Positions 1 through 64,000 of a stretch of DNA of 64,000 nt are shown here, one piece after another. Source of the DNA: Bacteroidetes bacterium GWB2_32_14 (lineage in GTDB: Bacteria > Bacteroidota > Bacteroidia > Bacteroidales > UBA12077); NCBI GenBank assembly GCA_001768235.1, contig MENK01000008.1:186001-250000 (forward strand), given 5' to 3'. Numbering within the stretch: position 1 is the first letter of the stretch; every line of letters starts with the position of its first letter. A program made the translations under genes and the position numbers. Below the pieces are notes generated by a model that did not search any database, was not told the origin of the DNA, and saw only the letters and a program-made list of their open reading frames with translations.

Positions 1-41
1 GTGTTAATCATTATTTTAGTATAATACAATAATATAATTAT

Positions 42-3000
42 ATGAGCGAGCAGATATTAAAGGCATTGATGCAGTTATTCGCGATTATTGCCCATCCATC
101 GAGTATTGCAAGCGACCGCAGATCTTTTGTTGAATATTTTTTAAAACGTCAATTAAACCAGGAAGCTGTAAAAACTTACATCGAAGTATTTGATTATTAT
201 TATGAAATACATCAGGAAAAACTAAGTGAGAAAAGCCTGCGTAAAAAAAGAACTTCATCAAGCTCGGTAAAAGTTTTAAAAATCTGTACACAGATAAACG
301 AAGAATTAACCCAACGTCAAAAAATTATAGTTCTGGTTCAGTTACTTGAATTTGTAAAATCGGGCGGAGAGATTACTGAACAGGAAATGGCCTTTGTAAC
401 AACTGTTGCCGATTCATTCCATGTACCTGAAGAGGAATATAAACATATTGAGGATCTTGCATTTTTTGGTTATGATAAAATGCCTTCAACTAAAAAATTA
501 TTAGTCATTGATAATATTATAGATTCTCAGTTTGAGAATGTTCTACATTTAACAAAACAAGCGCTTGAGGGACAAATCCGAATCCTTGAGGTAGATTCGT
601 CAAACATGTATTTAATAAAATACATTGGTGAAAGTGAATTGTATTTAAACGGGCAACTACTTGAAAAAGAAAAAATATATGTTCTGACCAATGGTTCTTC
701 AGTTCGAAACCCCAAAATTAAACCAATTTATTATGGCGATATTGTAAGCCAGTTTAATATTGACAGAATAAAATCACGAATTATTTTCGATGCACGCGAT
801 ATTGAATTTTTCTTTAAATCAGGAAAAACCGGTTTACATAAATTAAATTTTACAGAAGAATCGGGGAAATTGGTTGGAATTATGGGAGCCAGCGGTGCAG
901 GGAAATCAACCTTGCTCAATGTTTTAAACGGAACTTACCCTCCTTCAAAAGGTGAAATACTAATTAACGGAATAAACATTCATACAGAAAAAGATAAGAT
1001 CGAAGGTTTAATAGGGCATGTTTCCCAGGATGATTTGTTAATAGAAGAATTAACAGTTTATCAGAACCTTTATTACAATGCAAAACTTTGTTTTGACAAC
1101 TATACCGAAAAAGAAATTGAAAAAGCGGTTACAGATGTGCTTGAAAACCTCGGTTTATATGAAATCAGGGATATTGAGGTAGGTAACCCTTTAAACAAAA
1201 AGATTAGTGGAGGACAACGAAAAAGACTTAATATAGCTCTTGAATTAATACGTGAACCCGGGGTTTTATTTCTCGATGAACCTACTTCCGGCTTGTCATC
1301 GAGAGATTCAGAAAATATTCTCGATTTACTCAAAGAATTAACATTAAAAGGCAAGTTGGTTTTTGTTGTTATTCACCAACCATCATCCGGAATATTTAAA
1401 ATGTTTGATAAACTTCTGATTCTTGATAATGGAGGTTATTTGATATACGACGGAGACCCGATTGATTCTATTATTTATTTTAAGTCGAGCATACAACATG
1501 CAAACTGGAGCGAAAGCGAGTGTCATTGTTGTGGAAATGTAAACCCGGAACAAATTTTCAACATCATTGAAACAAAAGTTCTTGATGAATACGGGAATTT
1601 TACAATCGACAGAAAAATATCACCTGTTGAATGGAGAGATAATTTTGCAAAACAACAAGCTGAAGAACCAAAAGAAACAACCATATCCAAACAAATACCG
1701 CCAGATATAAAGCTTCCGGAGATATCTTTTAAAATACCCAATGGATTAAAACAACTTGTTGTATTTATTAAGCGCGATGTTCTTTCTAAAATGGCTAACA
1801 CCCAATATTTGGTAATCAACCTTTTAGAAGCCCCATTATTGGCATTTTTGCTCGCGTTTATCATTAAATATTACAATGTTAATGTAGGGAATGTAATTGG
1901 TTATAGTTTAAGCGAAAACAGCAATTTACCTGTTTATATTTTCATGTCAGTAATTGTCGGGTTATTTATTGGATTAACAGTTAGTGCAGAAGAAATTATT
2001 AAAGACAGGAAGATTCTTAAACGCGAAGCATTTCTTAATTTAAGCTGGTCGAGTTACCTGTTATCAAAAATTTCTGTATTATTTACCCTTTCGGCAATTC
2101 AATCTGTTGTTTTTGTAGTAATTGGTAACTCGATTATGGAAATTAAAGGAATGTACTTTGAATACTGGCTTGTTTTATTTAGTGCATGGTGTTTTTCGAA
2201 TATGTTGGGACTTGTGATATCCGATAGTTTCAAAACAGTTATTACCATTTATATTTTAATTCCATTCTTAATTATTCCACAGCTCATTTTAAGTGGTATT
2301 ATTGTGAAATTCGAAAAACTAAATCCAAATATTTCAAATCCGCGCGACATTCCATTTTATGGAGAAATTATAACTGCCCGATGGGCTTACGAGGCATTAG
2401 CCGTTTATCAGTTTAAAGAAAATAAGTATGAAAAACAGTTTTATGGGTTTGATAAAGCCATGAGCATTGCCGATTTCAAAAAAAACTACTGGATACGTAC
2501 ACTAAATAATAAAGTATCTTTTTTAGAACGAAATTTAGATAACACGGAGAAAAAACAAGAGATTGAGGATAACATCGAAGTCTTGCGAAAGGAAATAAGT
2601 AAAGAATTAAAATCAGAATCAGGTAAAATTGTAGCATTCAGAGATCTTGATAAATTGTATATAGATAAGTTCGACAAGGACGTAATTAATTCAGTAAAGA
2701 ATTACCTGGAAGTACTAAATAAGTATTATGTAAAACTATACAATAAGGCTAACGGGTTAAAAGATCAATTAATATCTAACTTGCAAAAAACCAGTGAAGA
2801 TCGTGAAAAATTCATGGAAATCAAACGAGAACATTACAACGAGAATTTATCTGAACTTATGCGTAATTCCAATGAGATAAACAGGATAATTGAATATAAC
2901 GGTGAATTATTCCAGAAAATAGATCCTATTTTCCTGGACCCTGCAAATCCATTTATTAAAGCCCATTTTTACGCACCCCGTAAGCAATTATTTGGAAAGT

Positions 3001-3131
3001 ATTACGATACTTTCTGGGTAAATATATCCATGATGTGGTTTATGACAATTGTTCTATATGTCATATTATATTTCAGGTTATTTAAGAAAACTTTAGAATT
3101 CTTTGAACAAAAAAGAATCAAGGCCAACTAA
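42..3131 (+). CDS. ABCG-like ABC transporter with N-terminal TerB-like and FHA-like regions
   Basis: Fused half-transporter of 1029 residues. Residues about 1-170 are helical and resemble a TerB-type domain; about 175-245 is a beta-rich stretch resembling the FHA-like segment that precedes some ABCG ATPases. The ATPase follows: Walker A GASGAGKS (282-289), signature ISGGQ (388-392) and Walker B with D412-E413. About six membrane segments follow from residue 590 (ABC-2 type), with a long charged, probably coiled-coil insert at about 790-990 before the last segment. The substrate cannot be read from sequence. It stands alone, with its stop followed at once by a hairpin terminator. The ATPase and permease are certain; the N-terminal domain assignments are pattern-based and less sure. 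Confidence 0.85.
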   Translation: MSEQILKALMQLFAIIAHPSSIASDRRSFVEYFLKRQLNQEAVKTYIEVFDYYYEIHQEKLSEKSLRKKRTSSSSVKVLKICTQINEELTQRQKIIVLVQLLEFVKSGGEITEQEMAFVTTVADSFHVPEEEYKHIEDLAFFGYDKMPSTKKLLVIDNIIDSQFENVLHLTKQALEGQIRILEVDSSNMYLIKYIGESELYLNGQLLEKEKIYVLTNGSSVRNPKIKPIYYGDIVSQFNIDRIKSRIIFDARDIEFFFKSGKTGLHKLNFTEESGKLVGIMGASGAGKSTLLNVLNGTYPPSKGEILINGINIHTEKDKIEGLIGHVSQDDLLIEELTVYQNLYYNAKLCFDNYTEKEIEKAVTDVLENLGLYEIRDIEVGNPLNKKISGGQRKRLNIALELIREPGVLFLDEPTSGLSSRDSENILDLLKELTLKGKLVFVVIHQPSSGIFKMFDKLLILDNGGYLIYDGDPIDSIIYFKSSIQHANWSESECHCCGNVNPEQIFNIIETKVLDEYGNFTIDRKISPVEWRDNFAKQQAEEPKETTISKQIPPDIKLPEISFKIPNGLKQLVVFIKRDVLSKMANTQYLVINLLEAPLLAFLLAFIIKYYNVNVGNVIGYSLSENSNLPVYIFMSVIVGLFIGLTVSAEEIIKDRKILKREAFLNLSWSSYLLSKISVLFTLSAIQSVVFVVIGNSIMEIKGMYFEYWLVLFSAWCFSNMLGLVISDSFKTVITIYILIPFLIIPQLILSGIIVKFEKLNPNISNPRDIPFYGEIITARWAYEALAVYQFKENKYEKQFYGFDKAMSIADFKKNYWIRTLNNKVSFLERNLDNTEKKQEIEDNIEVLRKEISKELKSESGKIVAFRDLDKLYIDKFDKDVINSVKNYLEVLNKYYVKLYNKANGLKDQLISNLQKTSEDREKFMEIKREHYNENLSELMRNSNEINRIIEYNGELFQKIDPIFLDPANPFIKAHFYAPRKQLFGKYYDTFWVNISMMWFMTIVLYVILYFRLFKKTLEFFEQKRIKAN

Positions 3132-3156
3132 ATTATTAAGTAAAAAGTTTAAATAC

Positions 3157-3193
3157 AAAAAGCTACAGCATATAAATATCCTGTAGCTTTTTT
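3157..3193. terminator. Bidirectional intrinsic terminator
   Basis: A perfect 12-bp stem (AAAAAGCTACAG, 3157-3168, with its complement at 3181-3192) encloses a 12-nt loop and has A- and T-tracts on its flanks. It lies between the convergent ABC transporter and the first SiaC gene and can serve both. Confidence 0.85.
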
Positions 3194-3213
3194 TAATATT
3201 TTTAAACTGGTAA

Positions 3214-3594
3214 TTAATCTACTACTTCAATCATTTTAAAAGGAATACGAATAATTGATTCGTAGTCTTCACCGGCTTCCAGCATATCTTCGTCGTCTTC
3301 TTCGTAGTACCAGTTAATAACAACCTCATTACGGGCTTTTTTTATTGTTTCCAGTTTTTTAAATACATCTAAAATACATTTAGAGGAGCTTGTATTAAAA
3401 TACTCAAGTTGAATATTTACCGTTGTAAGCTTTTGAGGTTCTTTTGAATATTCCTCAAGCCATTCAACCAATGGTCGATAGAATTCAATCGAGTTTTCAG
3501 GAATTGATCTTCCTTTTATTTCAATTATTCCGGTACCGGCATCGAAATTTACGGTTGGAGTTTTTGGAGTTCCTTCTATTGAAATTGATTCCAT
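3214..3594 (-). CDS. SiaC family regulatory phosphoprotein (DUF1987), copy 1
   Basis: This 126-residue protein has the length and fold pattern of SiaC, the switch protein of the Pseudomonas SiaABCD pathway, where SiaB phosphorylates SiaC, SiaA dephosphorylates it, and free SiaC activates the diguanylate cyclase SiaD. The motif YFNTSSSK (65-72) holds Thr68, which matches the phosphorylated threonine I recall for Pseudomonas SiaC. A conserved NWYYEEDDEDMLEAGE stretch follows near residue 95. The gene lies 30 nt downstream of a SiaB homologue and is probably co-transcribed with it. No SiaA-type phosphatase or GGDEF protein is adjacent, so the output target is unknown here. Confidence 0.85.
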   Translation of the reverse strand: MESISIEGTPKTPTVNFDAGTGIIEIKGRSIPENSIEFYRPLVEWLEEYSKEPQKLTTVNIQLEYFNTSSSKCILDVFKKLETIKKARNEVVINWYYEEDDEDMLEAGEDYESIIRIPFKMIEVVD

Positions 3595-3624
3595 ATTATT
3601 GATTTATTTAAAGATTTTATTAGT

Positions 3625-4173
3625 TTATTCAATGATAACATCTAATCTAAAAAAAGAATAATTCTGATCATATTCTTCAAATGCATAATCTATTTTTCCT
3701 TCAGTTCTTCGGGCAATATCAATTAAGCCCAATCCGCCGCCGCCTTTATCGGAAAACTTCTGATTATTTAAAACAAATTTATACAAGTCTTTTAGTTCTT
3801 CTTTTGAAAGAGTTTTTATTTTATCCAGTCGTTCTTTTAGCTTCTTAATTTTATCACTTTTAATAAAATTTCCGGTAATTACTTTATAGGTTTCACTTGT
3901 TTTTGTAATTACAAAAATGCCAAAATGCATATCAAGTTTATCGTTATAATCTTCAGGTAAATCGTCAACATGATGGTACAGGTTTTGAAGGCTTTCTACT
4001 AAGACATTGTATATTTTCTTCTTAATTCCTGAATTATCAATAACATGATCTAGCTTTGTTTCAACAACTCCTAATACGTTTGTAATAAGTTCGGCTGTAA
4101 TACTTCCTTTGTAAGCAAGCAAAACCTCCCCTTTATTCATTTTAGTGTAAAGCTCTTCAATATTAAAGCTCAT
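3625..4173 (-). CDS. SiaB family protein kinase (DUF6272), copy 1
   Basis: 182 residues. The sequence shows a GHKL-like kinase core: an N-box-like helix VLVESLQNLYHH near residue 57 and a glycine-rich ATP lid DKGGGGLGLIDIARR near 143-157. By family knowledge SiaB phosphorylates SiaC; the SiaC homologue immediately downstream is the expected substrate. The gene is the first of a two-gene unit, and a Bacteroidota -7 element lies 63-70 nt upstream of its ATG. It is soluble, with no sensor domain, so the input signal is not evident. Confidence 0.82.
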   Translation of the reverse strand: MSFNIEELYTKMNKGEVLLAYKGSITAELITNVLGVVETKLDHVIDNSGIKKKIYNVLVESLQNLYHHVDDLPEDYNDKLDMHFGIFVITKTSETYKVITGNFIKSDKIKKLKERLDKIKTLSKEELKDLYKFVLNNQKFSDKGGGGLGLIDIARRTEGKIDYAFEEYDQNYSFFRLDVIIE

Positions 4174-4235
4174 ACTGGCTTTATGGTTAAATCTGTTTCA
4201 AGTTTTATAAATTTAAAACTTTTTTTATAGTAAAA

Positions 4236-4243
4236 CAAATATA
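4236..4243 (-). promoter_or_regulatory. Putative -7 element for the first siaB-siaC unit
   Basis: TATATTTG on the minus strand matches the Bacteroidota -7 consensus TAnnTTTG and lies about 65 nt upstream of the siaB start. No clear TTG was found at -33. Confidence 0.45.
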
Positions 4244-4398
4244 ATTAAAAAACGGTTCACTTGTTATATTTATATCCACGTTAATTAAGATATATTTATT
4301 TTCTAAAGTTTTAAAATGATGAATAAAAATAGAAAAGTAAAATCACAATACAAAAAAAATATTCCAATCGCATAAAAATAATTTATGAATGAATTATT

Positions 4399-4658
4399 TT
4401 AGTATATGAACGATATCGGCTTGTTTAATTTTTTATCCTTTTTGCTTCCTTTATAAATAGAATATTTAAGGAATTTTACATTCGGGAGTGCCGTTATAAA
4501 GCGTCCGTTTTTTCCCTGATGTAATCCAAAATATTTAATCGCTACATCAGTATTCTACAGATGGTCTTTTTTCAAATTTTTCTCGAAATTGCAATTGCAT
4601 CTTTCGTTTTTAATGTTACATATTTTGAGTGAGTAAAAGAACTTGATGAAAGTTTGCT
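4399..4658 (-). pseudogene. Possible decayed gene remnant in a 543-bp gap
   Basis: The gap 4174-4716 has no intact gene. On the minus strand two protein-like stretches can be read in different frames. The downstream one reads NTDVAIKYFGLHQGKNGRF, then ITALPNVKFLKYSIYKG, and runs to a stop at 4399. The upstream one reads SKYVTLKTKDAIAISRK. They are separated by one frameshift near 4585 and an in-frame TAG near 4552. I do not recognise a family. It may be a degraded ORF or chance coding in AT-rich DNA. Confidence 0.25.
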
Positions 4659-4716
4659 TTATATATCATCATTTTATCGCCATAGGATTCTTGCCTGCTT
4701 TATATTAACTTTCAGA

Positions 4717-5265
4717 TTAACAATTGTTTTTTAAAAAATCAGTTACTATAATTTTAGCATTCTCAAATCTATTTTCACCAACTCCTTTAATTATTTCGTA
4801 TTTGAAAGTATATTTTTCGAGTTCCGATTTATACATTTGAAAAAGTTTTTCGCGCATTTCGCCCCCGTTTTCACGAACATTATCAGGTATCCAGGGAATT
4901 TCTGTATTGCATAATAAAAACAAATCAATTTTCAATGCCATTATATTATTTTCGAGCCATTCAGGAACTTTATTATAAACCACTTTAAACCAAATTTTAG
5001 TAATAATCAGGAATGTATCGTAAAATAACACATGATTAGCCCTTTTTAAGTATTTAGATTCCATCTCAATTTGTTTTCTGGCAATATGTTCAACATCGAT
5101 AAATGTATAATGCCTGTTCAGTTTTTCGATATATTCCCTGGCATACTCGGGAACGTATATGGTATTGAATTGCCTGGAAAGAAATTGTGCAAGTTCAGTT
5201 TTACCGGTTGATTCCGGCCCGATTATTACTATGCGTTTTATATTTTTTTCAAATCTTTCCGCCAT
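4717..5265 (-). CDS. nadR: NadR-type nicotinamide riboside kinase (AAA ATPase)
   Basis: This 182-residue P-loop kinase phosphorylates nicotinamide riboside to NMN in NAD salvage. Walker A GPESTGKTELA lies at about residues 16-26, followed by the family motif VPEYAREY and later DLFLLCNTEIPWIPDNVRENG. It corresponds to the C-terminal kinase domain of E. coli NadR only; the N-terminal repressor and adenylyltransferase domains are absent. The start overlaps the end of pnuC by 28 nt, so uptake and phosphorylation are translationally coupled, which supports the assignment over other small P-loop kinases. Confidence 0.85.
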   Translation of the reverse strand: MAERFEKNIKRIVIIGPESTGKTELAQFLSRQFNTIYVPEYAREYIEKLNRHYTFIDVEHIARKQIEMESKYLKRANHVLFYDTFLIITKIWFKVVYNKVPEWLENNIMALKIDLFLLCNTEIPWIPDNVRENGGEMREKLFQMYKSELEKYTFKYEIIKGVGENRFENAKIIVTDFLKNNC

Positions 5266-5834
5266 TCAAAATATCCGATTATTGCAAGAATTGTATATAC
5301 AGTAAACAATATAACCGTAGCGTATAACCCTTTATAAAAATACAAAGCTAATGATACAGTATCAACAACTACCCAAAGAATCCAATGTTCAATAATTTTA
5401 CGCGCAAGCATCCATGTCGCGACTAAACTTAAAGCTGTTGTAAATGCATCCCAATAAGGTAAAGGAGAATCAGTAAAATTAACCAATACATATGCAATTA
5501 TTACAAAGAAAACAGCATTAACAATAAAGAGTATTATTCCCAGTTTTAAATCAGTAACAGTAACTTCAAGGTTATCCGTTTTATTTTTTTTCCCTCCATA
5601 AAGCCAAAAGTACCATCCATAAATACTAACAAAAACATAATAAGCCTGCAACCCCATATCGGCATAAAACTTGGAAATAAAAAAAACATAGACATATAAT
5701 AGTGAAGTAATTAAACCAACCGGCCAGCACCATATATTTTGTTTTATTGAAAAGAAAATATATAAAATGCCAAAAATCGTTCCGAGTACTTCGACAAGAT
5801 GATTATTTATCCAGAGAATAATTTCGCTGAGCAT
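5238..5834 (-). CDS. pnuC: Nicotinamide riboside transporter PnuC
   Basis: 198-residue inner-membrane protein with about seven hydrophobic segments. PnuC hallmarks are visible: IKQNIWCWPVGLI near residue 30, YGWYFW near 72, and ILWVVVDTVSLALYFYKGL near 153-171, the conserved W-x3-D region of the binding path. It imports nicotinamide riboside by facilitated diffusion, trapped by phosphorylation through the overlapping downstream kinase. It sits 58 nt after the protease gene on the same strand. I saw no TPP or NAD riboswitch upstream, which argues against a thiamine-type PnuT. Confidence 0.9.
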   Translation of the reverse strand: MLSEIILWINNHLVEVLGTIFGILYIFFSIKQNIWCWPVGLITSLLYVYVFFISKFYADMGLQAYYVFVSIYGWYFWLYGGKKNKTDNLEVTVTDLKLGIILFIVNAVFFVIIAYVLVNFTDSPLPYWDAFTTALSLVATWMLARKIIEHWILWVVVDTVSLALYFYKGLYATVILFTVYTILAIIGYFEWRKDLKKI

Positions 5835-5892
5835 TCATTGAGTTTTTTGAATGCTGTAAAGTTATTTTAATAAATATTAAAACCTAAAAATG

Positions 5893-7494
5893 TTATTGGT
5901 TAATTAAAACTTCTGAATGATATTTCTCCCAGTTTTTAGCAACTTCAACAGCTTTATTAAATCCCTTATCACGAACATTCACAATCTGGTAATATTCGCT
6001 CATATCCCATAAATCTCTCGCGATAAGAGCTTTAATTATTAAAGAAAAATCATATTCAGATTTTTTGGCATCATCTCCTTTAGGTTCTATTTTGTTATTT
6101 GCCCCGTAAATTACAAGTTCTTCAATCATTTTAGGAGTTACAACAAACTTTTCGTTATATGTATTAAAGTCAGGATACTTTGATTTTAATGATTTTCTAT
6201 TTTTATCGATATAATCCAGAACAAAAGAATTAAGAACTCCCTGTCGAACCATCTTGCTATAAAATTCTGTAACAGAAGTAGTATCGAGAGGAACAAATAT
6301 ATCGGGCATAATACCTCCGCCACCATAAACGATTCGTTTATTTTGCAGGGTAAAATATTTTAAAGAGTCGTGAAAGTTAATGCTGTCTTTATTCATCATC
6401 TCTCCTTGCTGATAGCGGGTAAGCAATTCTTTTTCATAATTATCCATTCCTTTATCGTAAGGTTTCTGAATTACTCTTCCTGTAGGTGTATGATATCTTG
6501 CAATTGTTAATCGAATCATTGAACCATCGGGTAAATAAAATGGTTTCTGCACCAATCCCTTGCCAAAAGAACGACGGCCAATAATAATTCCTCTATCCCA
6601 GTCCTGAACAGCTCCGGCTACAATTTCACTTGCTGAAGCAGACCCTTCGTCAATAAGTATAATAACATTCCCATCCTGACATATACCATCGTTTGTAGCA
6701 AAGCTTTCTGTACGCGGAACACGCAATCCTTCAGTAAAAACAATAAGTTTATTGTCATCGAGGAAGTGATCGGCCAATTCAATGGCTTTATCCAGGTATC
6801 CTCCTCCATTATCACGAAGATCAAGAATCAATGATTTTGAACCTTGTGCTTTTAGTTTTTTTATCTTTTCAACAAACTCATCAACGGTAGTTAAAGCAAA
6901 ACGATTAATTTTTATATAAGCAATATCCTTATCTATTAAATAAGCAGCATCGACACTGAAAATTGGAATTTTATCACGGGTAATTGTAAACGATAATAAT
7001 TCTTTAACGCCCTTACGTTTAATCCATACAATAACTTTGGTTCCTTTTTCACCCAATAATCGATCGCGAACACCAGTATTTGAGATTCCTTTACCTGCTA
7101 CAATCTCCTCGTTAATTTTAACTATTCTGTCGCCGGCACGTAAGCCAACTTTTTCAGAAGGCCCTCCCGAGATTGGAGAAATTACATATATGGTATCGTT
7201 TAATAAATTAAATTGAATTCCTATTCCCTCGAAATTACCTTCAAGAGGTTCGTTCATTTCTTTTACTTCGTCTTCAGGAATGTAAACCGAATGAGGGTCA
7301 AGCTCTTTAAGCACATTAATAATTGCATTTTCAACAAGTTTAGGGCTATTGACAGTATCAACATAAAAATTTGATATATAACCCATTGCCCTGCTAAACT
7401 TGAAAATATCTTCGGTAAGATATTGAGAGAAACAATTAGCAGGAATTGTAAGTAATGCTATAATAAAAAGTATGAGGTGTTTTCTTTTTTGCAT
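5893..7494 (-). CDS. S41 family C-terminal processing peptidase
   Basis: 533 residues with an N-terminal signal peptide (hydrophobic core about 7-22), so it acts in the periplasm or at the envelope. A PDZ domain covers about 85-170 and recognises exposed C-termini. The S41 catalytic core follows: GSASASE (284-290), with the predicted nucleophile Ser287, and FGKGLVQ (310-316), with Lys312 25 residues later, the usual Ser-Lys spacing, plus Gln316. The 180-residue C-terminal extension is typical of Bacteroidota homologues. Substrates are unknown. It is followed on the same strand by pnuC and preceded by the second siaC. Confidence 0.9.
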   Translation of the reverse strand: MQKRKHLILFIIALLTIPANCFSQYLTEDIFKFSRAMGYISNFYVDTVNSPKLVENAIINVLKELDPHSVYIPEDEVKEMNEPLEGNFEGIGIQFNLLNDTIYVISPISGGPSEKVGLRAGDRIVKINEEIVAGKGISNTGVRDRLLGEKGTKVIVWIKRKGVKELLSFTITRDKIPIFSVDAAYLIDKDIAYIKINRFALTTVDEFVEKIKKLKAQGSKSLILDLRDNGGGYLDKAIELADHFLDDNKLIVFTEGLRVPRTESFATNDGICQDGNVIILIDEGSASASEIVAGAVQDWDRGIIIGRRSFGKGLVQKPFYLPDGSMIRLTIARYHTPTGRVIQKPYDKGMDNYEKELLTRYQQGEMMNKDSINFHDSLKYFTLQNKRIVYGGGGIMPDIFVPLDTTSVTEFYSKMVRQGVLNSFVLDYIDKNRKSLKSKYPDFNTYNEKFVVTPKMIEELVIYGANNKIEPKGDDAKKSEYDFSLIIKALIARDLWDMSEYYQIVNVRDKGFNKAVEVAKNWEKYHSEVLINQ

Positions 7495-7528
7495 AATTAG
7501 TGAATTTTGTTATCAAATAATAACTTAA

Positions 7529-7930
7529 TTATATACGGGCAATAAAATTAAAATCCATGCGAATAACATCTGAAAGATCTTCGCCATCTTCGAGTATCTG
7601 ATCGTCCAAATCCTCGTAATACCAATTGCAATTTATTATTGCTCCTTTTAATGAAAGTTTCTTAAAAAAATCAAGAATTTGAAGAATGTATTTTGATGAT
7701 GCTGAATTTATATATGTTAGATCAAAATTTAGATCGAATTTTAATTTATTTACTTCACTCTCGTTTTTAAGAAGATGACTTACATATTGATCGATTTTAA
7801 ATATTATTGATTCGTAAAACGCAACCACATCTTCAGGGCGTGAAATACCTGATAATTCAAATGTTTTATTTTTAACATCGAAAACAATTTTCGGAGTAAT
7901 TTCTGTTGGCTCAATGTAAAGGTTTTCCAT
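7529..7930 (-). CDS. SiaC family regulatory phosphoprotein, copy 2
   Basis: 133-residue paralogue of the SiaC protein at 3214-3594. It keeps the family pattern (TPKIVFD near the N-terminus and CNWYYEDLDDQILEDGED near the C-terminus), but the phosphosite motif reads YINSASSK (73-80), placing Ser76 where copy 1 has Thr68. It lies 11 nt downstream of the second siaB, so the two are probably translated together. The Thr-to-Ser change and sequence divergence suggest a separate, insulated kinase-substrate pair. Confidence 0.82.
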   Translation of the reverse strand: MENLYIEPTEITPKIVFDVKNKTFELSGISRPEDVVAFYESIIFKIDQYVSHLLKNESEVNKLKFDLNFDLTYINSASSKYILQILDFFKKLSLKGAIINCNWYYEDLDDQILEDGEDLSDVIRMDFNFIARI

Positions 7931-7941
7931 GGTATTACTAA

Positions 7942-8487
7942 CTATGTATTTGAATATACTTTAATTCGCAGGGTGTAATTTAAGAATTTATTATCAATTT
8001 GCTTAAAAGAATATTTAATTTTATTATGAGTAATCTTGGCAATACGAATAAGTCCAACTCCGGGTGTATCTTTTTCGATATAAACTCCTTCAAGAAGTTT
8101 TTTTAAGTAGAATTCTTTTAATAATACTTTGTTATATTCATTTATTTCCTTGATTTTATTCTCTAATAAACTAACATGTTCAATTTTAAGTGGATTCGCC
8201 GATTCTATTTCAAATCCTCTCGCGATTTTAGATATTTTGATATAAGGGAGATTTATTCCTTCTGGTAATTCATTTTGAATAGATTGAACATACTTGTAAT
8301 TATTTTCGAGTATTTCAATCATAACAATCAACATTTTTTTAAATACAGAAGTCGGAAGTTTATGAATTTTATTGATTTCATAAAAATCCCTAATCAACTT
8401 ATTTACTATAGAATGACTAAAAAATCCTTCATATTGAAATAGTATCTTAGTATCTTTCATTGTAATTGTTGATTTTCTTACACTCAT
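7942..8487 (-). CDS. SiaB family protein kinase, copy 2
   Basis: 181-residue paralogue of the SiaB at 3625-4173. The N-box-like helix is LIVMIEILENNYKYV near residue 50, and the ATP lid is reduced to TPGVGLIRIAKI near 140-151, less glycine-rich than in copy 1. Its probable substrate is the siaC 11 nt downstream. It is preceded by the guaA terminator hairpin. Assignment rests on the shared pattern and gene pairing; kinase activity of this diverged copy is inferred. Confidence 0.75.
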   Translation of the reverse strand: MSVRKSTITMKDTKILFQYEGFFSHSIVNKLIRDFYEINKIHKLPTSVFKKMLIVMIEILENNYKYVQSIQNELPEGINLPYIKISKIARGFEIESANPLKIEHVSLLENKIKEINEYNKVLLKEFYLKKLLEGVYIEKDTPGVGLIRIAKITHNKIKYSFKQIDNKFLNYTLRIKVYSNT

Positions 8488-8500
8488 TTTAACAAAAGAA

Positions 8501-8525
8501 AAAGGAAAAAGTTCCTTTTTCCTTT
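8501..8525. terminator. Intrinsic terminator downstream of guaA
   Basis: An 11-bp perfect stem (AAAGGAAAAAG with its complement, 8501-8511 and 8515-8525) and a 3-nt loop lie just past the guaA stop; read on the minus strand it runs into a T-rich tract. It separates guaA from the second siaB-siaC pair. Confidence 0.7.
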
Positions 8526-8528
8526 ATT

Positions 8529-10058
8529 TTATTCCCATTCAATTGTAGCAGGCGGTTTTGAGCTGATATCGTAAACCACCCTGTTTATGCCTTTCACATT
8601 ATTGATTATTTTATTTGAAATATCAGCGAGAAATTCATAAGGTAAGTGCGACCAATCAGCTGTCATACCATCTGTCGATGATACTGCACGTAGTGCCACG
8701 GCATTTTCGTAAGTTCTTTCATCGCCCATAACACCTACTGACTGTACAGGAAGTAAAATAACACCTGCCTGCCAGACTTTTTTATACAAACCGGCTTGCT
8801 TTAAGCCTTCAATAAATATATCGTCAACTTCCTGTAAAATTCTTACTTTCTCGGGAGTTATATCACTTAAAATACGAATAGCCAAACCTGGTCCGGGAAA
8901 AGGATGCCTGTTTAACAATTCATCTTTAATACCTATTGATGTGCCTACTCTGCGAACTTCGTCCTTAAAAAGCAATCGTAAAGGTTCAACCACTTTCAAA
9001 TGCATTTTTTCGGGTAATCCTCCAACATTATGATGCGATTTTATTGTGGCTGATGGGCCATTAACCGAAACAGACTCAATAACATCGGGATAAATTGTTC
9101 CCTGGGCTAACCATTTTACATCTTTTATTTTATGTGCTTCCTGATCGAATACTTCAATAAAAACCCGTCCTATAATTTTGCGTTTTTCTTCGGGCTCTAC
9201 AACACCTTTAAGTTGTGATAAAAATTGATTTTTGGCATCAACTCCTATTACATTTAGTCCCATATCTTTGTATGATTCAAGAACTTTTTCGAATTCATTT
9301 TTTCGTAAAAGGCCATTATCAACAAAAATACAAGTAAGGTTTTTCCCGATAGCTTTATGTAAAAGAACTCCTGCTACAGAAGAATCAACTCCACCCGATA
9401 AACCGAGTAATACTTTATCATTTCCAAGTTTGTTGCGAAGATCTTTTATAGTTTCATCGGCAAAAACGGAAGGTGTCCAATCCTGTTTACAAGCGCAAAT
9501 ACCAACAATAAAGTTTTCGAGCAATTGCTTCCCCTGCTCTGTATGATATACCTCAGGATGAAACTGTATTCCATAGGTTTGTTCATCTATTATTTTAAAA
9601 CCACCAAACTTAACATCCGAAGTGCTTGTAATTACCTGGTAATTATCAGGAACTTTGGTAATCGTATCGCCATGTGACATCCAAACCTGTGAGTTTAATC
9701 CAATTCCTTTCATCAAATCCGAGCCGGAATCAACATAATTTAATCGTGCACGACCATATTCACGATGCTTTGATGGTAAAACTTCGCCACCATAATGATG
9801 AGCCAAAAATTGTGCCCCATAGCAGACTCCCAGTAATGGAAATTTCTTTTTAATATTTGTTAAATCGGGATAAGGTGCATTAGTATCCCTAACTGAGAAT
9901 GGGCTTCCCGATAATATAACACCTTTAGTGTTGTTATCGAGAGCCGGTACTTTATTAAATGGATGAATTTCGCAATATACATTCAGTTCGCGAACACGCC
10001 TGGCAATTAATTGAGTGTATTGTGATCCAAAATCAAGAATAATTATTTTTTCGTGCAT
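8529..10058 (-). CDS. guaA: Glutamine-hydrolysing GMP synthase
   Basis: Makes GMP from XMP, ATP and glutamine, the last step of guanine nucleotide synthesis, in the cytoplasm. 509 residues. The class I amidotransferase domain has nucleophile Cys79 in GVCYGAQ and the His167/Glu169 pair in HPEV. The ATP pyrophosphatase loop GLSGGVDSS is at 219-227, and the protein ends in the canonical dimerisation tail PPATIEWE. It has its own -7 element 33 nt upstream and a terminator downstream, so it is probably monocistronic. Confidence 0.97.
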
Positions 10059-10090
10059 AACTGTTTTTTGTGCAATTTTTCAATTTCACG

Positions 10091-10098
10091 CAAAGATA
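10091..10098 (-). promoter_or_regulatory. Putative -7 element of guaA
   Basis: TATCTTTG on the minus strand matches TAnnTTTG, 33 nt upstream of the guaA ATG in the short gap after rnz. A TTG lies 14 nt further upstream, shorter than the usual spacing. Confidence 0.5.
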
Positions 10099-10134
10099 AT
10101 ATTATTGATTGACAAGTTAAAATTGATATTTTAG

Positions 10135-11058
10135 TTATTCTCTTTCCAGATCAACTTTATGTTTCTCACCATCTTCGGCTGTAACCGTGTTTCCAAAAAC
10201 TGCTTTTGCCTGATTAATTAATAAGCTCAAATCTTTATAACGTGCAGAAAAATGCCCAATTATTAATTTCTTCACGTTTGCCCTATTAGCAATTTTTGCA
10301 GCTTGTTCGGCCGTTGAATGAAAAGTTTCTTTTGCTAATTTTTTAAAGTTATTTGCATACGTTGCTTCATGAAAAAGAATATCAACATTTTGAATGGAGG
10401 GAATTATTTTTTCTGAATAGGCCGTATCGGTACAATAAGCATAAGAACGTTGTTTGTAAGCTGAAAGCGTGAGTTGTGAATTAGGAATCGTATCGTCGCC
10501 AAATTTATAATCACAACCTTCTTTTATTTTATGAATTTCGTTTATAGGAATTTGATACCTTTCAACGACATTCTTTTTAAGGTTTTTTAAATGAGGTTTT
10601 TCTTTAAACAGAAAACCACAACATGGAACACGATGCTTTAAAGGTATTGTTTCAACTGTTATAGCTTTATCTTCATAAATTATTTCACTTTTTTCCGGAT
10701 TTATATTATGAAATATGATTTTATAAGACAGGTTTCGTTCGAAATACCGGATATGTTCTGTTAATATTCGTTCAAGCTCCGAATGAGAATAAATATGAAG
10801 ATCAATTTCTCGTTTAAGTAAATTAAACGTGGATATTAAGCCAAATAATCCAAAAATATGATCCCCGTGAAGGTGGCTAATAAATATGTGATTTATTTTA
10901 CCAAAACGGATTTTATTTCGCCGGAGTTGAATTTGAGTACCTTCGCCGCAGTCGATTAAAAAAAAACGCTCATGTACATTGAGCACATGAGCGGTAAGGT
11001 TTCTTTTAGATGTTGGAACAGCTGAACTGCTCCCTAATATTGTTAGTTCAAATATCAA
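10135..11058 (-). CDS. rnz: Ribonuclease Z
   Basis: 307-residue metallo-beta-lactamase-fold endonuclease that removes 3' trailers from tRNA precursors. The Zn motif SHLHGDH lies at 61-67, with an early GSSSAVPTSKRN motif at 9-20, FHEA near 229 and GHFSARY near 267. Maturation matters here because neither tRNA in the window encodes its CCA. It is 11 nt downstream of the STAS gene on the same strand, suggesting an rpsA-STAS-rnz unit. Length and all motifs are typical. Confidence 0.93.
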   Translation of the reverse strand: MIFELTILGSSSAVPTSKRNLTAHVLNVHERFFLIDCGEGTQIQLRRNKIRFGKINHIFISHLHGDHIFGLFGLISTFNLLKREIDLHIYSHSELERILTEHIRYFERNLSYKIIFHNINPEKSEIIYEDKAITVETIPLKHRVPCCGFLFKEKPHLKNLKKNVVERYQIPINEIHKIKEGCDYKFGDDTIPNSQLTLSAYKQRSYAYCTDTAYSEKIIPSIQNVDILFHEATYANNFKKLAKETFHSTAEQAAKIANRANVKKLIIGHFSARYKDLSLLINQAKAVFGNTVTAEDGEKHKVDLERE

Positions 11059-11069
11059 AATAAGAAATT

Positions 11070-11438
11070 CTATTCTTTATTTTTTTTATTTTCTTCATTA
11101 TCCATAACAATATCAACAGCTTCTTCGGCTGAATAAGCAATATTTAAAACAGTGTCTAACTGCGAAATGGTAATTAACCTGTCAACAGCTTCATTTAAAC
11201 CTGTCAGTACGAAAGTACCATTAGCATTTTTACACAAGCGATTAGCAACAAGAATAGCACTCAAACCAGATGAGTCGCAATAGCGGCAATTACTTAAATC
11301 AAGTATAATGTTTTTTTCTCCTTTACCAGAAATTAAAACCAGTTCGGATTTAAGACTTGGAGCAACATTCGTGTCCAGTTTTTCTTCCATTACTTGAATT
11401 AATGTATATTTTTCCAGTTTTTCAATCTTGAATTCCAT
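11070..11438 (-). CDS. STAS domain protein, anti-sigma factor antagonist type
   Basis: 122 residues with the SpoIIAA/RsbV pattern: a beta strand IILDLSNCRYCDSSGLSAIL (44-63) whose DSSG (55-58) holds Ser57, the position phosphorylated by anti-sigma kinases in SpoIIAA. The C-terminus is highly charged. No partner RsbW-like kinase or PP2C phosphatase is adjacent. It lies between rpsA (29 nt upstream) and rnz (11 nt downstream). With two SiaB-SiaC pairs nearby it may belong to the same style of partner switching, which is inference only. Confidence 0.85.
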   Translation of the reverse strand: MEFKIEKLEKYTLIQVMEEKLDTNVAPSLKSELVLISGKGEKNIILDLSNCRYCDSSGLSAILVANRLCKNANGTFVLTGLNEAVDRLITISQLDTVLNIAYSAEEAVDIVMDNEENKKNKE

Positions 11439-11467
11439 TGTAACTTATTTTAGATTAAAATAACAAA

Positions 11468-13474
11468 CTATTCTGCTGAATCTTCTTGTTTAGTTTCTTT
11501 TTTTGCTTTTGCAGCTTTGGCTTTCTTTTCTTCTTTAGCATCCATCTCAGCTTTTTTCTCAGCTACTTCTTTCTTGTGCTCTTCTTCCATTTCCGTTTTA
11601 AGAGTCGCTAATTCAGATATATCGCCTAAAGTTGTTTTTTCTAAATTTGTTTTTACTTTCTTAACAGCTTTCTTTGTTGCAGTAGTTTTAGCTTTCTTTT
11701 CTGTTTCTTCAGTTTCTTTCTTTTCATCTTCGAAAACTCTACTGTGTGACAAGATAATCTTTTTTGTTGACTTTGAAAACTCTATAACCTTAAATTCTAG
11801 TTTTTCGTCAACTTTTCCTGATTTTCCGTCTTCTTTTACAAGATGTTTAGGGGTAACAAAGCCTTCAACACCATATGGTAAAGCAACAACAGCACCTTTG
11901 TCAAAAACTTCAACAACAGTACCTTCGTGAACTGAACCTATTGTAAATACTGTTTCAAAAACATCCCATGGATTTTCTTCTAATTGTTTATGGCCCAAGC
12001 TAAGTCTTCGGTTTTCTTTATCGATTTCAAGAACTACAACATCGATTTTCTCACCTATTGATGTAAACTCAGCAGGATGTTTAATTTTCTTGGTCCAAGA
12101 AAGGTCTGAAATGTGAATTAAACCATCAACACCTTCTTCTATTTCAACAAATACACCGAAATTCGTGAAGTTGCGAACAGTTGCAGTATGCCTGCTTCCC
12201 ATTGCATATTTTTCGTCTATATTGCTCCAGGGATCAGATTTAAGTTGTTTAATACCTAAAGACATTTTCCTTTCATCTCTGTCGAGAGTAAGAATCTGGG
12301 CTTCGATTTCGTCACCCACTTTTAAGAATTCCTGGGCACTACGTAAATGTTGTGACCATGACATTTCAGAAACGTGGATTAAACCTTCAACGCCTGTTGC
12401 AATTTCAACAAATGCGCCATAATCGGCCATAACAACAACTTTACCTTTTACAGAATCACCCACTTTAAGATCTTTGCTTAATGAATCCCATGGATGAGGA
12501 GTTAATTGTTTTAAGCCTAAGGCAATACGTTTTTTATCGTCATCAAAATCAAGAATTACAACATTTAATTTTTGATCTAATTTAACGATTTCTTCAGGGT
12601 GATTTACACGGCCCCATGATAAATCGGTAATGTGGATTAAACCATCAACACCGCCAAGGTCGATAAATACTCCGTACGAGGTAATATTTTTAACAGTTCC
12701 TTCAAGAACCTGACCTTTTTCAAGTTTTGCAATAATCTCTTTCTTTTGTTGCTCAAGTTCGGCTTCAATAAGCGCTTTATGAGATACAACAACGTTTTTG
12801 AATTCGTGATTAATTTTAACCACTTTAAATTCCATTGTTTTATCAACATAAATATCGTAATCGCGGATAGGTTTCACGTCGATTTGTGAACCTGGCAAGA
12901 AAGCTTCAATACCAAATACATCTACAATCATACCGCCTTTAGTACGGCATTTAATGTATCCCTGGATAATTTCATCTTTTTCGAGAGCTTCGTTAACTCT
13001 GTCCCATGAACGAAGTGCTCTTGCTTTTTTATGTGAAAGTAATAACTGACCGTCTTTGTCTTCCTGGCTTTCAACATATACTTCTACTTTATCCCCAACT
13101 TTTAAGTTTGGGTTGTAACGAAATTCGTTTAAACTGACAACACCTTCAGATTTGTAACCAATGTTAATAACAACCTCGCGTTTGTTCATTGATACTACTG
13201 TTCCATCAATCACTTCATTTTCTGTAATTGTAGAAAGAGTTTTGTCGTAAAGTTTTTCAAACTCGTCTCTTGTTGCTTTTGGGTAAGCACCGCCATCTTT
13301 TCGTGTATTTTCCCAGTCGAATTCTTCGCTTGGAGTGGCGTATTCAATAACAGATTTTACTTCTTTAACTTTTGCTTTTACTTTAGTTTTAGCAGTTTCT
13401 TCAACCACAACCTGTTCCTGCTGCTCAACACTTTCCATTTGTTCTACAGCTTTGTTCTCTTCTTTTTCAGTCAT
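11468..13474 (-). CDS. rpsA: 30S ribosomal protein S1
   Basis: 668 residues with six S1 OB-fold repeats beginning near residues 77, 163, 254, 342, 427 and 515; repeats 3-5 carry the clear G-x-F-V/I-x-hydrophobic and GLIHISDLSW-type signatures. It binds mRNA on the 30S subunit and helps initiation, important in Bacteroidota where Shine-Dalgarno sequences are usually weak. The N-terminal 70 residues and the C-terminal 85 residues are rich in Lys and Glu and probably disordered, longer than in E. coli S1 (557 residues). A -7 element lies 59-66 nt upstream. Confidence 0.96.
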   Translation of the reverse strand: MTEKEENKAVEQMESVEQQEQVVVEETAKTKVKAKVKEVKSVIEYATPSEEFDWENTRKDGGAYPKATRDEFEKLYDKTLSTITENEVIDGTVVSMNKREVVINIGYKSEGVVSLNEFRYNPNLKVGDKVEVYVESQEDKDGQLLLSHKKARALRSWDRVNEALEKDEIIQGYIKCRTKGGMIVDVFGIEAFLPGSQIDVKPIRDYDIYVDKTMEFKVVKINHEFKNVVVSHKALIEAELEQQKKEIIAKLEKGQVLEGTVKNITSYGVFIDLGGVDGLIHITDLSWGRVNHPEEIVKLDQKLNVVILDFDDDKKRIALGLKQLTPHPWDSLSKDLKVGDSVKGKVVVMADYGAFVEIATGVEGLIHVSEMSWSQHLRSAQEFLKVGDEIEAQILTLDRDERKMSLGIKQLKSDPWSNIDEKYAMGSRHTATVRNFTNFGVFVEIEEGVDGLIHISDLSWTKKIKHPAEFTSIGEKIDVVVLEIDKENRRLSLGHKQLEENPWDVFETVFTIGSVHEGTVVEVFDKGAVVALPYGVEGFVTPKHLVKEDGKSGKVDEKLEFKVIEFSKSTKKIILSHSRVFEDEKKETEETEKKAKTTATKKAVKKVKTNLEKTTLGDISELATLKTEMEEEHKKEVAEKKAEMDAKEEKKAKAAKAKKETKQEDSAE

Positions 13475-13532
13475 TTAATTTAATTAATTACTTTTAATAG
13501 GTTAGACATTATTTATAGTTTTATTCAGACTG

Positions 13533-13540
13533 CAAAAGTA
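13533..13540 (-). promoter_or_regulatory. Putative -7 element of rpsA
   Basis: TACTTTTG on the minus strand fits TAnnTTTG, about 60 nt upstream of the rpsA ATG. The -33 position has no TTG. Confidence 0.45.
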
Positions 13541-13796
13541 TAATTTTTATTTAATTATTTAAAAATAAAGATACTAAAAAACCTTTCAAAGGTCAATCAT
13601 TAAAAAATCAGGCTTACTATTTTTTAATAAAATCAATATTTACAAGCTATAAGAATTATAACGTTATTTAAATATATGTTTTACAGCAATAATTTTTTGA
13701 TGAACAGCTGTTTAATTTATAAAAAACAAATTCAATACAATCAAATAAAAATATAATACAGGCTGATATATTAAAACATCAGCTTTTTCTTATATT

Positions 13797-13804
13797 TACC
13801 TTTG
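13797..13804 (+). promoter_or_regulatory. Putative -7 element of the nucleotide-sugar operon
   Basis: TACCTTTG fits TAnnTTTG, 67 nt upstream of the first gene of the operon. No -33 TTG is visible. Confidence 0.45.
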
Positions 13805-13871
13805 TAAATAATCTTCTATACATAAAAAAAGCATAATTTTAAAACCCAAAAAGTAATTCATATTTCAAGTA

Positions 13872-14807
13872 ATGAAAAAAATATTAGTAACCGGTGGAGC
13901 AGGTTTTATTGGTTCACATCTTTGTGAAAGGCTTTTAAATGAAGGAAATGAAGTAATTTGTCTCGACAATTTTTTTACGGGAAATAGAAAGAATGTAGTT
14001 CACTTACTTAGCAATCCGTATTTTGAATTAATCAGGCACGATATAACTATGCCGTTTTTTGTAGAAGTTGACGAGATTTATAACCTGGCCTGTCCGGCTT
14101 CACCAATACATTACCAGCATAACCCGATAAAAACAATAAAAACATCGGTTATGGGCGCTATAAATATGCTGGGATTGGCAAAACGTATAAAAGCCAAAGT
14201 ATTGCAAGCATCAACAAGCGAAGTTTATGGTGACCCAATTATTCATCCACAAACCGAAGATTACTGGGGCAACTGCAACCCAATTGGAAAACGTTCGTGT
14301 TACGACGAGGGAAAACGATGTGCCGAATCATTATTTGTAAATTATCACTATCAGAACAATGTACGAATAAAAATTGCCCGTATTTTTAATACCTATGGCC
14401 CCGGAATGAGTGCAAACGATGGTCGTGTAGTCTCAAATTTTATTGTTCAGGCCTTAAAAAATCAGGATATAACAATTTTTGGAGAAGGTAAACAAACCCG
14501 CAGTTTTCAGTATATTGACGATCTGGTAGAGGGTTTAATCCGGTTAATGAATACCGGTGACAACATTACTGGCCCTGTAAATATCGGAAACCCTGATGAA
14601 TTTACAATACTCGAACTTGCCGAACAAGTTTTAAAAATTACAGGTTCAGGATCAAAAATTGTTCATCTTCCTTTACCCGAAGACGACCCGACACAGAGAC
14701 AACCCGACATAAGCCAGGCTAAAAAAATTCTTAACAACTGGTATCCAAAAGTAAAACTGAACGAAGGTCTAATAAAAACTGTTGAATATTTTAAACATAA
14801 TAGTTAA
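13872..14807 (+). CDS. UDP-glucuronate decarboxylase (UDP-xylose synthase type SDR)
   Basis: 311-residue extended short-chain dehydrogenase. NAD-binding GGAGFIG is at 8-14; the UXS signature [11 protein letters not shown] is at 72-82; the active site is SEVYGDP (116-122) with Tyr144-x3-Lys148 in RSCYDEGKR. These distinguish it from dTDP-glucose 4,6-dehydratase. It should convert UDP-glucuronate to UDP-xylose. It opens an operon with rfbA, rfbC and rfbD, occupying the place where rfbB is usually found; the dehydratase the pathway needs is not in the window. Confidence 0.88.
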
Positions 14808-14811
14808 AAAA

Positions 14812-15678
14812 ATGAAAGGAATAATACTCGCCGGAGGAGCCGGTACCCGGTTATATCCAATAACCAAAAGCATTTCGAAACAAATCATTCCAATTTATGA
14901 TAAGCCCATGATTTATTACCCTCTTTCGGTTTTAATGCTGGCGGGAATCAGGGAGATTTTAATTATATCTACACCAAAAGATATTCATTTGTATGAGGAT
15001 TTACTGGGAAACGGGAATCAATTGGGATTAAGTATTTCATACGAAATTCAACCTTCTCCCGACGGACTTGCCCAGGCATTTATAATTGGTGAAAAGTTTA
15101 TCGGAAAAGATAACGTTTGCCTTATTTTAGGTGATAACATCTATTATGGTTACGGGTTTAGTAAAATACTTGAACATGCCGCAAATAATAAAGATGGCGC
15201 CGTAGTTTTCGGGTATTATGTTAACGATCCTCAGCGATACGGCGTTGTTGAATTCGATAGTTCGGGTCAGGCAATTAGTTTAGAAGAAAAACCTGAGAAA
15301 CCAAAATCGAATTATGCTGTAACAGGTTTGTATTTTTATTCGAACGATGTAATTGACAAAGCAAAAAACCTTAAACCCAGTAAACGTGGCGAGTTAGAAA
15401 TAACAGACCTAAACAGGTTGTACTTAAACGAAAAAAGGTTGCAAGTAGAATTACTGGGACGTGGTTTTGCCTGGCTCGACACAGGTACACACGAAAGCCT
15501 TTTGCAAGCATCAAATTATATTTCTACTATTGAACAGCGGCAAGGATTAAAAATTGCATGTATCGAAGAAATAGCTTACAAAAAAGGATTTATAAATAAA
15601 GAAGAGCTTTTACAACTTGGAAATGAATTAAAGAATAACCAATACGGGCAATACCTGGTTAAGATTGCAAACGAATAA
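14812..15678 (+). CDS. rfbA: Glucose-1-phosphate thymidylyltransferase
   Basis: 288 residues from the ATG at 14812, which gives the conserved N-terminus [14 protein letters not shown]; an upstream ATG at 14782 lies inside the previous gene and would add a poor 10-residue tail. The nucleotidyltransferase motif [17 protein letters not shown] starts at residue 8, with LGDNIYYG near 107 and [10 protein letters not shown] near 158. It forms dTDP-glucose, the first step toward dTDP-L-rhamnose. It starts 4 nt after the decarboxylase stop. Confidence 0.95.
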
Positions 15679-15690
15679 ATTATTGAAGCT

Positions 15691-16242
15691 ATGCAGATAT
15701 TAACTACAGACATCCAGGGGCTACTTATCATTAAACCCCATGTTTTTGAAGATTCAAGGGGTTACTTTTTCGAGAGTTACAATAAAAAGAAGCTGGAACA
15801 ATATATTCCTGTTGATTTTGTCCAAGACAATCAATCAAAATCAGTATTTGGAACAATCCGTGGTTTGCACTACCAACTGGCACCATTTTCTCAATCTAAA
15901 CTGGTTCGGGTTTTACAAGGCAGAATATATGACGTTGCCATTGATATCAGGGAAAAATCCCCAACTTATGGAAAACATTTTGGAATAGAACTCACGTGCG
16001 AGAATAAAACACAACTATATATCCCACATGGATTTGCACATGGGTTCTCAGTTTTAAGCGAAACAGCAATTGTTCTTTATAAGACCGATGGTTTTTACGA
16101 ATCCGGTTCAGAGAGAGGCATTAATTTTAATGATTCATTTTTAAATATAGATTGGAAAATTGACACAGATAAAGCCATTGTATCTCCAAAAGATAAGGTT
16201 TTACCATCTTTTTGTGATGCTGAAAAAAACTTTAACTTCTAA
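15691..16242 (+). CDS. rfbC: dTDP-4-dehydrorhamnose 3,5-epimerase
   Basis: 183-residue cupin-fold epimerase. The catalytic His60 lies in TIRGLHYQ (55-62), with Lys70 in the following strand and the conserved IPHGFAHGF (111-119). It epimerises C3 and C5 of dTDP-4-dehydro-6-deoxyglucose. It starts 12 nt after rfbA and 12 nt before rfbD, clearly one operon. Length is standard for the family. Confidence 0.95.
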   Translation: MQILTTDIQGLLIIKPHVFEDSRGYFFESYNKKKLEQYIPVDFVQDNQSKSVFGTIRGLHYQLAPFSQSKLVRVLQGRIYDVAIDIREKSPTYGKHFGIELTCENKTQLYIPHGFAHGFSVLSETAIVLYKTDGFYESGSERGINFNDSFLNIDWKIDTDKAIVSPKDKVLPSFCDAEKNFNF

Positions 16243-16254
16243 ATAAATACAAAG

Positions 16255-17136
16255 ATGAGTACGTTAAACATTTTAGTTACGGGAGCCAACGGCCAGTTGG
16301 GAAGCGAATTAAAATATATTTATAATTCAGGGAATTTCAAAACAGGAACCTCTGTTAATGTAGTTTTTACCGATATTGATACTCTTGACATAACAAATAC
16401 CATATTTCTAAAAAAATTCTTACAAGATCATTCTTTTGATTATATTATTAACTGTGCTGCTTATACCCAGGTTGACAAAGCAGAAACCGACTCTGAAAAT
16501 GCGTTTATTATAAATTCAAAATGTGTAAAAAGTATTATTGATTCAATAAAAGCATATAATACCCGGTTCATCCATATTTCAACCGACTATGTTTTTGACG
16601 GAGAAAACTATATTCCTTACACCGAAGAAAATCAGACAAATCCGCAATCGGTTTATGGAAAATCGAAAGAAGAAGGTGAAAAAATTGCATTAACATATAA
16701 TAATACTATAGTAATTCGTACATCCTGGCTATATTCGAGCTTTGGAAATAATTTTGCAAAAACAATACATAAATATTGTAAAGAAAAAAATGAATTAAAT
16801 GTAGTATTCGACCAGGTTGGGACACCAACCTACGCACGCGATTTAGCAAATGCTATTATTCAAATTATTGATCAATCTGTAAATCATAAAAATTTTGTTC
16901 CCGGAATTTATCATTATTCCAACGAGGGAGTTTGCAGCTGGTACGATTTTGCACGTGCAATTGCAATTAAATCGTACTCAAATTGTAAAATCAATCCTAT
17001 TGAATCAAAAGATTATCCTACACCGGTAAAACGCCCATTTTATAGCGTACTGAATAAGAGTAAAATAAAATCTATTTATAATTTGAACATCCCTCATTGG
17101 GAAGATAGTTTAAATGAATTTTTTAAATGTATTTAA
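16255..17136 (+). CDS. rfbD: dTDP-4-dehydrorhamnose reductase
   Basis: 293 residues. NAD(P)-binding GANGQLG at 10-16, STDYVFDG near 109-116, and the catalytic Tyr134-x3-Lys138 in VYGKSKEEGE. It reduces the 4-keto intermediate to dTDP-L-rhamnose, the donor for O-antigen or capsule rhamnose. It is the last gene of the sugar cluster proper; the next gene, a phosphohexomutase, is 67 nt on and could supply glucose-1-phosphate. Confidence 0.94.
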   Translation: MSTLNILVTGANGQLGSELKYIYNSGNFKTGTSVNVVFTDIDTLDITNTIFLKKFLQDHSFDYIINCAAYTQVDKAETDSENAFIINSKCVKSIIDSIKAYNTRFIHISTDYVFDGENYIPYTEENQTNPQSVYGKSKEEGEKIALTYNNTIVIRTSWLYSSFGNNFAKTIHKYCKEKNELNVVFDQVGTPTYARDLANAIIQIIDQSVNHKNFVPGIYHYSNEGVCSWYDFARAIAIKSYSNCKINPIESKDYPTPVKRPFYSVLNKSKIKSIYNLNIPHWEDSLNEFFKCI

Positions 17137-17203
17137 TTTACTATTACAGCTTAACAACTTTCTTAAAAATTGATATTTGATTTAATTCTTAAAAAATACT
17201 ATT

Positions 17204-18949
17204 ATGGCCGATAGAGAATTAGTACAACAAGTAAGGGAAAAGGCCAATAAATGGCTTAAATCCGGTATTGATCAGGAATCGAAAAGGCAAATTGAGAATT
17301 TGCTTAACAACGATCAAGATGAACTCATTGAATCATTTTATAAGGATTTGGAATTTGGCACCGGGGGTTTACGCGGAATAATGGGTATAGGGACAAACCG
17401 GGTAAATATTTATACTGTTGGAATGGCAACCCAGGGTTTAAGCAACTACCTGAAGCAACAGTTTTCAGAAATGAAACAAATAAAAGTAGCTATTGCCTAT
17501 GATTCACGAAACAACAGCCGGTTATTTGCAGAAAAAACAGCAAGTGTATTCTCTGCGAATGGAATTAAAGCTTATTTATTCGAGAGCCTCCGCCCTACCC
17601 CTGAATTATCATTTGCAATAAGGCATTTAAAGTGCCAGAGTGGCGTTGTTATTACTGCATCACATAATCCAAAAGAATATAACGGGTATAAAGCATACTG
17701 GGATGATGGCGGCCAGATAATCAGCCCACACGATAAAAACATTATTGCCGAAGTACAAAAAATCAATAAAATAAGTGATGTGCTATTCGACACATCAATG
17801 AAAAACGTTGAAATCATAGGGGAAAAGACAGATTTTGAGTACGTTAAAGAATTAGTAAAATTATCTCTGAATCCTGAAATCATAAAAAAACATAAGGATT
17901 TAAAAATTGTTTACACTCCCATTCATGGTTCTGGAGTTAATTTGGTTCCCCGGGTTTTAAAAGAATATGGGTTTGAAAATATCATTTCAGTTCAGGAGCA
18001 AAATATTCCCGATGGTAATTTCCCAACAGTAAAATCGCCAAATCCCGAAGAACCTGCTGCTTTACAAATGGCTATTGAAAAAGCAAAAAAAGTAAATGCA
18101 GATATTGTTATGGCTACCGACCCCGATGGGGATCGTGTTGGAATAGCCGTTAAAGATTTAAAAGGTGATTTTGTTTTACTTAACGGAAACCAGACTGCTG
18201 CTTTGCTTTTAAATTACCTGATATCGCAATGGAAAGAAAAAGGAAAACTGAAAGGAAAAGAATATATTGTAAAAACCATAGTTACCTCGGAAATATTAAC
18301 CGAAATAGCCCAGAAATATAAGGTTGAATATTTCGATGTACTCACCGGGTTTAAATACATTGCCGACATTATAAAACAAAACGAGGGAAAGAAAAAATTT
18401 ATAGGCGGAGGCGAAGAAAGCTACGGTTATTTAGCCGGGGAATTTGTTCGCGACAAAGATGCAGTAATGTCATGTGCCCTGATTGCTGAAACGGCGGCAT
18501 TTATTAAAAATCAAAACAAAACACTTTACGAAGCTTTAATCGATATTTATATTGAGTTTGGATTTTATAAAGAAACCCTTATTTCATTAGTAAGAAAAGG
18601 CAAATCGGGCGACGAAGAAATTAAGAAAATGATGGAAGATTACAGGAACAGTCCCCCGCAAACCATTAACAACTCAAACGTAATGCTGATACACGACTTT
18701 TTGAAACAAAAAACCTTCGACCAGATCAGTCATTTACGATACGATATCAATTTACCAAAATCGGATGTTTTGCAATTTATATTGCACGACGGGACTAAAA
18801 TTTCTATTCGCCCATCGGGTACTGAGCCTAAAATTAAATTCTACTTCGGAGTAAAAGAGAAACTCGATAAACGGGAAGATTTTGAAAAAGTAAATACCTT
18901 GCTTGATGAGAAAATAAAGAATATTATAAAATCGTTAAATATTAAATAA
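17204..18949 (+). CDS. Alpha-phosphoglucomutase/phosphomannomutase (PgcA type)
   Basis: 581-residue alpha-D-phosphohexomutase, the long form typical of Bacteroidota and Bacillus PgcA. The phosphoserine loop is TASHNPKEYNG with Ser153; metal-binding DPDGDRVG lies near 306-313; the sugar loop GGEESYGYL near 403; the phosphate-binding RPSGTEPKIK near 537. It interconverts glucose-6-P and glucose-1-P and so feeds the adjacent thymidylyltransferase. No N-terminal signal; cytoplasmic. Substrate preference for glucose over mannose is inferred from length and context. Confidence 0.92.
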   Translation: MADRELVQQVREKANKWLKSGIDQESKRQIENLLNNDQDELIESFYKDLEFGTGGLRGIMGIGTNRVNIYTVGMATQGLSNYLKQQFSEMKQIKVAIAYDSRNNSRLFAEKTASVFSANGIKAYLFESLRPTPELSFAIRHLKCQSGVVITASHNPKEYNGYKAYWDDGGQIISPHDKNIIAEVQKINKISDVLFDTSMKNVEIIGEKTDFEYVKELVKLSLNPEIIKKHKDLKIVYTPIHGSGVNLVPRVLKEYGFENIISVQEQNIPDGNFPTVKSPNPEEPAALQMAIEKAKKVNADIVMATDPDGDRVGIAVKDLKGDFVLLNGNQTAALLLNYLISQWKEKGKLKGKEYIVKTIVTSEILTEIAQKYKVEYFDVLTGFKYIADIIKQNEGKKKFIGGGEESYGYLAGEFVRDKDAVMSCALIAETAAFIKNQNKTLYEALIDIYIEFGFYKETLISLVRKGKSGDEEIKKMMEDYRNSPPQTINNSNVMLIHDFLKQKTFDQISHLRYDINLPKSDVLQFILHDGTKISIRPSGTEPKIKFYFGVKEKLDKREDFEKVNTLLDEKIKNIIKSLNIK

Positions 18950-19009
18950 CTGTGAATAGTGAATCGAATATGACATATAATTAATCACTATTCACTAATA
19001 ACCAAAAAA

Positions 19010-19426
19010 ATGAAATCATACCGCGAAGAAGTCTGGTTTAATATATCTAAACGTCGGGAGTTTATTAATATCACCCCTGTTGTAAACCAGGCATTGGTTA
19101 AAAGTGGAATTAAAGAAGGTCTGGTTTTGGTAAATGCCATGCATATTACATCGAGTGTTTTTATTAATGATGATGAATCGGGCCTGCACGAGGATTTTGA
19201 AAAATGGCTCGAAAAACTTGCACCAGAACTACCTTACTCGCAATACAGGCACAATTACGCCGAAGACAACGCCGATGCGCACCTGAAACGAACCATCATG
19301 GGCCGCGAAGTGGTAGTGGCTATAACCGAAGGCAAGCTCGACTTCGGGCCATGGGAACAAATTTTTTATGGTGAATTTGATGGAAAAAGGAGAAAAAGAA
19401 TTCTAATAAAAATTATTGGTGAGTAA
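19010..19426 (+). CDS. YjbQ family protein (UPF0047)
   Basis: 138-residue single-domain protein of the YjbQ/UPF0047 family. Conserved residues are visible: [19 protein letters not shown] near 45-63, the [20 protein letters not shown] block near 80-100 with two histidines, and [14 protein letters not shown] near 112-125. Some members have thiamin-phosphate synthase side activity, but the physiological role is unsettled. It follows the mutase by 60 nt; that gap holds an 11-bp inverted repeat (18952-18962 with 18985-18995) without a T-run. Confidence 0.88.
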
Positions 19427-19483
19427 AAAAAGATAAAAGTTTAAAACAATTTGTATTCCTGGGTGTTTTCAATAAAAAACAGA

Positions 19484-20389
19484 ATGTTGCATAATCATCA
19501 AAATACCGAACCCGACAAAAAAAGACTATTCATAAGTGTTTTATTAAATGCAGTAATAACTATTGCTGAATTTGCTGGTGGTATTTTTTCCAACAGCCTG
19601 GCACTTATTTCCGATGCTGTTCATAATTTGAGCGATACCATGGCAATTATAATCAGTTACATTGCCATGATTATTGGTAAAAAAGAATCTACTCAAAAAA
19701 ATACATTTGGATATATACGAATAGAGATTTTAGCAGCCCTTTTCAATGCAGTAGTTCTTATTGTAATTTCGGTTTATCTTTTTTATGAAGCATATCAACG
19801 TTTTATTGATCCTAAGCCAATTAAAGGAGTTATCATGTTTATTGTTGCTACAATAGGACTTGCAGGAAATTTAGTTTCAGTATTACTTCTTCATAAAGAT
19901 TCTGCACATAATTTAAATGTAAAAGCTGCTTACTTGCATTTATTAGGCGATACTTTATCATCTGTTGGTGTTATCGTTGGTTCAATTCTTATTTATTTTT
20001 GGAATATAACCTGGATAGATCCGTTGCTGACAGTTATTATCGGGGTTATTATTATAAAAGGGACATGGGGAATAATAAAAGAAACGATCGAGATTCTAAT
20101 GCAGGCCAGCCCGGCTGATTTAAATTTAGATGCAATTAAAACAAAATTGGAACTACATCCTGAAATAAAAAACATACATCACATACACGCCTGGCGTTTA
20201 TCCGACAAACTAACTCATTTTCAATGCCATGCTGATTTAAAAAGGAATCTGAGTATTGTTGAAGCAGATAAAATAAGGGCTGAGCTGGAATCAATACTTC
20301 AGAATCAGTTTCATATTGATCATATTACAATTCAACCGGAATTTGACATCTGTTCCGATAAGAATGCAATTAAAAACGACAAGCTTTAA
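19484..20389 (+). CDS. Cation diffusion facilitator family transporter
   Basis: About 301 residues from the ATG at 19484 (MLHNHQN); an in-frame TTG at 19451 would add 11 unlikely residues. Six membrane segments. The Zn-site motifs of CDF proteins are present: SDAVHNLSDT in segment 2 and HLLGDTLSS in segment 5, followed by a C-terminal cytoplasmic domain with HHIHAWRL. It probably exports Zn2+ or a similar divalent ion in exchange for protons, closest to the CzcD/ZitB group. It ends tail-to-tail with the helicase, overlapping by 4 nt. Confidence 0.9.
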   Translation: MLHNHQNTEPDKKRLFISVLLNAVITIAEFAGGIFSNSLALISDAVHNLSDTMAIIISYIAMIIGKKESTQKNTFGYIRIEILAALFNAVVLIVISVYLFYEAYQRFIDPKPIKGVIMFIVATIGLAGNLVSVLLLHKDSAHNLNVKAAYLHLLGDTLSSVGVIVGSILIYFWNITWIDPLLTVIIGVIIIKGTWGIIKETIEILMQASPADLNLDAIKTKLELHPEIKNIHHIHAWRLSDKLTHFQCHADLKRNLSIVEADKIRAELESILQNQFHIDHITIQPEFDICSDKNAIKNDKL

Positions 20390-21807
20390 TCTATGGTAAA
20401 AAATCTTTTATTGAAATTTACCAGGTAAAGCTTTTCTGTTGGCCTTGTAAAAGCAGTATAAAGCCAGCGTAGAAATTCAACATCCATCATTTCGTCAGAA
20501 AAATAACCGTGATCAACAAATACCGATTTCCATTGTCCTCCTTGGGCTTTATGACAGGTAACAGCATAGGCAAACTTAACCTGAAGAGCATTAAAGAATG
20601 GATTCATTTTAACTTTCTCGTATTTTGCTTTTTTACGTTTAGTCTCTGTATAATCTTCAACGATATTGTAAAAAAGCTTTTTATTATCGTCACTTGTTAA
20701 AGCCGCCGAATTAATATCTAAAGTATCAAGAATTATTTTGCACGCAATTTCTATATTGTTATAATCGATTAACCGGATAACCACATCGGCAAAACGAAAT
20801 CCATATCTTTCAGTATATTTTTTAATCTGTATTATTTCGGCAATATCCCCATTTGCAATAAAATCAATATTCTCGTTATCAGAAATCCAAAAATAATTAT
20901 TTTTAACAACCATAATAAAATCGCCAACGGCAATCTCTTCTTCGCGCCAAAGAATCTTGCTCCTTATTCCTTTGTTGTATTGATTTGCACGTTTATTCGA
21001 ACGGGTAATTACAATAGTGTTCTCCAGCCCGTATTTATCATATGAGTCATTAATTTTTTCAATAAGTTCATTACCCGACAATGTTTCAATATCAGTAAAC
21101 TGATCAACCTGAATTTTTGGAAACCCAACTGGTTTAGATAAAATATTTGAACGTACCTGGGTTGCATTAAACAAAATTCCAGATTCCTCCGATTGCCTTA
21201 AAACCTGGGTTAAAACAATCTCTTTTACTTTGTAATTAAATGAACTTAAAACATCCATATCAAGCGCAGGGCTTAATTCAATACCAACAGGAGGCAGCTG
21301 GGCAGTATCGCCAATTAAAATCAGTTTACAATTCTTGTCATTATAAACAAATTCCAACAAATCATTTAATAACCGGCCACTGCCAAAAATTGAAATATCA
21401 TTTGACTGGTTCGAAATCATGGAAGCCTCGTCAACAATAAATAATGTATTTGAATATAGGTTTGCATTAAGTACAAAAGTTCCAAATCCATCTTTTGATG
21501 ATTTTTGCCTGTAAATTTTTTTATGAATTGTAAATGCCGGTTTCTTGGAATAAGATGATAAAACTTTCGCGGCTCTCCCTGTAGGAGCTAAAAGTAAAGA
21601 ACGAATTTTCAGTTCTTCTGTTGCCCTTACCAATGCACTAATGACCGTTGTTTTTCCCGTTCCGGCATATCCTTTAAGTATAAATAACTGATGGGGATCA
21701 TCATCAAGAATAAACTCTGAAAGATTTTCAATTAGTTTAACCTGCCCACGTGTTGGTTCATGCTCAAAATTTTTAAGAATACAGCTTTTTATATGATCCT
21801 TTAACAT
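20386..21807 (-). CDS. RecD-like ATP-dependent DNA helicase (AAA_30/UvrD_C_2)
   Basis: 473-residue SF1B-type helicase. Walker A GYAGTGKT is at 46-53, Walker B IVDEAS at 124-129, GDTAQLPPVG near 171, and the C-terminal motifs VTCHKAQGGQWKSVFVDHG and LRWLYTAFTRPTEKLYLV. It lacks the RecBCD-specific N-terminal extension, so it is better described as a stand-alone RecD2/Dda-like helicase, probably acting 5' to 3' at stalled forks or in repair. It is monocistronic, facing the divergent 208-residue membrane protein gene. Confidence 0.9.
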   Translation of the reverse strand: MLKDHIKSCILKNFEHEPTRGQVKLIENLSEFILDDDPHQLFILKGYAGTGKTTVISALVRATEELKIRSLLLAPTGRAAKVLSSYSKKPAFTIHKKIYRQKSSKDGFGTFVLNANLYSNTLFIVDEASMISNQSNDISIFGSGRLLNDLLEFVYNDKNCKLILIGDTAQLPPVGIELSPALDMDVLSSFNYKVKEIVLTQVLRQSEESGILFNATQVRSNILSKPVGFPKIQVDQFTDIETLSGNELIEKINDSYDKYGLENTIVITRSNKRANQYNKGIRSKILWREEEIAVGDFIMVVKNNYFWISDNENIDFIANGDIAEIIQIKKYTERYGFRFADVVIRLIDYNNIEIACKIILDTLDINSAALTSDDNKKLFYNIVEDYTETKRKKAKYEKVKMNPFFNALQVKFAYAVTCHKAQGGQWKSVFVDHGYFSDEMMDVEFLRWLYTAFTRPTEKLYLVNFNKRFFTID

Positions 21808-21853
21808 TTTGGTAATTTAAACTAAATTTAAATTTAAAATTTAAAAAAATTGT

Positions 21854-21861
21854 TAAATTTG
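21854..21861 (+). promoter_or_regulatory. Putative -7 element of the 208-residue protein/DUF3822/rsmD operon
   Basis: TAAATTTG fits TAnnTTTG and lies 29 nt before the ATG at 21890. No TTG is at the -33 position. Confidence 0.5.
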
Positions 21862-21889
21862 CAGGCAAACATAAATTAAATAAAGCAAA

Positions 21890-22516
21890 ATGAAAAGATT
21901 AATTCAAATTGTATTAGCAATACTTATGGTAGTTTTAGCTTACCTTGTATGGGAAAGTATTCAAACTCCAATCCGGTTCAATAAAGAAAAAGATAAACGT
22001 TATACAGCAACAATACAACGTTTAAAAGATATCAGAACTGCTCAAATAGCCTTTAAAGATGAGTATGGTAGATTTACAGGCAGTTTTGACACCCTGATAA
22101 ATTTTATTGAACACGATTCAATGAAACTTGTAAAAGCAATTGGTAGTATTCCTGATGATTTATTAGCCCAGGGATGGACAGAAGCAATAGCATTAAAAGA
22201 AGGTATTATTACAAGGGATACAATCAGGATAGCTATTAAAGATACCTTGTTTCCAAAAGAATTTACCGCGCAGGAATTATGGAAAGTACCATTTACTGAA
22301 AATGCAAAATTCGAACTTGCTACAGCAAAACTAATGACTGGTTCAGTAAAAGTAGATGTATTCGAGGCTAAAATACATAATGATATATTGCTATCAGGTT
22401 TAGATCGCCAGTTGATAATTAACCTGAATGAGAGAATGAAACAATCAAACAACTATCCTGGTGTAAAAGTTGGTGATATTGCAGAACCAAATAACAACGC
22501 AGGTAACTGGGAATAA
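21890..22516 (+). CDS. Conserved membrane-anchored protein of unknown function
   Basis: 208 residues with one N-terminal hydrophobic helix (about 4-23) and a positively charged start, so it is probably anchored in the inner membrane with its body outside. The segment RYTATIQRLKDIRTAQIAFKDEYGRFTGSF after the helix resembles the helix-then-loop start of pseudopilin-like proteins (extended alpha-1 followed by a short beta part), but no type III prepilin peptidase site is evident. It is followed 3 nt later by the DUF3822 gene. Function not recognised; probably a conserved Bacteroidota protein. Confidence 0.7.
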   Translation: MKRLIQIVLAILMVVLAYLVWESIQTPIRFNKEKDKRYTATIQRLKDIRTAQIAFKDEYGRFTGSFDTLINFIEHDSMKLVKAIGSIPDDLLAQGWTEAIALKEGIITRDTIRIAIKDTLFPKEFTAQELWKVPFTENAKFELATAKLMTGSVKVDVFEAKIHNDILLSGLDRQLIINLNERMKQSNNYPGVKVGDIAEPNNNAGNWE

Positions 22517-22519
22517 AAC

Positions 22520-23377
22520 ATGCATAATATGCAGAATTTTATTTTCATTGATGAAACTTTAGATAAAAATATTACACATACATATGAATTGTCCATTCAG
22601 GCTGGCTTGAATGGACTTTCTTTTTGTATTCTTGATATTACAAGAAACAAGTACATAACTTTAGCTCATCAAAATTTCACCAGATTTTCAAATATTGAAG
22701 ATTCTGTATCTGAAATTGAGAAAATCATAAAAAAAACTGATTTATTAAACCGGACATATAAAACAGTAAAACTTATATGGATTTCACCCAAAAATACACT
22801 TATTCCAACCCCCTTATTTACACAAGAAAACCTTAAAGCATATTTTGAATATAATCATCAATTAGACGAACTTGACGAGATGCATTTTCATAAATTAACT
22901 TATATTGATACTAGTAGTGTTTATACCATACCAAATGCCATAGCAAATCTTTTCATAAAGCAATTTCCATCAATAAAAATTTTTAATCAGCAAGTACCGT
23001 TTTTAAACAACATTATACTAAAACATCATACTGAACAAACCAATGTATTTGTTAACGTTCAAGATGAGTTTATTGATATAGCTTTAATTGAAAAAGGGAA
23101 GTTACTGTTTTATAATAATTTCCCCTTTAAAAATGATTCTGATATTTCTTACTATATTTTATTCATTTTCGATCAGTTTAAACTAAACAAAGAAATTAAT
23201 GAATTGATTTTTTCAGGATTTATAGAGAAAAATAAAGATGGGTACAAGAATATTCAGAACTTTATTAAACACATAAAATTTGAAAAATTACCTGAAGAAT
23301 ACACTTATAGCTATACTTTTAACAAAATCCCGGCTCATTCATTTTCAAATTTATTTAATTTACATTCGTGCGAATAA
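22520..23377 (+). CDS. DUF3822 family protein
   Basis: 285 residues. The pattern LSIQAGLNGLSFCILDITRNK early on, with a later DIALIEKGKLLFYNNF strand and FIFDQFKLNKEINELIFSG, suggests an actin-like ATPase (ASKHA) fold, the general form of DUF3822 proteins. It overlaps the downstream rsmD by 10 nt, an arrangement I associate with Bacteroidota. No catalytic motif is evident. A second Met four codons in is an alternative start. Confidence 0.75.
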   Translation: MHNMQNFIFIDETLDKNITHTYELSIQAGLNGLSFCILDITRNKYITLAHQNFTRFSNIEDSVSEIEKIIKKTDLLNRTYKTVKLIWISPKNTLIPTPLFTQENLKAYFEYNHQLDELDEMHFHKLTYIDTSSVYTIPNAIANLFIKQFPSIKIFNQQVPFLNNIILKHHTEQTNVFVNVQDEFIDIALIEKGKLLFYNNFPFKNDSDISYYILFIFDQFKLNKEINELIFSGFIEKNKDGYKNIQNFIKHIKFEKLPEEYTYSYTFNKIPAHSFSNLFNLHSCE

Positions 23378-23916
23378 TTAGCGGTACTTATAAAGGCAGG
23401 ATGCTTCATCCTCCAAAAAATTTTAAAGCCCGGCCAACAACCGATTTTGCCAAGGAAAGCCTGTTTAATATACTGAACAATAATTTTGACTTTTCTGAGG
23501 TAAAAGCGCTCGATTTGTTTTCCGGAACAGGAAGTATATCGTATGAGCTGGCATCGAGAGGATGCCCGGAAATAATATGTATTGAATTAAATTTTAATCA
23601 CCTGTCATTTATAAAAAAAACTATTCAGGAATTACACTTTACACAAATAAAAGCATTTCGTGCAGACACTTTCAAATTTTTAAAAACCTGCAATACTTCT
23701 TTTGATTTTATTTTTGCAGATCCTCCCTACGACTTAAATAATATTGAAATAATTCCTGATATTATTTTTGAAAGGAATTTATTAAATACAAACGGATGGT
23801 TAATCATTGAACATGGAGCCAAAACCAGCTTTGTAAATCACCCCCGTTTTAAAGAACACAGAAATTATGGAAGTGTAAATTTCAGTATCTTTGAGAGTTA
23901 TAAAATTGAAGGATAA
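23368..23916 (+). CDS. rsmD: 16S rRNA (guanine966-N2)-methyltransferase
   Basis: 182 residues, starting at a GTG that overlaps the DUF3822 gene; this start gives the conserved RIISGTYKGR N-terminus. SAM-binding motif I LDLFSGTGS is at 48-56 and the catalytic DPPY at 118-121. It methylates G966 of 16S rRNA during 30S assembly. Length and motif spacing match the family. Translation probably depends on coupling with the upstream gene. Confidence 0.93.
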   Translation: MRIISGTYKGRMLHPPKNFKARPTTDFAKESLFNILNNNFDFSEVKALDLFSGTGSISYELASRGCPEIICIELNFNHLSFIKKTIQELHFTQIKAFRADTFKFLKTCNTSFDFIFADPPYDLNNIEIIPDIIFERNLLNTNGWLIIEHGAKTSFVNHPRFKEHRNYGSVNFSIFESYKIEG

Positions 23917-23952
23917 AAAATTAAGCTGCATCATATTTTTTTTGTAAAAACC

Positions 23953-23983
23953 TTTGGCAGATAAAAAATATACGCTATTTTTG
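23953..23983 (+). promoter_or_regulatory. Promoter of tRNA-Asp
   Basis: TTTG (23953-23956), 19 nt, then TATTTTTG (23976-23983): a near-ideal Bacteroidota -33/-7 pair, 17 nt before the tRNA 5' end. Confidence 0.75.
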
Positions 23984-24000
23984 CAACGCATTAAAATAAT

Positions 24001-24075
24001 GGTTCGGTAGTTCAGCCTGGTTAGAATACATGCCTGTCACGCATGGGGTCGCGGGTTCGAGTCCCGTCCGGACCG
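24001..24075 (+). tRNA. tRNA-Asp (GTC)
   Basis: 75 nt cloverleaf. Acceptor GGTTCGG pairs with CCGGACC with one G-T pair; D-arm GTTCAGCCTGGTTAGAAT; anticodon loop CTGTCAC with anticodon GTC; T-arm GCGGGTTCGAGTCCCGT; discriminator G. CCA is not encoded and must be added. It has its own promoter and terminator. Confidence 0.97.
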
Positions 24076-24076
24076 C

Positions 24077-24106
24077 AAAAACCTCTCAGATTTGAGAGGT
24101 TTTTTG
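24077..24106. terminator. Terminator of tRNA-Asp, shared with convergent siaC
   Basis: A 12-bp stem (AAAAACCTCTCA with its complement) and a GATT loop, followed by T residues, directly after the tRNA. It ends 3 nt before the stop codon of the convergent third siaC, so it can act in both directions. Confidence 0.85.
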
Positions 24107-24108
24107 TT

Positions 24109-24501
24109 TTATTCTGTTGCTATAAAATTAAAAGGAATTCCTGTTGCATCCGACATTATCTGCCCGTCTTCGAGCATATCTTCATCATCCGGGTGATAGT
24201 ACCAGTTAATTTTTATTTCGATTCCTTTTTGAATAAGTTCTTTTAATCGTTCAAGTAAATCGTAAATTATTTTTATAGTAGCCGTGTTAAAATATTCGTA
24301 CTTAAAATCGATAACCAGTTTTTTAAGTCCATCCGATTTGGAGCTTTCAATTTCGAAGTTCTTAATAAACTCAAATAAAGGTTCGTAAAAATTAAATGCA
24401 TTTTCGGGTTTCGATACTTTAAATAAAGTAAGTTTACTATTATCAATATCGAATGTAATTTCAGGTGTATTTGCTGTTGCTTCAATTTTTAATGAGTTCA
24501 T
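24109..24501 (-). CDS. SiaC family regulatory phosphoprotein, copy 3 (orphan)
   Basis: 130 residues, the third SiaC homologue in 21 kb. The core pattern is kept: TPEITFD near residue 12, YFNTATIK (70-77) with Thr73 as the probable phosphosite, and INWYYHPDDEDMLEDGQ near the C-terminus. Unlike the other copies it has no SiaB next to it and is separated by tRNA-Asp from rsmD on one side and by a 233-bp gap from the LytTR regulator on the other. It would have to be phosphorylated by a distant SiaB. Confidence 0.82.
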   Translation of the reverse strand: MNSLKIEATANTPEITFDIDNSKLTLFKVSKPENAFNFYEPLFEFIKNFEIESSKSDGLKKLVIDFKYEYFNTATIKIIYDLLERLKELIQKGIEIKINWYYHPDDEDMLEDGQIMSDATGIPFNFIATE

Positions 24502-24734
24502 TTTTCTGTTTTAAATTAGCATTTAAATATACGCATTTAAACTTATTTTGTTATAAATTCGTTCATTGGGTAAACAAAACTTATACCACAAAAATGATGA
24601 AATTTTAAAAATCAATATTCATTTTTAATACTATTCTTTGGGTACTCTGAACTATAGTTTACTTTAAATACTTAATAAGTAACATCATTATACTTTTTTC
24701 TGTATTTTAGCTTCAACAAAAAACTATAAATTGC

Positions 24735-25505
24735 ATGTCAGGAACAATGAAAACCTGCATTATTATCGATGATGAGAAGAATGCAAGAGAAACACTCGAA
24801 AAAATTATTGAACGCTATTTCAATACCCGGCTTAAAGTTTTGCATTCGGCCAGTTCGGTAAAGGAAGGTGTTTTTGCAATTAATAAATGTAACCCGGATA
24901 TTGTTTTTCTTGATATTGAAATGCCCGAAGAAAATGGGTTTAAACTTTTCGATTATTTTGACATTACGAACTTTGAAGTCATTTTTACTACTGCCTATAA
25001 ACAATATGCCATAGATGCCATTAAATTTTCGGCTTTGGATTATTTATTAAAACCTATCAATTATATCGACTTACGCGATGTTTTAACCCGTATTGATAAG
25101 AAAGAGAAAAACTCTTCAAAATCAGCCCAGATTGAAGCTTTTTTAAGTAATATTAATAACGATCCAGGCAACTTTAATAAAATTGCATTACCTACCCTCG
25201 ATGGTTTTCAGCTTCAAAAAGTAACCAACATTGTATATTGCCAGGCTGAAGAAAACTACACTAAAATTTTTACAAACAGGAATGAGGTTATTCTTGTTGC
25301 ACGAACATTAAAAAATATTGAAGAAATGTTACCGGCAGAAATCTTTTTCAGGATACATAAATCGCATCTTGTAAATATGAATTATATTAAATCCTATAGT
25401 AAAACTGATGGTTATAAAGTTACTCTTGAAAATGGCCTTACTCTTGATGTGGCAACACGAAGAAATGATGATTTTATTAAGGCATTAACTAAAAAGCAAG
25501 TATAA
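24735..25505 (+). CDS. LytTR family response regulator
   Basis: 256 residues. The receiver domain (5-125) has the acidic pair DDE near 12-14, phosphoacceptor Asp60 in VFLDIEMP, and a Lys in LLKP. The C-terminal LytTR DNA-binding domain (about 150-250) shows IVYCQAEENYTKIF and FFRIHKSHLVNMNYI. Start may instead be the ATG at 24747 (MKTC), which fits the domain edge better. It lies 58 nt upstream of the propeller histidine kinase and is almost certainly its cognate partner. Confidence 0.9.
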   Translation: MSGTMKTCIIIDDEKNARETLEKIIERYFNTRLKVLHSASSVKEGVFAINKCNPDIVFLDIEMPEENGFKLFDYFDITNFEVIFTTAYKQYAIDAIKFSALDYLLKPINYIDLRDVLTRIDKKEKNSSKSAQIEAFLSNINNDPGNFNKIALPTLDGFQLQKVTNIVYCQAEENYTKIFTNRNEVILVARTLKNIEEMLPAEIFFRIHKSHLVNMNYIKSYSKTDGYKVTLENGLTLDVATRRNDDFIKALTKKQV

Positions 25506-25563
25506 ATTTCATTTATTATCATGTATCCCTCTTTTATTCACTTTTTAATACAATAAGAAATTA

Positions 25564-28500
25564 ATGATAAAACGAATATTTATCATATTCTTCTTTTTTC
25601 AATTTACTGTTTTCTCCTCGTACAGTCAGCAGTTTTTTACCCGGAATTACAATATTAACGATGGTTTGCCCGACAATTGTATATCTTCAATATATAGAGA
25701 TTCCCTGGGGTTTTTATGGATTGGAACTCCTGCGGGACTGGCACATTATGACGGGAAAAATTTTAAAATCTTTTCTTTACTCGATGGACTTGCCGGAAAT
25801 AATATAAATGATATTACTGAAAGTGAAAATGGAACAATGTGGTTTAGCTGTTATAAGGGAGGTATTTCAAAGTTCGATGGCCAAAAATTTCAATCATTAA
25901 CAAGCAATGATGGACTTATTAATAATAACGTTACAAAATTATTTTATTGCCAACCATACAAATTATTACTTGTAGGTACAACCGATGGGTTATCTGTGTA
26001 TGATGGAAATAGTTTTATTTCTTTCCATTTATCTCTTAATAATGTCAGGCAACGAATTCATGTAACAGGATTTTTAAAATCTAAAAACGCTGTTTATGTT
26101 CTCACGTTAGGCAATGGATTATATAAATTTTTACCTGAAACCAGGAAATTAACCAGGGTAAGTTCAGATAACAAACTCAATGACAACACGCTTTTTGCAG
26201 CGCACATTACACCCGGTAAGGATACATTAATAAGTATTAACCGGAAAGGATTTAAAATTGTAAATAATCATACAGGATATTACGAATCTATTGGACAAGT
26301 TGAATGCTTTGCTTCTGATAACGATTCAACCGTATGGATTGGCTGCTGGCAAAATAACAACTCAAACACGGGCGGATTATATAAATTCAAAAATAACACG
26401 ATTACTAAATATAACGGTTTTTTGGGTATAGAATCGGAAAAAATAAAATCTCTTTTATTTGATGCCAATGAAAATATACTATGGATTGGGACAGAAGATA
26501 ACGGGCTTTATATGTTTCCGGGTGAAGTTTTTACATATTACCCTGCTAATTATTTCAATTTGAATAAACTTTCAATAACTGATTTAATTTTTGACAATAG
26601 CAAGAACTTATGGATTTTAACTGAACATACAGTTATAAAAAAATCCCCCAATAATAACTATAAAGTATTCAATTTCAATCTTTTTTATGAAAAATTTATT
26701 GAGTATAAAGAAAATGAGCTCAAACATAAATACCAATACCTGATTGACAAGGAAGGCTCGTATGAAAAATATCAATCTTTGATAGAAAGGAACATTTATA
26801 AGTATTCAAATCCATATATTAAAATTAATAATGCAAAAATTGAACTATTAGAAAAGGGAAGTTTGTATAAACCAAACAAGTACGAAATAATTATAGAAAA
26901 AAACCTGTATCAATTTACTAACTTAAAATCCGATAAATATGGTAATATCTGGGTAGGAAGCAATGCAGGTATCTTTAAGATTGATAAGATTTTAAATTCG
27001 ATTGAATATTTCGATTTAGATGGAAACTACTTTACCCATTTCACATTCGGCACAGAAAATGAACTTGTTACCACGAGCTGGGATGATGCAATAATCTATC
27101 CCGGATTCGAAAATAATCCTGTCTTAAATCAAGCTCATTTTAGTTTGAAACACGGCCCCAAAAATGTTAGAAAGATAAAATCAACTAAAAATACGGCCTG
27201 GTTTTTAGATAATGACCATGATATTTATTCATACAAGAGTTTTCAGTTTAATTTTTTAAACCAGGATTCTTCTGAATATCATACTATAAATGATTTTTGT
27301 TTTGATAATTCCGGTAATATTATTTTAGGTGGTAATGGAGGAACGGTTTATATTTTTGATCAAAATGAAAACAGATTTACTGTAAAACATAAAATAAGTA
27401 AACAAAACGGCCTCTCCGGAACAAATATCAGATGGGTAAATTGTGCTGCTGATAATCATCTGTATATAGGAACAAATTCCGGCGTCAACATTATAAACCT
27501 TAACCAACTTTACACAACGGGTGAAATTGAAATCAAAAAACTATATAAAGTAGAAGGGTTTACTGATTATTCAGGTACAGTTTCAGTAACTGATACTGAA
27601 AAAACCTTATGGATAGGAACAAATAGCCAATTGGTAAAAATTAAAACTACTGATATTGATTACAATAAAAGTAAGAACTTGTCCTTTGTAATGAAATCAA
27701 TTGAAGTAAACGATGAGCCCTTTCCTGTTTACGAAAAAGATTCAGGCAATCTTCATACATATTTAACCGAGAATACAATTACTCTTCCCTGGTATAAAAA
27801 TTCAATTTCATTTAATTATGATGTTTTAAAATTTATTAATGCTGAAAATATTCGTTTTGTTTATACATTGCAAAATGGAAAACGAATTGATACAAAAGAA
27901 ACAAGGGAAAGAAAACTGGAATTTCAAAATTTAAAATCAGGCAGATATATCTTTAAAATTCATGCATTTTCTGATCGTGGGAACATTGTTTCATCAGAAA
28001 TAAAAGTTCGTTTTATTATTAAACAGGCTTTTTGGAAAAACGGGTGGATAATATTATCATTTACTTTACTTATTATTTTATTAACATGGCGAATTCTGCA
28101 TCACCGAACAAGAAGAATAAAACAAAAGGAAAGAAAACGAATTGAACTGTCCGAGAAAATTACCGAATTTGAAATAAAAGCTTTACGGGCACAGATGAAC
28201 CCGCATTTTATATTTAATGCTATTAATTCTATTCAAAATTACATGTTAAGTAACGATGTTGACGCTGCATTGAACTATTTGTCAGACTTTGCAAAATTAA
28301 TACGAATAACATTAGAAAATGTATCTAAAAAAATGGTAAGTATTGAAGAAGAATTAAACTATATTAAATATTACCTTAGGTTAGAGCAAATGCGTTTCGA
28401 TAAAAAATTTGATACTCAAATCAATATTGCTAATGATATTGATAGTAATAAACTTCTGATTCCTCCCATGATTTTACAACCTTATATTGAAAATGCAATT

Positions 28501-28809
28501 AAACATGGATTAATTAATAAAGATGATGAAGGTGCTTTAAAAATTGAGCTATTTATTATATCGAATAAATCAGAACAATTTTTACATTGTATAATTGAAG
28601 ATAACGGTGTAGGCATGAGAAAATCAGAGGAATTAACTAAAGGAACCAGAAAATCTCATACTTCTAAAAGCACGTATATAACAAACGAAAGGTTATCATT
28701 ACTAAATCAGACAAATCATCGCAAAGGTTATCGTGTTGAAACTACTGACCTTTACGATGAAAATAAGAATCCTGCCGGAACTCGTGTTGAAATAATCTTT
28801 CCGATTTAA
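25564..28809 (+). CDS. Sensor histidine kinase with Reg_prop beta-propeller, Y_Y_Y domain and LytS-type kinase
   Basis: 1081 residues. A signal peptide (1-22) leads to a periplasmic sensor of repeated propeller blades with signatures such as GFLWIGTPAGLAHYDG (about 50-65), WIGTEDNGLYMF and GNIWVGSNAGIFKI, then a Y_Y_Y-like domain (about 720-810), one membrane helix (about 825-845) and a coiled linker. The kinase is the His_kinase/LytS type: QMNPHFIFNAINSI with phosphoacceptor His881, then an ATPase domain with PYIENAIKHG and DNGVGM. It signals to the upstream LytTR regulator. An unusual insert of charged helices (about 370-450) interrupts the propeller. The ligand is unknown. Confidence 0.92.
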   Translation: MIKRIFIIFFFFQFTVFSSYSQQFFTRNYNINDGLPDNCISSIYRDSLGFLWIGTPAGLAHYDGKNFKIFSLLDGLAGNNINDITESENGTMWFSCYKGGISKFDGQKFQSLTSNDGLINNNVTKLFYCQPYKLLLVGTTDGLSVYDGNSFISFHLSLNNVRQRIHVTGFLKSKNAVYVLTLGNGLYKFLPETRKLTRVSSDNKLNDNTLFAAHITPGKDTLISINRKGFKIVNNHTGYYESIGQVECFASDNDSTVWIGCWQNNNSNTGGLYKFKNNTITKYNGFLGIESEKIKSLLFDANENILWIGTEDNGLYMFPGEVFTYYPANYFNLNKLSITDLIFDNSKNLWILTEHTVIKKSPNNNYKVFNFNLFYEKFIEYKENELKHKYQYLIDKEGSYEKYQSLIERNIYKYSNPYIKINNAKIELLEKGSLYKPNKYEIIIEKNLYQFTNLKSDKYGNIWVGSNAGIFKIDKILNSIEYFDLDGNYFTHFTFGTENELVTTSWDDAIIYPGFENNPVLNQAHFSLKHGPKNVRKIKSTKNTAWFLDNDHDIYSYKSFQFNFLNQDSSEYHTINDFCFDNSGNIILGGNGGTVYIFDQNENRFTVKHKISKQNGLSGTNIRWVNCAADNHLYIGTNSGVNIINLNQLYTTGEIEIKKLYKVEGFTDYSGTVSVTDTEKTLWIGTNSQLVKIKTTDIDYNKSKNLSFVMKSIEVNDEPFPVYEKDSGNLHTYLTENTITLPWYKNSISFNYDVLKFINAENIRFVYTLQNGKRIDTKETRERKLEFQNLKSGRYIFKIHAFSDRGNIVSSEIKVRFIIKQAFWKNGWIILSFTLLIILLTWRILHHRTRRIKQKERKRIELSEKITEFEIKALRAQMNPHFIFNAINSIQNYMLSNDVDAALNYLSDFAKLIRITLENVSKKMVSIEEELNYIKYYLRLEQMRFDKKFDTQINIANDIDSNKLLIPPMILQPYIENAIKHGLINKDDEGALKIELFIISNKSEQFLHCIIEDNGVGMRKSEELTKGTRKSHTSKSTYITNERLSLLNQTNHRKGYRVETTDLYDENKNPAGTRVEIIFPI

Positions 28810-28825
28810 TTTGAAATTCATTTAC

Positions 28826-28843
28826 AGGTTTGCTAACCTTTTT
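28826..28843. terminator. Weak hairpin between convergent genes
   Basis: AGGTT-TGCT-AACCT followed by TTTTT lies just after the histidine kinase stop. The stem is only 5 bp, so it is a modest terminator candidate. Confidence 0.45.
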
Positions 28844-28852
28844 GATTTTTGT

Positions 28853-29149
28853 TTAGCTGGTTCTTTTTCTATATAACACCTGAATAAAATGAGAGTGTTC
28901 AGCTGGTGTAAATATCTGTATTAACTCCCAGCTTTTATCATAATCCTGGATTGCCTTTTTTAACCGGCTAATTCTGGCAAGCGAACGGGTTATTTCATCA
29001 GAGTCGCCATTTAATTCATCGTCAATATCCCAGGGGAAAGATTCAACCCTGAAATCGTAACTTATTTTTCTGTCGCCAACTTTTAAATGCAGTTCGGCAA
29101 TTTCATTTTCGCCAAACCCAGGTACCGGAATACATAAATCTCTTAACAT
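28853..29149 (-). CDS. Conserved hypothetical protein, 98 residues
   Basis: Small soluble protein with no signal or membrane segment. It has a beta-rich first half (IAELHLKVGDRKISYDFRVESF) with an acidic DDELNGDSDE stretch, then a helix (ITRSLARISRLKKAIQDY) and a short last strand. A strong Shine-Dalgarno AAGGAGT lies 6 nt before the ATG, unusual in this genome, where most starts show none. No family recognised. It follows the ABC ATPase on the same strand but is separated by a 157-bp gap with an inverted repeat. Confidence 0.65.
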   Translation of the reverse strand: MLRDLCIPVPGFGENEIAELHLKVGDRKISYDFRVESFPWDIDDELNGDSDEITRSLARISRLKKAIQDYDKSWELIQIFTPAEHSHFIQVLYRKRTS

Positions 29150-29154
29150 AATTT

Positions 29155-29162
29155 ACTCCTTT
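29155..29162 (-). promoter_or_regulatory. Strong Shine-Dalgarno site
   Basis: AAAGGAGT on the minus strand, with AGGAG 6 nt before the ATG of the 98-residue protein. It confirms that start and stands out against the SD-poor neighbours. Confidence 0.6.
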
Positions 29163-29223
29163 CAAATAAAAAAATTAAAAATAAAGAACAATTTAAGTAA
29201 AGGGTTCAACGGCAAATTTTAAA

Positions 29224-29298
29224 TAAAGGCAGAAATGAATATTGGGGATTTTATACTCAAAATTTGGAAAGTATTTGGGGGAAACATTCCTGCCTTTA
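29224..29298. repeat. Widely spaced inverted repeat downstream of the ABC ATPase
   Basis: TAAAGGCAGAAATG (29224-29237) and CATTCCTGCCTTTA (29285-29298) are inverted copies with one mismatch, 47 nt apart. Read on the minus strand it could form a long hairpin just after the ATPase stop; the following tract is only moderately T-rich. It may be a terminator, an mRNA-stabilising end, or the trace of a small mobile unit. Confidence 0.4.
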
Positions 29299-29306
29299 TG
29301 TCAATA

Positions 29307-29990
29307 TCAGAATACTTTTTTTATGTTTTCTGTTACAACATGTCCATCGAATAATTGCACAATACGATGTGCTTTTTCGGCATCAGATGGAGAGTGAGTA
29401 ACCATAACAATTGTAGTACCTTCAGAGTTAAGTTGAGAAAGTAAACTCATAACTTCTTCTCCATTTGCAGAGTCTAAGTTACCTGTCGGCTCATCGGCTA
29501 ATATCAGTTTAGGATTTGTAACAACTGCTCTCGAAATAGCAACTCGTTGTTGTTGTCCGCCTGATAATTGTTGTGGAAAATGTTTTTTCCTGTGCGACAT
29601 TTTCATCCTGTCAAGTACCGCTTCAACTTTCTTTTTTCTTTCCGATGATGGCATATTCAGGTACAATAATGGCAATTCAACATTTTCATAAACTGTAAGT
29701 TCATCGATCAGGTTAAAGCTTTGAAAAACAAATCCAATATTTGCTTTTCTAAGGTTTGTTCTTTGTTTTTCGGTAAATTTTGATACTTCATTCCCATTGA
29801 ACCAAAGTTCTCCTGCCGACGGGTTATCTAACAAGCCTAAAATGTTTAATAATGTAGATTTTCCACAACCCGAAGGACCCATTATTGCAACAAATTCACC
29901 ACTTTCAATATTTAAACTTACTTTATTCAGAGCAGTAGTTTCCACTTCGTCTGTTCTGAAAACTTTTACCAATTCATTCGTTTTTATCAT
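29307..29990 (-). CDS. LolD/MacB-type ABC transporter ATP-binding protein
   Basis: 227-residue stand-alone ATPase. Walker A GPSGCGKST at 38-46, Q-loop FVFQ near 87-90, signature LSGGQQQRV at 142-150, Walker B ILADEPTGNLD with Asp166-Glu167, and H-loop VTHS near 199. The MacB/LolD subgroup pairs with FtsX-like permeases and exports lipoproteins, macrolides or peptides through a periplasmic adaptor. The adaptor is 30 nt upstream, but no FtsX-fold permease is encoded beside them in this window. Confidence 0.92.
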   Translation of the reverse strand: MIKTNELVKVFRTDEVETTALNKVSLNIESGEFVAIMGPSGCGKSTLLNILGLLDNPSAGELWFNGNEVSKFTEKQRTNLRKANIGFVFQSFNLIDELTVYENVELPLLYLNMPSSERKKKVEAVLDRMKMSHRKKHFPQQLSGGQQQRVAISRAVVTNPKLILADEPTGNLDSANGEEVMSLLSQLNSEGTTIVMVTHSPSDAEKAHRIVQLFDGHVVTENIKKVF

Positions 29991-30020
29991 GGCTATAAAT
30001 TTTAATTAATTATTATTTCG

Positions 30021-31274
30021 TTATTTTAAAATCAGTTTATCTTTTTCATTGAAGTTTTCATATCCTGAAACAATTACACGTTCTCCTGCTTTTAATCCTT
30101 CGAGTACTTCGTAATATTTTGGATTTTGGCGACCGATGACAATATTCCGTTTTGTTGCAATTTCGCCTGCCGGATCAACAACATATACCCATTGGCCTCC
30201 TGTACTTTGATAGAACCCGCCACGTGGTATCAATAATGCCTGTTTTGATTCTCCTAACTCCAGTTTTGTACGAAATGTCTGCCCTATTCTTATCTGGTCG
30301 GGTTTTTGTGATGTAAATATCATGTCAACCGCGAATCGCCCGTTATTTACTTCAGGGTAAACTTTATCGATAATTAACTCAAAATCAGCACCCGTGAAAT
30401 CAAAACTGGCTGGTAAGCCTTTTTTAACCCTGGCAATATAATGTTCATCAATTTCAACTCTTAATTTATAATCATCGAGAATATTTATTGTGCCTAAACG
30501 TGTACCATAGTTTATTACTTCACCGATTTCAGGATTTAAACTTGCAAGCTCGCCATCGGTTGTTGCTTTTACAAATAAATTATCTAAACGCCCCTGAATA
30601 ATTTTCAGGTTATCTTCCATTCTTCGTATTTGCGTTTCCATTGCTTTTAAGGTTACCTCTTTATATATGGAATCGCTTTTTATTGCTTCAATTAATAACG
30701 CGTATTGTTGCTTGGTTGCAGAATATTGTTCGTTCGACTGGTCAAATTGTTCTTTAGAAATATGATTTTGTTTAAATAGTTCCTGGTTGTATTCAAACTG
30801 TCTTTTTTGCATTTTTAACAAACGCTCGGTTTCTATAAGAGTTTGTTTCCTGTTAATGGTTTGAAGCTGGAGATTAATTTTTGTATTCTGAAACTCATTA
30901 ATTGAACGCGAAACGGCAGCTTCATTGTTCGAAATTTCCAAAATTAAATTGGTATTACTTAATTCCAGAATAACATCGCCCTTTTTTACCATGTTTCCTT
31001 CATCAATTAAAATATCTTCTACACGTCCGCCTTCAATAGCATCAAGAAAAACAGTTTTTATGGGTTCAACCGTACCTATTAATGCAATGTAATCCGTAAA
31101 CTCACCATCAATTATTGTTTCAATTGTTATTTTATCTTTTTCAACATTCAATTTTGAACTTTTATCACCAAAAATGATATTAAATAATGCCAGCAATACA
31201 ATTACAGCTACAACCGAAATCCAGATTGTTTTTTTGTTTAACCATTTGTATTTTTTTTCTATTACTCTATCCAT
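30021..31274 (-). CDS. HlyD/MacA family periplasmic adaptor
   Basis: 417 residues with one N-terminal membrane anchor (about 17-35), then a lipoyl half-motif (GGRVEDILIDEGNMVKKGDVILEL), a long coiled-coil hairpin (about 115-235), the second lipoyl half (LFVKATTDGELASLNPEIGEVI) and beta-barrel/membrane-proximal domains. It is a MacA-like adaptor that bridges an inner-membrane ABC pump to an outer-membrane channel. It is followed by the MacB-type ATPase and lies divergent to an NtrC-like regulator, which is a plausible controller of the pair. Confidence 0.9.
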   Translation of the reverse strand: MDRVIEKKYKWLNKKTIWISVVAVIVLLALFNIIFGDKSSKLNVEKDKITIETIIDGEFTDYIALIGTVEPIKTVFLDAIEGGRVEDILIDEGNMVKKGDVILELSNTNLILEISNNEAAVSRSINEFQNTKINLQLQTINRKQTLIETERLLKMQKRQFEYNQELFKQNHISKEQFDQSNEQYSATKQQYALLIEAIKSDSIYKEVTLKAMETQIRRMEDNLKIIQGRLDNLFVKATTDGELASLNPEIGEVINYGTRLGTINILDDYKLRVEIDEHYIARVKKGLPASFDFTGADFELIIDKVYPEVNNGRFAVDMIFTSQKPDQIRIGQTFRTKLELGESKQALLIPRGGFYQSTGGQWVYVVDPAGEIATKRNIVIGRQNPKYYEVLEGLKAGERVIVSGYENFNEKDKLILK

Positions 31275-31518
31275 TTTATTAATTTTTTAAACGTAAGATT
31301 AGGTTTTCGTTTTTTAATCACGAATTATGCCAAAGAATGTATCATATTAAAATACTGCATATTACAGGTTAAAATTAAGTTTACATAATTTATTATTTGT
31401 TCGATAACGAAACAGAAAGAGTACGAAAACGAACATCAATTATAAAAATAGTGTATATTTACTCATAAACTTTTTTAGTATTTATTTATCCTATTAACAA
31501 ATATCAAATTTTAGGTTT

Positions 31519-32895
31519 ATGAACGAGAAATACGGTAAAGTATTGGCAATAGATGACAATGAAGATATTTTATTTGCATTAAAATTACTTCTGAAAAACT
31601 ACGTAGAGGTTATTCGAACCGAGATGAATCCTGAAATCATTCCCGATTTATTAAGCAAAGAACAGTTCGATGTCATTTTATTGGATATGAACTTTACTAA
31701 AGATGCAATAAGCGGCCAGGAAGGATTTAACTGGCTTGAAAAAATATTATCCATAGATCACGATGCCGTAGTAGTTTTTATAACTGCTTATGGTGATGCC
31801 GAAAAAGCCGTAAAAGCAATTAAATCAGGAGCAACAGACTTTATATTAAAACCCTGGCAAAACGAAAAACTTATTGCTACAGTATCATCGGCTATTCGTT
31901 TACGCCAGTCAAAAAACCAGGCTTCAGATTTAAAGAAAAAACAAGTAGAGATTAGCGCTATTCAGGATCAGCCATTTCACGAGTTTATTGGAAACTCACC
32001 CGAGATGCAACAGGTTTTTTCTACCATACGTAAAGTAGCAAAAACAGATGCAAACGTATTAATTCTTGGCGAAAACGGAACCGGCAAGGAGCTTGTAGCA
32101 CGCGCACTACACCGCAATTCGTTAAGAAAAGATGAAGTATTTATAAGTGTTGATTTAGGTTCTATAACCGAAACGCTTTTCGAAAGCGAACTATTTGGTT
32201 ATGCAAAAGGGGCCTTTACCGATGCCAAAGCTGATAAATCAGGACGATTCGAACTGGCTTCAGGAGGTACTTTATTTCTCGACGAAATAGGGAACCTTTC
32301 ATTACCCATGCAGGCAAAAATTCTTACTACAATTGAGCGAAGAGAAATTATCCGTGTAGGTTCAAATAATCCAAAATCTATTGATGTCAGGTTAATTTGT
32401 GCTACAAACAATAATATTCACGATATGGTTAAAAATGACACGTTCAGGCAGGATTTATTGTACAGGATAAACACCGTTGAAATACATTTGCCCCCATTGC
32501 GTGAACGTACAGGAGATATTCCTTTACTTGCAAATCATTTTCTTGGCATTTATTCAAAGAAATACAGGAAAAGTATAAAAGGATTAAGCAGCGAAACATT
32601 AAAAAAACTAACACAATATCAATGGCCGGGAAATGTCCGCGAATTACAACATGCCCTCGAACGTGCAGTAATAATGAGCGATTCGGACACCTTGCAACCC
32701 GACGATTTTATTATCTCGACCAAATCGGATAAAATAGGCGAAATTGAAATCGATACTTTTAATCTTGATGATATTGAAAAAAATATTATTGTAAAAGTAC
32801 TGAAACAAAACCAGGGAAATGTTACCCAGGCAGCAAATATGCTTGGTTTAACAAGAACTTCGTTATACAGAAGAATGGAAAAATATGGTCTTTAG
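31519..32895 (+). CDS. NtrC family sigma-54-dependent response regulator
   Basis: 458 residues. Receiver domain with phosphoacceptor Asp56 in VILLDMNF; AAA+ domain with Walker A GENGTGKE (184-191), the sigma-54 contact loop reading GAFTDA (231-236) in place of GAFTGA, and Walker B GGTLFLDEIG; C-terminal Fis-type HTH GNVTQAANMLGLTRTSLYRR. It is expected to activate sigma-54 promoters after phosphorylation by the kinase whose gene overlaps its end by 11 nt. The divergent adaptor-ATPase genes are the natural candidate targets, but I found no convincing -24/-12 site in the 244-bp gap. Confidence 0.93.
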   Translation: MNEKYGKVLAIDDNEDILFALKLLLKNYVEVIRTEMNPEIIPDLLSKEQFDVILLDMNFTKDAISGQEGFNWLEKILSIDHDAVVVFITAYGDAEKAVKAIKSGATDFILKPWQNEKLIATVSSAIRLRQSKNQASDLKKKQVEISAIQDQPFHEFIGNSPEMQQVFSTIRKVAKTDANVLILGENGTGKELVARALHRNSLRKDEVFISVDLGSITETLFESELFGYAKGAFTDAKADKSGRFELASGGTLFLDEIGNLSLPMQAKILTTIERREIIRVGSNNPKSIDVRLICATNNNIHDMVKNDTFRQDLLYRINTVEIHLPPLRERTGDIPLLANHFLGIYSKKYRKSIKGLSSETLKKLTQYQWPGNVRELQHALERAVIMSDSDTLQPDDFIISTKSDKIGEIEIDTFNLDDIEKNIIVKVLKQNQGNVTQAANMLGLTRTSLYRRMEKYGL

Positions 32896-34228
32896 AAATT
32901 TTAGATTTATAGTTATATTTAGAATATTGTTGCTCACTGCAACAATATTTCTTTTCTTTTATACCTTAACCCTCGATTATTTTGTAACTCCGTTCCTCAT
33001 TGCATTGGTTATTGTTTTTCAAATTTATATGCTCTTTAAATTTCTCGATAAAACAAATCGGGATTTATCGAGTTTTCTTGAATCTATTCGTTTTTCGGAA
33101 TTTACCCGTTCGTTTAGAATTGAAGGAATGGGGTCTTCATTTGACGAACTGAATAAAGCATTTAACGATGTTATACAGGATTTTCAAAAAGTACGATCCG
33201 AAAAAGAAGAACAATACCAATACCTGCAGAGTTTGGTGAAACATATTGATGTAAGTATTATTACCTATCAACGAAACGGTACTGTTGATATGGTAAATAA
33301 TGCCTTTAAAAAACTTTTCCAGTTAAACTCCCTTAAAAACATTAACGAGTTAAACGAAAAGAGCCCTGATTTGGTAAAATCTCTTCTTAAAATTGAACCC
33401 GGGAAAAACTGTTTAATAAAAATTCAGGAAGAAGATGATATCCTGCAACTTGCAATTTCTGGCACAGAATTCAAGATACACGATAAAACCATAATCCTGG
33501 TTACAATAAAAGATATTCAGAATGTACTTGAGGAACACGAAACAGAAACATGGCAAAAGCTTATACGTGTTCTTACCCACGAGATTATGAATTCAATTAC
33601 TCCTATTTCTTCACTTACATCTACTCTGGATATCATGTTAATTAATGCTATATCCAATCATAAAACTTTAGACGAAGAATCGCTGAGTGAAATATCACAG
33701 GCTATTAAAACCATTCATAAACGAAGTAATGGCTTGCTCCATTTTGTAAATACTTATCGTAACCTGACAAAAATACCCAAACCCAGTTTTAAGATTGAAC
33801 ATATAAAAGAAATCTTCAACGGTATATTACCACTAATAAAAGAAGAAATAAACAAGAGTAAGGTGAAAATATCATTTTCTGTGGAACCGGAATTACTTGA
33901 AATACATGCCGACATTAAATTAATTGAACAGGTAATTATCAATTTAATTACAAATGCCATTCATGCTACAGAAAACCAGGCGAACGGGGAAATTCATGTG
34001 CGGGCATTCCTGAATAAACGGGAAAGAGTTTCAATCCAGGTTATTGATAACGGGCAGGGAATTTTAAAAGATGTAATTGATAAAATATTCATTCCATTCT
34101 TTACAACAAAACCAAAAGGTTCAGGCATAGGATTAAGTCTATCGAAGCAAATTATGCGATTACATGGTGGTTCAATAACAGCCAGTTCGGAACCCGATAA
34201 AGGTTCTGTGTTTACCCTCACCTTTTAA
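32885..34228 (+). CDS. NtrY-like sensor histidine kinase
   Basis: 447 residues with two N-terminal membrane helices (about 9-26 and 32-48) and almost no periplasmic loop, a linker of about 50-90, a PAS-like domain (about 110-215) and a kinase core: H-box VLTHEIMNSITP with His232, N-box NLITNAIHAT, G1 DNGQGI and G2 GSGIGLSLSKQIM. The sensed signal is probably membrane-internal or cytoplasmic. Its ATG lies within the last 11 nt of the NtrC-like gene, so the two are translationally coupled partners. Confidence 0.92.
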   Translation: MVFRNFRFIVIFRILLLTATIFLFFYTLTLDYFVTPFLIALVIVFQIYMLFKFLDKTNRDLSSFLESIRFSEFTRSFRIEGMGSSFDELNKAFNDVIQDFQKVRSEKEEQYQYLQSLVKHIDVSIITYQRNGTVDMVNNAFKKLFQLNSLKNINELNEKSPDLVKSLLKIEPGKNCLIKIQEEDDILQLAISGTEFKIHDKTIILVTIKDIQNVLEEHETETWQKLIRVLTHEIMNSITPISSLTSTLDIMLINAISNHKTLDEESLSEISQAIKTIHKRSNGLLHFVNTYRNLTKIPKPSFKIEHIKEIFNGILPLIKEEINKSKVKISFSVEPELLEIHADIKLIEQVIINLITNAIHATENQANGEIHVRAFLNKRERVSIQVIDNGQGILKDVIDKIFIPFFTTKPKGSGIGLSLSKQIMRLHGGSITASSEPDKGSVFTLTF

Positions 34229-34251
34229 ATCAATTCCAAGTGTTAAATAAA

Positions 34252-35307
34252 TTAAAGTTTCAAGTTCTTATCAAATTCTTTAGCAATGGCTATCGACATT
34301 TTTAAGAAATCGTAACCATCGTTTCTGTTGGTTAAAATTAATACTGTAGTTTTTGTATCGGGCAAATGCAGGACTAAATTGGTATAACCATTTCCTGAAC
34401 CTCCATGCCAGTAATACCTTGTATCTTTTCTTTTCATTAAGACCCATCCGTACCCATAATATGAATTGTTCTTAAGGTTGCTGTCTTCCACGGTAAAGAT
34501 TTTTGAAAGCGATTCGCATTTCAATAACTTGTCAGAATACAAGGCTTTATCCCATTTTGCAAAATCTGTTGAATTTGTAAAAATACCTTGCTCTCCATAA
34601 ATCAGGCTTATATCATTTCCAGCTATATAAATCTCATTTTCTTTATAATGCCCATCAGCACAGTTTGTATGATTCCTTTTATCATCGGCAAAAAATGTAT
34701 TTGACATGGACAGCTTTTTAAATATCGTTTTAGTTAAAAACTCATTGTATGACATTTTTGAAACTTTCTCAATAATCATTGCCAGTATAACATATTCGGA
34801 ATTACTATATTGAAACTTTGTACCTGGTTCAAAAACAGTTTTATCCTGTGCTTTGAGGAAAGTAAATACATCGGGGTGATTTGAACATGTATTGATATCA
34901 TATTGAATTAAACCGGATGAATGACTTAATAAATTTCTGATTCTTATTGTTTTCCCATAATCTGCAAAATCAGGAAAAATGTCATTTATTGTATTGTCGA
35001 GGCTTAATTTATTCTTCTCTACTAACTTCATTACAGCCAGCGAAGTGAAAGATTTGGACAGATTTAATAAGTTAAACGTTTTATCTGTTGTCATTACTTC
35101 TTTTGTCTGCACATTCGATAAGCCATAGGCTTTATTAAACAGGATATCTCCATTTTTTATTACAGCAATTACAGCACCAGGATTATCATTTGAAAAATAC
35201 TTCAGGTATTTATCAATATTTTTTTCAGGAGTTGTAATACTTTTATTTTCTTGTGCAACTGCAAAAGCAGATAGGAATATAAAAAATATAACAAATGTTG
35301 TTCTCAT
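34252..35307 (-). CDS. Serine beta-lactamase-like protein lacking the catalytic serine
   Basis: 351 residues with a signal peptide (1-18). The fold is that of class C beta-lactamase/DD-peptidase-like serine hydrolases: YSN (in KFQYSNSEYVIL, near 161-163) and HGG (in YYWHGGSGNGYTN, near 306-308) are intact. At the S-x-x-K motif the sequence is NLSK (82-85): Asn82, codon AAT, occupies the position of the nucleophilic serine while Lys85 is kept. Either the enzyme is inactive and acts by binding, or uses another residue (Ser84). It is followed upstream by a TPR protein on the same strand. Confidence 0.85.
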   Translation of the reverse strand: MRTTFVIFFIFLSAFAVAQENKSITTPEKNIDKYLKYFSNDNPGAVIAVIKNGDILFNKAYGLSNVQTKEVMTTDKTFNLLNLSKSFTSLAVMKLVEKNKLSLDNTINDIFPDFADYGKTIRIRNLLSHSSGLIQYDINTCSNHPDVFTFLKAQDKTVFEPGTKFQYSNSEYVILAMIIEKVSKMSYNEFLTKTIFKKLSMSNTFFADDKRNHTNCADGHYKENEIYIAGNDISLIYGEQGIFTNSTDFAKWDKALYSDKLLKCESLSKIFTVEDSNLKNNSYYGYGWVLMKRKDTRYYWHGGSGNGYTNLVLHLPDTKTTVLILTNRNDGYDFLKMSIAIAKEFDKNLKL

Positions 35308-35331
35308 TTCATTTCATTTTTAGTGAATCAC

Positions 35332-36675
35332 CTAATTATTCGAAGATTTACAATACATATTTATCATATCCTGTGCTTGTTGTACTCCAAGTTCCAAAGC
35401 TTTAGTAAAATCGGAACATCCGCCGGTATAATCGTTCAAATTAATTTTTGAAACCCCGCGGTTTAAATAGGCTCCTCCATTATTTTTAACTCGGGTTAAA
35501 TACGCATCATAGTCAGCAATTGCCTCGGCATGTTTTTTCAATATTCCTAAAGAAATGGCTCTTCCTAAATATGCATCGGCATATTCTTTATTATATTTTA
35601 AGGACAGATTAAAGTCTTTAATGGACTCCTCATATTTTTGCTGCATTGCTTTAGCAACACCACGAATGTAATAAACTTCGAAATAATCCTTTTTTAATTC
35701 AACAGCTTTATTAAATGGTACGATTGCACTTGCCGGTTCAGATTTATGCATATAAACCAATCCTTTTCTGTAAAATGGTTCTGCATCTGTTTTATCTAAA
35801 CTTATTGCTTTATCAAAGTCGGCGATTGCTTCATCAAAATTGAGTAATGCTGCTTTTGCATTTCCTCTTTTCTTAAACGATTTGACATCAACCGGGTTTA
35901 ATTCTATTGCTTTATTGAAATCGGATATAGCTCCATTGTAATCACGAATCTGAAGTTTAAAATACCCTCTCTGGTAATATGCATCCTGGTTATTTGCATC
36001 TAACTGGATAATTGCATCGTAATCGGAAATAGCACCCGTGTAATCGTCTTTTTCAATCCTGTATTTTACCCTGTAATTATAGGCTTCCAAGTTTTGGTCG
36101 TTTAGCTCAAGGGCTTTATTAAAATCGGTTACAGAAGTTTTAAAATCGCCCAGGTTTGCTTTAACAATACCTCTCTGATGATATGCATCGGAATACAATG
36201 AATCCAGCTTTATTGCCATATTTAAATCATCAAGGGCAGGTTGAAATTGTTTTAACCCTGACTTTACATAACCTGAAAAATAATGATATTCTGCTAAATC
36301 ATTTTTAAGTAAAATAGCTGCTTTTAAATCTTCAAGCGATTTTTCAAATTCTTTTTGTTTTATAAATAACAATGCCCTCCCAAACAATGCCTCATGGTTT
36401 TTAGCATTGATTTTAAGAATCCTGTTAAAATCTGAAAAAGATTTGTCCATATTATCGAGCTGATAATATGCCTGAGCACGCTTTAGTAAAGCATTTTCGT
36501 TTTTCTTTTTGTAAAAAATCGATTTGTCGAAATAAGATATAGATTGCTCATACATCAATGAATCGAAATAATTTAATCCTTTTTTATAATTATTTTCCGA
36601 TAAACGGGGTTTCGTAATAAAAAATGCAATTAGAACGATTGCAATTACCAAAATTAAGATGCTCCATTTTTTCAT
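35332..36675 (-). CDS. TPR repeat protein with N-terminal membrane anchor
   Basis: 447 residues: one hydrophobic helix (about 4-20) and then about 11-12 tetratricopeptide repeats to the end, each with the usual A-x-L/Y-x3-G pattern, for example AYHQRGIVKANLGDFKTSV and AYYQRGYFKLQIRDYNGAI. Such proteins act as protein-protein scaffolds; no enzymatic part is present. It is 24 nt upstream of the hydrolase-like gene and probably co-transcribed with it. The partner and pathway cannot be read from sequence. Confidence 0.88.
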   Translation of the reverse strand: MKKWSILILVIAIVLIAFFITKPRLSENNYKKGLNYFDSLMYEQSISYFDKSIFYKKKNENALLKRAQAYYQLDNMDKSFSDFNRILKINAKNHEALFGRALLFIKQKEFEKSLEDLKAAILLKNDLAEYHYFSGYVKSGLKQFQPALDDLNMAIKLDSLYSDAYHQRGIVKANLGDFKTSVTDFNKALELNDQNLEAYNYRVKYRIEKDDYTGAISDYDAIIQLDANNQDAYYQRGYFKLQIRDYNGAISDFNKAIELNPVDVKSFKKRGNAKAALLNFDEAIADFDKAISLDKTDAEPFYRKGLVYMHKSEPASAIVPFNKAVELKKDYFEVYYIRGVAKAMQQKYEESIKDFNLSLKYNKEYADAYLGRAISLGILKKHAEAIADYDAYLTRVKNNGGAYLNRGVSKINLNDYTGGCSDFTKALELGVQQAQDMINMYCKSSNN

Positions 36676-36709
36676 AATTTATATAATTTAAGTTTTATAT
36701 CTTTTTTCT

Positions 36710-36900
36710 TTCGCCCCTACGGGGCTTAACACTTTTAATTATTCCTTTTTACCATACTAACGCTCCTTCAGAGCTTATGTCATTCTTTATGCAAACAGAC
36801 TTTACTTTCAAAATCTATACTTCCTTTTTTCTAATCGCAGAGCGATGAAAGTATGGTAACACAATAATACTAAATTAATTTAAGCTGCAGAGCAGCGATA
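36710..36900. repeat. Cluster of short REP-like palindromes, left of the transposase
   Basis: Four small palindromes lie close together: GCCCC-TAC-GGGGC (36713-36725), GCTC-CTTCA-GAGC (36762-36774), ATCGC-AGA-GCGAT (36834-36846) and GCTGC-AGA-GCAGC (36884-36896). The second is preceded by TTACCATACTAAC, and the third is followed by the inverse, GTATGGTAA. They resemble the extragenic palindromes mobilised by REP-associated tyrosine transposases. Confidence 0.6.
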
Positions 36901-36906
36901 CATTAG

Positions 36907-37367
36907 TTATTCATAAAATTCAAACAGATACTGATCATCATACTTTACATCAAACCTTCTTAATAGTTTCAGATATTCATCTTTAAAAGAAACCTTTTTA
37001 TGATGACTTTCCTGATTCATTATATATTTTATTACTGTATCTCTTTGTGAACGAGAATAAGAAAATGCACCAAATCCTCTTTGCCAGCTAAACTTACCTT
37101 GTACCAATTTATTTTCATTTATCCATTTTGATGAATTTGATTTAATATCACGTATTACATTTGATATTGAAGTATCAGGACGTAACTCAAAAAAATGTGA
37201 ACATGATCTGTAAATCCATTTATTGCTAAAGAAAACAAATTCATATTCCTTAATATACCGCTAATATATGAGAATAACCTTTCCCTTATTTCTTCAGAAA
37301 GAATATTTTCTCTGCTTTGAACTGCAAAAACTGCATGAATATTTATCTGGGAATACGTATTTGCCAT
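36907..37367 (-). pseudogene. REP-associated tyrosine transposase (IS200-like, RAYT), frameshifted
   Basis: Two adjacent reading frames form one Y1/HUH transposase. The N-terminal part (37155-37367) reads MANTYSQINIHAVFAVQSREN and carries the HUH pair in TDHVHIF. The C-terminal part (36907-37107 and a little upstream in the same frame) reads ELRPDTSISNVIRDIKSN, then WQRGFGAFSYSRSQ and the catalytic Tyr region KYIMNQESHHKK. The break is at a run of seven T (minus strand, forward A-run at about 37189-37195); eight would restore a single frame. It may be inactive, a sequencing error, or a -1 frameshift site (U UUU UUG). REP-like palindromes flank it on both sides. Confidence 0.85.
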
Positions 37368-37420
37368 TTTTTCAATCTTTATCTATCACCTCTAACAGGA
37401 CTTTTTTTGATGTTATTGTA

Positions 37421-37505
37421 TTTTATTACCAAACTAACGCTCCTACAGAGCTTAATTTGTAAATAATCCTAAACGAAGATAAAAAAAATGCTTCGCAAAG
37501 CAAAG
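37421..37505. repeat. REP-like palindromes, right of the transposase
   Basis: TTACCAAACTAACGCTC, then CTACAGAGCTTAA (from 37426), is a near copy in the same orientation of the unit at 36749-36776 on the other side of the transposase. A second small hairpin, TGCTT-CGCA-AAGCA, lies at 37489-37502. Paired flanking copies fit the RAYT/REP arrangement. Confidence 0.6.
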
Positions 37506-37530
37506 CACTCTAATTTATAATTCAATGATT

Positions 37531-38514
37531 TTAGAATCTGTTTAACCAACGATATCTTCTCTGGTTATCTCCGAATTTTAGGCCAACCATTATTTCGTGC
37601 GAACCGTAACTAATCCGCTGAATATCGTTTAATGAATAATCAAATGCATAGCCGACATAAAGCTTATCAATTCGAACACCCACCATTGTTACAAATGCAT
37701 TTCCGGTACGGTACGAAAATCCAAGCCAGTAATCTCTGCGGTAATACCCTTTAACATTGATATCTGCCTGCAGGTTAAAATTTTCTGTCGTTTTGAATAA
37801 TACTGAAGGCTCTATTTCAAAATCATTTTTCATATCGTACCTGTAGCCAGTAATAAAATAATAATGGCGTAACTGCTGATAATCTTTAAAACTATCGTCT
37901 TCGCCAAATTTTAAAGCAGACTGAAACAGGTTGCGCGATGATAATCCAACATAAAAAGGCTGGAAAGTATAATATAACCCAAAACTACCATCGGTAACCC
38001 ACATTCCTTCGCGCGCTTGCAGAAGCAATGGGTCAACAGTTTCGCCCTGAGGCAGGATTAAATTTTCGGTATTCACTCTAAACTGAAAAGCAGACAAGGA
38101 TACACCTAAAGATAACTGTCCATCGTTAATAAACAGGTGGTATGCATAAGTAAATTCGCCTCCCGTTTTACCAATCTGCCCGTTTTTATCGTTGTAAATA
38201 TATGCACCAATACCCACTCTGCCACTTGGCCTGCGTTTTTTAATTCTTTTTTTAATTGATCGTGATTTAGATATATAGCTTGTTTTTAATATTCTGGCTT
38301 GACCGCTTATGGATTGAGTAGATGGAGCATCCTCCATTCCCAGCCATTGTTGGCGGGCAGTAAGATTAAAGGAAGTATAACCCTCGCTTCCTGCAAAAGC
38401 GGGATTTATAAGAAACTGGTTCATTGTAAACTGGCTATACACGGGTTCTTGCTGACTCATAACAGAAGTTGTTGCCAGTATTATAAAAAATGATATGAGT
38501 ACTATTTTTTTCAT
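37531..38514 (-). CDS. PorP/SprF family type IX secretion membrane protein, copy 1
   Basis: 327 residues with a signal peptide (1-20), then the family start QEPVYSQFTMNQFLINPAFAGSEG and a series of amphipathic beta strands ending in YRWLNRF. PorP/SprF proteins are outer-membrane barrels of the type IX secretion system; SprF-type members serve individual large adhesins carrying type B C-terminal domains. It lies 40 nt downstream of a CHU_C protein and close to a giant surface protein, so it is probably the dedicated outer-membrane partner of that set. Confidence 0.92.
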   Translation of the reverse strand: MKKIVLISFFIILATTSVMSQQEPVYSQFTMNQFLINPAFAGSEGYTSFNLTARQQWLGMEDAPSTQSISGQARILKTSYISKSRSIKKRIKKRRPSGRVGIGAYIYNDKNGQIGKTGGEFTYAYHLFINDGQLSLGVSLSAFQFRVNTENLILPQGETVDPLLLQAREGMWVTDGSFGLYYTFQPFYVGLSSRNLFQSALKFGEDDSFKDYQQLRHYYFITGYRYDMKNDFEIEPSVLFKTTENFNLQADINVKGYYRRDYWLGFSYRTGNAFVTMVGVRIDKLYVGYAFDYSLNDIQRISYGSHEIMVGLKFGDNQRRYRWLNRF

Positions 38515-38554
38515 TCACTTACCTAAAAAGTCTTTTTTGCGTTTACTAAAATTT

Positions 38555-39568
38555 TTAACGAATTACGGTTACAGTTCCAACAATAGGAGTTTCACCATTA
38601 TGTAAATCAATCACGTAATAATATGAATCCATTGGTAATTTTCTACCATTGGAATCTGTTCCATCCCAGGGTTTTTGATACCCCTTGGATTTAAATACAT
38701 TGCTTCCTCCCCTGTCGTAAATATCAACCGTTACTTCGGGGAAAAGATTTAAATTTTCAATCACCCACTCTTCATTCACGCCATCATTATTCGGAGTAAA
38801 CGCGTTGGGTATAATAAATTCGCCACAGAAATTAACTGTGATCGTGTCTGAACCGATACAACCGTATTGGTCGGTAACCTGTAACCAGAAATCCCTTGAC
38901 TCGGTGCTGGCTTCAACATTCATATAAGAAGAAATAGATGTTCCTCCTTCATAGGTCCATAAATATTCAGAATACATGGTATCGAGCTGAAGCGTTAATA
39001 TTTCGCCCGGTTCGCAAATGGCAGTGTCGTTACCCAAATCGATTACCGGGTTTTGGTGAACAGTTAAAACAGCAGTATCGATAGCACGGCAACCGTAGCT
39101 GTCTTCAATACGTACCCAGTATTCACCTGTTGTTGATGCAATAAATGTTTCCCCGACAGAATTATCCTGCCATAAATAATTTACTGCTTCAGATGAGCTT
39201 GCAAAAAACTCGTACGTTTGATCCTGGCAGATATCTGCATCTAAACCAATATCTACCGAAGGATTTGAAATAATTACAGTAGTAAAATAAGGTTCACCGG
39301 TACAACCGTACAAATTTGTTTCGGTAACAGTAATAGTTTGTGGATCGGTTAAACCCCAGGGCCAACTCACCTCAATGGAATCGTTCCAATTAGTAACAAT
39401 AGTACCCCCGGTAACTACCCAGTTAAAAACAGAATTGCCGTTATCGCCATAAACGCCATAACGAACAATACTACCGGGGCATGCCACGGGAACATCTTGG
39501 GCATAAGCATTTAAACCCTTCAAGAGCAGGAAAAACAAACCAATAAATATGTATAATTTCCTTTTCAC
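38555..39568 (-). CDS. Secreted protein with gliding-motility C-terminal domain (CHU_C, type B T9SS signal)
   Basis: 337 residues with a signal peptide (1-23). Three Ig/PKD-like beta modules follow, each with a cysteine pair and Y/F-x-W core (VFNWVVTGGTIV, NYLWQDNSVGETF, EYLWTYEGG). The C-terminal 85 residues are a classic CHU_C domain: IPNAFTPNNDGVNEEW, VDIYDRGGSNVF, WDGTDSNGRKLPMDSYYYVIDL and a final GTVTVIR. It is exported by type IX secretion and may anchor at the PorP/SprF barrel encoded 40 nt downstream. A strong terminator separates it from the upstream 328-residue protein gene. Confidence 0.92.
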   Translation of the reverse strand: MKRKLYIFIGLFFLLLKGLNAYAQDVPVACPGSIVRYGVYGDNGNSVFNWVVTGGTIVTNWNDSIEVSWPWGLTDPQTITVTETNLYGCTGEPYFTTVIISNPSVDIGLDADICQDQTYEFFASSSEAVNYLWQDNSVGETFIASTTGEYWVRIEDSYGCRAIDTAVLTVHQNPVIDLGNDTAICEPGEILTLQLDTMYSEYLWTYEGGTSISSYMNVEASTESRDFWLQVTDQYGCIGSDTITVNFCGEFIIPNAFTPNNDGVNEEWVIENLNLFPEVTVDIYDRGGSNVFKSKGYQKPWDGTDSNGRKLPMDSYYYVIDLHNGETPIVGTVTVIR

Positions 39569-39613
39569 TTTTTCACCTTTTCTTTTTTTTGCTTATGCTT
39601 CTTTTTATTTTTT

Positions 39614-39649
39614 AAAACCGGTTCGGGTGTTACCCCGAACCAGTTTTTT
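39614..39649 (-). terminator. Terminator of the 328-residue secreted protein gene
   Basis: An 8-bp GC-rich core stem (GGTTCGGG at 39620-39627 with CCCGAACC at 39634-39641), extended by A-T pairs around one mismatch, with A/T tracts on both sides. It lies between the 328-residue protein and the CHU_C gene. Confidence 0.8.
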
Positions 39650-39682
39650 AATTTAATAACAATTTATTAGTTATATAATTAA

Positions 39683-40669
39683 CTAGTATGCCCAAGTATT
39701 GCTGATATGATAAATTGGACCAGTTGTAGGTGCAGGCAATACAATATAAGCTATTGATGTAGTAGCACCAAAAGGATATCCTGTAACTGCAACACCATAA
39801 TCAGATTTGTTAGATATTCCAGATACAATACCTCCTACTGGGCCATCAGAAGCTGGAGAAATAGTATAAGTATATCTTGTTGGTTTATCATTCACAACAA
39901 CTAATGCTGGAGTTGGAATAGTATAAGTTGAAGTAGCAGTACCAATATCGTTAGGAGTCCAAGTATGAGTTGGGTTAGCTGTTAATAAAGCATGTCCGGT
40001 TTTAAGTTTAGAAGCAACTGTATAATCCCAATCAGTATCAGAAATTGCAGCTCCATCAGGTGTAGTTAAATCAGCAGCCAACACATTTTCAACAGTTTGA
40101 TTAATTAACAAAGCATACGATCTATAAGCAACAGGTAAATTAGCATCTTCAGTAATTGTTATAGTAACAGTTTCAGAACCTGTTGTAGCTGGTAAACAAG
40201 CTGTATAAGGGCTAGCTCCAGACCATGAATAGTTAACATTAGTAGCAGAACCAGCAATTATAGCAGTTGGTTCGTCAATTACTTCTACAGTTAAAGAAAC
40301 TGCCGTACCTGCACATGTATTAAATGTTTCTTCTGCCTCAATAGTCCAAGTACCTGCCTCATCAAATGATAACTCTACATAGTTATTATTTAAATTTGTT
40401 TCTGTTGCTGTACCAGTAGTTGGAGCAGTATAAGTCCAAGCAAATGTAGTATTAACATTTGCTGTTAAACTTACAGCTGCATCAAAAAGAGGAGATAAAT
40501 TTGCATCAGGAACAACAAAGTATGGTAAATTTTGATTTATAGTTACATAATCTGTTGTAGCTGAACTTACAAAGTCAGCATTATCAGTAGCCAACTGTGC
40601 AAAAGCACCAGTCAATACAAACGCCATTACAAGCGTTAAAGCGAATTTTAAAAAGTTTGTTTTTTTCAT
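39683..40669 (-). CDS. Secreted Thr/Ala-rich beta protein with C-terminal TGPxYHISNxW motif
   Basis: 328 residues with a clear signal peptide ending at AFA (about 1-24). The mature part is rich in Thr, Ala, Val and Asn with few charged residues, and looks like two or three Ig-like beta domains (TFAWTYTAP, YVELSFDEAGTWTIEAE, SLTVEVIDEPTA, then ATNVNYSWSGAS), with one probable disulphide pair. The last residues, TTGPIYHISNTWAY, share the motif TGPxYHISNxW with the end of the 2563-residue protein next door. It lacks a CHU_C or type A sorting domain. It has a textbook promoter, a leader of about 165 nt and its own terminator, so it is probably an abundant surface protein. Function unknown. Confidence 0.8.
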   Translation of the reverse strand: MKKTNFLKFALTLVMAFVLTGAFAQLATDNADFVSSATTDYVTINQNLPYFVVPDANLSPLFDAAVSLTANVNTTFAWTYTAPTTGTATETNLNNNYVELSFDEAGTWTIEAEETFNTCAGTAVSLTVEVIDEPTAIIAGSATNVNYSWSGASPYTACLPATTGSETVTITITEDANLPVAYRSYALLINQTVENVLAADLTTPDGAAISDTDWDYTVASKLKTGHALLTANPTHTWTPNDIGTATSTYTIPTPALVVVNDKPTRYTYTISPASDGPVGGIVSGISNKSDYGVAVTGYPFGATTSIAYIVLPAPTTGPIYHISNTWAY

Positions 40670-40840
40670 GTTTTTTGTTGTTTAAGTTAATATTTAAATT
40701 CATTAATTGTTTTTTAGCTTTTAGCTTTGATTTTTATATGTTGAGTTTATCTTTCGTTTTATTAAGCATCTATTTACCATCTAATAATTTAACTTATTCT
40801 CTTTTTCATATTTTAACGCTTAATTCGGTATTTGGTTGCG

Positions 40841-40870
40841 CAAAATTAGTAAGCATTTGATTAAAAACAA
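40841..40870 (-). promoter_or_regulatory. Promoter of the 328-residue secreted protein gene
   Basis: On the minus strand TTG (40870-40868), exactly 19 nt, then TAATTTTG (40848-40841): a consensus Bacteroidota promoter, giving a 5' leader of about 165 nt. Confidence 0.72.
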
Positions 40871-41131
40871 GTATTAACTTATAAAAGTATCATTTTAAAT
40901 GATTAATACAATAATACACCTGCCAAACAAGTTCTTTTTTTTGACCAAAATTTTGTTTTTTTATTAACTTGTATATTCTCCTTCGCAGGCGTTGGTTGTT
41001 AATAATGTTGATATTAGAAACAGCATTGAGTTTTTCCGCCCCCTTAGAATCTCTTCAGATAGCTACAATTTTAAATGCTGCCTGCAGGCAGGCTCCCAAT
41101 CCAAAGAACGTTATATCATTCACATCATTCC

Positions 41132-41163
41132 CTTAAAAAGGCTTGCAAACAAGCCTTTTTAAG
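41132..41163 (-). terminator. Terminator of the giant surface protein gene
   Basis: A perfect 14-bp stem (CTTAAAAAGGCTTG with its complement) closes a 4-nt CAAA loop, 26 nt past the stop codon. The T-run is part of the 3' arm. Confidence 0.85.
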
Positions 41164-41188
41164 AGTATAAAACGAATATGCAACCAGT

Positions 41189-44100
41189 TTACGGCCAATC
41201 GTTTGAAATATGGTATTGAGGGCCGGTATCAGGTGTACGGGTCACAATTACATTTACCGTACCTGTATCTGAACAACCAGCACTACTCGTTACAGTTACA
41301 GTAAAAGTTGTTGTAATTTGTACCGGGGTTGTCGGGTTAGTTGCCGGAGTATAAACAGGGTTTTCTAATGTTTCATCGTCTAATTCGGCAATAGGATCCC
41401 ATAAATAAGTTGCACCTGTTCCCCCGAAATTAGCATCCAGTTGCGAATTATCGCCATAGCAAATAGTTGAAGGTACAGCACTTGGTGTGAATACCGGCAA
41501 CGGGTCAACAGTAACAGCTACCGGGTCGGAAGCAATACTATAGCATCCAAAAGCATTTGCAACCTGAACAGAATAGTTTCCTGCTGTTGTAACATTAATA
41601 TTTTGTGTTGTGGCACCATTAGACCATAAATAGGTTGATCCGATGCTTGAACTTAAAATAACACTTTCGCCTTCACACAAAACCTGATCGGTATCGGGGC
41701 TGATTGTAGGTTGAGCAGGTACAGGGTTAACGCTTACAGTTGAACCATCAGCATTTCCGATATTGGAGCCATTGTTATATTCAAACCCGGTTAATTTATA
41801 TGATCCGGATGTTGGTGCAGGCAAGCTATAAGGTAAGTCTGCTGATGTTATAGTCACTAACGAGGAAACCCCTAAATCAACAGAATAGTACAACGTATAA
41901 TTCAGCTCGGCAGAAGTTACTCCTGAAAAAGAAACAGGGATGGATTCTCCGGCACATACATCATCAATTGTTGTAAAGTAAGCTTTAGCCAAAATAGGCG
42001 ATGTAGAACCTAATGTGTAATATGCCGGGGTAACATCAATTGTATTTGTAGTAGCTACTGTACCATTGTAATCATCGCCAACCGGAGCATCAGAATCTAT
42101 ATCAACCCAATCAGTACCATCAAATTCAGCCACTATAATATCATCAATTCCATTTGTAGTTGTCAGGGGAGTAATATCGCTTCCTGAATCCCAACGCAAT
42201 TCAACTTGCGCCTTATCAGTTGCATTAGGATTATCAATTGCCCAGTATTCTGTTTGGCTCACTTCGGTAAGAGTAGTACCTGTAATGGTATAATCTCCAA
42301 AGCCTGTATTAAAGTATTCTGCAATCCAGGTTCCGTTATCTACTCCTAAAAGTTGTAACTTACCATATCTTGAACCATCTCCAATAGGGAAGTTAAAATT
42401 ATTTCCTCCATAAATATATATTGACACAGGGCCATCGATATATGCATCAGCAGAACCTCCATCAGGTATAACCTGTGATGAAGCCCCGGGATTAAGTATC
42501 TTTAAAATGTTTGTAGATGTAGTAGTAATAATACCATCGGTTAATGACAAATCTTCATTAATTTCTAACGGGCTGTTTAAAGTTAAACCACTGCTATTAT
42601 TCAATTCGAAATTATTAAACTTATTGGTGCCTGTAAACTGTCCATTAACGCCACCCAGTGTTTGCGCTGCACTTCCGGCAAAGACTACGGTTGCATTAGC
42701 ACCTGTTCCACTTAAAAAAGCACCTGAATTTATTCTTTGAAATACTCCGTTAACTGTAAGTTTCCTGTTATTTACACTATTATCTAAAGTTGCCCCGCTA
42801 ATTTTTAAAGTATCACAAATAACCAGATCTTTATCAGGGAGGATTCGTTTATTTGTACCTGTAAAGTATAAATTTCTAAGAGTATCTATACGATCTGCAA
42901 TAATTGTATATTCGGTACTTCCATTAAATTCCAATGTCCCCCCGGAGCAATTTAAAAAAGATGTAAATCGGCCTGCAGGTAATACAGGTCCCTCGAGCCT
43001 TAATTTCCCTGTACCATAAACTGTTCCCAGGTTATGTCCATAAGTACTTCTGACATCTAAAATCCCATTAATTGTTGTTCTATAGGCAAACCGACGGTTT
43101 CCATTGGTATAAACAGAATCTCCCGGGCTTACAATTACAATAAACCCGTTTGGGCCACCTGCAGGAGCAGGATCTCCATCGCCTGGATCACCAACTTTTT
43201 CCCAAATACCAGGGGTATCCCAGTTACCATTCATTATACTCTGGTAAACCGGAACTGTTGCAGGAATAGCGGAATCGTTTCCTGCTGTATATTCTCCCGA
43301 TATGTTATTCACTCCATTGTAGTTAAATTTTATAGTATCGTTAGTTTCATCAACATTATCAGTGCTCTCTCCGGGAGATGCTTTGCTCCATGTAGTTCCG
43401 TCAGGAATAATTAACTGTGCTGCCACGTAACTGGCTTCAGCACCAGCTACATCAGTATCGGCATATTTAAATTTCAAATCTCCATAAAAAGCAGAAATGC
43501 CTGTGCTTGCAACTTCCCAGTAATATTGTAATACCTGGGTGTCGTCTAATACAGTAGGATGGTTATCGTTAATACAATTGATTCTTATAGACCCTGCATT
43601 CGTATTTGCTGTAATATTTAAATCGGCAGGAGTATATTTCCCGCTAACTCCCAGCGGGTAAGTAAATACATGATCCCCTGCAGTAAAATTCTTTATAATC
43701 CCGACATTACTAAACACTCCATCAGGTTCAATCATCTTCAATGAACTGAACCCGGTACCGGTTGTATCAATAATATCTGAATTCTCTTTCAAAGTCAATA
43801 GCCTTTGGTTGATATTCAATACCCCTCTTGACAAAAGTAAATCCTGCTCCAATGTAATATCATTTAAAATACGTGCTCCAAAAGCGTTGTACAAGTTCAA
43901 CCGGCCAAACGTTCCTGATCCTGAAATTTCCTGTTCGGCAGATGTTCCGTTTAATATGATCCCTCCCCGGGAAGCATCGCCAGAATGGATACCGCTATTT
44001 GCAACATCGCCAGCCACATATATATTTAATGTATCGCTTAGCAAGGAACCGGAAACAATTGAAAAATCATTTGCAATGGTGACATCATAATTAAAAGTTA

Positions 44101-47100
44101 ATGATGTAGAAGGATTACTAACCAGGTTATAAAAATCGGTAACTGTTGAGCCTAAAATGGTTTGTGTTGTACCATTAAATGTTGTTGTGTTCGTTCCCGG
44201 AATATAAGTCCCGTTATTTGTAAGATTACCTTTTAGAGTTACATCGTTACTATTCGCATCAAAAATGCTATTTGCTGTATTGATAGTTAAATTCCCGTTC
44301 ATAACCAATGGATTCACCATCAGCTGAAAAGTGTTATCCGTTCCAACACCATCTAAAATAAGTGTATTTAAAGGAACTTCGGAATCTAATTTTATTGTTT
44401 GTACACCAACATTAACAGAACCTAAAGTAATCGTTCCTCCTGTAGCAGAACCCGATTCAGGGCGCAGGTACAAATCGCCATAAGTACTACCCCCACCTCT
44501 TAAAATAGTAAAACTGCCACCCGACATATAAAACTCGCTACCCGGGTTTACTGTTTCAAATTTTGCACGTGTTGCAGTACCTCCCCGTCCATAAATTATT
44601 GTAGATGCTGTACCCGACTGATTAAATTTTAACACCCCATTTGTTTGCGTTGTAGATCTTCTTATTTGAGAGTTTACTGTTAAACCGGATGTTTCGGTTA
44701 ATTCAATTTTTGCATTGCCCGAACCAGAATACTCGATATAACGGGTATCGGAAGTAGTTCCATCTCCAATGTTAATTACCGAGTTATCCTCGGCACGGAG
44801 TAATCCATCCAGAAAAATACCGGTACCTGTTCCCGTAACAGAAACGGATGCCCCATTTTTTAGAATAAGTGCCGCAGTTTGCGGAATACTAAAGTTCGCT
44901 CCGCCACTACTTAATGTAATATTATGTGAACTATTGCCAAAAACCAATGTTCCTTTAGTAAGTGCCAAAGCTTTAGGGCTGCTGTTTGTAATCCCATCAA
45001 GAGTAAGTGGGTGATATATAAAAACTGTATCGGAAAGATTGTCTTTATTTATTACCATTCTGTCGAATGTAATTGTATTAGCTCCTCCTGTCCGATCAGT
45101 CACCACCACATTTGCAGAATCCAAAAAATTAAGTGTAGCATAATCGATCGCGATAGATGATTGCCCCGTGATGATACTATCGCCGTAAAAATTTACATTA
45201 TGTAAACCTGTTCCACCATTGTCATCAATAATATTTGTATTATCCGTGTTGTTATATCTCAGGTTAATATCTCCATAAATATTCAATATCTGTGCATTAT
45301 TTCCATTAAAACGCAATCTGCCCGTATTATTAATCTTAATATCATTATAAACAGTTAATGTTCGAGATGCATTCGGATACAATAAAGTGTTATTTGTATA
45401 TGCCGGAACCGAAATAATTAAATCCTTTCGAACTAAAACATTTGAATTGGGTAACGTTTTTGTTATATTATTTGCATTTGATGTAATTAACAAAGTAGGG
45501 TATGATGTGATGGTTGTTCCAATAGTATATGATCCCCCATGATAATTAAATACAGCAGAGTCATTACCTGTAAAATCACCATAATCTGTAGTTGGAATTG
45601 TTGCAGATGTTGTAACAAACTTGCCTGCACCTTTTAATAAATCAAGTGTTATAGACCCTCCAAAATTTTGAATATTTAATGTAGGCCTTCTTTCATCACC
45701 AGTAAAAGATCCTAAGATTGTTATTGTTGCTGCATTAAAACCTGCAGTTACTGTAATAGAATCATTTCTGCCAGCTATACCTCCAATGTATATAATATCA
45801 CTGGCACTATTTGGGTGACAATTACAATCGGCTCCATCATGAGCAGTTGAAGACCAAACATCATTTGAACTAAATGCACCACTAGCAATAGAATAAAAAA
45901 CGTCAACATTATTAAAAGCACCACTATTACCCGCTGTAATATCAGCAGAAATAAATCCCTGTGAGTTTGCAATACCATTTATTATTACATTTGGTCTGGA
46001 TGCTGAACCTCCACTATTCCAACTAGTCGTCCCGCTTATAAGGGTATATGCTGTATTAACACCCGATTCCCAATCCCCTACAATATTATTGTAACACTGG
46101 AAATAAACATTTGATCCTGATGGTAAGCCTGTAGAATTACTTCTCCAGTAATAATAAAGATGCCTTCCTGAAGTATTTTGAGCAGGATGTATATTATTTA
46201 CAGGTGTAAATGTAACATATCCATTTCCTGTTCCCGGTGAAGTATTTCCCATGATTGTACAAGGAGTATATTTTCCCGTAACACCAATCGGATACACAAG
46301 ATTGTTTCCTGTTGTAAGAGATGAAGCATTCACTCCCATTCTTAAACCTCCGTCAGAACCAACTCCATTTGTTCTAAAATATCTTGTTGTTGTATATCCT
46401 GAAACCACCCCTGATTCAATTGTTAAACGATACTGTCCAAGATACATCATTCCGCTGGTAAAAGTGAAGCTTTCAATAGACCCATCATTTACTAAGTTAG
46501 CACCATTAGCATTGTTTAAAGTAACATTACCTAACCCGGGTTCACCAAAAACTTCATAGGTAATATATTGCGCGGAACCACCATTTAATACTATTTCTCC
46601 TGTTCCAGTATGCTTACCGGCACAATATATATGCCCGGCAACGTTCAATGTTTTTCCGCCGTCGTTGAGAGTTCCTCCCAATATTTGTAATGAATCGCGA
46701 ATGGTAAATGTTGTAAGTGTACTAACAAAAATAATTGTATCAGCCGATTTATCAATTTTCAATTTATTAAAGCCTGAAGTTATTGTACCATTTCCTGTAA
46801 AGGTCTGGTAACCTGCTCCATTAAAGGTTGTCCAGTTTGTTCCCGGAGTATATGTACTTCCTAAAGGTAAACTAAAGTCGCCACCAACCTGTACCTGGTA
46901 ATTATTAGAAACCAACGTGGCACTATTCGACAATGTTAAATCATTGGAAACAGTTAAAGGAGGATTTGTTCTGGCAGTAACACCCGTTTTTGATGGAATG
47001 TTTGTAAGCTGAACTGAAGAAGTTCCTGTTACTCTTTCTATATTCAAATTATAAACAGGTGCAGCTGAAGCTACATAATAATTATAATCTGTACCAGTAC

Positions 47101-48880
47101 CATCTGTCAGTTTAATAGTAACATTCCCTCCCGTTACATTGTAATATGCAGGTAATGAATTCACTTCATATACTCTTGAGATTGAACTTGCATCTGCTCC
47201 ACACACATCAAGTATTTCAATTGTACCACCCGACATATCAAAAATATTATCGTCTCTGTCGATATTGAAAGTACCAACCGCAGCTTGAATACCTCCTGTA
47301 TTTTGAGTTGTACTTAATGGTACGGTTGTTAAACTTGCAATGGTTGAAACACCAGTAACATTTCTTATAAATCGTCCGCGAAGGGTAAATGTACCTCCTG
47401 TTTGCCTGTATGCAGTAAGCCCTCCTGAGGTATTTGCAGTTCTAAATTGTTTTGTATCCAGGGCACCTCCATTAATAATAAATTCACCCGACGAGCTTGC
47501 CCAATAAATAAAACCTCCCGATTCACGGGTTGATATATACCCGTCATTAATCTGAAATTTACCCAGGATTGAGAAAGAACTACATCCCGCACTTGCATTT
47601 ATACCAAGAACTCCATCACTGGCAGCCGAAGTACCGTAAGCCGCATTTACTTCCCTGTAATTATCTGCAGTGGTTAAAACAATAACATCCGGCCCATCAA
47701 TAACAAGTGCTGCATTTGCAGGTATATAGAAATCGGTATTGGGGCTACTGTCGGTGTCTCCACAAGAACCTTCCGACAAAGATGGGATAACAACTTTTCC
47801 AAACAAGAGCAATGTACCATTCCGAATCCACAAAGCCTTTTTTAAATCGGGATTATCTCCGCCGTTTTCGCCACCGGCTATATTTGCACCAAACAACCTG
47901 AAATTATAATAGTCAGATGAGTTTACAGCCAATTGATAAGTTTGATCAGTGCCTTTATCAACAACCAAATTATAAAAATCAGTAGTATCATTACAAGTTA
48001 AAATATTATCGGTTGTACCAAGAAAGTAAACAGTGGCAGCACCATTTGTTGGAAATGAATTATAAACAGGGTAATCCTGGTTTGTAAAACGTACTGTTCC
48101 GTTATTTGAAAAATCGCCATATATTACAACCCGATGTGTGTTTTGATCATAGTAATTCAGGAAAGGAGCTGTACCACCATCAACAGCCACAGTATTAGCA
48201 ACAGGATTAGTTGTTGTTGCTGTATTTCCTGTACCAACTTTTAAAGATGAGCCACTATCAACAGTAACATTTCCGCCCACAGATAATTGCCGCCGTGCGG
48301 GTGTTCCATTATTTATTTGATATTTCCCTTTTTTAATATACAAATTACCATTTAAAGTAATATCAGATAACTGAGTTGCTACAATAGCAGTGGAACTCAA
48401 ATTTAATGTCAGATTATTATATTCTGTTTGTAATACTGGTAAAGTAAAATTCGACGAGTTATTATATTCTGTTGTACCTCCACCCGCATCTACAAAAGTA
48501 TTCGTAGTCGCTGACGGGAAATTTGTTCCTGAAAGTTTTATTGTTCCTTCACCTCTCAATGCAGATAAACCAGCGGTAAATGAGTTTGCGCCCAAATTTA
48601 AAATACCACCACTTCTTATTGTAATATCGAGGTTTGTTGTAGCAGTATCGGCAGTTAATGTTACTGTTCGTGACATGAGAATAACTACTACATCTCCATT
48701 GGTTGGTATTCTTGATCCAACTAAGGTTGTTCCGCCCGGGTCTGTAGTCCAGGTATCCAGGTTATTCCAGTTACCAGACATGTATGAATAAAGCGTTTGA
48801 CTCTTTAAGCCTGCTATTGTCATGCTTATTACTATAAAAAACAATATCACGCTTTTTAAGAAGTATGAACTTACTTTCAT
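41189..48880 (-). CDS. Giant surface protein (2563 residues) with repeated beta modules and C-terminal TGPxYHISNxW motif
   Basis: Signal peptide at 1-28. The body is a long chain of Thr/Asn/Gly-rich beta repeats of the type seen in beta-helix adhesins (for example LTLSNSATLVSNNYQVQVGG, TFNGTTQTILGS). Three module starts share a S-x-G-x-W pattern: YSYMSGNWNNLDTWT (about 33), YSIASGAFSSNDVWS (about 993) and YQSIMNGNWDTPGIWE (about 1875). Two PKD/Ig-like modules lie at about 2390-2540 (YLWSNGATTQNINVT; ATYLWDP). The tail is DTGPQYHISNDWP, shared with the 328-residue protein; no CHU_C or type A domain is present. It is probably a type IX exported adhesin or sheath protein. It has its own promoter and terminator. 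Confidence 0.85.
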   Translation of the reverse strand: MKVSSYFLKSVILFFIVISMTIAGLKSQTLYSYMSGNWNNLDTWTTDPGGTTLVGSRIPTNGDVVVILMSRTVTLTADTATTNLDITIRSGGILNLGANSFTAGLSALRGEGTIKLSGTNFPSATTNTFVDAGGGTTEYNNSSNFTLPVLQTEYNNLTLNLSSTAIVATQLSDITLNGNLYIKKGKYQINNGTPARRQLSVGGNVTVDSGSSLKVGTGNTATTTNPVANTVAVDGGTAPFLNYYDQNTHRVVIYGDFSNNGTVRFTNQDYPVYNSFPTNGAATVYFLGTTDNILTCNDTTDFYNLVVDKGTDQTYQLAVNSSDYYNFRLFGANIAGGENGGDNPDLKKALWIRNGTLLLFGKVVIPSLSEGSCGDTDSSPNTDFYIPANAALVIDGPDVIVLTTADNYREVNAAYGTSAASDGVLGINASAGCSSFSILGKFQINDGYISTRESGGFIYWASSSGEFIINGGALDTKQFRTANTSGGLTAYRQTGGTFTLRGRFIRNVTGVSTIASLTTVPLSTTQNTGGIQAAVGTFNIDRDDNIFDMSGGTIEILDVCGADASSISRVYEVNSLPAYYNVTGGNVTIKLTDGTGTDYNYYVASAAPVYNLNIERVTGTSSVQLTNIPSKTGVTARTNPPLTVSNDLTLSNSATLVSNNYQVQVGGDFSLPLGSTYTPGTNWTTFNGAGYQTFTGNGTITSGFNKLKIDKSADTIIFVSTLTTFTIRDSLQILGGTLNDGGKTLNVAGHIYCAGKHTGTGEIVLNGGSAQYITYEVFGEPGLGNVTLNNANGANLVNDGSIESFTFTSGMMYLGQYRLTIESGVVSGYTTTRYFRTNGVGSDGGLRMGVNASSLTTGNNLVYPIGVTGKYTPCTIMGNTSPGTGNGYVTFTPVNNIHPAQNTSGRHLYYYWRSNSTGLPSGSNVYFQCYNNIVGDWESGVNTAYTLISGTTSWNSGGSASRPNVIINGIANSQGFISADITAGNSGAFNNVDVFYSIASGAFSSNDVWSSTAHDGADCNCHPNSASDIIYIGGIAGRNDSITVTAGFNAATITILGSFTGDERRPTLNIQNFGGSITLDLLKGAGKFVTTSATIPTTDYGDFTGNDSAVFNYHGGSYTIGTTITSYPTLLITSNANNITKTLPNSNVLVRKDLIISVPAYTNNTLLYPNASRTLTVYNDIKINNTGRLRFNGNNAQILNIYGDINLRYNNTDNTNIIDDNGGTGLHNVNFYGDSIITGQSSIAIDYATLNFLDSANVVVTDRTGGANTITFDRMVINKDNLSDTVFIYHPLTLDGITNSSPKALALTKGTLVFGNSSHNITLSSGGANFSIPQTAALILKNGASVSVTGTGTGIFLDGLLRAEDNSVINIGDGTTSDTRYIEYSGSGNAKIELTETSGLTVNSQIRRSTTQTNGVLKFNQSGTASTIIYGRGGTATRAKFETVNPGSEFYMSGGSFTILRGGGSTYGDLYLRPESGSATGGTITLGSVNVGVQTIKLDSEVPLNTLILDGVGTDNTFQLMVNPLVMNGNLTINTANSIFDANSNDVTLKGNLTNNGTYIPGTNTTTFNGTTQTILGSTVTDFYNLVSNPSTSLTFNYDVTIANDFSIVSGSLLSDTLNIYVAGDVANSGIHSGDASRGGIILNGTSAEQEISGSGTFGRLNLYNAFGARILNDITLEQDLLLSRGVLNINQRLLTLKENSDIIDTTGTGFSSLKMIEPDGVFSNVGIIKNFTAGDHVFTYPLGVSGKYTPADLNITANTNAGSIRINCINDNHPTVLDDTQVLQYYWEVASTGISAFYGDLKFKYADTDVAGAEASYVAAQLIIPDGTTWSKASPGESTDNVDETNDTIKFNYNGVNNISGEYTAGNDSAIPATVPVYQSIMNGNWDTPGIWEKVGDPGDGDPAPAGGPNGFIVIVSPGDSVYTNGNRRFAYRTTINGILDVRSTYGHNLGTVYGTGKLRLEGPVLPAGRFTSFLNCSGGTLEFNGSTEYTIIADRIDTLRNLYFTGTNKRILPDKDLVICDTLKISGATLDNSVNNRKLTVNGVFQRINSGAFLSGTGANATVVFAGSAAQTLGGVNGQFTGTNKFNNFELNNSSGLTLNSPLEINEDLSLTDGIITTTSTNILKILNPGASSQVIPDGGSADAYIDGPVSIYIYGGNNFNFPIGDGSRYGKLQLLGVDNGTWIAEYFNTGFGDYTITGTTLTEVSQTEYWAIDNPNATDKAQVELRWDSGSDITPLTTTNGIDDIIVAEFDGTDWVDIDSDAPVGDDYNGTVATTNTIDVTPAYYTLGSTSPILAKAYFTTIDDVCAGESIPVSFSGVTSAELNYTLYYSVDLGVSSLVTITSADLPYSLPAPTSGSYKLTGFEYNNGSNIGNADGSTVSVNPVPAQPTISPDTDQVLCEGESVILSSSIGSTYLWSNGATTQNINVTTAGNYSVQVANAFGCYSIASDPVAVTVDPLPVFTPSAVPSTICYGDNSQLDANFGGTGATYLWDPIAELDDETLENPVYTPATNPTTPVQITTTFTVTVTSSAGCSDTGTVNVIVTRTPDTGPQYHISNDWP

Positions 48881-48947
48881 ATCGAAAATTTTACATTATT
48901 ATAAAGTATTAAACTGAGAATCAACTTAAAAGTTTCAGCATAACATG

Positions 48948-48955
48948 CAAAAATA
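48948..48955 (-). promoter_or_regulatory. Putative -7 element of the giant surface protein gene
   Basis: TATTTTTG on the minus strand fits TAnnTTTG, 68-75 nt before the ATG. No TTG at -33. Confidence 0.45.
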
Positions 48956-49116
48956 AACATATCGCCTTTAAAAATTGATAAATTGATATATTTATTTGAT
49001 AAAAGATAGCTTTTACAGGTTGATTTTTGTTAACGACTTATAAATATAGTAAATAATTACATTTTATTGCCAATTTTAAAATGAAGATAATAAGAATAGA
49101 AACCGGATGGTTGTTG

Positions 49117-49170
49117 CTAATAATTCAATGAAATATCTGAATATAGGATGTAAAAGTAATATTCTTGCAT
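49117..49170 (-). pseudogene. Truncated second GIY-YIG start
   Basis: The first 11 codons ([11 protein letters not shown]) repeat those of the GIY-YIG gene at 49245-49517 exactly; after the end of the 101-bp direct repeat the frame runs through DISLNY to a stop. It is the distal remnant left by duplication of the repeat. Confidence 0.7.
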
Positions 49171-49232
49171 GTAAAAAAAGCAGCCAATTATTTGACTGCT
49201 TCGTTTGTGGGAGATACTGGGTTCGAACCAGT

Positions 49233-49237
<5 letters not shown>
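49137..49237 (-). repeat. 101-bp direct repeat, copy A
   Basis: Matches 49484-49584 with a single difference (CAGCC against CAGTC). On the minus strand it contains, in order, a 3' part of tRNA-Val, a terminator hairpin and the first 11 codons of a GIY-YIG gene. Confidence 0.9.

Positions 49238-49246
<9 letters not shown>
49208..49246 (-). pseudogene. tRNA-Val 3' fragment
   Basis: Positions 49208-49237 equal the T-arm and acceptor 3' strand of the intact tRNA-Val at 49555-49629. The anticodon side is replaced by an arm of a palindrome and the 5' half is missing, so no functional tRNA can form. Confidence 0.8.
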
Positions 49247-49629
<383 letters not shown>

Positions 49630-49664
49630 AAAATATTTTAGAACTTTTTTCTTTAAAAGTGTTG

Positions 49665-49693
49665 CAAATATAATTCACTTTTTTAATCTTCAA
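49665..49693 (-). promoter_or_regulatory. Promoter of tRNA-Val
   Basis: On the minus strand TTTTTG (TTG at 49693-49691), 18 nt, then TATATTTG (49672-49665), 36 nt upstream of the tRNA. Close to the Bacteroidota consensus. Confidence 0.68.
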
Positions 49694-49719
49694 AAATTAA
49701 TTTGAATTTTTTTATAAAT

Positions 49720-51009
49720 TTATAGTGCATCAGCAACCACAAAAGTGCTTCCCCCGATGAAAATCAAATCGTTAGCACCTGCATTTATTTTTGCATTTTC
49801 AATTGCAAGCTTAACAAGCGGGTAAGAATTTCCAAATAATTTATACTTCTCGGCTTTTTGTTTTAAAATTTCATGATTCAATGCCCTGGGGATACTTGCC
49901 TGTGTGAAATAATATGTTGCATCTTCAGGTAAAATCTCTAAGATTTTATCAATACTCTTGTCTTCTACAACTCCAAAAACTATATGTAGTTTTTTATACG
50001 GAGTATTCTTAATTTGTTCAACAACATAACTTATTCCTTCAAAGTTATGCCCTGTATCGCAAACAATTAAAGGGTTCTGATTTATTACCTGCCATCGTCC
50101 CATTAACCCCGTGCTGTATGCTGCATTTTCCATACCGGAATAAATTGACTGTAAATCAATATTAAACCCTTTTTCTATAAATAAATCAATTGTTCGTAAA
50201 ACGGTTAAAATATTCTTCCGTTGATAAAGTCCTAACAAGTCAACTTTTAGATCGGTATAAAAATTTTTACCATTTTTCGATATATTAAATACCTGCTTAA
50301 AATTAACTGTTTGCATCGAGTATTCGGTTTTGTAATATTGATCGGCAAATTCGATTCTTGAATACTTATCTGTTGCAACTTTTCTGAATACAGGCTCAGT
50401 TTCAGCATGAGTCTCCCCAATTACAACGGGAATTCCTGTTTTAATTATTCCTGCTTTTTCCCCGGCAATCTCGCGGAGCGTTTTCCCCAGAAACTGGGTA
50501 TGATCGAATCCAATATTCGTAATTACTGATACTTCGGGCTGAATAATATTTGTAGAATCGAGTCTGCCTCCCATTCCAACTTCAACAACAGCCAAATCAA
50601 TGTTACTTTTCTCAAAATAATCAAATGCCATTGCCACCGACATCTCGAAAAAAGAAGGTTTTAATTCTTCAAATTTTTGTTTGTGATGAGTAACAAATTC
50701 TGTTACAAAAGATTCAGGAATCATTACCCCGTTAATTTTTATACGCTCCCTGAAATCTTTTAAATGAGGTGATGTATATAAACCCACTTTATATCCCGAT
50801 GCCTGTAAAACCGAAGCCAGCATATGCGAAACAGATCCTTTGCCATTTGTACCTGCAACATGAATACTTTTAAACTGTGTATGAGGATGATTAAAATAAC
50901 TATCTAATTCAATTGTATTAGTCAAATCTGCCTTATAAGCCGCCTGGCCAATTCTTTGGTACATGGGTAGCTGGCTAAAAAGCCATTCGAGTGTTTCTTT
51001 GTAATTCAT
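49720..51009 (-). CDS. folC: Bifunctional folylpolyglutamate/dihydrofolate synthase
   Basis: 429 residues of the Mur ligase superfamily. The ATP-binding P-loop GTNGKGS is at 53-59, then YTSPHLKDFRERIKING near 79-95, VVEVGMGGRLDSTN near 141-154, NIGFDHTQFLG near 165-175 and CDTGHN near 301. It adds glutamate to dihydropteroate and extends folate polyglutamates in the cytoplasm. It is 43 nt downstream of the nitroreductase gene, same strand. Confidence 0.94.
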   Translation of the reverse strand: MNYKETLEWLFSQLPMYQRIGQAAYKADLTNTIELDSYFNHPHTQFKSIHVAGTNGKGSVSHMLASVLQASGYKVGLYTSPHLKDFRERIKINGVMIPESFVTEFVTHHKQKFEELKPSFFEMSVAMAFDYFEKSNIDLAVVEVGMGGRLDSTNIIQPEVSVITNIGFDHTQFLGKTLREIAGEKAGIIKTGIPVVIGETHAETEPVFRKVATDKYSRIEFADQYYKTEYSMQTVNFKQVFNISKNGKNFYTDLKVDLLGLYQRKNILTVLRTIDLFIEKGFNIDLQSIYSGMENAAYSTGLMGRWQVINQNPLIVCDTGHNFEGISYVVEQIKNTPYKKLHIVFGVVEDKSIDKILEILPEDATYYFTQASIPRALNHEILKQKAEKYKLFGNSYPLVKLAIENAKINAGANDLIFIGGSTFVVADAL

Positions 51010-51052
51010 TGCTCATAAATTTCTACAAAATTGATAAAATTATTGAAACCGT

Positions 51053-51562
51053 TTACCAGAAATTAAAATGAATTCTTTCCGGTTTAAACCTATCCGGAAT
51101 TTCCTTACTCTCATTCGGGTAGCCAATTGAAATAAGAGATAATGGCTGGATATTAGCAGGTAATTTAAATAATTCCCGAACAGCTTGTTTTCTTTCCTCG
51201 CGAGGATGCAGTCCAAGCCAGACAGAGCCTAATCCTAAACCATGAGCTGCAAGTAAAATGTTTTGTGTTGCTGCCGAACAATCAACAACCCAGTATCCTG
51301 AACTTAATTCAAGCGCTTCGTCGCCACAAACCAGGATAGCCAGTCGTGCTTCAGTAAGCATTTTTGCATAAGGGTGAATCCCGGCAATTTTATTCAAAAT
51401 TTCTCTTTTATTAATTACAATAAAGTGCCAGGGTTGCTGGTTACGGGCTGAGGGAGCATACATTCCGGCTTTTAAAAGCACCTGTACCTGTTCATCGCTA
51501 ATCTTTTGGCTGGTGTATTTTCTTATGCTTCTTCGAGTTATGATTCCTTCAATGATTTCCAT
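51053..51562 (-). CDS. Nitroreductase family protein
   Basis: 169-residue FMN-dependent oxidoreductase. FMN-phosphate motif RRSIRKYTSQKI is at 10-21, SARNQQPWHFIVI at 38-50, and GLGLGSVWLGLHPREE near 107-122. It reduces flavins, quinones or nitro compounds using NAD(P)H; the natural substrate is not evident. It is soluble and probably dimeric. It lies upstream of folC, divergent from the PhoH-like gene. Confidence 0.9.
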   Translation of the reverse strand: MEIIEGIITRRSIRKYTSQKISDEQVQVLLKAGMYAPSARNQQPWHFIVINKREILNKIAGIHPYAKMLTEARLAILVCGDEALELSSGYWVVDCSAATQNILLAAHGLGLGSVWLGLHPREERKQAVRELFKLPANIQPLSLISIGYPNESKEIPDRFKPERIHFNFW

Positions 51563-51657
51563 ATTAAAATAGTTTTCTATTGATACAGATTGAGAAATAA
51601 TTTCGTTAAATTAGTACGAAATTAGATGATATCTTTTCTACACCAAAATTTAAAGAC

Positions 51658-52980
51658 ATGAAAAAAAATAAAAAAGTTTTTGTAATCGATACCAATGTTA
51701 TTTTGCACGACTATACCTGTTTGTATAACTTCCAGGAAAATGACATTGTGCTGCCTATTGTGGTTTTAGAAGAACTCGATTACTTGAAAAAAGGAAACGA
51801 TTTAATAAATTATCATGCCCGGGAATTTACCCGCGAACTCGATAAACTTTCAGGTGATACTCTTTTTAATGGTGGTAAAGAATTAGGTAAAGGTTTGGGT
51901 AAGTTATCAATAGAAACCGGCAAACCTTTCTCGGATCAATTAAAAGCATCGTTTCCTGAACCTACCCCTGATCACAGGATTTTAGCTATTGCTGAATTTG
52001 TTAGCGAAAAGAAAAAGCCCCTGCAGGTAATTTTGGTTAGTAAAGATATCAATCTGCGTATGAAAGCCAAGTCGCTGGGTATAATGGCACAGGATTATAC
52101 AACCGATAAGGTTGCCGATTTGGAACAAATTCATAAAGATATTGAAACCATTGATAATGTTGATGATTTATTAATTTCCCGGTTTTATGAAATGCACGAC
52201 GGGGTTCCGATTGATGAATTTAAATTAAAACCCAAACCTCATCAGTATTATATTTTAAAGGGGCAAAAATCTTCTGCCCTTGCCCATTTTGATCCGATAA
52301 ACCGATTAATGCAACGAGTCGAAAAACACAGAACTTATGGTATTGAGCCACGCAATGCAGAACAAACATTTTCAATTGATGCTTTAAACAGGCCTGAAAT
52401 TCAGCTTATTGCTTTAACAGGAAAAGCAGGAACAGGTAAAACCTTGCTGGCATTAGCATCGGCACTTCACCAGGAAAAAAAGTTTAACCAGATTCTTCTT
52501 GCACGTCCGATAGTTCCATTAGCTAACAGGGATATGGGTTTCTTGCCCGGTGATGTTAAAGAAAAAATTCTACCTTACATGCAACCATTGTTCGATAACC
52601 TGTCGGTAATTAAAAATCAGTTTAAGGCACAAAGCAAAGAATACATGCAAATTGAAGATATGCTTAAATCCGAGAAGCTTGTTCTTAGCCCATTGGCATA
52701 TATCAGGGGAAGAAGTTTATCAAACTCTTTCTTTATTGTTGACGAAGCCCAGAACCTTACGCCACACGAAATAAAAACAATTATTACCCGTGCCGGAGAA
52801 GGAACAAAAATGGTATTTACAGGTGATATTCACCAGATAGATTCTCCTTACCTCGATATGAAATCGAATGGATTAAGCTATTTGGCTGATAGAATGAAAG
52901 GACAGGATATTTTTGCACACGTTAACCTTGTAAAAGGGGAAAGAAGCTACCTGGCTGAATTAGCCAGTAATTTATTATAA
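51658..52980 (+). CDS. PIN-PhoH fusion protein (PhoH2/YlaK type)
   Basis: 440 residues. An N-terminal PIN ribonuclease domain (VIDTNVILHD at 9-18, acidic residues in LEELD near 41 and PDHRILAIAEF near 108) is joined to a PhoH ATPase with Walker A GKAGTGKT (255-262), the LARPIVPL motif, Walker B FFIVDEAQNLTPHE and sensor FTGDIHQID. Some PhoH2 proteins are reported to be ATP-dependent RNA helicase-nucleases, and that activity is plausible here. Single gene; a short tandem repeat (AAGTGCCTA twice, 52982-52999) follows its stop. Confidence 0.92.
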   Translation: MKKNKKVFVIDTNVILHDYTCLYNFQENDIVLPIVVLEELDYLKKGNDLINYHAREFTRELDKLSGDTLFNGGKELGKGLGKLSIETGKPFSDQLKASFPEPTPDHRILAIAEFVSEKKKPLQVILVSKDINLRMKAKSLGIMAQDYTTDKVADLEQIHKDIETIDNVDDLLISRFYEMHDGVPIDEFKLKPKPHQYYILKGQKSSALAHFDPINRLMQRVEKHRTYGIEPRNAEQTFSIDALNRPEIQLIALTGKAGTGKTLLALASALHQEKKFNQILLARPIVPLANRDMGFLPGDVKEKILPYMQPLFDNLSVIKNQFKAQSKEYMQIEDMLKSEKLVLSPLAYIRGRSLSNSFFIVDEAQNLTPHEIKTIITRAGEGTKMVFTGDIHQIDSPYLDMKSNGLSYLADRMKGQDIFAHVNLVKGERSYLAELASNLL

Positions 52981-52981
52981 G

Positions 52982-52999
52982 AAGTGCCTAAAGTGCCTA
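52982..52999 (+). repeat. Two tandem 9-bp units
   Basis: AAGTGCCTA occurs twice in direct succession between the PhoH-like and SixA-like genes. Too short to assign a role. Confidence 0.5.
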
Positions 53000-53017
53000 A
53001 AATTTAAAATTTAATTT

Positions 53018-53515
53018 ATGACAGCATACAAATATTTATATATTATCAGGCATGGTAAATCAGTCAGAGATTTTAAAGATGTTCCTGATTATGACAGGCC
53101 TTTAAAAGAAAAGGGAATAAACGACAGTTATAAAATTGCGGAAAAATTGATGATTAAAAAAAATATTCCCCAGTTGATTATGTCCAGCCCCGCAAACAGG
53201 GCATTACACACAGCCCTTATTTTTGCACGGATTTTTAATTATCCTGTCGATAAAATCAGTATTATTAAAGATTTGTACATGTCTTCTGAATCTGAAAATA
53301 TGGAATTAGTAAAAGAAATTGATAATCCCATTAAATCAGTAATGTTATTTGGTCATAATCCATCATTTACAGATTTTGCAAATTCTTTTTTAAATGAAAA
53401 AATTGACGAACTTCCTACTTCGGGCGTAGTATGTTTAAAATTCGAAACCGATACATGGAAGAATATCGGTAATATAAAACCTGTTGAATACTTTTTTGAT
53501 TATCCAAAAAAATAA
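53018..53515 (+). CDS. SixA-like histidine phosphatase
   Basis: 165 residues of the histidine phosphatase branch. The catalytic RHG motif is in LYIIRHGKS (7-15), with a second arginine in SSPANRALHTA near 57-67 and the general-acid histidine in FGHNPS near 108-113. SixA-type enzymes dephosphorylate histidine phosphotransfer proteins, though the substrate here is unknown. It is followed after 12 nt by a Ppx/GppA protein, a pairing often seen in Bacteroidota. Confidence 0.88.
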   Translation: MTAYKYLYIIRHGKSVRDFKDVPDYDRPLKEKGINDSYKIAEKLMIKKNIPQLIMSSPANRALHTALIFARIFNYPVDKISIIKDLYMSSESENMELVKEIDNPIKSVMLFGHNPSFTDFANSFLNEKIDELPTSGVVCLKFETDTWKNIGNIKPVEYFFDYPKK

Positions 53516-53527
53516 AAAATCACAAAA

Positions 53528-54421
53528 TTGAAGCTACTAAAATTTGCAGCGATAGATATTGGAACAAATGCAGTAAGGATTTTATTTACAAACATTATTG
53601 AAGATGATAATGAAGTAAGTTTCACGAAATCATCCATCATTCGGGTACCCATTCGTTTAGGAACCGATGTTTTTACAACCGGAAAAATAAGCGAGATAAA
53701 ACAAGAAAAACTTGTTCTTGCAATGATTGCATTTAAGAACCTGATGGAAGTCCAAGATGTGGTAAGGTATAGAGCTTGTGCAACATCGGCTATGCGTGAG
53801 GCAACAAACGGGATGCAGGTTGTAAAAAAAATTAAAGAAGAATCCGGTATCACGATTGATATTATTGATGGAAAAGACGAAGCTGAAATTATCTACAATA
53901 ACCGGGTTATTGAATCCCCTGATAATAAACATTCATATCTATATGTTGATATTGGAGGCGGTAGTACTGAAATTACCCTGTTCTCAAAAGGAGAAATAAT
54001 TGCTTCAAAATCATTCAATATCGGAACAATTCGTTTACTAAACAATACTATCGATTCTGGCAAACTGAATTCACTTAAAAACTGGTTAACCGGTATTAAG
54101 AAGAATTATAAAAATATTGAGTTAATTGGTTCGGGCGGGAATATTAATAAACTACTAAAATTATCGCGGGAAAAAGAAGGAAAACCTTTGCCTATAAAAG
54201 TATTAAAAGATGTTTATGACACTATAAAATCGTATAGCTATAAAGACAGAATTAAAATTCTTGGACTAAATCCCGACAGGGCCGACGTAATTATTCCTGC
54301 ATCCGATCTATTATTTAAAATTATTAAATGGTCAGGAACCAAAGAAATTATAGTACCCAAAGTTGGTATAGCAGACGGAATTGTAAAGCAATTGTATTCT
54401 GAGTATCGTTTAAAAAAATAA
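53528..54421 (+). CDS. Ppx/GppA family phosphatase, short form
   Basis: 297 residues from a TTG start; no ATG lies close and this start gives the conserved AAIDIGTNAVRILF (7-20). The ASKHA phosphate-2 loop YVDIGGGSTEI is near 137-147, SFNIGTIRL near 157 and GSGGNINKL near 199. Only the N-terminal two-lobe core is present, without the C-terminal HD-like domain of E. coli Ppx. It probably degrades polyphosphate or (p)ppGpp-related pentaphosphate. No ppk is adjacent. It follows the SixA-like gene by 12 nt. Confidence 0.88.
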   Translation: MKLLKFAAIDIGTNAVRILFTNIIEDDNEVSFTKSSIIRVPIRLGTDVFTTGKISEIKQEKLVLAMIAFKNLMEVQDVVRYRACATSAMREATNGMQVVKKIKEESGITIDIIDGKDEAEIIYNNRVIESPDNKHSYLYVDIGGGSTEITLFSKGEIIASKSFNIGTIRLLNNTIDSGKLNSLKNWLTGIKKNYKNIELIGSGGNINKLLKLSREKEGKPLPIKVLKDVYDTIKSYSYKDRIKILGLNPDRADVIIPASDLLFKIIKWSGTKEIIVPKVGIADGIVKQLYSEYRLKK

Positions 54422-54439
54422 TTGATTCATAAAATAATA

Positions 54440-54447
54440 TAAATTTG
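54440..54447 (+). promoter_or_regulatory. Putative -7 element of mtaB
   Basis: TAAATTTG fits TAnnTTTG, 22 nt before the mtaB ATG; a TTG lies 15 nt upstream of it (54422-54424). Confidence 0.45.
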
Positions 54448-54469
54448 CAGCTCGTGAGTTAAATCAAAA

Positions 54470-55780
54470 ATGAGTATATCAAAAAACAAATTGAGGCAAG
54501 TTGCATTTCATACCCTAGGTTGCAAGCTTAACTTTTCAGAAACATCAACCATAGCACGTAAATTTAAAGATAATGGATTTGATGTGGTTAATTTTAATTC
54601 CCCGGCCGATATTTATGTTATAAATACCTGCTCGGTAACCGATCAGGCTGATAAAAAATGCAGGCAAATAATTAAAAAAATTCAGCATCAATCGCCAGAA
54701 GCCTATATAGCTGTTGTAGGGTGTTATGCACAACTTAATCCTGAAGAAATTGCTTCCAACCTGGGAGTCGATTTGGTCTTAGGCACTAAAGAAAAATTCA
54801 ATATTATTGAACATGTTGATGAACTGGGGAAAAATAAAACTCCTCTTATCTACTCTTGTGAAATTGAAAAGATTGAAAATTTCGATTCATCGCACTCCGA
54901 AGCTGACCGTACACGATCGTTTTTAAAAGTTCAGGATGGTTGTGATTACTCCTGTGCTTATTGCACCATTCCCTTAGCACGAGGTAAAAGCAGGAATAAA
55001 AGCATCCGTGAGCTGGTATCGGAAACAGAAAGAATTGCTTCGTCGGGTATAAAAGAAATCATTTTATCGGGAGTAAATATTGGAGATTTTGGAAAATCTA
55101 CAGGCGAATCCTTTTTTGAACTTATTAAGAATCTGGAAAAAGTTACCGGTATTAAACGAATCAGAATATCATCCATTGAGCCTAACCTGCTAAACGATGA
55201 GATTATTGAGTATGTTTCCCGGTCAAAAAAATTTCTCAATCATTTTCATATCCCTCTACAGTCAGGATGTAATAAAATTCTGGCAAAAATGCAACGCCGG
55301 TACAACAGGGAGCTCTTCGAATCGAAAATTCATAAAATTAAATCCTTAATGCCCGATGCATTTATCGGGGTTGATGTAATTGCCGGATTCCCGGGAGAAA
55401 CAGATGCTGACTTTGCCGAAACATTTTCTTTTTTAGAAAAAACAGAGGCTTCTTTTTATCATGTATTTTCCTATTCAGAAAGACGAAATACAAAATCAGC
55501 CGAAATGAAAAATAAAGTCCCCGGGAATATTATATCGGTTCGTAGTAAAAAACTACATGAGTTAGCCCATAAAAAACATTTGGAATTTTACATTCAGAAT
55601 ATTGGCAAAGAAGCGAATGTTTTATTCGAATCATCAAAAAGAGACGGAAAAATGTTTGGTTTTACAGAAAACTATATCAAAATTGAAACTACTTATAATA
55701 AAGAACTTATAGGACAAATTAAACCTGTGAAATTAAATTCAATTGCATTAAGCGGAAATATGGAAATTTCGTTTCTATAA
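54470..55780 (+). CDS. mtaB: tRNA t6A37 methylthiotransferase MtaB
   Basis: 436-residue radical SAM methylthiotransferase. The first cluster is bound by Cys18 (TLGCKLNFSE), Cys54 and Cys85; the radical SAM cluster by Cys158, Cys162 and Cys165 in GCDYSCAYC; a TRAM-like C-terminal region follows. The GCKLNFSE start fits MtaB better than MiaB or RimO. It converts t6A37 to ms2t6A37 in tRNAs reading ANN codons. Confidence 0.93.
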   Translation: MSISKNKLRQVAFHTLGCKLNFSETSTIARKFKDNGFDVVNFNSPADIYVINTCSVTDQADKKCRQIIKKIQHQSPEAYIAVVGCYAQLNPEEIASNLGVDLVLGTKEKFNIIEHVDELGKNKTPLIYSCEIEKIENFDSSHSEADRTRSFLKVQDGCDYSCAYCTIPLARGKSRNKSIRELVSETERIASSGIKEIILSGVNIGDFGKSTGESFFELIKNLEKVTGIKRIRISSIEPNLLNDEIIEYVSRSKKFLNHFHIPLQSGCNKILAKMQRRYNRELFESKIHKIKSLMPDAFIGVDVIAGFPGETDADFAETFSFLEKTEASFYHVFSYSERRNTKSAEMKNKVPGNIISVRSKKLHELAHKKHLEFYIQNIGKEANVLFESSKRDGKMFGFTENYIKIETTYNKELIGQIKPVKLNSIALSGNMEISFL

Positions 55781-55816
55781 CATCGAAATAATATCCGTCT
55801 TAAAAATATCGTTTAT

Positions 55817-55824
55817 TATCTTTG
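55817..55824 (+). promoter_or_regulatory. Putative -7 element of the IMPase/acyltransferase/glycosyltransferase operon
   Basis: TATCTTTG fits TAnnTTTG, 23 nt before the ATG at 55848. No TTG at -33. Confidence 0.5.
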
Positions 55825-55847
55825 TATTTAAATTTTAAAACTATAGC

Positions 55848-56642
55848 ATGAACCTGGAACAAATTTGCAATCAAGTGTGTAACTTATCGAAGGAAGTTGG
55901 GCTTTTTATTAAAACCGAAAGAACATCAAACAACAGTATTCATGTCGAAGAAAAAGGACTTCACGATTTTGTTACTCATGTAGATAAAACATCCGAAAAA
56001 AAATTAGTTGACAGGTTAAGTATAATACTCCCGGAAGCAGGATTCATTGCCGAAGAAAATACATCAACAAAAAAAGGAGAAAAGTACAACTGGATTATCG
56101 ACCCGTTAGATGGAACGACTAATTATATTCATGGAATTACTCCCTATGCAATAAGTATTGCATTGATGGATAATGACCGTATAGTTCTTGGAGTGGTGTA
56201 TGAGATAGGCCTCGATGAGTGTTTTTATGCATGGGAAAATGGTCCTGCCTATTTGAATAAAAAAATTATTTCTGTATCAGAAAAAAAAGATTTAAAAAGC
56301 AGTTTAATTGCAACAGGGTTTCCCTACTACGATTACAAAAGAATCAAGCCATTTCTCGAATCGCTGGGGTATTTCATGGTAAATTCGCATGGAGTAAGAC
56401 GGCTTGGTTCTGCAGCTACAGACCTTGTATATGTTGCCTGCGGCCGTTTTGAAGCATTTTATGAATATGGCCTTAGTCCATGGGATGTTGCTGCCGGCGC
56501 CTTTATTGTTCAACAAGCTGGTGGAAAAGTTTCCGATTTTAAAGGAGAAAAAAATTATATATTTGGAAAAGAAATTACAGCAAGTAATAATTTAGTATTC
56601 GATGAGTTCTTAACATCTATAAAACAATATTTTAAACCATAA
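55848..56642 (+). CDS. Inositol monophosphatase family protein
   Basis: 264 residues. Metal and catalytic residues of the Mg-dependent FIG superfamily are present: Glu69/Glu70 in GFIAEEN, DPLDGTTNY (85-93) and Asp213 in SPWDVAAG. It resembles SuhB/IMPase proteins and could hydrolyse inositol-1-phosphate or a related sugar phosphate; the true substrate is uncertain. It is 8 nt upstream of the acyltransferase gene, in a likely three-gene operon with a glycosyltransferase. Confidence 0.9.
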   Translation: MNLEQICNQVCNLSKEVGLFIKTERTSNNSIHVEEKGLHDFVTHVDKTSEKKLVDRLSIILPEAGFIAEENTSTKKGEKYNWIIDPLDGTTNYIHGITPYAISIALMDNDRIVLGVVYEIGLDECFYAWENGPAYLNKKIISVSEKKDLKSSLIATGFPYYDYKRIKPFLESLGYFMVNSHGVRRLGSAATDLVYVACGRFEAFYEYGLSPWDVAAGAFIVQQAGGKVSDFKGEKNYIFGKEITASNNLVFDEFLTSIKQYFKP

Positions 56643-56650
56643 GAATTAGA

Positions 56651-57529
56651 ATGAAAAGAATAGAAAACATCCTTTTTCTTACATTAAGCTGGTCATTAAG
56701 TCGTCTTCCTGACTTTGTATTATATGCAGTAGCTGATATTGTGTATGTATTTATTTATTATATAATAGCTTACAGGAAAAAAGTTGTTTTTAAAAACCTA
56801 AGAAACTCTTTCCCTGAAAAAACAGATAAAGAAATAAAACAAATTGCAATTAAATTCTATCACCATTTAAGCGACATTTTTATCGAAACTATTGCCTTAA
56901 TAAAAATGAAACCTGAACGTGTAAAAAAAATGGTTGATTACGAATCAAACATTGAAACTATTACAAATCTATATAAACAAAATAAGCATATTGTTTTAGT
57001 AACTGCACATTATTGCAACTGGGAATTTTTTTTAGTCTTGCCATTATTAACACCTCATACAGTTTTAGGAGTATATAAGCCTTTAAATAATCCATTCTAC
57101 GATAAGCAGTTCTTAAAAATGCGCAAAAAATTTGGTGCATTGCCTGTAACCATGAATGATTCGTTTAGGACAATATTACAAGATAAAGAAAAAAAACTCT
57201 TGTTAATTGGTTTAATTGCAGATCAAAGGCCTCCCAAAATAAGCAGTAATTATTGGACAAACTTTTTAAATCAGGATTCAGCAATATTTTTAGGGCCTGA
57301 AAAAATAGCAAAAAAAATAAATGCCACCATAATATTCACTTATCTCGAAAAAGTAAAACGCGGAAAATATAAAATGATTTTTTCATCACAACTCGATGAT
57401 TTAACAAAATACAAAGAATTTGAAATAACTGAAATGTATATCCGGTTTGTCGAAAAATTAATAATTGAAAAACCTGAATATTGGCTATGGTCACACAATC
57501 GGTGGGAGAGAAAACGAATAACTGAATAG
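56651..57529 (+). CDS. LpxL/HtrB-like lipid acyltransferase
   Basis: 292 residues with an N-terminal membrane helix (about 20-42). The acyltransferase motif H-x4-E is HYCNWE (His120, Glu125), and DQRPPK near 199 with FLGPEKIAKK near 222 match late acyltransferases of lipid A synthesis. It probably acylates a lipid A precursor at the inner membrane. Bacteroidota usually have one such enzyme. Gene order IMPase-acyltransferase-glycosyltransferase, with only 2 nt before the next gene, suggests co-transcription for envelope assembly. Confidence 0.88.
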   Translation: MKRIENILFLTLSWSLSRLPDFVLYAVADIVYVFIYYIIAYRKKVVFKNLRNSFPEKTDKEIKQIAIKFYHHLSDIFIETIALIKMKPERVKKMVDYESNIETITNLYKQNKHIVLVTAHYCNWEFFLVLPLLTPHTVLGVYKPLNNPFYDKQFLKMRKKFGALPVTMNDSFRTILQDKEKKLLLIGLIADQRPPKISSNYWTNFLNQDSAIFLGPEKIAKKINATIIFTYLEKVKRGKYKMIFSSQLDDLTKYKEFEITEMYIRFVEKLIIEKPEYWLWSHNRWERKRITE

Positions 57530-57531
57530 TA

Positions 57532-58554
57532 ATGCCGAAAACAGCAATTGTAATTTTAAACTGGAACGGGATGGATTTTCTTTCCCGGTTTTTACCAGCA
57601 CTGATTAGACACACTCAAAATACTGATTCAGAAATCATTATTGCAGATAATAACTCAAAAGATAATTCCATTGAATTTTTAAATTCATCTTACCCGGGAG
57701 TAAGACAAATTATTCTGGATAAAAATTATGGATATACCGGGGGATACAACAAAGCATTAGCTCAAATTGATGCCCAATATTTTGTTTTGTTAAATTCTGA
57801 TGTTGAAGTAACAGAGAACTGGTTAACTCCTTTAGTTAAATTGCTTGATTCCGATTCTTCCATAGCTGCTGTTATGCCGAAAATTCTTTCTCTTTCAACG
57901 CGCGATGAATTCGAATATGCAGGAGCCGCTGGTGGTTTTATTGACAAATATGGTTATCCCTTCTGTCGTGGAAGAATACTTGATACCATTGAAAAAGATA
58001 CGGGGCAATATAATCAGGAAACAGATATTTTTTGGGCTACCGGAGCCTGTATGGTTATTAAAGCTGAACTATTCCAAAAAGCAGGTGGTTTCGATAACGA
58101 TTTTTTTGCCCACATGGAAGAAATTGATCTTTGCTGGCGATTAAAAAATATGGGTTATCGCATTGTCTATTGCCCCGATTCTGCTATTTATCACGTAGGT
58201 GGCGGTACATTGCCAAACACGAACCCGTTTAAACTTTACCTTAATTTTAGAAATAACCTATTTCTGCTTTATAAAAATCTACCACAGCAAAAGCTTTTAA
58301 GAATTTTTATTACCCGGTTAGTGCTTGATGGAATTTCGGCTTTATTATTTTTATTCAAATTGTCTGTTCCAAGCTTTATAGCTGTTTTAAAAGCTCATGT
58401 TCATTTCTACAAATCATTAAAAATTTTGAAAATAAAAAGAAAGTTAATAGCTACACAAACTAAAAAAACGGATCACCCGGAGATATTTAAAGGAAGTATT
58501 GTATTTAATTATTTTATAAGGAATCGAAAAAAATTCCCTGATTTATTTTTTTGA
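57532..58554 (+). CDS. Glycosyltransferase family 2 protein
   Basis: 340 residues. GT-A fold: VILNWNGMDFL (7-17), nucleotide-binding acidic residues ADNNSKDNS (38-46), the metal-binding LNSDVEV near 87-93 and a catalytic ED-type motif in HMEEIDLCWRLK near 194-205. A hydrophobic C-terminal stretch (about 260-290) could tether it to the membrane. This subgroup includes rhamnosyltransferase-like enzymes. It begins 2 nt after the acyltransferase stop and ends tail-to-tail with murF. Confidence 0.9.
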   Translation: MPKTAIVILNWNGMDFLSRFLPALIRHTQNTDSEIIIADNNSKDNSIEFLNSSYPGVRQIILDKNYGYTGGYNKALAQIDAQYFVLLNSDVEVTENWLTPLVKLLDSDSSIAAVMPKILSLSTRDEFEYAGAAGGFIDKYGYPFCRGRILDTIEKDTGQYNQETDIFWATGACMVIKAELFQKAGGFDNDFFAHMEEIDLCWRLKNMGYRIVYCPDSAIYHVGGGTLPNTNPFKLYLNFRNNLFLLYKNLPQQKLLRIFITRLVLDGISALLFLFKLSVPSFIAVLKAHVHFYKSLKILKIKRKLIATQTKKTDHPEIFKGSIVFNYFIRNRKKFPDLFF

Positions 58555-58561
58555 ACCAAAA

Positions 58562-59857
58562 CTATAAAAATTCGACAATACGTTCCAGTTGAATCCCTCT
58601 CGAACCTTTAATCAAAATAGTTGAATTAGTAATCTTGTTTTCTGATACCCAGTTTATTGCAAGATTAACTACAGGAAATTTTAAATAATTTTCGGGAGTA
58701 TGTATTCTGAAAAAAGTTTCACCAACAAGAATTATTTTTGAAAAATTTCCTTCTTCTATTAACCGGATTACGTTTTCATGTTCACTCTCAGAATCCTTAC
58801 CCAATTCAAGCATATCACCCAAAATGATACACTTATTCTCTGAATTTAAACTCATAAAATTCAATAACGATGCTTCAATGCTTGTCGGGTTTGCATTATA
58901 CGCATCGAGAAATATTGTATTTGTTTGGCTTTTAATAAACTGGGACCTGTTATTCGAGGGGGTATAATTTTCTATTGAATTTTTAATCATGTATGGTTCA
59001 ATTCCAAAATAGTTTCCAACACAAACAGATGCAAGAACATTTTCAAAATTGTAAGCCCCTACAAGTTGCGTGTTTATGACGAATTCATTATTCCCCTGGG
59101 TTACTGTTAATGAGAGAAAAGGATCTGAATGTAAAATATTGCCTTTAGTATATGAATTTAATCCATCTCCATAAGGAATTACTGAAAGTTTTAACTTTTT
59201 AACTTTTTCACTTAGTATTGGATTTTTTGAATTATAAAAAATTGTACCGTTGGTTTCATTTAAAAAATCATATAACTCAGCTTTAGTTTTAATAATATTC
59301 TCAAACGATGCAAAACCTTCGAGATGAGCTTTACCAATATTTGTAATTAGGCCAAAATCCGGTTCGGCAATTTCACAAAGCTTTTTAATTTCAAATGGAT
59401 GATTTGCTCCCATCTCAACAACTCCAAATTGTGTTTCAGTAGTCATTGATAATAAAGTTAATGGAACCCCGATATGATTATTCAGGTTTCCCTTTGTATA
59501 TACCAGGTTAAATTTATTCATAAGAACATGCGAAACCAGTTCTTTTGTTGTGGTTTTTCCATTTGTACCAGTAATCGCCAGAATAGGTATTTTTAATTCT
59601 TTTCTATGATGATTGGCTAGTTTCTGCAATGTTTCTAAAGTATTATCAACTAAAATAAACCTTGAATCCCTTACATATTCTGCTTCATCAATAATAGCAT
59701 AAGCAGCCCCATTTTCAATTGCTTTTTCTGCATATTGATTCCCATTGTATTGATTTCCTTTTAACGCGAAAAAAAGGCAGCCATTTGTTACTTGCCGGCT
59801 ATCTGTTATAACGGCAGAATACTCAATATAAATTTTATATAACTGATCTATTTGCAT
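58562..59857 (-). CDS. murF: UDP-N-acetylmuramoyl-tripeptide-D-alanyl-D-alanine ligase
   Basis: 431 residues. It adds D-Ala-D-Ala to UDP-MurNAc-tripeptide, the last cytoplasmic step of peptidoglycan precursor synthesis. Mur ligase motifs: SRQVTNGCLFFALKG (20-34), ATP loop GTNGKTTT (97-104), VEMGANHP, NIGKAHLEGF and LDAYNANPTS. It lies apart from a dcw cluster, downstream of the GldJ-like gene with a terminator hairpin between them, 17 nt before its ATG. Confidence 0.94.
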   Translation of the reverse strand: MQIDQLYKIYIEYSAVITDSRQVTNGCLFFALKGNQYNGNQYAEKAIENGAAYAIIDEAEYVRDSRFILVDNTLETLQKLANHHRKELKIPILAITGTNGKTTTKELVSHVLMNKFNLVYTKGNLNNHIGVPLTLLSMTTETQFGVVEMGANHPFEIKKLCEIAEPDFGLITNIGKAHLEGFASFENIIKTKAELYDFLNETNGTIFYNSKNPILSEKVKKLKLSVIPYGDGLNSYTKGNILHSDPFLSLTVTQGNNEFVINTQLVGAYNFENVLASVCVGNYFGIEPYMIKNSIENYTPSNNRSQFIKSQTNTIFLDAYNANPTSIEASLLNFMSLNSENKCIILGDMLELGKDSESEHENVIRLIEEGNFSKIILVGETFFRIHTPENYLKFPVVNLAINWVSENKITNSTILIKGSRGIQLERIVEFL

Positions 59858-59873
59858 TTATTTATCTTAATAA

Positions 59874-59900
59874 AAAAACCTCATTTTACATGAGGTTTTT
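59874..59900 (-). terminator. Terminator between the GldJ-like gene and murF
   Basis: An 11-bp stem (AAAAACCTCAT with its complement), 5-nt loop and, on the minus strand, a run of seven T. It follows the lipoprotein stop by 24 nt and ends just before the murF start, so it may also act as a leader attenuator if murF depends on readthrough. Confidence 0.8.
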
Positions 59901-59924
59901 AAATAGTATCTTTAAAATATTTTA

Positions 59925-61421
59925 TTAATATCCTTTACCCTTTGGACTGCTAATTTCGGTCATAGCACAACGGAAACCAATATCATCACGAGCTTCTTCC
60001 TGATCCAGGAATCTGCGTGTTGCGGGGTTTAACCAATACACCCTGTCTCTCCATGAGCCACCTTTATAAACTCTAACTTTATCAGTAATCATTGAAGCCC
60101 AGTCACCTTCTTCTTTTGAATACATTTCGTTTGTAGAAGTTGCACCTTTTGTAGCTTCATCCTGATTTTCAAAATCAACTCTTGAAGTTATATCTCCGTC
60201 AAGATAGTTTCTGTAATCTGCTTTTTGGTAATTATATCTGGTTGCAGCTTCTTCTTCGGTAACTTCTCTTTTCTTTAGTCTTCCTAAGCTATCTTTAGCC
60301 ATAATGCTTCCATCTTCGTTTGTAAGAAGAGTTTCAAAAACATTACCTCGGAATGGCCTAAAATCGCTAACATCTTCGTGAGACAATGGCCTATAAACAT
60401 CTTGAACCCACTCGTTCACATTACCAGCCATACAATATAAACCGTAATCGTTAGGCCAGTATGATGTTACAGGAACAGTAATAGAACCGTTATCGTTAAG
60501 ATCACCTGCAGTACCCATCATATCACCACGGCCACGTTTAAAGTTGGCCATCATAATACCTCTGTCTTTGCCATTCGGATTACGAACATTATGTCCGTCC
60601 CATGGATATAATCTGCGTTCATAAATTCTTTCATCGTAAGTATTTCCTACAAGGGCAACTGCAGCAAATTCCCATTCTGCTTCAGTTGGGAGCCTGTATT
60701 TTGGTAAAAGATAACCATCTTCTAATTTTACACGTCTGCTTTCAACATTAGGATCGAGTGAAGGAACATTTTCTTTTACTAAACCTTCATACTGGCCAGC
60801 TAAATAAGCTTCTGTGTTAAAATTTTCCCTCCCTACCTGGTTTGGATCTAAATCTAAAACACCTTCTTCGATTAATCTCATTTCATTTACTCTATCTGTT
60901 CTCCAGATACAATAATCGTTTGCCTGCAACCAATCTACTCCAACTACAGGATACTGATTGTAAGCAGGGTGACGGAAATAATACTCAACATAAGGCTCGT
61001 TATAAGCTAATGGACTTCTCCAAACAAGTGTATCAGGCAATGCATTTCTGTACACAGCAGGATAATCGACAAATACTCTGCTTATCCAATATAAATACTC
61101 TCTGTAATCCACATTACGTACTTCTGTTTGATCAAGATAAAATGATGAAACGGTAATTCTTCTTGGTACTGAATTCCAATCGTACATTACATCCTGTTCA
61201 GTACGTCCCATGGTATAACTACCACCTTCAATCATAACTAAACCAGGTCCTGGCTGATCATAATATTCATTTTTTACTTCAAAACCTCCGTTATCCGGAT
61301 CATTATATGCCCAACCAGTTGTTGATGAATTATTGGTATCAACCTTAGGACCTCCACCGCAACCGTAAACTGTAAGTAAACCTGCGAGAATTAAAGAGAA
61401 AATGTTATGCTTTACATTCAT
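59925..61421 (-). CDS. gldJ: GldJ/PorK-type gliding/T9SS lipoprotein (formylglycine-generating-enzyme fold)
   Basis: 498 residues with a lipoprotein signal (Cys21 after LLTVYG). The body is an FGE-sulfatase/SUMF1-like domain: GGSYTMGRTEQD near 67-78, FYLDQTEVRNVDYREYL near 94-110, YRLPTEAEWEFAA near 238-250, MAGNVNEWVQD near 327-337 and a final GGSWRDRVYWL and RRFLDQEEARDDIGFRCA. These proteins form the periplasmic ring and track parts of type IX secretion and gliding. GldJ is favoured over GldK/PorK because no porL-M-N genes follow and porU is close by in divergent orientation, as in Flavobacterium. The symbol is inferred mainly from context. Confidence 0.82.
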   Translation of the reverse strand: MNVKHNIFSLILAGLLTVYGCGGGPKVDTNNSSTTGWAYNDPDNGGFEVKNEYYDQPGPGLVMIEGGSYTMGRTEQDVMYDWNSVPRRITVSSFYLDQTEVRNVDYREYLYWISRVFVDYPAVYRNALPDTLVWRSPLAYNEPYVEYYFRHPAYNQYPVVGVDWLQANDYCIWRTDRVNEMRLIEEGVLDLDPNQVGRENFNTEAYLAGQYEGLVKENVPSLDPNVESRRVKLEDGYLLPKYRLPTEAEWEFAAVALVGNTYDERIYERRLYPWDGHNVRNPNGKDRGIMMANFKRGRGDMMGTAGDLNDNGSITVPVTSYWPNDYGLYCMAGNVNEWVQDVYRPLSHEDVSDFRPFRGNVFETLLTNEDGSIMAKDSLGRLKKREVTEEEAATRYNYQKADYRNYLDGDITSRVDFENQDEATKGATSTNEMYSKEEGDWASMITDKVRVYKGGSWRDRVYWLNPATRRFLDQEEARDDIGFRCAMTEISSPKGKGY

Positions 61422-61440
61422 GGTTATATTTTTTTTATTT

Positions 61441-61472
61441 CAAATATAATATTTTTTATATACATGATACAA
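61441..61472 (-). promoter_or_regulatory. Putative promoter of the GldJ-like gene
   Basis: TATATTTG (61448-61441, minus strand) lies 20 nt before the ATG, with TTG at 61472-61470, 21 nt upstream. A second TATATTTG sits at 61490-61483. Confidence 0.5.
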
Positions 61473-61491
61473 CATTAAGACACAAATATAA

Positions 61492-62469
61492 CTAAATTTT
61501 GGGACATTTTATTGCCTTGATTTTTTTTCTTTTGCTTTTATACTTGAATTTATATAAAAAGGTTACTTCATGTGATCCGGAAATTAACCCGGCCAGTTCG
61601 CTTATATAAAAAGGGATATCGTAACTGTATGCAACAGTAGAATAGTCACCAACAACACCAAGCATTAAAACGGCACCTGTTAATTTAAATTGTGTATTTG
61701 TTTTTATCCATACTCCTGTTGATAATAAATTTTTATTTAGATACAATCCTAAATTAAATTTTGATGAACCTCCCTGTACTTGTACCAGGATATTGGGAGA
61801 TAATGTCCAGTCAATTCTTCCCATGCTGTTGTAATATGGTATTTCCATTCCTCCATGAACTGTATATTTTCTGTTAATAATTCCCGGATCGTCACTTCCC
61901 AGAGACAATACTGGTTTAGTAATATGATCTATGGAAAAACCAAAATAATAATTTTCATACCACGTGAGTAATCCCGCAGAAAAATCAAAATATTTGATTT
62001 GTTTATCTATTACCGTTCCTGAATTTGGATTTATTGTCCAACTGTTTTCATCAATCATTTCAGGTAAAAGAAGGTTATTTGTATTAATAGATTTAATACT
62101 ATATCCCGCCTTTATTCCAAAGTTTACAGACCATAACTTTCGTATTTTGAAATGATAGGCATATATTAAACTAATATTTAAATCATTAATAGCTCCCTGT
62201 GCCTGCCTGTCGTTCATAATTTGAAACCCCAGGCCCCCGCTTAATCCATCAAAATACTGGTCATAAGAAGCACTATATGTAGTATAATCACCATAAGAGC
62301 TTGGCAATAATGTTCTGTAATTTAATGAAAATCTCGACATATTATCTGAACCTGCAAAAGCGGGATTTAAATAAAGCATATTCGCGTAATATTGAGAAAA
62401 CTCAACGTCCTGTGGAAAAATATTCTGAAAACTAGATATAAATATGAAAAGTATAATTATCTTTTTCAT
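61492..62469 (-). CDS. PorP/SprF family type IX secretion membrane protein, copy 2
   Basis: 325 residues with a signal peptide (1-19). The mature start DVEFSQYYANMLYLNPAFAGSDN is the family signature, followed by about a dozen amphipathic strands expected for an outer-membrane barrel. The C-terminus ends in a lysine-rich tail (KSKRKKIKAIKCPKI), unusual for a barrel protein. It is 70 nt upstream of the GldJ-like gene and divergent from porU, which makes it a candidate core PorP rather than an adhesin-specific SprF. Confidence 0.9.
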   Translation of the reverse strand: MKKIIILFIFISSFQNIFPQDVEFSQYYANMLYLNPAFAGSDNMSRFSLNYRTLLPSSYGDYTTYSASYDQYFDGLSGGLGFQIMNDRQAQGAINDLNISLIYAYHFKIRKLWSVNFGIKAGYSIKSINTNNLLLPEMIDENSWTINPNSGTVIDKQIKYFDFSAGLLTWYENYYFGFSIDHITKPVLSLGSDDPGIINRKYTVHGGMEIPYYNSMGRIDWTLSPNILVQVQGGSSKFNLGLYLNKNLLSTGVWIKTNTQFKLTGAVLMLGVVGDYSTVAYSYDIPFYISELAGLISGSHEVTFLYKFKYKSKRKKIKAIKCPKI

Positions 62470-62500
62470 GTATAAGCAAACATCCTTTTTATTAATTTTT

Positions 62501-62508
62501 CAAAATTA
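62501..62508 (-). promoter_or_regulatory. Putative -7 element of the second PorP/SprF gene
   Basis: TAATTTTG on the minus strand fits TAnnTTTG, 32 nt before the ATG. No TTG at -33. Confidence 0.45.
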
Positions 62509-62621
62509 CAATATTGATAAAATTACTACCGTTTTAAGATAATTAATTATAAACAAACGATTCACAAGCAGATATTATTACTTTGTGTAAAGTTTTGTTT
62601 CTTTGTAAAAAATATATAAAT

Positions 62622-64000
62622 ATGAAAATTAAGTTATTTATCATTCTTATAATTCTTTCTCCTTTTATATGCAAATCACAAGAAAAAAGTTTCGAAAAGT
62701 TTATTCGCTGGCAAACTCCGCGAACAATTTCTAATTACAAAAATATTGAAGATAAAACAATTGGTAAGAAAGACTTTTTATTTTTTGAAAATGCATCTTT
62801 TACTAATGAGAATCCATATATACCTTACTATTTTGAATTACTGAAAGTAAATTCGGCACACGTTCGTATTTCAGTTTCCCATATTAAAACCCTGAGTTTA
62901 AATTCTGAAGAATTAAAAATATTAGGCAATAACATAAAAATACCTGAAAAGCCTGAATATAACTATAGCATCCAATACCAGCGGGGTAAACCTTATATAT
63001 TATTTAATTTCCTGCCACTTATTAAAAATTCCGTATCAAACCAGGTTGAAAAAGTAATATCGTTTAGAATTAATATTGTTGATGATCAAAAATTAAAAAC
63101 AATTAAACAACACTATGGTACCCTGTTTCAATCAGAATCTGTATTACAAAATGGGAAGTGGGTAAAAATAAAAATAAGCCAGGATGGAATATACAAATTG
63201 AGTTATTCTGAACTTATTGGAATGGGATTTTCTAATCCGGAAAATATAAAAGTGTATGGAAACTCAGCAGGAATGCTCCCAATAACAAATACCGATCTTT
63301 GCCAGGATGATTTAATCCAGAATGCAATATACATGGAAAAAGGAAGTGATGGTATTTTTAATTCCGACGATTATATATTATTCCTGGGAAAAAGCCCTCA
63401 TCAATGGCAATATGATGCAGATGAAAATTTTTACTCTTTGAACAGGCACTTATTTTCCGATTATAATTATTATTTCTTAACTACCGATGCGGGTATCGTT
63501 AATTACATTTCCAATTCAGGTTTCCTGCCGGGGGCTGTTGTTGAAAATGTAACTTCATTTACCGATTTAAAGCATCACGAATCTGATTTATTCAATTTGA
63601 TAAAATCCGGGCAACTGTGGTTGGGTGAGAATTTTGATATCACAACGAACTATGAATTTAGTTTTAATTTCCCCGGGTTAATAAAAACAAGTCCTGTTAA
63701 GATAAAATCAGGCATTGCTGCCCGATCGGGAGTTAACTCTGCTTTTACATTTCATTCCGGCTCCACGACCATTTTTAATCAGGAAATTGCCGCCGTTAAT
63801 TTAAGCTCCTATACTTCAATATATGCCAATATAGCTAATCCGTCAGGAAGTTTTACAAGCCCGTCGGACCAGGTTAAAATCAATATATCTTACAACAAAC
63901 CATCGGCTTCATCAGAAGGATGGCTCGATTACCTGACATTAAATGCTCAGCGCCAACTAAGTATGAGTGAGAACCAACTTGTTTTCAGGTATTACAATTC
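62622..64000 (+). CDS. porU: PorU, type IX secretion sortase (5' part, cut by window end)
   Basis: Reading from the ATG at 62622 gives an open frame of 459 codons to the window end. It starts with a signal peptide (MKIKLFIILIILSPF). The N-terminal domain of PorU is recognisable: QNGKWVKIKISQDGIYKLSY near 183-202, YILFLGKSPHQWQYD near 249-263, NRHLFSDYNYYFLTTD near 271-286 and EGWLDYLTLNAQRQL near 431-445. PorU is the gingipain-like C25-family sortase that removes C-terminal signals from type IX cargo at the cell surface and attaches them to lipid. The catalytic Cys-His part lies beyond the window. It is divergent from the PorP and GldJ-like genes. Confidence 0.9.
   Translation, partial: MKIKLFIILIILSPFICKSQEKSFEKFIRWQTPRTISNYKNIEDKTIGKKDFLFFENASFTNENPYIPYYFELLKVNSAHVRISVSHIKTLSLNSEELKILGNNIKIPEKPEYNYSIQYQRGKPYILFNFLPLIKNSVSNQVEKVISFRINIVDDQKLKTIKQHYGTLFQSESVLQNGKWVKIKISQDGIYKLSYSELIGMGFSNPENIKVYGNSAGMLPITNTDLCQDDLIQNAIYMEKGSDGIFNSDDYILFLGKSPHQWQYDADENFYSLNRHLFSDYNYYFLTTDAGIVNYISNSGFLPGAVVENVTSFTDLKHHESDLFNLIKSGQLWLGENFDITTNYEFSFNFPGLIKTSPVKIKSGIAARSGVNSAFTFHSGSTTIFNQEIAAVNLSSYTSIYANIANPSGSFTSPSDQVKINISYNKPSASSEGWLDYLTLNAQRQLSMSENQLVFRYYN

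Follow-up and report, generated by a model that had tools for sequence, protein, structure and literature searches.

A C-terminal tail shared by unrelated secreted proteins of some Bacteroidales probably serves as a docking tag by which they are attached to a dedicated hub on the cell surface. In the window (the whole stretch of 64,000 nucleotides analyzed), this tail closes a giant protein of 2563 residues (TGPQYHISNDWP) and a small protein of 328 residues (TGPIYHISNTWAY), and the hub would consist of the small protein together with a short type B (CHU_C) protein and the PorP/SprF barrel of the latter. The synteny of the hub, the occurrence of few hubs for several clients and the co-variation of the tails are established at the level of sequence. 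Moreover, a common partner of the giant and small tails is well supported, and docking to a dedicated hub is favored over the directing of export as the role of the tail.

The tail and its distribution

The giant (41189-48880, minus strand) ends in DTGPQYHISNDWP and the small protein (39683-40669, minus strand) in TTGPIYHISNTWAY, the tails being encoded on the same strand at 41192-41227 and 39686-39724, respectively. Both frames and both tails are as given in the preliminary description, according to the ORF translations, a DNA pattern search and, in addition, the relatives of the giant and the conservation of the small protein's tail. When GPxYHIxNxW was searched as an amino-acid-based DNA pattern, the 3.66-Mb genome gave two perfect sites, which are these two tails. 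With up to three mismatches, eight sites are found in this genome against 12 for a reversed-pattern control, and because the control exceeds the real pattern, perfect matches alone were counted. The pair of tails in this genome exceeds chance. The tail follows the consensus P-x-T-G-P-x-Y-H-I-x-N and then about 1-5 residues. When strings of the tail were searched in the literature, YHISN alone matched, in four papers on subjects unrelated by title; also, among open-access papers on T9SS signals, donor strands, Perlabentimonas, the grappling hook and surface filaments or PKD domains, no title concerns the tail, a result that does not prove its absence from the literature.

The GPxYHIxNxW pattern is present in nine of the 147 relatives searched (own genome included), all from the same genus, and the tails matched in same-genus relatives end their ORFs. 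Related tails occur in 36 of 393 genomes of the order (72 matches, ten families), a count limited to tail-profile matches at E up to 1e-3. At E up to 0.1, 110 of the 393 genomes are matched, and the stricter value was chosen because many of the weak matches listed fall in columns 1-16, that is, in the strand before the tail. One of the 36 genomes (G199) has its match in a 21-codon frame, probably by chance. Among 395 genomes drawn to represent the class and 267 to represent the phylum (the latter draw re-using class genomes), the own genome was the sole match. Across about 85,000 species, 46 pattern matches were found, 43 of them 1-5 residues ahead of the stop; 41 of these 43 have frames longer than 60 codons, and in 33 of the 41 the distance to the stop is exactly four residues. 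Three of the 46 are probably due to chance (L067, L095 and L077, whose 36-codon frame ends at the motif), and two lie in short frames (L076 and the second site of L082, with 17 and 20 codons). Two contigs, titled as Acidobacteriota (L086) and Woesearchaeota (L107), look mis-binned. The tail is a terminal element.

Regarding known sorting signals, the type A model (TIGR04183 / PF18962 in PMC10202324) matches neither the giant, the small protein nor 28 members of alignment A4, and the type B model (TIGR04131 / PF13585) matches neither protein of the pair, the neighbor at 38555-39568 alone being matched; both absences had been claimed beforehand. In alignment A4, five members match CHU_C and five rows are read through into a CHU_C gene. 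No type C domain (ChiA type, cl41395 in PMC10202324) is among the Pfam and NCBIfam matches, a result that would count only if these libraries include such a model, and no known sorting-signal model of either library matches the tail. Signal peptides are seen by eye on the giant and the small protein, in agreement with the preliminary description.

Tail carriers with signal peptides, none of which matched a CTD of its own among those scanned, would fit a new, fourth type of T9SS sorting signal, one that itself directs export and has the translocon or the PorP/SprF of the hub as its reader. Also, SprA is found by eye in all 36 tail-positive genomes of the order; however, it hardly tests a link with the T9SS because 370 of the 393 order genomes have it. 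The T9SS is far more widespread than the tail, which is present in those 36 order genomes only and in no further genome sampled from the class and phylum. Moreover, T9SS CTDs are described as folded seven-stranded domains (PMC10994853), not 12-residue tails. This reading is unlikely. The earlier proposal of a sorting, anchoring or polymerization signal is supported as to such a role but not as a property of the Bacteroidota or of type IX secretion at large, and the tail is not a general T9SS signal.

The proposed hub and its clients

Downstream of the small gene, on the same strand, lie the genes of the short CHU_C protein (38555-39568; 337 residues, GTG start) and of the PorP/SprF barrel (37531-38514; cysteine-free, ending RRYRWLNRF), both recognized with Pfam and NCBIfam and the former also with hhalign. 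The CHU_C protein, proposed as the base, comprises an N-terminal PKD-like domain (about 39263-39502), then an Ig-like region and the CHU_C domain (38576-38815). This neighborhood had been pointed out in the preliminary description, and it recurs: where 1,400 bases or more of downstream sequence are available (29 small-like ORFs), a CHU_C protein follows in 26 cases (two recognized by the N-domain only), 19 of these 26 loci have a PorP match, and complete trios were found in further relatives too. A PorP/SprF carrier within the hub would suit the T9SS-signal reading, but the own genome has 10 PorP/SprF and 12 CHU_C matches against two tails. A TPR protein downstream of the hub (35332-36675, minus strand) is a candidate member only, a look-alike being found at the same place in several members of the genus.

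The proposed clustering with CHU_C and PorP/SprF genes usually holds for the small protein, whereas giants can lie elsewhere. Both kinds of protein are present in 16 of the 36 tail-positive genomes, with exactly one small protein in 15 of these 16 and one to four giants. In nine of the 16, the giants sit on a different contig or at a distance above 20 kb, although eight of these nine cases are different contigs of draft assemblies and a distance within one contig is available in G333 only. At threshold, 16 tail-positive genomes have the small protein without a giant, and giants with diverged tails were seen in four genomes that are small-only in this sense (G020, G088, G172 and G192). Three genomes have a giant without a protein of 250-365 residues, two of which (G117 and G343) encode a longer member of the small family.

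The small protein has no Pfam or NCBIfam match. Its N-terminal PKD-like domain (residues 26-135; 40265-40594, minus strand), the putative acceptor of the tail, resembles the N-domain of the CHU_C proteins with an hhalign probability of 85%, higher than in the four other comparisons made with this domain. The CHU_C N-domain also reaches 70% with the Ig region of its own protein and 40% with the C-domain of the giant; PKD/Ig relations are, in these profile comparisons, common here, which weakens the likeness of the two N-domains as evidence for an acceptor. In the small family Q25 is invariant, and a simple signal-peptidase-I-plus-Q pattern is present in 30 of 38 members. The codon bias of the small gene is ribosomal-like (CAI 0.79, z 6.6), the highest of the 41 ORFs of the window and with a z above those of 22 ribosomal-region genes. 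This suggests that the protein is made in quantity, and would be at most a sign of expression, not of polymerization.

For the giant, analyzed through its ORF translation, Pfam and a PDB search, weak Ig_7/PKD matches below the Pfam cut-off are found near the C-terminus, and residues 2357-2552 resemble GhpA from Aureispira (PDB code: 9flp). The profile of the CHU_C N-domain matches one giant internally (L094), and a few more at looser settings, so giants are not free of PKD-like domains. A comparison of the C-domain of the small protein with that of the giant gives an hhalign probability of only 0.7%, and a Gly-rich repeat protein without Pfam match also bears the tail. Both results count against the tail as part of a longer homologous domain and, judged by sequence, show it to be independent of the domain that precedes it.

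Co-variation of the tails

Within a lineage, the tail of the giant co-varies with that of the small protein (18 lineages; 0 of 100,000 permutations), in a test that included neither the second small proteins nor the lineages DQHR, DSBV, JAKQEF and JACABB. When this test was reduced to nine families with a single lineage per family, the value was 2.5e-5. A rerun on 22 lineages, with those four added, again gave 0 of 100,000, all permutations being uncorrected for kinship or genome-wide composition. Recent gene conversion or copying of the tails is counted against by the codons of the shared residues, which are identical in 31 of 72 cases across ten giant-small pairs. Co-variation would also arise if the T9SS or PorP read both tails, since a single reader would fit them.

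The conservation within the tail bears on two further readings. In LPXTG substrates of sortases, a membrane helix and a basic tail come after L-P-x-T-G. The P-x-T-G core resembles such a signal, its P and G being invariant and its T nearly so (alignment A6), and one giant of the genus (L011) has KLPETGPQYHI, with LPETG as in LPXTG. The core could then be a sortase-like site of cleavage and linkage to the surface, the rest of the tail being removed. However, the protein ends 8-13 residues past the TG, a conserved stretch without room for a membrane helix; Y, H and N beyond the would-be cut are conserved about as strongly as the core, and residues there take part in the co-variation. Also, TSP, TQP or TKK replaces TGP in second small proteins. 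Although PorU performs a sortase-like step in the T9SS (PMC10202324), a step that is reportedly, by title, the subject of PMC4560394 as well, cleavage at this core is very unlikely.

Ahead of the tail there is also an end strand of the usual kind with P-x-P, and in five related giants a P-x-P segment precedes internal PKD-like domains (once with ISGPTSV), with a mixed result in the junction survey. If a next Ig/PKD domain had been lost, its linker and first strand could persist by descent as functionless tails, which would explain this position, but their conservation across ten families, better than that of the preceding stretch, their presence on unrelated proteins, their co-variation and the near-fixed distance to the stop make such an origin extremely improbable.

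A docking model and known systems

In the docking model, the giants and other clients would act as donors through their tails, and the small protein as both acceptor, with its N-terminal PKD-like domain, and donor. The tail strand would be donated into the N-terminal PKD-like domain of the partner, strand donation being the likeliest contact because the tail occupies the place of strand A of a following Ig/PKD domain. The small protein, perhaps abundant, may be a shaft or linker, as its codon bias suggests that much is made. The CHU_C protein would be the base because it shares the related N-terminal domain, lacks a tail and is seated on PorP. The strand mechanism, the acceptor, the order of the chain and the T9SS export route are what we infer. 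More tentatively, and with rather less confidence than for docking as such, some Bacteroidales might build a T9SS-associated fiber in trans with a portable C-terminal donor-strand tag, from giant and repeat clients without a sorting domain to an abundant tailed shaft and a short type B base on PorP/SprF, a second tail class (TSPIQHI type) marking the base-adjacent subunit in some lineages.

Type B proteins are anchored by PorP-like proteins (PMC9143113), as with PG1035-PorP in P. gingivalis and SprB-SprF in F. johnsoniae. The CHU_C protein of the hub likewise adjoins its own PorP/SprF gene, also in relatives; in contrast, the giants lack CHU_C and would be held through the tail and a separate short CHU_C protein. 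In SprF, a CxC in the C-tail bonds to GldK (PMC12635249), whereas 31 distinct hub-type PorP proteins have neither CxC nor any other Cys among their 40 C-terminal residues. This counts against a gliding adhesin of the SprB/SprF type, although the window holds a GldJ-like gene just under its cut-off. A terminal strand joining subunits would recall donor-strand fimbriae, including Mfa1/FimA of the Bacteroidales, and Mfa1 polymerization requires its terminal regions (PMC5954841). Unlike these fimbriae, no fimbrillin or pilin model of Pfam or NCBIfam matches in the window or the A4 proteins, and the small family has the Q25 pattern. At E up to 0.01, GhpA alone in the PDB matches the giant, and it is the sole strong match of the CHU_C protein, but its CHU_C match is near the end of one chain of 5898 residues, whereas in the present system CHU_C belongs to a short protein of its own.

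These proteins represent a surface-protein class missed by the models searched, with giants of about 3000 residues and a small family without clear Pfam or NCBIfam match, and the tail gives a sequence rule for locating clients in genomes. They also pose a testable T9SS question, namely by what means proteins that lack a T9SS C-terminal domain arrive at the surface and remain there. Should the tail act as a plug, it would be a short portable surface-display tag for Bacteroidales.

Upstream of the small gene there is a promoter-like match, TTG-N19-TAATTTTG (40841-40870, minus strand), to the Bacteroidota promoter consensus, a weak case since the window has four matches against 2.45 expected.

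Distribution and terminal position of the tail

The motif shared by the giant (a 2563-residue secreted protein, 41189-48880, minus strand) and the small protein (328 residues, 39683-40669, minus strand) is a genuine C-terminal tag, whose conservation does not depend on its carrier and which is tied to a PorP-anchored hub. This hub comprises the small protein, a short CHU_C (type B) protein (38555-39568, minus strand) and a PorP/SprF barrel (37531-38514, minus strand). Inspection of the window confirmed both reading frames and their tails (approximately P-x-T-G-P-x-Y-H-I-x-N plus about 1-5 residues) as reported in the preliminary description; as it also said, the giant and the small protein lack matches to type A and CHU_C models; the hits to the CHU_C and PorP/SprF models come from the two genes that follow the small gene. 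A scan of the 3.66-Mb genome for GPxYHIxNxW returned two perfect sites, being the giant and small tails, and mismatch-tolerant sites in this genome were not above control.

A longer domain common to both proteins, which the preliminary description had considered as a possible source of the motif, was not found. When the C-terminal domains were compared profile to profile with the tail removed (up to 32 small proteins vs 37 giants), the hhalign probability was 0.7%, and the giant C-domain is similar to the Ig region found in CHU_C proteins (95%). Moreover, a third carrier, P0007, ends in KTGPLYHIPNTFAP and shows Gly-rich repeats by eye, with no Pfam match. Contig L093 encodes such a tailed Gly-rich repeat protein (GGxxxGYxxxCxxQ by eye) and, adjoining it, a product that by eye resembles an FGE-type secreted protein (4724-6127 and 6148-7671).

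The tails are found again at ORF ends in genus relatives, and several genus members keep the gene order giant, small, CHU_C, PorP/SprF, TPR, beta-lactamase-like, judged by lengths and ends. In the order Bacteroidales, a profile built from 17 tails marks 36 of 393 genomes as tail-positive (E up to 1e-3), with ten families represented (f1, f25, f38, f39, f43, f44, f65, f81, f83 and f94) besides one doubtful genome, G199. SprA is present in 370 of the 393 genomes and, read off by eye, in 36/36 tail-positive ones. A scan of about 85,000 species with TGPxYHI[PS]N gave 45 stretches, mainly titled Bacteroidales or Bacteroidota, including the isolate Perlabentimonas gracilis (Bacteroidales), termed gliding in a title within the reference list of PMC11122141. 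Among 46 pattern matches, where several contigs derive from one genome, a stop codon follows the motif after 1-5 residues in 43; the frame exceeds 60 codons in 41 of these, with exactly 4 residues before the stop in 33/41. A broader 43-tail profile matched only the source genome among 395 class and 267 phylum genomes drawn, draws that contain some same-order genomes (also negative), the phylum draw re-using class-draw genomes. Two tail-bearing contigs, L086 and L107, are filed under Acidobacteriota and Woesearchaeota MAGs and are probably binning errors.

The conserved hub and its clients

Of the small-like ORFs that are followed by 1,400 bases or more (29), 26 have a CHU_C protein downstream on the same strand (two recognised through the N-domain only); L047, L055 and, in L093, the repeat protein are the exceptions. 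A PorP match is also present in 19 of these 26 loci, the remaining ones apparently having little sequence left. The profiles were made from the same loci, so these figures represent a synteny count and not an independent search. Complete small/CHU_C/PorP trios occur in several families.

Giant and small protein are both above threshold in 16 of the 36 tail-positive genomes, and in 15/16 there is a single small protein; the rest of the 36 have the small protein only (16), the giant only (3) or neither (1). The giants are remote in 9/16: eight draft genomes have them on a different contig, and in G333 the distance exceeds 20 kb. The G333 genome, a single contig with a complete trio, has about 160 kb between the small gene and the nearest giant. 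Diverged-tail giants were seen later in G020, G088, G172 and G192, and two genomes (G117 and G343) possess a longer small-family protein. The small-family profile matched 53/393 order genomes (E up to 1e-4); matches that span nearly the whole profile reach the tail columns, and weaker ones are partial. Upstream of the giant, the window holds a lone 90-residue GIY-YIG nuclease-like ORF (49245-49517, minus strand).

The small gene has the strongest codon bias of the 41 window ORFs of at least 150 residues (CAI 0.79 against the ribosomal-region reference, z 6.6), vs at most z 4.1 and CAI 0.776 for 22 ribosomal-region genes, many of them shorter, which lowers z. In four genus relatives its z is 3.0-6.2. 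Values of z are 2.0 for the giant and -1.3 for PorP, and the GTG-start CHU_C gene has a CAI of 0.605, with part of the gene scored.

Published work describes type A, B and C T9SS signals (PMC10202324), the anchoring of type B proteins by PorP-like proteins (PMC9143113), the T9SS translocon and carriers (PMC10994853, PMC12635249) and Mfa1 (PMC5954841). The CxC of SprF is absent from the hub-type PorP proteins (0/31), and 28/31 of them, including that of the window and its relatives, have R[YF]RW near the C-terminus; a basic loop resembling KSRSIKKRIKKRRP is also seen by eye. Such features may mark a sub-family. Among solved structures, Aureispira GhpA (9flp) comes nearest to both the giant and the CHU_C protein, and at E up to 1 the small family has no solved relative. 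A GldJ-type lipoprotein gene (59925-61421, minus strand; 449.6 bits, just below the model cut-off of 458.2) lies about 20 kb from the hub; its codon bias ranks second in the window, and next to it is a second PorP/SprF gene (61492-62469, minus strand).

Agreement between giant and small tails

Departures from the consensus tend to be alike in the two tails of a lineage. For example, the G404 tails have YYI and YYV, those of G173 and G402 share FHI, both kinds end in AK in family f94, and both in G020 have TG, then Q, N or T, then YHV. The G297 giant has TGE, matching the TGE of family small proteins seen before this giant was fetched, and another G297 small protein has TGA instead. Similarity was scored as the number of identities, with half a point deducted for each residue by which the lengths differ and with the residue before Y omitted. 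For 18 hand-grouped lineages the score is 7.29 within vs 5.93 between (0/100,000 permutations), and for 22 lineages, with four added, 7.56 vs 6.30 (0/100,000); with sub-lineages dropped (17 lineages) the count is again 0/100,000, also 0 with identities only, and nine families with one lineage each give 2.5e-5, all these values being uncorrected for kinship and genome composition.

Recent copying between the tails is unlikely because 31/72 same-residue codons are identical in ten pairs. Just before Y, small tails have I or V (36/36) and giant or other-client tails have Q in 23/45, so the two kinds stay distinct. A common partner for the tails of different carriers is well supported. Strand donation by the tail and the export route of the tailed proteins are both inferred.

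In lineages with tandem small genes, one gene bears another tail class, with Q, K, E or N in place of Y: TSPIQHI (contigs L058, L143, L146), TQPIKHI (L052), TGIIEHI (L046), TKKLQHV (L144), TKKLKHV (L145) and TGTINHV (L055). The bearer adjoins a CHU_C-type gene in L046, L143, L144, L145, L146 and L097, and no such neighbour was seen in L055 or L058.

A candidate acceptor domain

The PKD-like N-domain of the small protein matches that of the CHU_C protein (hhalign 85%), and comparisons with four other domains gave no more than 3%. The CHU_C N-domain has further matches, to the Ig region of its own protein (70%) and to the C-domain of the giant (40%). No ORF above 480 residues matched the small N-domain profile at E up to 0.01, and the CHU_C profile matches one giant internally (L094). 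With looser settings, both profiles match internal PKD-like domains in a few giants. A P-x-P segment precedes such an internal domain in five giants (L037, L063, L094, L100 and L102), being followed in L100 by ISGPTSV at the position that the tail would occupy, an arrangement that is no more than suggestive.
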